This document shows positions 1 through 13,830 of a DNA stretch of 13,830 nt, in pieces. Numbering within the stretch: the stretch's first letter is position 1; the number at the start of each line of letters is the position of its first letter. The notes under the pieces are model-generated. The model did not search any database. It was given only the letters and a program-made list of their open reading frames with translations, and was not told where the DNA came from. The translations under genes were made by a program, and so were the position numbers. The DNA comes from Paracoccaceae bacterium (GTDB taxonomy: Bacteria > Pseudomonadota > Alphaproteobacteria > Rhodobacterales > Rhodobacteraceae): contig PWWF01000371.1 in assembly GCA_003561595.1 (NCBI GenBank), forward strand, positions 1-13,830, read 5' to 3'.

Positions 1-1245
1 TCCCTGCAGCCGGACGCGACCCGCGCTCGCCTCGGTCAGGCCAAGGATGATGCGCGCCAGCGTGGACTTGCCGGACCCGCTTTCGCCCACCAGCGCCACG
101 GTCTCTCCCCGCCGCACGGTAAGCGAGACATCATCGACCGCGCGGATCTCTTTCTTCGGGCCGAACAGGCCTTCCTTGATGTGATAGATCTTGGTGATGC
201 TTTCGGCCTCGATCATCGGGGTGCCGGAGGCATCGGCCTTGGCGTCCGGCAAGGCGCGCGCCTCTGCCGCTTTTCCGCGCGCGCCATCGGGCAGGATGCA
301 GCGCGCCCAGTGCCCGTCAGTGCCGGTCTGCCGGGGCGGGCGGGCCGTCGTGCATTCAGGTTGCGCCAATGCGCAGCGGGGGGCAAAGACGCAGGCCCGG
401 GGCGGGGCCATCTGCGCCTCGACAATGCCGGGGATCGCGGCGAGCCGCTGGCGCGGCCCGTCGATGGTGGGAATGGCCCGCAGCAATGCGCCGGTATAGG
501 GGTGGCGCGGTTCGGCCAGCACTGACGCGGCGCGCCCTTCTTCCAGCAACTCGCCGCCATACATGACCGCCACACGGTCCGTGGTCTGTGCCACCACGGC
601 CAGATCATGCGAGATCAGGATCATCGCCATGCCGGTTTCGCGCCGCAACCCGGCCAGCAGGTCCATGATCTGCGCCTGCACAGTGACATCAAGCGCCGTT
701 GTCGGTTCGTCCGCGATCAGCAGATCCGGGTCCAGCATCAGCGCCATGGCGATCATCACGCGCTGGCGCTGCCCGCCCGATAGCTGATGCGGATACTGCC
801 CCATTCGGGCGGCGGGGTCGGGTATGCCCACACGGTCCAGCAATTCGACCGCGCGCTTGCGCGCCGCCGACTGGCCCAGCAGGCCCAGCCGCACGCTGGC
901 CTCGGTCATCTGCCGCCCGATGGTATAGACCGGGTTGAGCGAGGTCATCGGTTCCTGAAAGATCATGCCGATACGCGTGCCCTGCACGTTCTGCGCGAAT
1001 GCGCGATCCGGCATCGCGGTCAGGTCCTGCCCGTCCAGCCGCAGCGCATCGGTGCTGACCTGCGCGCCGCGCGGCAACAGCCGCATCAGCGCGAGCGCTG
1101 TCATCGACTTGCCGGACCCGCTTTCGCCGACGATGCCAAGCGCCTCGCCCCGGTTCAGCGAAAAGCTCATCTCATGGACCGCATACAGCCAGCCTGCGGG
1201 TACGGGCAGGCGTACGGTCAGCTTGTTGACCTCGATCAGTGCCAT
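1..1245 (-). CDS. Fused two-domain peptide-type ABC transporter ATPase (DppD-DppF fusion), 3' end outside window
   Basis: This protein would power the dipeptide/oligopeptide importer encoded just upstream, hydrolysing ATP at the cytoplasmic face of the permease pair. The frame is open from the ATG at 1245 to the left edge (about 415 residues seen). Domain 1 has Walker A GESGSGKS (Lys46), signature LSGGQ (155-159) and Walker B LLIADEP (Glu180). It is followed by the oligopeptide-transporter tail, [13 protein letters not shown] and a Cys cluster (Cys285, 291, 298, 316). A second ATPase domain starts near Met344, with its own Walker A GESGSGKS (Lys393); its signature and Walker B lie beyond the edge. 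Two domains in one chain resemble GsiA/YejF-type ATPases, where DppD and DppF are usually separate. The start overlaps the upstream permease stop by one base (TGATG), with a GAGGAG ribosome site 8 bases before. Family call is firm; the substrate is not known. Confidence 0.93.
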
Positions 1246-2162
1246 CAGCTCTTCTCCTCGGGTGAGGTGATGTCGCGCAGGCCGTCCCCCATCAGGTTCG
1301 CCCCGATGACAAGGATGAACAGCAATATCCCCGGCAACACGACCAGCCATGGGCGGAAGAACATGGCGTCCTTGCCCTCGGCGATCATCAGACCCCAGCT
1401 CGGGATCGGTGCCTGAATGCCGACGCCCAGAAAGCTGAGCGCGGATTCCGCCAGGATCGCGACGCCGACCTCGAAGGTGAAGATCACGATGATCTTGGAG
1501 CTGAGGTTCGGCAGAATCTCGTGCCAGATGATCTGGCGCGGCGTGGCGCCCGAGGCGCGGGCCGCCGCGACATAATCCAGCCCCTTGATATGCTGGGTCG
1601 CGGACCTTGTGACGACCATGAAATAGGTCCAGCCCAGCACACCGATAATGCCGATGACCACGAACAGCGACGGGCCGATGAAGAACACAAGCGCCATGGC
1701 CAGCAACAGCCCCGGCAGCGCCAGTTGCGCGGTCAGCACGAAGCTGGCGGCATGGTCGATCCAGCCACCGAAATACCCCGCCAGAACCCCCAGCGTCACC
1801 CCGATGATCAGCCCGACCGTCGCCGCCCCCAGACCAATGGTGATCGATACACGGGTGCCATGGATCAGACGGCTGAGATAATCGCGCCCGACCTGATCGG
1901 TGCCCAGCAGATAGGTCCAGTTGCCCCCTTCGACCCAGACGGGTGGCAACAGGCGGTTGGACAGCGATTGCTGGAACGGATCATGCGGGGCCAGAAACGG
2001 GGCAAAGATCGCCACCAGGATCAGCATGACAAGGATGCCTGCGCCCACCTGAAAGCCCCGATGTGTCCATGCGCGGGCGCGGGCCAGTTGGCCGGGGCTT
2101 GGCGGCAGGTCCTGTGCCGCGCTCTCGGTGGCGGGGGGCGTTCTTTGTGTCGTCTCGCTCAT
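1245..2162 (-). CDS. DppC-type peptide ABC transporter permease
   Basis: Inner-membrane permease subunit of a dipeptide/oligopeptide/nickel-type ABC importer, 305 residues, which is normal for DppC/OppC. It has the long hydrophilic cytoplasmic N-terminus typical of the C-type subunit (about residues 1-37), a first membrane segment at about 38-58, and the family marker LGTDQVGRDYLSRLIHGTR (86-104). Several more hydrophobic segments follow, as does the EAA loop that docks the ATPase (about 197-219, with AARASG and HEILPN). The start at 2162 overlaps the upstream permease stop as ATGA. A GAGGA ribosome site lies about 10 bases upstream. The stop overlaps the ATPase start by one base, so the three genes are probably translationally coupled. 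Nothing appears missing. The substrate cannot be read from a permease sequence. Confidence 0.95.
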   Translation of the reverse strand: MSETTQRTPPATESAAQDLPPSPGQLARARAWTHRGFQVGAGILVMLILVAIFAPFLAPHDPFQQSLSNRLLPPVWVEGGNWTYLLGTDQVGRDYLSRLIHGTRVSITIGLGAATVGLIIGVTLGVLAGYFGGWIDHAASFVLTAQLALPGLLLAMALVFFIGPSLFVVIGIIGVLGWTYFMVVTRSATQHIKGLDYVAAARASGATPRQIIWHEILPNLSSKIIVIFTFEVGVAILAESALSFLGVGIQAPIPSWGLMIAEGKDAMFFRPWLVVLPGILLFILVIGANLMGDGLRDITSPEEKS

Positions 2163-3076
2163 CCGATCCGTATCCTCGGGTCAAGCGCTGCGTTCAGGAT
2201 ATCGGCCAGCAGATTCATGGCCACAAAGACCAGCGCGAAAATGAAGATCAGTATCTGCACTGTGGGGATATCGGCGCCGAGAATGGATTGCAGCGCCAGC
2301 CGTCCCAGCCCGTTGATGGCAAAGACGCTTTCGGTAATGACGGAGCCGCCGACCTTGTGGCCAAGCTGCACCGCCAGCACCGACACCACGGGCAGAAGCG
2401 CATTGCGCAGCGCGTGGCGGGTCAGCAGCGACTGGCCACGGAACCCCTTGGACCGCGCCGTGCGGATATAGTCCGAGCCCATCACCTCGATCAGCCCGGT
2501 CCGCATGAGCCGCATCACCGGGGGCACCGATGATGCCCCCAGCACGAAAGCGGGCAGCACGAAATGGCGCCATGTCTGATCGCCCGAGACAGGAAAGATC
2601 GGAAAGATCACGGCCAGCAGGATGATCAGGATCAGCCCCAGCCAGAAATTCGGAATTGCCTGCGCCGAGACGGCAACCCACAGCGCGAAGCGGTCGATCC
2701 AGGTGTTGCGGTTCAGCGCCGCCAGTGCGCCCAGCGGGATGGCGATGGCGATGGTCACGAAGAGCGCCGAGAACGCCAGCGTCAGGGTCGTGCCGACGCG
2801 TTCCGCGACCAGGCTCGCGACGGGTCGGTTCCAGTAATAGCTGACGCCGAAATCACCGCGCAGCACGCCCAGTAGCCAGTCGCCATAGCGCACCCAGACC
2901 GGACGATCGAGGCCGAAGCGCTGGCGGATCTGTTCCACCACCTCGGGATCGGCATCTTCGCCCGCGATGGCATAGGCCGGATCGGTCGCGATATTCAGCA
3001 GGACAAAGGCCGCAAGCGACACGGTGATTGCCACGGCGATGGCCAGTGCGGCGCGTTGTGCGATGTAGTTCAGCAT
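2159..3076 (-). CDS. DppB-type peptide ABC transporter permease
   Basis: Partner inner-membrane permease of the same importer, 305 residues. It begins with the short cytoplasmic N-terminus and immediate membrane segment (about 8-30) of B-type subunits. The periplasmic loop carries RQRFGLDRPVWVRYGDWLLG (51-70) and the EAA loop lies at about 202-229 (YIRTARSKGF, then HALRNALLP). The conserved ESVFAINGLG (249-258) and the terminal LDPRIRIG are present. I place the start at the ATG at 3076; a GTG directly before it (3079) is also possible. A GAGGA motif lies 9 bases before the ATG and 6 before the GTG. The 3' end overlaps the DppC start by four bases (ATGA). A 100-base gap with two hairpins separates it from the binding-protein gene, consistent with lower expression than the binding protein (inference). 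Confidence 0.94.
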   Translation of the reverse strand: MLNYIAQRAALAIAVAITVSLAAFVLLNIATDPAYAIAGEDADPEVVEQIRQRFGLDRPVWVRYGDWLLGVLRGDFGVSYYWNRPVASLVAERVGTTLTLAFSALFVTIAIAIPLGALAALNRNTWIDRFALWVAVSAQAIPNFWLGLILIILLAVIFPIFPVSGDQTWRHFVLPAFVLGASSVPPVMRLMRTGLIEVMGSDYIRTARSKGFRGQSLLTRHALRNALLPVVSVLAVQLGHKVGGSVITESVFAINGLGRLALQSILGADIPTVQILIFIFALVFVAMNLLADILNAALDPRIRIG

Positions 3077-3095
3077 CACTCTGGGTCCTCGTCTG

Positions 3096-3115
3096 GCCGC
3101 TGATTGCGCAGCGGC
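3096..3115 (-). promoter_or_regulatory. Perfect 7-bp hairpin just upstream of the DppB ribosome site
   Basis: Arms GCCGCTG (3096-3102) and CAGCGGC (3109-3115) are perfect reverse complements around a 6-base loop. In the minus-strand transcript this is the second of two tandem hairpins between the binding-protein stop and the permease start, and it ends a few bases before the GAGGA ribosome site. No U-run follows. It may stabilise the processed 3' end or tune permease translation; function is inferred. Confidence 0.5.
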
Positions 3116-3122
3116 GCCAAGA

Positions 3123-3150
3123 GGGTCCGGCAGGCCATGCTGCCGGACCC
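3123..3150 (-). promoter_or_regulatory. Perfect 11-bp hairpin downstream of the binding-protein gene
   Basis: Arms GGGTCCGGCAG (3123-3133) and CTGCCGGACCC (3140-3150) pair perfectly around a 6-base loop. In the transcript it sits 26 bases after the binding-protein stop. The base sequence after it is TCTTGGC, not a U-run, so it does not look like a classical intrinsic terminator. An attenuator or 3'-end stabiliser that lets the binding protein be made in excess of the permeases fits its place; similar intergenic structures are known in other importer operons. Confidence 0.6.
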
Positions 3151-3176
3151 CGGGTCATCCGATAGGCCCGCGCTGC

Positions 3177-4709
3177 CTAGCGCCAGCGGGCGTTCTGAAG
3201 CCGCGGCACGCCGTCATTGTCCATCGGAAATTCCAGATCAGAGGTCACCAGATAATTGGCCGAATAGCTGACCAGCGGCACCCAATAGGCTTCTTCCGCG
3301 ATACGGGTGATGGCGTTGCGGTAATATTCTTCGCGCGCATCCTGATCGGCGGTCGCTTCGGCATTCATCACCCATTCGACCACCTCGGCATCGCCCGACA
3401 GATGCCGGTCGCTGGTATCCGAGAAATGGACACGGGCAATCAACGCCGTATCAGCCACACCACTGGACCCCCAGGTGCCGATATAGGCCGGGATTTCCTG
3501 CGATGCCCGCGCCTGGTTCAATGTCTCGAGCTGGACATAGCGCAGATTGATATTGATGCCGATGGCTTCCAGATCGGACATCACCGCTTCGGCCTTGGGC
3601 CGCTCGCGATAGGCCCAGAGATCGAGGTCAAAGCCATCAGGATAGCCTGCCTCGGCCAGCAACTCGCGTCCGCGCTCCGGGTCATACTCATAGCGCATCA
3701 CATCCTGCAGACAGCCGAACTGCACCGGGTGACAGGCCGTATGGATCCCCTCGGACGCACCGCCGCCCATCAGGAATTCGGCGATTTCATCACGGTTGAT
3801 GGCGTGGTTCATGGCGCGGCGCACACGCAGATCGGTCAGCGGGCCATCTTCTTCCACGATCCCGGCTGCATCGAGCACGATGAAGGACACCCGCAGATCA
3901 GGACCGGCCAGATGGTCGATACCCGGACGCATGCCGACATTCTGCGCCACATCCAGCGGAACATTGAACATCCAGTTGATGCCGCCCGCCATGATCTCGG
4001 CCTGCTGCGTGCCCATGTCGGGGATGTTGCGCACCACGACATTTTCAATCTCGGACGGGGTGCCGAAATAGTCGTCAAAGCGTTCCAGCACCAGTTCCAC
4101 ACCCGGGGTAAAGCTGGCGACCCGGTAGGGACCAACGCCCACCAGATCGGTCGCCATGGCGTCGAAATCAGGCTCTTCGCCCTGATGATAGGTGCCATCC
4201 TTGCGCAGCGGCACGCGCTGCGCCATGTCGCGGATGATCAGCGGGTTGATCGCGCGCAGATGGAACCGCACCGAATGATCCCCCGTCACCTCGGCCCGGT
4301 CCAGCCAGCGGCTGATCAGCGACTGGGCATGCGATTCCGAGCCCTCGTCGATGATCCAGTTATAGGTATAGGCCACATCTTCGGCGGTCAGGGGCGTGCC
4401 GTCATGGAACTGCACGTCATCGCGCAATTCGACATCAATCGTCATCTCATCCACGAATTCATAGGACAGCGCCACCGATGGCTCCACCTCCTGCGTTTCG
4501 GGATTCATGGTGAACAGCCGCGCGTCGGTCATCTTGGCAAGGATGATGTATTCGCGCCTTGTGGTATAGAGATAGTCGAGGTTCAGGATTTCGCCCGCCA
4601 TTGCGGCGCGCAGCGTGTCATCCTCTGGTCCGGCGGCTGCGCCGGGGCCAAATGCCAGCCCTGCTGCCAGCAAGGCGGGGCCGAGGGCGTGATGATATCT
4701 TCTAGTCAT
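3177..4709 (-). CDS. Extracellular solute-binding protein, family 5 (peptide-type ABC transporter)
   Basis: Periplasmic binding protein that would deliver substrate to the downstream permease pair, 510 residues, normal for SBP_bac_5. The N-terminus MTRRYHHALG is followed by a hydrophobic segment and a likely signal peptidase I site after AAA (about residue 26). There is no lipobox cysteine, so it should be soluble in the periplasm. The family signature is clear at about 95-119 (LRDDVQFHDGTPLTAEDVAY). The mature body continues to NARWR at the C-terminus without interruption. The start at 4709 was chosen because GGAGGAG lies directly before it and a signal peptide starts there. The frame stays open to 4943, but that extension is not signal-peptide-like and crosses the AT-rich promoter region. 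Family members bind peptides, opines, nickel, glutathione or sugars; the ligand here is unknown. Confidence 0.95.
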   Translation of the reverse strand: MTRRYHHALGPALLAAGLAFGPGAAAGPEDDTLRAAMAGEILNLDYLYTTRREYIILAKMTDARLFTMNPETQEVEPSVALSYEFVDEMTIDVELRDDVQFHDGTPLTAEDVAYTYNWIIDEGSESHAQSLISRWLDRAEVTGDHSVRFHLRAINPLIIRDMAQRVPLRKDGTYHQGEEPDFDAMATDLVGVGPYRVASFTPGVELVLERFDDYFGTPSEIENVVVRNIPDMGTQQAEIMAGGINWMFNVPLDVAQNVGMRPGIDHLAGPDLRVSFIVLDAAGIVEEDGPLTDLRVRRAMNHAINRDEIAEFLMGGGASEGIHTACHPVQFGCLQDVMRYEYDPERGRELLAEAGYPDGFDLDLWAYRERPKAEAVMSDLEAIGININLRYVQLETLNQARASQEIPAYIGTWGSSGVADTALIARVHFSDTSDRHLSGDAEVVEWVMNAEATADQDAREEYYRNAITRIAEEAYWVPLVSYSANYLVTSDLEFPMDNDGVPRLQNARWR

Positions 4710-4805
4710 GGTCTCCTCCCATATTCGTGACGCAAAGGTTACCAAGGAAAGACATCTCGAATAATCACAATAATTGCTCTGACTGTTGATATTTTCGGGA
4801 CGATC
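4710..4805. promoter_or_regulatory. AT-rich divergent promoter region between binding protein and dehydrogenase
   Basis: These 96 bases lie between divergently transcribed genes and are distinctly AT-richer than the flanks, especially 4760-4795. Within it, AATAAT occurs twice in direct repeat 9 bases apart (4760-4765 and 4769-4774). A short odd palindrome, CAATAATTG, spans 4768-4776. For the plus strand, AATAAT at 4760 is a 5/6 match to a -10 box; the only nearby -35-like sequence (TTACCA, 4739-4744) has a short 15-base spacing. The repeats could be an operator for a regulator not encoded in this window. That promoters lie here follows from gene arrangement; the exact boxes are uncertain. Confidence 0.5.
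4713..4720 (-). promoter_or_regulatory. Strong ribosome binding site of the solute-binding protein
   Basis: On the minus strand the bases read GGGAGGAG, then ACC, then the ATG at 4709. This near-perfect anti-16S match with good spacing decides the start of the binding protein and suggests strong translation. Confidence 0.8.
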
Positions 4806-6145
4806 ATGGCGACAGATGCCCCCGCACAGAATAGACGCGGCCCGACGGCACACGATGTTGCCGCCGGGCAGATTGATCTGCGTTCTTTCCGGCAGCGCCG
4901 TACCCATGCCGCGCGGGCCGATCTGATGATGCGCTGGTATCATCTGATCCTGGAAAACGCCGGGGATCTGGCGCAGATCCTGACTGCCGAACAGGCCAAA
5001 CCCCTGTCCGAAGCGCGCGGCGAAGTGGCCTATGGCGCCAGCTTCGTGCGCTGGTTCGCCGAAGAGGCACGGCGCATCAATGGCAAGATCATCCCCTCGC
5101 CCGTGGCCTGCAAGAAGATCTTTGCGATGAAGGAACCGGTGGGCGTGTGCGCGATCATCACACCGTGGAACTTCCCCATCGCGATGATCACGCGCAAGGT
5201 CGCGCCGGGGCTGGCGGCGGCTGCACGATGGTCATCAAACCGTCGGATTTCACGCCCTGTTCGGCAATTGCGCTGGCGGTTCTGGCCGAACGTGCGGGCA
5301 TTCCGGCAGGCGTGCTGAACATCCTGACCGGCAAGCCCGAAGCGATTGGCGCGGAACTGACTGCAAGCCCGGTGGTTCGCAAGCTCAGCTTCACCGGGGC
5401 AACCCGCGTTGGCGCGCTTCTGGCGGAACAATGCGCACCGACCCTCAAGCGCCTCAGCCTGGAACTGGGCGGCACCGCGCCTTTCGTGGTCTTTGACGAT
5501 GCCGATCTTGATGCCACGGTCGAAGGCGCGATGCAGTCGAAATTCCGCAATGGTGGGCAAACCTGCGTCTGTGCCAACCGGATCATGGTGCAATCGGGCA
5601 TCCATGACGCCTTTGTCGCCGCACTGGCCGCGCGGGTCGATGCATTGCAGGTGGGTGCCGGGACGGGGCAGGGGGTCGATATCGGCCCGATGATCAATAC
5701 CGCCACCAACGACAAGGTCAGCGCACATGTCGCCGATGCACTGGCGCAGGGCGCGACCCGTGAAACCCGCACGCGCGATCTGGCCGCGCATTATGCCGAC
5801 CCGGTGGTGCTGTCGGGCGCGACAACCGCCATGCGGCTCGCATCCGAGGAAACCTTTGGCCCGGTCGCGCCGATCTTCCGCTTCGACACCGAGGCCGAGG
5901 CGCTGGCGCTGGCCAATGGCACGCCCTTCGGCCTTGCTGCCTATTTCTATACCGCCGACATTGCCCGCGCCTTCCGCTTCAGCGAGGGGCTGGGATTCGG
6001 GATGGTCGGGCTGAATACCGGCATTCTCAGCAACGAAGTGGCGCCCTTTGGCGGCGTCAAGGTATCGGGGCTGGGGCGCGAAGGCGCGCAGGAAGGGATC
6101 GAGGAATACCTGGAGACCAAGGCGCTGCATTTCGGCGGGCTGTGA
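4806..6145 (+). pseudogene. Succinate-semialdehyde dehydrogenase-like aldehyde dehydrogenase, frameshifted and N-terminally short
   Basis: An NAD(P)-dependent aldehyde dehydrogenase of the GabD type, which would oxidise succinic semialdehyde or a similar omega-aldehyde to the acid. The first frame (4806-5219, 138 residues) holds [15 protein letters not shown] (110-124) and ends at LAA. The match then resumes in another frame at 5222 with [12 protein letters not shown]. It carries LSFTGATRVG, LELGG, the catalytic-Cys motif GQTCVCANR, EETFGPVAP and APFGGVKVSGLGREG to the stop at 6145. Family members read LAAGCTMV here, so one G is missing at 5220/5221. The repaired protein would have about 446 residues against about 482 in E. 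coli GabD, the shortfall lying at the N-terminus. The ribosome site is weak. It is either a real pseudogene or a sequence error in a G-rich stretch. SSADH specificity is by resemblance only. Confidence 0.85.
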
Positions 6146-6151
6146 CGCAGT

Positions 6152-6176
6152 GGCTGGTGGGCGCCGCTCACCAGCC
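6152..6176. terminator. Shared hairpin between convergent genes
   Basis: GGCTGGTG (6152-6159) and CACCAGCC (6169-6176) are perfect 8-base reverse complements around a GC-rich 9-base loop. It lies between the stop of the plus-strand dehydrogenase (6145) and the 3' end of the minus-strand PLP enzyme, whose last codons form one arm. The convergent position suggests a bidirectional terminator, but neither side has a U-run, so it would be weak or factor-assisted. Confidence 0.5.
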
Positions 6177-7286
6177 GCCAAAACGCGGCCAGGTCTGCAG
6201 CGCACCGCCCGCTGCGGGCAGCACATGATAGCGGCCATGCTGCGCGGCAGTGGCGCAGGCATGGTTGGGCAGGATGCGCAACTGCGTTCCCACTGGCAGA
6301 TCGGGCGCGGTGCCGCCCGTGCCGGGGCGCAGGGCGATGATGCCATGTTCCTGATTGGCGCTGCTCACGATCAGATCGGGCAGGGGGCGGCCCGCCGCAT
6401 CACAGACCAGACCATACCCCTGATCCACAGCCTGAGCGGCGGTGCCCCGATCACGCGACATCGCCATCCAGCCTGCATCGACCAATGTCCAGCCGCGCGC
6501 GGGCTGGTGGCCGATCACCGTGGTCAGCACCGACAGCGCTATGTCATCCACATCGCAGACGCCGATCCCGGCCATGACCAGATCGAAGAACATGTAGACC
6601 CCGGCGCGCAGCTCGGTCACGCCGGACAGATCACGCGCGGCATGTGCCGTGGGGGTGGACCCCACGCTGACCACATCGCAGGGCAATCCGGCGGCGCGCA
6701 AGGTCTCGGCCGCCGCAACAGCCGCCGCGCGTTCGCGTTCGGCGAACTCGGCATGGGCGTCACGCCCGCTGACATTGTAGCTTTCGCCCGCATGAGTCAT
6801 CACCCCGCGCAGCACCCCCGCCTGATGCAGGATGCCCCCGATCGCAGTCAGCGCCGCATCATCGGGCGCGACTCCGCCGCGATGTCCGTCGCTGTCAATC
6901 TCGATCAGGGCGGGCACGCCCGCGCGCGCTACGGCATCGGCCTGCACGGCATTGTCCAGGATCACGGTCAGATCGCAGCCGCGCGCGCGCAATGCGGCCA
7001 CACGCTTCAGCTTGTTCGGCGCGATACCCACGGCATAGAGGATGTCGGCATAGCCCGCGTCGAAAAACACCTCTGCCTCGGCCAGCGTGGACACGGTGAC
7101 CGGCCCCGGCACCCCGCCCGAAAGCCGCTGCGCAACCTCTGCCGATTTCGCGGTCTTCAGATGCGGGCGCAGGGAGACGTTCAGGGCCTGCGCATGCGCT
7201 GACAGGCGGTGGATATTGCGCAGCATGCGCGCCTCATCCAGAACAAGCGACGGGGTTGGCAGGGCGGCAAGATCAGGCGGCGGCAT
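6168..7286 (-). CDS. D-threonine aldolase / D-serine dehydratase-family PLP enzyme (alanine racemase-type fold)
   Basis: A fold-type III PLP enzyme of 372 residues. Relatives cleave D-threonine or D-3-hydroxyaspartate to an aldehyde plus glycine, or dehydrate D-serine or D-threo-3-hydroxyaspartate. The N-terminal barrel has the PLP lysine in RPHLKTAKS (Lys44), then IEIDSDGHRGGV (128-139), GSTPT (209-213) and ELRAGVYMFFD (225-235). The C-terminal domain has DAGWMAMSRDRG (270-281), SSANQEHG (308-315) and the metal-site signature LPNHACATAAQHGRYHV with His342 and Cys344. Relatives I recall usually read KTHK or KMHK where this has KTAK. It follows the dgcN-like gene after 177 bases on the same strand, so it may be co-transcribed or have its own promoter. 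Its role with D-amino acids fits the dgc context, but aldolase versus dehydratase cannot be decided here. Confidence 0.9.
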   Translation of the reverse strand: MPPPDLAALPTPSLVLDEARMLRNIHRLSAHAQALNVSLRPHLKTAKSAEVAQRLSGGVPGPVTVSTLAEAEVFFDAGYADILYAVGIAPNKLKRVAALRARGCDLTVILDNAVQADAVARAGVPALIEIDSDGHRGGVAPDDAALTAIGGILHQAGVLRGVMTHAGESYNVSGRDAHAEFAERERAAAVAAAETLRAAGLPCDVVSVGSTPTAHAARDLSGVTELRAGVYMFFDLVMAGIGVCDVDDIALSVLTTVIGHQPARGWTLVDAGWMAMSRDRGTAAQAVDQGYGLVCDAAGRPLPDLIVSSANQEHGIIALRPGTGGTAPDLPVGTQLRILPNHACATAAQHGRYHVLPAAGGALQTWPRFGGW

Positions 7287-7319
7287 TCGTGTTCTCTGAA
7301 TTTTGCTGGTGTTTCACGC

Positions 7320-7348
7320 AGCATAGGGCATTTGCGGGTGGGTATCCA
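7320..7348 (-). promoter_or_regulatory. Tentative sigma-70-like promoter for the PLP enzyme gene
   Basis: In the 177-base gap (7287-7463) the minus strand reads TGGATA (7348-7343), 17 bases, then TATGCT (7325-7320), each a 4/6 match to the -35 and -10 consensus. A start about 7 bases downstream would give a leader of about 25-30 bases with AGAGAA before the ATG at 7286. The rest of the gap shows one weak inverted repeat (CGATCC 7401-7406, GGATCG 7420-7425) and no convincing coding region. Matches this weak are common by chance. Confidence 0.25.
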
Positions 7349-7463
7349 CGCGACAGGGCTGGTTCTCTCCTGGCACCGAGTTGACCACCCGCCAGAACAA
7401 CGATCCCCGGATGCGTGCCGGATCGCGAGATCGTGCAGTCACGAAGGTAAGCCGCAGGCCCGG

Positions 7464-8498
7464 CTAGGCGGTGACGGCCCTTGCGAGCTTCTCGGCACCG
7501 TATCGGACCGGATCGGTGGCGGGCAGGCCGGTGTCATCCTCGACCGCCTTCACCGCTGCCTCAGCCTCTGCTGCGGACAGGCGCGCCGTGTTCAGGGCGA
7601 TGGCCACGACAGGCGCAGGCGTCAATGCACCTGCCGCGCGGGCCATGGCCTCGTTCAAGGCAATCACCTCGCGCAGCGGGGGGATGCGCACTTGCTCCAG
7701 CTCGTCCAGCGTCTGCATTCCGGCACGGTGGCACAGGATCAGATGCGTCGCGCAACTGCCGCGCATCAGGGGCAGGGTTGCCGTGCTGCCCGGGTGCAGG
7801 AGCGAGCCTTGCCCCTCGATCACCACGATCTCATGCGCGGCGGCCTCAAGCACCATGCGCTCGACAGCGCCGCCCGCATGGTCCACGCGGATCGCATCCA
7901 GCGGGATGCCACGTCCGGTGATGGCAATGCCAGTCTGGCCAGTGGCAAGGAACTCGGCATCGCGGCCCAACTCGCGCAGGCTGCGGGTCAGTTCCAGTCC
8001 GGCGGTCATCTTGCCAATGGCCATATCCGTGCCGACCATCAGCACGCGCCGGTTGTTCAGGTTCGCCGCGCGGGCCATCGCAATGGGCGGCGCATCGCCC
8101 TGCGGCACGCGCAGGTCCCAGACCCATTGGCCTGCGCGCAACCGATCAGCAAAGCGCGGCTGCAAGCGATCATGCATACCGTTAACCAGCGACATGCCAG
8201 TGTCGATGGCTTGATCCAGCACCGCCACCCATTCCGGGGGCAGACGCCCGCCCGATGGCGCCGTGCCCAGCACCAGCACCTCGGCACCCAAGGCCTGCGC
8301 CTCGGCCAGCGTGGCGACAACGGGCACGTCGCTGGCAATGGGCGTCAGGTCGCGCACGCGTTTTCCGGCCTGTGTGCTGTCGATCACCGCGACAACCGGG
8401 TTGCGGCCATAGCGCAGGATGCCCTCGGCCATCTTGGCGTTGATCTTGCCCATGGTGCCTTCGGTGAACAGCGCGATGGGCTGGGCGGGGTCAAGCAT
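7464..8498 (-). CDS. dgcN: D-glutamate N-acetyltransferase DgcN-like protein (DUF1611)
   Basis: DUF1611 proteins of this type acetylate D-glutamate with acetyl-CoA to N-acetyl-D-glutamate, the first step of the DgcN-DgcA pathway described in marine Proteobacteria and haloarchaea. The protein has 344 residues. The N-terminal Rossmann-like half (MLDPAQPIALFTEGTMGK onward) leads to a P-loop-like motif, VGTDMAIGKMTAG (155-167), characteristic of the family. ATGQTGIAITGRGIPLD (185-201), DHAGGAVE and VIEGQGSLLHP (226-236) follow. I chose the ATG at 8498 because GGAGG lies 8 bases upstream; an ATG at 8513 overlaps that ribosome site. The start overlaps the end of the dgcA-like gene by 8 bases, so the two are coupled, which strongly supports the joint function. 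Specificity is by family and pairing, not tested here. Confidence 0.82.
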   Translation of the reverse strand: MLDPAQPIALFTEGTMGKINAKMAEGILRYGRNPVVAVIDSTQAGKRVRDLTPIASDVPVVATLAEAQALGAEVLVLGTAPSGGRLPPEWVAVLDQAIDTGMSLVNGMHDRLQPRFADRLRAGQWVWDLRVPQGDAPPIAMARAANLNNRRVLMVGTDMAIGKMTAGLELTRSLRELGRDAEFLATGQTGIAITGRGIPLDAIRVDHAGGAVERMVLEAAAHEIVVIEGQGSLLHPGSTATLPLMRGSCATHLILCHRAGMQTLDELEQVRIPPLREVIALNEAMARAAGALTPAPVVAIALNTARLSAAEAEAAVKAVEDDTGLPATDPVRYGAEKLARAVTA

Positions 8499-9522
8499 CG
8501 ATATGGCCTCCATGTCCGGGTCGGTCGGCGGGCAGGGTCACGCCATCTGCAAAGGGCGCACCAGTGGCCGGGTCAGGGTCGAGGTTGAGATGGGAATCGA
8601 GGTCGATATAATCGAACAGCGCCGAGAGCGAGGCCCCGGCAGCAATGGAAACCGCGCTTTCACCCATGCAACCGATCATCGTTTTCAGCCCATGCGCGCG
8701 GGCGGTTGCGACAATGCGCACCGCCTCGGTGATGCCGCCGCATTTCATCAGCTTCAGGTTCACCCCGTCCACGCAATGGGCAAAACCCGGAATATCGCTT
8801 GAAAACCGGCAGGATTCATCGACGAAGATCGGCAGCGGGCGGTCGCGGAACAGATCGGGCAGCTGATGCTCCGCACCCTCGACCAGTGGCTGTTCGACAT
8901 ACTCGACCCCGCGCGCCGCCAGCCAGCCCATCATGTGGCGCGCGTCATTCAGCGACCAGCCGCCATTCGCATCGACGCGCAGGGCGACATCGTGGCCCGC
9001 TGCGGCCTCTTGCACGGCGGAAAACATCGCCTTGTCCGCCTCGATCCCGTCTGTGCTGCCCAGCTTGATCTTGAGCGCTTGTGCCCCGCGCGCCAGCAAC
9101 AAAGGCACGCGGTCGCGCACCACCTCGGGCGGGTTGATCCCCACGGTCAGCGACGACACCACCCCCCGCCGCGCCAGCCCCAGCATCCGGTACAGCGGCA
9201 TACCCGCCTGTTTCGCGCGCAGATCCCACAGCGCCATGTCGAGCGCGGCCAGCGCGCAGGCCCCCACACCGCTTGCATGCGCGCGCGCCCAGATGTCGTG
9301 TATCGCGCCGTCCAGCCCGTCTGCGCAAAACCGCTCCAGCTGCGCGCGGCCCTCTTCCACGCTCGCCGCGCCTTCGCTTGCACTCGGGGCCATTTCGCCC
9401 CAGCCGGTCAGCGCGCCATCCGTGACCGAGACGAACAGGTTTTCACCGCCCAGAATCTCGCCGCGCGAGATCCGCAGCGGAAAGCGCTTTTTCAGATAAA
9501 GCGCATGGAAGCCGACCTTCAT
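8491..9522 (-). CDS. dgcA: N-acetyl-D-glutamate racemase DgcA-like (enolase superfamily, dipeptide epimerase type)
   Basis: A muconate-lactonizing-type enolase superfamily member, 343 residues, resembling L-Ala-D/L-Glu epimerases. Next to DUF1611 it most likely interconverts N-acetyl-D- and N-acetyl-L-glutamate. The N-terminal capping domain (about 1-115) is followed by the barrel with all expected catalytic elements. These are KIK at 151-153 (Lys153 general base), metal ligands Asp184 (RVDANGGWS), Glu210 (EQPL) and Asp235 (VDES), and Lys257 in NLKLMKCGG as the opposing base. GCMGESAVSIAAGA (284-297) matches the epimerase group. The start at 9522 was chosen because it overlaps the upstream stop as ATGA and begins a family-like N-terminus; the frame stays open to 9618 but lies inside the upstream gene. 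True dipeptide epimerase activity remains an alternative, which the peptide importer nearby keeps open. Confidence 0.84.
   Translation of the reverse strand: MKVGFHALYLKKRFPLRISRGEILGGENLFVSVTDGALTGWGEMAPSASEGAASVEEGRAQLERFCADGLDGAIHDIWARAHASGVGACALAALDMALWDLRAKQAGMPLYRMLGLARRGVVSSLTVGINPPEVVRDRVPLLLARGAQALKIKLGSTDGIEADKAMFSAVQEAAAGHDVALRVDANGGWSLNDARHMMGWLAARGVEYVEQPLVEGAEHQLPDLFRDRPLPIFVDESCRFSSDIPGFAHCVDGVNLKLMKCGGITEAVRIVATARAHGLKTMIGCMGESAVSIAAGASLSALFDYIDLDSHLNLDPDPATGAPFADGVTLPADRPGHGGHIDA
8507..8511 (-). promoter_or_regulatory. Ribosome binding site deciding the dgcN-like start
   Basis: The minus strand reads GGAGG, then 8 bases, then the ATG at 8498. It lies inside the last codons of the dgcA-like gene and overlaps the alternative upstream ATG at 8513, making the downstream start the better choice. 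Confidence 0.65.
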
Positions 9523-10535
9523 GAGACCCCACCCAGAAAAGCTGTCAGATTGTCTGCCAGTGCGTCGCTGACATAGCCGCCTTCCTGCACCAGCACCAGT
9601 GGCAGGCCAAGCCCGCAAATCGCCCGCGCGATCCGCCCGAACCCCTCGGTCGTGACCGCCAGCCCCTTGAACGGGTCATCGATATGCGCATCCAGCCCCA
9701 GCGCCACGACCACGGCATCCGCGCCAAAGGCATCGATCCGCGCAAGCGCAGTATCGAGGGCCGTCAGATAGCCCGCATCATCGGTGCCACGCGGCAGCGG
9801 CAGGTTGAGGTTGCAGCCCATCCCGCGCCCCTCACCCCGTTCCTGCGCCGCCCCCCAGAAGAACGGATAGAAGCGGTCGGGGTCAGCATGGAGCGAGACA
9901 GTCAGCACATCGTCGCGGGCATAAAATATGCCCTGCGTGCCATTGCCGTGATGCACATCGACATCAAGGATCGCAGGCCGCAGCCCCTTTGCGCGCAGGC
10001 GTTCGGCGGCGATGGCCGAATTGTTCAGAAAGCAGAACCCCCCCGCCAGATCGGCAAAGGCATGATGGCCCGGCGGGCGCGAGAGCACATAGACCGCCCG
10101 CTCGCCCCCCGCCACCAGATCAGCCCCGGTGATCGCGGATTGCGCAGACCAATAGGCCGCGTCCCATGTCTGCGCCCCGATGGGGCAGGCCGTGTCGGCC
10201 TGATGATAGCCTGCCTGCCCGATGGCGGATTTCGGGTAATTGTCGGTCCGTGCCGTCGGGTGAATATTGGGGATCACCTCGGGGCCCGCATCGGGGATGC
10301 GCTGCCAGCGCGGATAGATCGTGCGCAGGAAGTGCAGATATTCGGCACTGTGGATCGCCGCAATCGGGCCAAGACCGGCATCCTCGGGCGACTGGAACTG
10401 ACAGCCCGCTGCCTGCGCGCCTGCCATCAGCCGGGTGATACGCTCGGGCGCTTCGGGGCTGGGATATGTCTTGCCATTGGCCATGAAATGCTGCGGGTCA
10501 TGCAGGCGCTGGCGATCGTCGAATACGGCTTTCAT
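9519..10535 (-). CDS. Acetylpolyamine amidohydrolase / HDAC-family zinc deacetylase
   Basis: A zinc amidohydrolase of the histone deacetylase superfamily, 338 residues, very close in length and layout to the Mycoplana acetylpolyamine amidohydrolase (341). It removes acetyl groups from amines such as N-acetylputrescine, N-acetylcadaverine or acetylspermidine. All active-site elements are visible: RPPGHHA (His157, His158), DVDVHHGNGTQ (zinc ligands Asp193, His195), SLHADPDRFYPFF (214-226), ALGLDAHIDDP (Asp282 as third zinc ligand) and QEGGY (Tyr321). The start at 10535 overlaps the GNAT stop (ATGA), with AGAGGG upstream; its own stop overlaps the racemase start (ATGA). The tight coupling to DgcA/DgcN raises the possibility of an unusual acetylated substrate, though the family normally takes elongated acyl-lysine or acetylpolyamine chains. 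Confidence 0.9.
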   Translation of the reverse strand: MKAVFDDRQRLHDPQHFMANGKTYPSPEAPERITRLMAGAQAAGCQFQSPEDAGLGPIAAIHSAEYLHFLRTIYPRWQRIPDAGPEVIPNIHPTARTDNYPKSAIGQAGYHQADTACPIGAQTWDAAYWSAQSAITGADLVAGGERAVYVLSRPPGHHAFADLAGGFCFLNNSAIAAERLRAKGLRPAILDVDVHHGNGTQGIFYARDDVLTVSLHADPDRFYPFFWGAAQERGEGRGMGCNLNLPLPRGTDDAGYLTALDTALARIDAFGADAVVVALGLDAHIDDPFKGLAVTTEGFGRIARAICGLGLPLVLVQEGGYVSDALADNLTAFLGGVS

Positions 10536-11026
10536 TCGGCCCTCTTGATCAGTGTGGCGAAACCCGCCGCGCCAAGGCGCAATTCCTGTTGTTCATTCGC
10601 CGGGACAAAGCCCAGCCGGGTGTAGAAGCGCAGTGCATCATGGCTGTGGTGATAGGCCGCAAGGCGCAGCCACGCTGCCCCCCAACGCGCCGCGCCGTCG
10701 TGCGCGATCTGCGCGAGCAACCGCGCGCCAAGCCCCTGCCCGCGCGCATCGGAACTTACCCAGAGGTCAGAGACATAGACCCCCGCCGCCCCGCGCACGG
10801 TCGAGAAATTGGGGCTGTAAAGCGCTGCGCCCAGCGTTTCGTCACCGCACAAAGCCAGCAGACCAAGCGCCGCAGGTTGCGCGCCCAGGACCGCGCGGGT
10901 GAGCGTGGCTGTGTCGGTGGCGTAATCCTCGGCAATATCAGCGCTGAGCCTGCGCAGCGCCCCGTCCAGCCGCGCCAGATCGCCCGCGTCCTGCGCAAGG
11001 CGAAAGGTGATGGCCGCCTCACGCAT
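10532..11026 (-). CDS. GNAT-family N-acetyltransferase
   Basis: A cytoplasmic acetyl-CoA-dependent acetyltransferase of 164 residues, normal for a single GNAT domain. The acetyl-CoA pyrophosphate loop RGQGLGA is at 95-101, preceded by the beta-4 strand YVSDLWVSSDA (84-94) and followed by helix ARLLAQIAHDGAARWG. Motif B lies in YHHSHDALRFYTRLGFVPA (125-143). The substrate cannot be told from sequence; diamine/polyamine N-acetyltransferases share this layout, and the amidohydrolase that would reverse such a reaction is the next gene. The start at 11026 overlaps the BKACE stop by 8 bases, and its stop overlaps the amidohydrolase start by four, indicating coupled translation. The ribosome site (AGG before TCA-ATG) is weak, as expected for a coupled gene. 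Confidence 0.88.
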   Translation of the reverse strand: MREAAITFRLAQDAGDLARLDGALRRLSADIAEDYATDTATLTRAVLGAQPAALGLLALCGDETLGAALYSPNFSTVRGAAGVYVSDLWVSSDARGQGLGARLLAQIAHDGAARWGAAWLRLAAYHHSHDALRFYTRLGFVPANEQQELRLGAAGFATLIKRAE

Positions 11027-11945
11027 TGACCTGATCCGCCCCTTTCAACCCCAGCGTGGCGCGCGCCTCATCGGGGGTCATCACCACCCGGCCCAGCCGC
11101 TCCACAATCTCGCGGATTTTCACCACCTGCTCGGCATTCGAGCGCGCAAGCGTGCCGCGTGCGATGGTCAGACTGTCCTCCAGCCCGACGCGGACATGCC
11201 CGCCCATCGCCGCCGCCATGGTGATCAGCGGCATCTGAAAGCGCCCCGCCGCCAGCACCGAAAACAGGTAATCGCCCCCGAACAGCTTGTCGGCAATGCG
11301 CAGCATATGGGTCAGGTTCTCCGGGTCCGGCCCCATGCCGCCCAGTACACCGAACACGAACTGGATGAAATAGGGCGGACGGATCAGCCCGCGATCCGCG
11401 AAATGGCGCAGCATATAAAGGTGGCTGAGGTCATAGCATTCGAACTCGAACCGCGCGCCGCGCTCGGTGCCCAAGCGCGTGAGGATGCGGGCAATATCGC
11501 GCGGCGTGTTCTTGAAGACCAGATCATCCGTGTTTTCCAGAAACGGTTTTTCCCAGTCATGCAGCCAGTCACGATCCTTGCCCAGCATGGGGTAGAGCGC
11601 GAAATTCATCGAGCCCATATTCAGCGAGGCCATTTCCGGCGCAAGCGCCAATGGCGCGGCGAGGCGGTCGTCCAGTGTCATCACCGCACTACCGCCAGTC
11701 GAGATATTCAGCACAGCATCCGTATCGCGGGCAAGATCGGGCACGAAGCCGTTGAAATGGTCCAGCGCCGCCGAAGGGCGCCCGGTATCCGGGTCACGCG
11801 CATGCAGATGCAGGATGGACGCGCCCGCCTGCGCTGCCTCAACTCCTGCGCGCGCAATCTCTGGCCCGCTGATCGGCAGATGCGGCGACATGCTCGGCGT
11901 GTGGATGGAGCCTGTCAGCGCACAGGTGATGATGATGCCCGACAT
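11019..11945 (-). CDS. Beta-keto acid cleavage enzyme (BKACE, DUF849)
   Basis: BKACE enzymes condense a beta-keto acid with acetyl-CoA and cleave it to acetoacetate plus a new CoA ester; the founding member is Kce, which acts on 3-keto-5-aminohexanoate in lysine fermentation. This protein has 308 residues, the usual length. The zinc site is visible as HLHARDPDTG (His46, His48) together with the Glu in GGHVRVGLED (Glu256). Other family landmarks are CALTGS (8-13), LNISTGG (79-85), FVFGVLGGMG (197-206) and the C-terminal LGRVVMTPDEAR. The stop of the upstream aminotransferase lies 6 bases before the start, and the stop overlaps the GNAT start by 8 bases. Pairing with an aminotransferase suggests an amino acid or amine is first converted into the keto acid this enzyme cleaves. 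Specificity is unknown across most of the family. Confidence 0.92.
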   Translation of the reverse strand: MSGIIITCALTGSIHTPSMSPHLPISGPEIARAGVEAAQAGASILHLHARDPDTGRPSAALDHFNGFVPDLARDTDAVLNISTGGSAVMTLDDRLAAPLALAPEMASLNMGSMNFALYPMLGKDRDWLHDWEKPFLENTDDLVFKNTPRDIARILTRLGTERGARFEFECYDLSHLYMLRHFADRGLIRPPYFIQFVFGVLGGMGPDPENLTHMLRIADKLFGGDYLFSVLAAGRFQMPLITMAAAMGGHVRVGLEDSLTIARGTLARSNAEQVVKIREIVERLGRVVMTPDEARATLGLKGADQVNA

Positions 11946-11951
11946 CCGCGT

Positions 11952-13295
11952 TCAGACCAGTTCCGACAGCGCCAGATCGCTGACCAGCCGGGTAAGCGCG
12001 GCGTCGAGCGTCTCGGCAATCTCATCCAGATGCGCTTCGGTCACGATAAGAGGCGGGCAGACCATGATATGATCGCCTTCCACCCCATCGCGGGTGCGGC
12101 GCGAATAGACAATCAGCCCCATGTCATAGGCAATATCGACCAGTCGCTGATGGGCATTCATACGGGCGGGCAGGGGGGCGAGGGGCGCGCGATCCGCCAT
12201 CAGTTCAAATGCCATAAGCAACCCCTTGCCACGCACATCACCGATGATTGGGTGCCGCTCTGCCAGCCCCTCCAACCGCTGGCGCAGGGCATGGCCCATG
12301 GCCTCCGCATTCTGCACCAGCCCCAGCCGCGCGATCTCATCCAGCACCGCGCCGCCTGCCGCGCAGGCCAGCGGATTGCCCGCATAGGTAAAGCCATGCT
12401 GAAAACCGCCACTGCCCAGCACCGCCTGCACCAGCGTGTCGCGCGCGGCAATCGCACCCAGCGGCATATATCCGGCGGCAAACCCCTTGGACAGCACCAC
12501 GATATCCGGCGACAGCCCCCAATGTTCCAGCGCCAGAAACCGGCCTGTGCGGCCTGCGCCGGTCATCACCTCGTCCAGGATCAGCAGCACGCCATGACGG
12601 CGGCAAATCTCCTGCACTTGCGCCATGTAGCCTGCAGGCGGCACCAGCGCGCCAGTGGATGCACCGCCCACAGGCTCGACAATAAAGGCCAGCACCGAGT
12701 CCGGGCCCTGCGCAATGATCTCATCTTCCAGCATCGCAGCGTAATGCGCCCCTGTGGCGGGGTCCGCCGGGTCCAGCCCATCAAGATAGGCGCGCGGTGC
12801 GGGAATCTTGGGCATGGGCCGCATCATCGGCGCGAAAGGCTCGGTCAGCGGCGCATAGCCCGTGACGGCCAGCGCGCCCAACGTGCAACCGTGATAACCC
12901 GGACTGCGGCTGATGACCTTCCAGCGCGTCCCCTCGCCAATGGCCAGCGCATGCTGGCGCGCCAGTTTCATGGCCGATTCCACAGCCTCGGACCCGCCCG
13001 AGACGAAGAACACCTTGTTCATGCCCTCAGGGCACAGCGCAGCCGTCTTGGCGGCCAGCCCCTCGGATGCCTCGGTCTCGAAATGCAGCCGGTAGCCGAA
13101 AGTGGATTTCTCCATCTGACGGCGCATCGCATCCAGAACATGCGCGTTGGAATGGCCGATATTGCACACCATCGCGCCGGATGATCCATCCAGATAGCGC
13201 TTGCCATCCACGTCCCACATATACACCCCGCGCGCTTGATCGAGCAGGGGGCGGCGCTGGCCGGTCTGGTAGAAAAGGTGGCTCATCGTCGTCAT
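11952..13295 (-). CDS. Class III PLP-dependent aminotransferase
   Basis: A fold-type I omega-aminotransferase of 447 residues, moving an amino group from an amine, omega-amino acid or beta-amino acid to a keto acid. Visible landmarks are the PLP phosphate site SGGSEAVES (99-107), [11 protein letters not shown] (131-141), the PLP-ring aspartate in [14 protein letters not shown] (Asp241) and the Schiff-base lysine in [15 protein letters not shown] (Lys270). [12 protein letters not shown] (302-313) and [11 protein letters not shown] (355-365) also fit. I chose the ATG at 13295 because it overlaps the upstream ATPase stop as ATGA; another ATG at 13286 would remove three residues. No good ribosome site is seen for either, so translation is probably coupled. 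The place between a polyamine-type ATPase and a BKACE fits an amine or omega-amino acid substrate, but this is inferred. Confidence 0.92.
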
Positions 13296-13830
13296 CCGGG
13301 CAGGGCCGCGCAATCCTGCGGCCGGAGCGTCAGATGCACCTGCGCGCCCACTGGAAAGGGGCTCTCGTCGATCATGTTGATGGCCTGTAACTGCGTGTCA
13401 CCGGAGCGGACGAAATAACGCACGGACTGGCCCTGGTAATCGACCGTTTCCACGCTGGCCGGTGCCGAAAAGGCACCCCCCTCGGGCGGGCTGTCGCGCA
13501 GCAGCAGCTTCTCGGCACGGACTACCAGCTTTGCCGCCCCTTCGCCCGCCAGATGCGGGGCCTTGGCCGTGGGGACGATGACCTTGCCGAATACCGGCAC
13601 CTCCAGCACCGCGCCATCCGCCCCGCGTGACAGGCAGCGCCCGTCAAGGATGTTCGACGCGCCCAGAAACTTTGCCACGAATTCACTGGCAGGGGTGTTA
13701 TAGACCTCTTCGGGGGCGCCAACTTGCTCGACCCGACCGTTGGACATGACCACGATCTGATCGGACATGGCCAGCGCTTCGGACTGGTCATGCGTCACGA
13801 ATACGGTCGCGACCCCGATCCGCTCCTGAA
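13292..13830 (-). CDS. Polyamine-type ABC transporter ATPase (PotA-like), C-terminal part only
   Basis: The 3' part of an importer ATPase; the gene continues past the right edge, so Walker A, the signature and Walker B are not visible. About 179 residues remain. They start inside the domain with [20 protein letters not shown], which contains the H-loop histidine, then [20 protein letters not shown] and the segment [24 protein letters not shown]-like C-terminal regulatory domain ([10 protein letters not shown], then [12 protein letters not shown] and [11 protein letters not shown]) closes the protein. This layout is that of spermidine/putrescine and related spermidine/iron/sulfate-type ATPases; polyamine is the best reading given the amidohydrolase and aminotransferase downstream. 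The stop overlaps the aminotransferase start as ATGA, placing the transporter at the head of the catabolic operon. The partner permeases and binding protein should lie beyond the edge. Confidence 0.85.

What the first reader, a model, noticed from the sequence alone, without database searches (positions are those of the whole stretch)
8491..11026. Coupled acetylation-racemisation-deacetylation cassette: GNAT, HDAC-like deacetylase, DgcA, DgcN
Four consecutive genes overlap by 4 or 8 bases and all concern N-acetyl chemistry: a GNAT, a zinc acetylpolyamine-type deacetylase with all catalytic residues, an N-acetyl-D-glutamate racemase-like enolase and a D-glutamate N-acetyltransferase-like DUF1611 protein. 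The known DgcN-DgcA route stops at N-acetyl-L-glutamate and needs a deacetylase to give L-glutamate. An HDAC-fold enzyme translated directly into the racemase gene could fill that gap, or the whole cassette could act on another acetylated D-amino compound. HDAC-fold enzymes are not known to me for N-acetylglutamate, so this would be new if true.
Basis: partly seen in the sequence, partly recalled or inferred. Interest (0 to 1): 0.7.

Follow-up and report, generated by a model that had tools for sequence, protein, structure and literature searches.

The report
Acetylation-based amino-acid breakdown gene cluster
These four genes are the tail of a larger, recurring but apparently unstudied bacterial gene cluster that probably breaks down an unusual amino acid by adding and later removing an acetyl group, with a relative of histone deacetylases as the metabolic deacetylase.

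Summary
In detail: GNAT, HDAC-fold, enolase and DUF1611 genes overlap by 4, 4 and 8 bp. But they end a longer run: ABC transporter, class III aminotransferase (AT3), BKACE, GNAT, HDAC, enolase, DUF1611. In 248 family genomes, 32 of 36 close BKACE genes lie beside the HDAC, while 7 of 50 HDACs have the enolase. So the HDAC belongs first with BKACE, AT3 and GNAT. The enolase/DUF1611 pair is one of several D-amino-acid modules in the slot behind it; others are a DauA-like dehydrogenase, and M20 plus racemase. The window pair is not the DgcA/DgcN D-glutamate route: it scores far below those models, and a canonical DgcN with a DgcA start and an ArgE lie elsewhere in the genome. The enolase-HDAC link does recur: 7 of 10 enolase genomes. 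In one family an M20 (ArgE/DapE) enzyme fills the HDAC slot; near four loci lies a thioesterase. Best reading: acetyl-protected catabolism of a beta-amino acid, in the logic of Barker's beta-lysine pathway (recalled), with the HDAC as small-molecule deacetylase. The substrate is unproven.

The parts
13292..13798 (-). 3' end of a PotA-like ABC transporter ATPase (gene cut by the window end); first visible gene of the run
   Evidence: TOBE_2 domain and potA-type partial matches; in many relatives it is the last gene of a PotBCDA-like transporter directly before AT3
11952..13286 (-). AT3: class III aminotransferase; proposed transaminase that makes the beta-keto acid
   Evidence: PF00202 E 8.4e-100; upstream of the HDAC together with BKACE in 103 of 139 HDAC loci: 71 of 79 of the best-match list, 22 of the family sample, the rest from class and phylum samples
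11019..11945 (-). [quoted passage not shown] proposed acetyl-CoA-dependent cleavage to acyl-CoA plus acetoacetate
   Evidence: PF05853 E 7.6e-102; NF053538 473.5 bits, cut-off 430; 32 of 36 close family homologues lie within 1.5 kb of the HDAC
10532..11026 (-). GNAT acetyltransferase; proposed acetylation of the distal amine
   Evidence: PF00583 E 8.9e-12; nearest solved chain is a thialysine acetyltransferase, weak (E 2.6e-11); overlaps BKACE by 8 bp and HDAC by 4 bp
9519..10535 (-). HDAC-fold zinc deacetylase; proposed small-molecule (acetamido acid / N-acetyl amino acid) deacetylase
   Evidence: PF00850 E 3.1e-72; nearest solved chain 3men acetylpolyamine aminohydrolase E 1.1e-100; catalytic residues kept, polyamine-pocket residues changed
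8491..9522 (-). ENOL: enolase-superfamily epimerase/racemase, a paralogue distinct from DgcA
   Evidence: MR_MLE_C/N; DgcA model 189 bits against 400; many fixed differences from 12 DgcA proteins with catalytic residues kept
7464..8498 (-). DUF1611 protein, a paralogue distinct from DgcN; proposed N-acetyltransferase partner of ENOL
   Evidence: PF07755 and PF17396; DgcN model 237 bits against 480; nearest solved chain 2obn E 1.6e-82, 7xrj E 7.4e-47; 8-bp overlap with ENOL

Best explanation
The four genes are the downstream half of one catabolic operon. Shown: AT3-BKACE-(GNAT)-HDAC recurs as a unit; the transporter before it and the module after it vary; the window carries ENOL+DUF1611 as that module. 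Inferred mechanism: an imported amino acid with a beta-amino group and a second, distal amine is acetylated on the distal amine by GNAT. AT3 removes the beta-amine to give a beta-keto acid, and the acetyl group would keep this product from cyclising. BKACE plus acetyl-CoA cleaves it to acetoacetate and an acetamido-acyl-CoA. A thioesterase (near the core in some loci) frees the acid, and the HDAC-fold enzyme removes the acetyl group to give an omega-amino acid such as GABA. This is the logic of Barker's beta-lysine pathway in Pseudomonas (recalled, not read). The trailing ENOL+DUF1611 pair would turn an accompanying D-alpha-amino acid into its L form through an N-acyl intermediate, a job that a DauA-like dehydrogenase, or M20 with a racemase, may do in other loci. 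I put about 0.2 on beta-lysine or its N6-acetyl form being the actual substrate.
For: Family survey: 32 of 36 BKACE homologues of at least 64% identity lie within 1.5 kb of the HDAC. AT3 and BKACE are upstream in 103 of 139 HDAC loci and AT3+BKACE+GNAT in 82 of 139; the pool is biased, with 71 of 79 in the best-match list but only 22 of 49 in the fetched family sample. The four-gene core is complete in 5 of 11 plasmid records examined, of 41 found (Phyllobacterium, Shinella x2, Pararhizobium, and one filed as Roseateles), with no D-module marker beside it. A 4HBT thioesterase lies near the core in 4 loci. In 3 genomes of one family an M20 enzyme holds the HDAC slot after AT3-BKACE-GNAT; the 2 scanned with NCBIfam pass the ArgE/DapE model. 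HDAC pocket: MrApaH F27, Y168, F225, E106 and PIS become P, F, Y, mostly V/I and PFx, with invariant H92, H111 and D114. Gene after the HDAC: DauA-like 54, ENOL 21, M20 5, RidA 5, no marker 49, contig end 4, GNAT 1, of 139. One DauA-like protein (L024) matches DauA at 282 bits and keeps E87.
Against: No substrate has been measured. In the family sample most HDACs are not in the full setting: AT3 and BKACE were found upstream in 22 of 49 fetched loci, and no D-module marker follows in 30 of 49. No KamA-family lysine 2,3-aminomutase was found in the window's genome, so beta-lysine would have to be imported. GNAT was not detected in 21 of the 103 loci with AT3 and BKACE. The HDAC also stands away from the core (L101, L106, L109; L068 and L105 with DauA but not the core). 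In G064 ENOL+DUF1611 follows BKACE with neither GNAT nor HDAC, so a related route can apparently run without this deacetylase. Thioesterase matches came from 4 of 184 loci searched. The BKACE model it passes is named for 3,5-dioxohexanoate. The proposed core does not by itself call for a D-amino-acid module. ENOL keeps an arginine (ISRG) that I recall as a contact for an acidic side chain, whereas E87 of DauA hints at a basic one; the two hints disagree.
Confidence: 0.48

Rival explanations
1. One reading: DUF1611 acetylates a D-amino acid, ENOL racemises the N-acetyl form, and the HDAC removes the acetyl group to release the L-amino acid, so the HDAC is the third enzyme of a D-to-L conversion like the GNAT/NSAR/hydrolase pathway of Sakai et al. 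2006 (recalled; only its reference-list entry was seen).
For: 7 of 10 ENOL genomes have the HDAC directly upstream, in the window with a 4-bp ATGA overlap. The link is seen with Pot-type and with branched-chain (Liv) type transporters. An M20 ArgE/DapE-type deacylase can fill the HDAC slot. The pocket is changed from that of polyamine deacetylases. The window pair is a second pair besides DgcN/DgcA, so it may have its own substrate and its own deacetylase.
Against: 43 of 50 close HDACs lie elsewhere, and 3 of 10 ENOL genomes lack an HDAC relative at E <= 1e-60. For N-acetyl-L-glutamate itself the genome has an ArgE over its cut-off. No HDAC lay near a canonical DgcN in the places listed (a cut list); where both were on one contig they were more than 100 kb apart, compared by eye.
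Confidence: 0.2
2. The HDAC is an ordinary acetylpolyamine amidohydrolase; with the Pot-type transporter and an SSAT-like GNAT the locus handles polyamines or acetylpolyamines.
For: The five best solved relatives are named acetylpolyamine amidohydrolases or aminohydrolases. The transporter of the relatives is Pot-like, and the GNAT's weak relatives include diamine acetyltransferases.
Against: Residues that PMC11532494 names as polyamine contacts or motifs are not kept: E106 becomes V or I in 117 of 137 (E in 1), PIS becomes P-F-x in 126, F27 P in 135, Y168 F and F225 Y in all 137. Polyamine breakdown does not need a BKACE as far as I know. The transporter is HisJ-like or branched-chain type in other loci with the same core.
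Confidence: 0.13
3. Independent neighbours: the core and the ENOL+DUF1611 pair are separate pathways that share a promoter and an inducer but no intermediate.
For: The core lacks ENOL in most genomes, and ENOL+DUF1611 occurs without the HDAC in G064, G136 and G090. Most family-sample HDACs have no D-module marker behind them (30 of 49).
Against: Non-homologous D-amino-acid modules recur in the same slot after the HDAC, and overlapping stop/start codons suggest coupled translation.
Confidence: 0.15

Closest known systems
DgcN-DgcA D-glutamate pathway (NF041892, NF042940; EC 2.3.1.312 and 5.1.1.25 as named in a passage of PMC11747546)
   Same: Same two families, adjacent and in one direction; catalytic residues of the enolase kept
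   Different: Both proteins are far below the curated cut-offs. A canonical DgcN is elsewhere in the same genome, and over the cut-off in 188 of 248 family genomes. Many fixed differences between 23 ENOL and 12 DgcA rows, among them M259 against D, E288 against G and H311 against P
Barker's L-beta-lysine degradation in Pseudomonas (recalled from memory; the original papers were not seen)
   Same: Acetyltransferase, transaminase, beta-keto acid cleavage enzyme, deacetylase and, in a few loci, a thioesterase can be assigned to genes of the core or its neighbours
   Different: Substrate untested; no lysine 2,3-aminomutase found in this genome; I know of no HDAC-fold deacetylase assigned to that step; the D-amino-acid module has no place in it
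Bacterial cluster-4 acetylpolyamine deacetylases, MrApaH and PsApaH (PMC11532494: section 16 and passages read)
   Same: Fold, zinc site, RPPGHH and EGGY motifs; 42% and 41% identity to the two reference rows
   Different: E106, F27, Y168, F225 and the PIS motif are changed in most or all of 137 rows
N-succinylamino acid racemase pathway, irreversible D- to L-conversion (Sakai et al. 2006; recalled, only its reference entry seen)
   Same: An acyltransferase, an enolase racemase and a hydrolase together
   Different: Here the acyltransferase partner of the enolase would be DUF1611, and the hydrolase an HDAC-fold enzyme shared with a BKACE pathway

Membership tests
DgcA N-acetyl-D-glutamate racemase (NF042940) | Score over the curated cut-off of 400 bits | tested here: not met
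   189.2 bits
DgcA N-acetyl-D-glutamate racemase (NF042940) | Enolase-superfamily catalytic Lys pair and metal ligands | tested here: met
   KxK, VDAN, VEQP, DES and KLMK positions present in the window ENOL; the reading of the motifs is from recall
DgcN D-glutamate N-acetyltransferase (NF041892) | Score over the curated cut-off of 480 bits | tested here: not met
   237.2 bits; the genome's other copy scores 555.6 and 557.7
DgcN-DgcA pathway | Activity on D-glutamate and N-acetyl-D-glutamate | not testable with these tools
   needs enzyme assays
Acetylpolyamine amidohydrolase (cluster 4) | Hist_deacetyl fold with zinc ligands and catalytic Tyr | tested here: met
Acetylpolyamine amidohydrolase (cluster 4) | PIS motif of characterised bacterial polyamine deacetylases | tested here: not met
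   window has P-F-K; middle position F in 126, L in 10, Y in 1 of 137
Acetylpolyamine amidohydrolase (cluster 4) | Acidic L2-loop residue E106 of MrApaH | tested here: not met
   I105 in the window; V or I in 117 of 137, E in 1; PsApaH has His there and is still active
Acetylpolyamine amidohydrolase (cluster 4) | Deacetylates acetylpolyamines | not testable with these tools
   needs enzyme assays
Barker-type beta-lysine degradation | Genes for acetylation, transamination, beta-keto acid cleavage and deacetylation in one unit | tested here: met
   AT3-BKACE-GNAT-HDAC in one run, gap 6 bp and overlaps of 8 and 4 bp
Barker-type beta-lysine degradation | Source of beta-lysine in the cell (lysine 2,3-aminomutase) | tested here: not met
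   no TIGR00238 match in the draft genome; uptake by the ABC transporter is not excluded
Barker-type beta-lysine degradation | Enzyme activities on N6-acetyl-beta-lysine, 3-keto-6-acetamidohexanoate and 4-acetamidobutyrate | not testable with these tools
   needs enzyme assays
ArgE/DapE (M20) deacylases | M20 fold | tested here: not met
   the window enzyme is HDAC-fold; the resemblance is by slot in the gene order only

The most novel reading that the evidence does not exclude
This is the gene set for the acetylation route of beta-lysine (or N6-acetyl-beta-lysine osmolyte) breakdown, worked out biochemically decades ago and, as far as I recall, never tied to genes, with an HDAC-fold enzyme as the 4-acetamidobutyrate deacetylase. 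In the window's lineage it is joined to a second, non-glutamate DUF1611/enolase pair that inverts a D-amino acid by a private acetylation cycle.
Probability: 0.2. Interest if true: 0.75.

Novelty: new variant of a known kind. Interest (0 to 1): 0.5.

Why it matters
A recurring operon of Alphaproteobacteria, partly carried on plasmids, would gain a testable function, and a histone-deacetylase-fold enzyme would be placed in amino-acid catabolism as a stand-in for ArgE-type deacetylases. It would also show that DUF1611/enolase pairs named after DgcN/DgcA by similarity include a separate group, probably with another substrate, so reading D-glutamate use from such pairs can mislead. If the beta-lysine reading holds, several enzymes known (as I recall) only by activity would get genes.

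Tried and rejected
D-glutamate route with a missing deacetylase: rejected as the main function. Polyamine deacetylation: lowered. BKACE on malonate semialdehyde from beta-alanine: considered, because the related BKACE15 (8RIO) does this, but PMC11961710 calls that substrate non-native (passages). Literature, listings only unless said: of 93 papers found, the 20 listed have no 'acetamidohexanoate'; the 6 papers listed (one with 'acetamidobutyrate deacetylase', the other five with 'beta-lysine N6-acetyltransferase') are by title on other subjects and I opened none; the 6 listed hold neither 'DUF849' nor 'acetylpolyamine'; one search listed one paper with DgcN and DgcA (not opened) and none on DgcN with DUF1611. 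These are limits of that library, not proof of absence. Passages of PMC12421898 concern a carnitine-type BKACE and did not help. Structure prediction of the HDAC with 20 sequences gave mean pLDDT 71.5 and under 50 in loops 56-118 and 155-170, so I made no fold search and no pocket reading from it. Consensus scan of 6000-13830: 1 promoter-like match (shuffles 1.1) and 6 terminator-like matches (shuffles 3.7), not used. The ENOL tree does not settle whether ENOL moved between lineages: ENOL identity to the window is 84-85% in L041 and L093 while the HDAC is 74-75%, but the window clade stays one group.
Full report
What is there. The window is one whole contig, C317, of a 3.3 Mb, 440-contig draft genome. 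The best HDAC relatives are in Roseinatronobacter/Natronohydrobacter-like Rhodobacterales. On the minus strand the genes run: ABC ATPase (cut), AT3 11952-13286, BKACE 11019-11945, GNAT 10532-11026, HDAC 9519-10535, ENOL 8491-9522, DUF1611 7464-8498. Gaps and overlaps are within 10 bp, and the last four genes overlap by 4, 4 and 8 bp. A 177-bp gap then separates a D-threonine-aldolase-like gene, which is not matched in the six relatives tested.

Named families. Pfam gives Aminotran_3, BKACE, GNAT, Hist_deacetyl, MR_MLE and DUF1611. Against NCBIfam the BKACE passes NF053538 (473.5, cut-off 430), while ENOL (189 against 400) and DUF1611 (237 against 480) stay far below the DgcA and DgcN models; the HDAC matches none. 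The same genome holds a DgcN of 555.6 bits on contig C280, beside a DgcA start that runs off the contig end (376 bits over 272 residues, cut-off 400). Canonical DgcN is over the cut-off in 188 of 248 family genomes. In the 12 DgcN loci fetched a DgcA-like gene with 33-37% identity to ENOL lies in the same locus. ENOL-type proteins (23 rows) and 12 DgcA rows differ by many fixed columns, including neighbours of catalytic residues, while the catalytic residues are the same. So the window pair is a paralogous pair, and its substrate need not be D-glutamate.

Neighbourhood of the HDAC. The named-genome scan kept the best 80 of 579 relatives. In these the recurring order is LysR, ABC transporter, AT3, BKACE, GNAT, HDAC, then a varying module; AT3 and BKACE are upstream in 71 of 79. 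A survey less biased to the window, 248 genomes of the family drawn evenly, gave HDAC homologues of at least 59% identity in 50, BKACE of at least 64% in 36 and ENOL in 10. BKACE has the HDAC within 1.5 kb in 32 of 36, and 32 of the 50 HDACs have the BKACE; HDAC has ENOL beside it in 7 of 50; ENOL has HDAC beside it in 7 of 10. A Fisher test on co-occurrence of ENOL and HDAC in genomes gives p 0.0007, which ignores shared descent. In the 49 fetched family-sample loci, an unbroken run with both AT3 and BKACE was recognised in 22, and the gene after the HDAC is DauA-like in 10, ENOL in 6 (the window makes 7 of 50), no marker in 30 and contig end in 3.

Pool and tree. Pooled over 139 loci of at least 59% identity (79 of the best-match list, 48 of the family sample, 12 of class and phylum samples; three rows are identical to others), the gene after the HDAC is DauA-like in 54, ENOL in 21, M20 in 5, RidA in 5, no marker in 49, contig end in 4 and GNAT in 1. 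On an HDAC tree of 137 rows the ENOL label needs 2 changes and the DauA label 10 (quick tree with many weak branches).

D-amino-acid modules. A DauA-like protein (L024) matches the solved D-arginine dehydrogenase at 282 bits and keeps the residue aligned with E87, which I recall as the contact for the basic side chain. A third type, an M20 amidohydrolase plus an alanine-racemase-family protein, sometimes with RidA, is in 7 loci of the best-match list and one plasmid record; RidA without them follows the HDAC in L043, L062 and L073. That these families act on D- or L-amino acids is family knowledge; that they stand in for one another is inferred from their sharing one slot.

Exchange of the deacetylase. 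In other families of the class, six loci (L144-L149) show AT3-BKACE-HDAC-DauA, two of them with GNAT recognised. Three genomes of another family (L150-L152) show AT3-BKACE, a GNAT-like gene and an M20 enzyme, with no HDAC in the locus. The M20 proteins of L150 and L151 pass the ArgE/DapE model with 516 and 522 bits against 376, that of L152 is M20 by Pfam, and the L150 acetyltransferase is a Pfam GNAT. These three may be one event. This is the best hint that the HDAC does the work of an amino-acid deacylase.

Plasmid records. Of 41 plasmid records with the HDAC (E <= 1e-80), I examined 11. Five hold the complete four-gene core and no D-module marker. One has AT3-BKACE-HDAC-M20-racemase. One has AT3-GNAT-HDAC with no BKACE match. 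One has HDAC and BKACE without AT3. Three have the HDAC without AT3, BKACE or GNAT. In L154, L177, L183 and L186 a thioesterase lies near the core, directly behind the HDAC in L154 and behind a LysR gene in the other three; L154, L177 and L183 were checked by Pfam (4HBT), L186 by similarity and its record's name. These are 4 of 184 loci searched. A thioesterase is what an acyl-CoA made by BKACE would need.

HDAC pocket. Aligned with MrApaH and PsApaH (42% and 41% identity to the window), the zinc and catalytic positions are kept in the 137 rows, one gap apart. E17 becomes F in 132, F27 P in 135, E106 V or I in 117 (E in 1), E117 A or S in 137, Y168 F in 137, F225 Y in 137, and PIS becomes P-F-x in 126. 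H92, H111 and D114 are invariant and R96 is kept in 134. PMC11532494 (section 16 read) names E106, F27, Y168 and F225 as polyamine contacts in MrApaH and PIS as a motif of bacterial polyamine deacetylases, but also reports His at 106 in the active PsApaH; that E17 and E117 line the pocket is my recall. The shift from acidic to basic or polar residues fits a substrate with a carboxylate; that is inference, and the predicted model was too weak in these loops to check it.

Mechanism. AT3 plus BKACE implies a beta-amino acid turned into a beta-keto acid and cleaved to acetoacetate and an acyl-CoA. GNAT and a deacetylase imply temporary acetylation of a second amine. This is the scheme I recall for L-beta-lysine in Pseudomonas (Barker's group). 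BKACE acts in other pathways too: passages seen describe a deoxyribonate route (PMC6365646) and malonate semialdehyde as a non-native substrate (PMC11961710). The window genome has no KamA-family match, so a beta-lysine substrate would come from outside. ENOL and DUF1611 would then serve a D-alpha-amino acid taken up or released with it. The genome also has ArgE, so N-acetyl-L-glutamate could be hydrolysed without the HDAC.

Results against. HDACs also stand without the core: L068 and L105 with DauA only; L117 (the same place as plasmid locus L181) with a peptide-type transporter and an ArgE/DapE enzyme; L159, at 56% identity, with a class V aminotransferase and an amidohydrolase of the type I recall as N-acyl-D-amino-acid deacylases. 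ENOL+DUF1611 occurs without the HDAC in G064 (after BKACE), G136 (with a branched-chain-type binding protein and a DAO-family enzyme) and G090. Hints on the ENOL side chain (an Arg shared with DgcA) and on DauA (E87) point to different charges. The substrate therefore remains open, and my score for beta-lysine is low.

Verdict. The D-glutamate reading is not the best one. The finding is a corner of a larger, recurring catabolic operon, uncharacterised as far as my searches show, in which an HDAC-fold enzyme is probably a metabolic deacetylase.

Noticed in passing
window 4806-6145, + strand: A succinate-semialdehyde-dehydrogenase-like gene is split over two reading frames (4806-5318 and 5147-6145), so it is broken or misassembled in this draft.
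   Followed up: no
window 1245-4943 and 6168-7286, - strand: Two permeases and a family 5 binding protein of a peptide-type ABC transporter, and a D-threonine-aldolase/BhcC-like enzyme (98 bits, cut-off 690), follow the operon; the aldolase-like gene is not matched in the six relatives tested. L108 carries a family 5 binding protein and a gamma-glutamyltranspeptidase gene beside HDAC-ENOL-DUF1611.
   Followed up: partly
L154 11064-12704 and L156 3523-5169: A gene with the C-terminal domain of dimethylformamidase beta subunits (PF20254) lies directly before AT3 in two loci of one family.
   Followed up: no
L179 (Azospirillum brasilense plasmid): Order ArgE/DapE, peptide-type transporter, ketopantoate-reductase-like gene, M20 hydrolase, HDAC, TPP enzyme, BKACE: another catabolic setting for the same HDAC family.
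   Followed up: no
L140 10-8809: ENOL+DUF1611 opposite a branched-chain-type binding protein and a DAO-family oxidoreductase in a low-GC (0.40) stretch without the HDAC; the binding protein looks like those of L139, L053, L092 and L095.
   Followed up: partly
L041 (Roseibaca ekhonensis; taxonomy lists the species under Roseinatronobacter): ENOL is 85% identical to the window's while HDAC is 75% and AT3 65%, so the two halves of the operon may have different histories in related organisms; a penicillin-acyltransferase-like (C45/AAT) gene follows DUF1611.
   Followed up: partly
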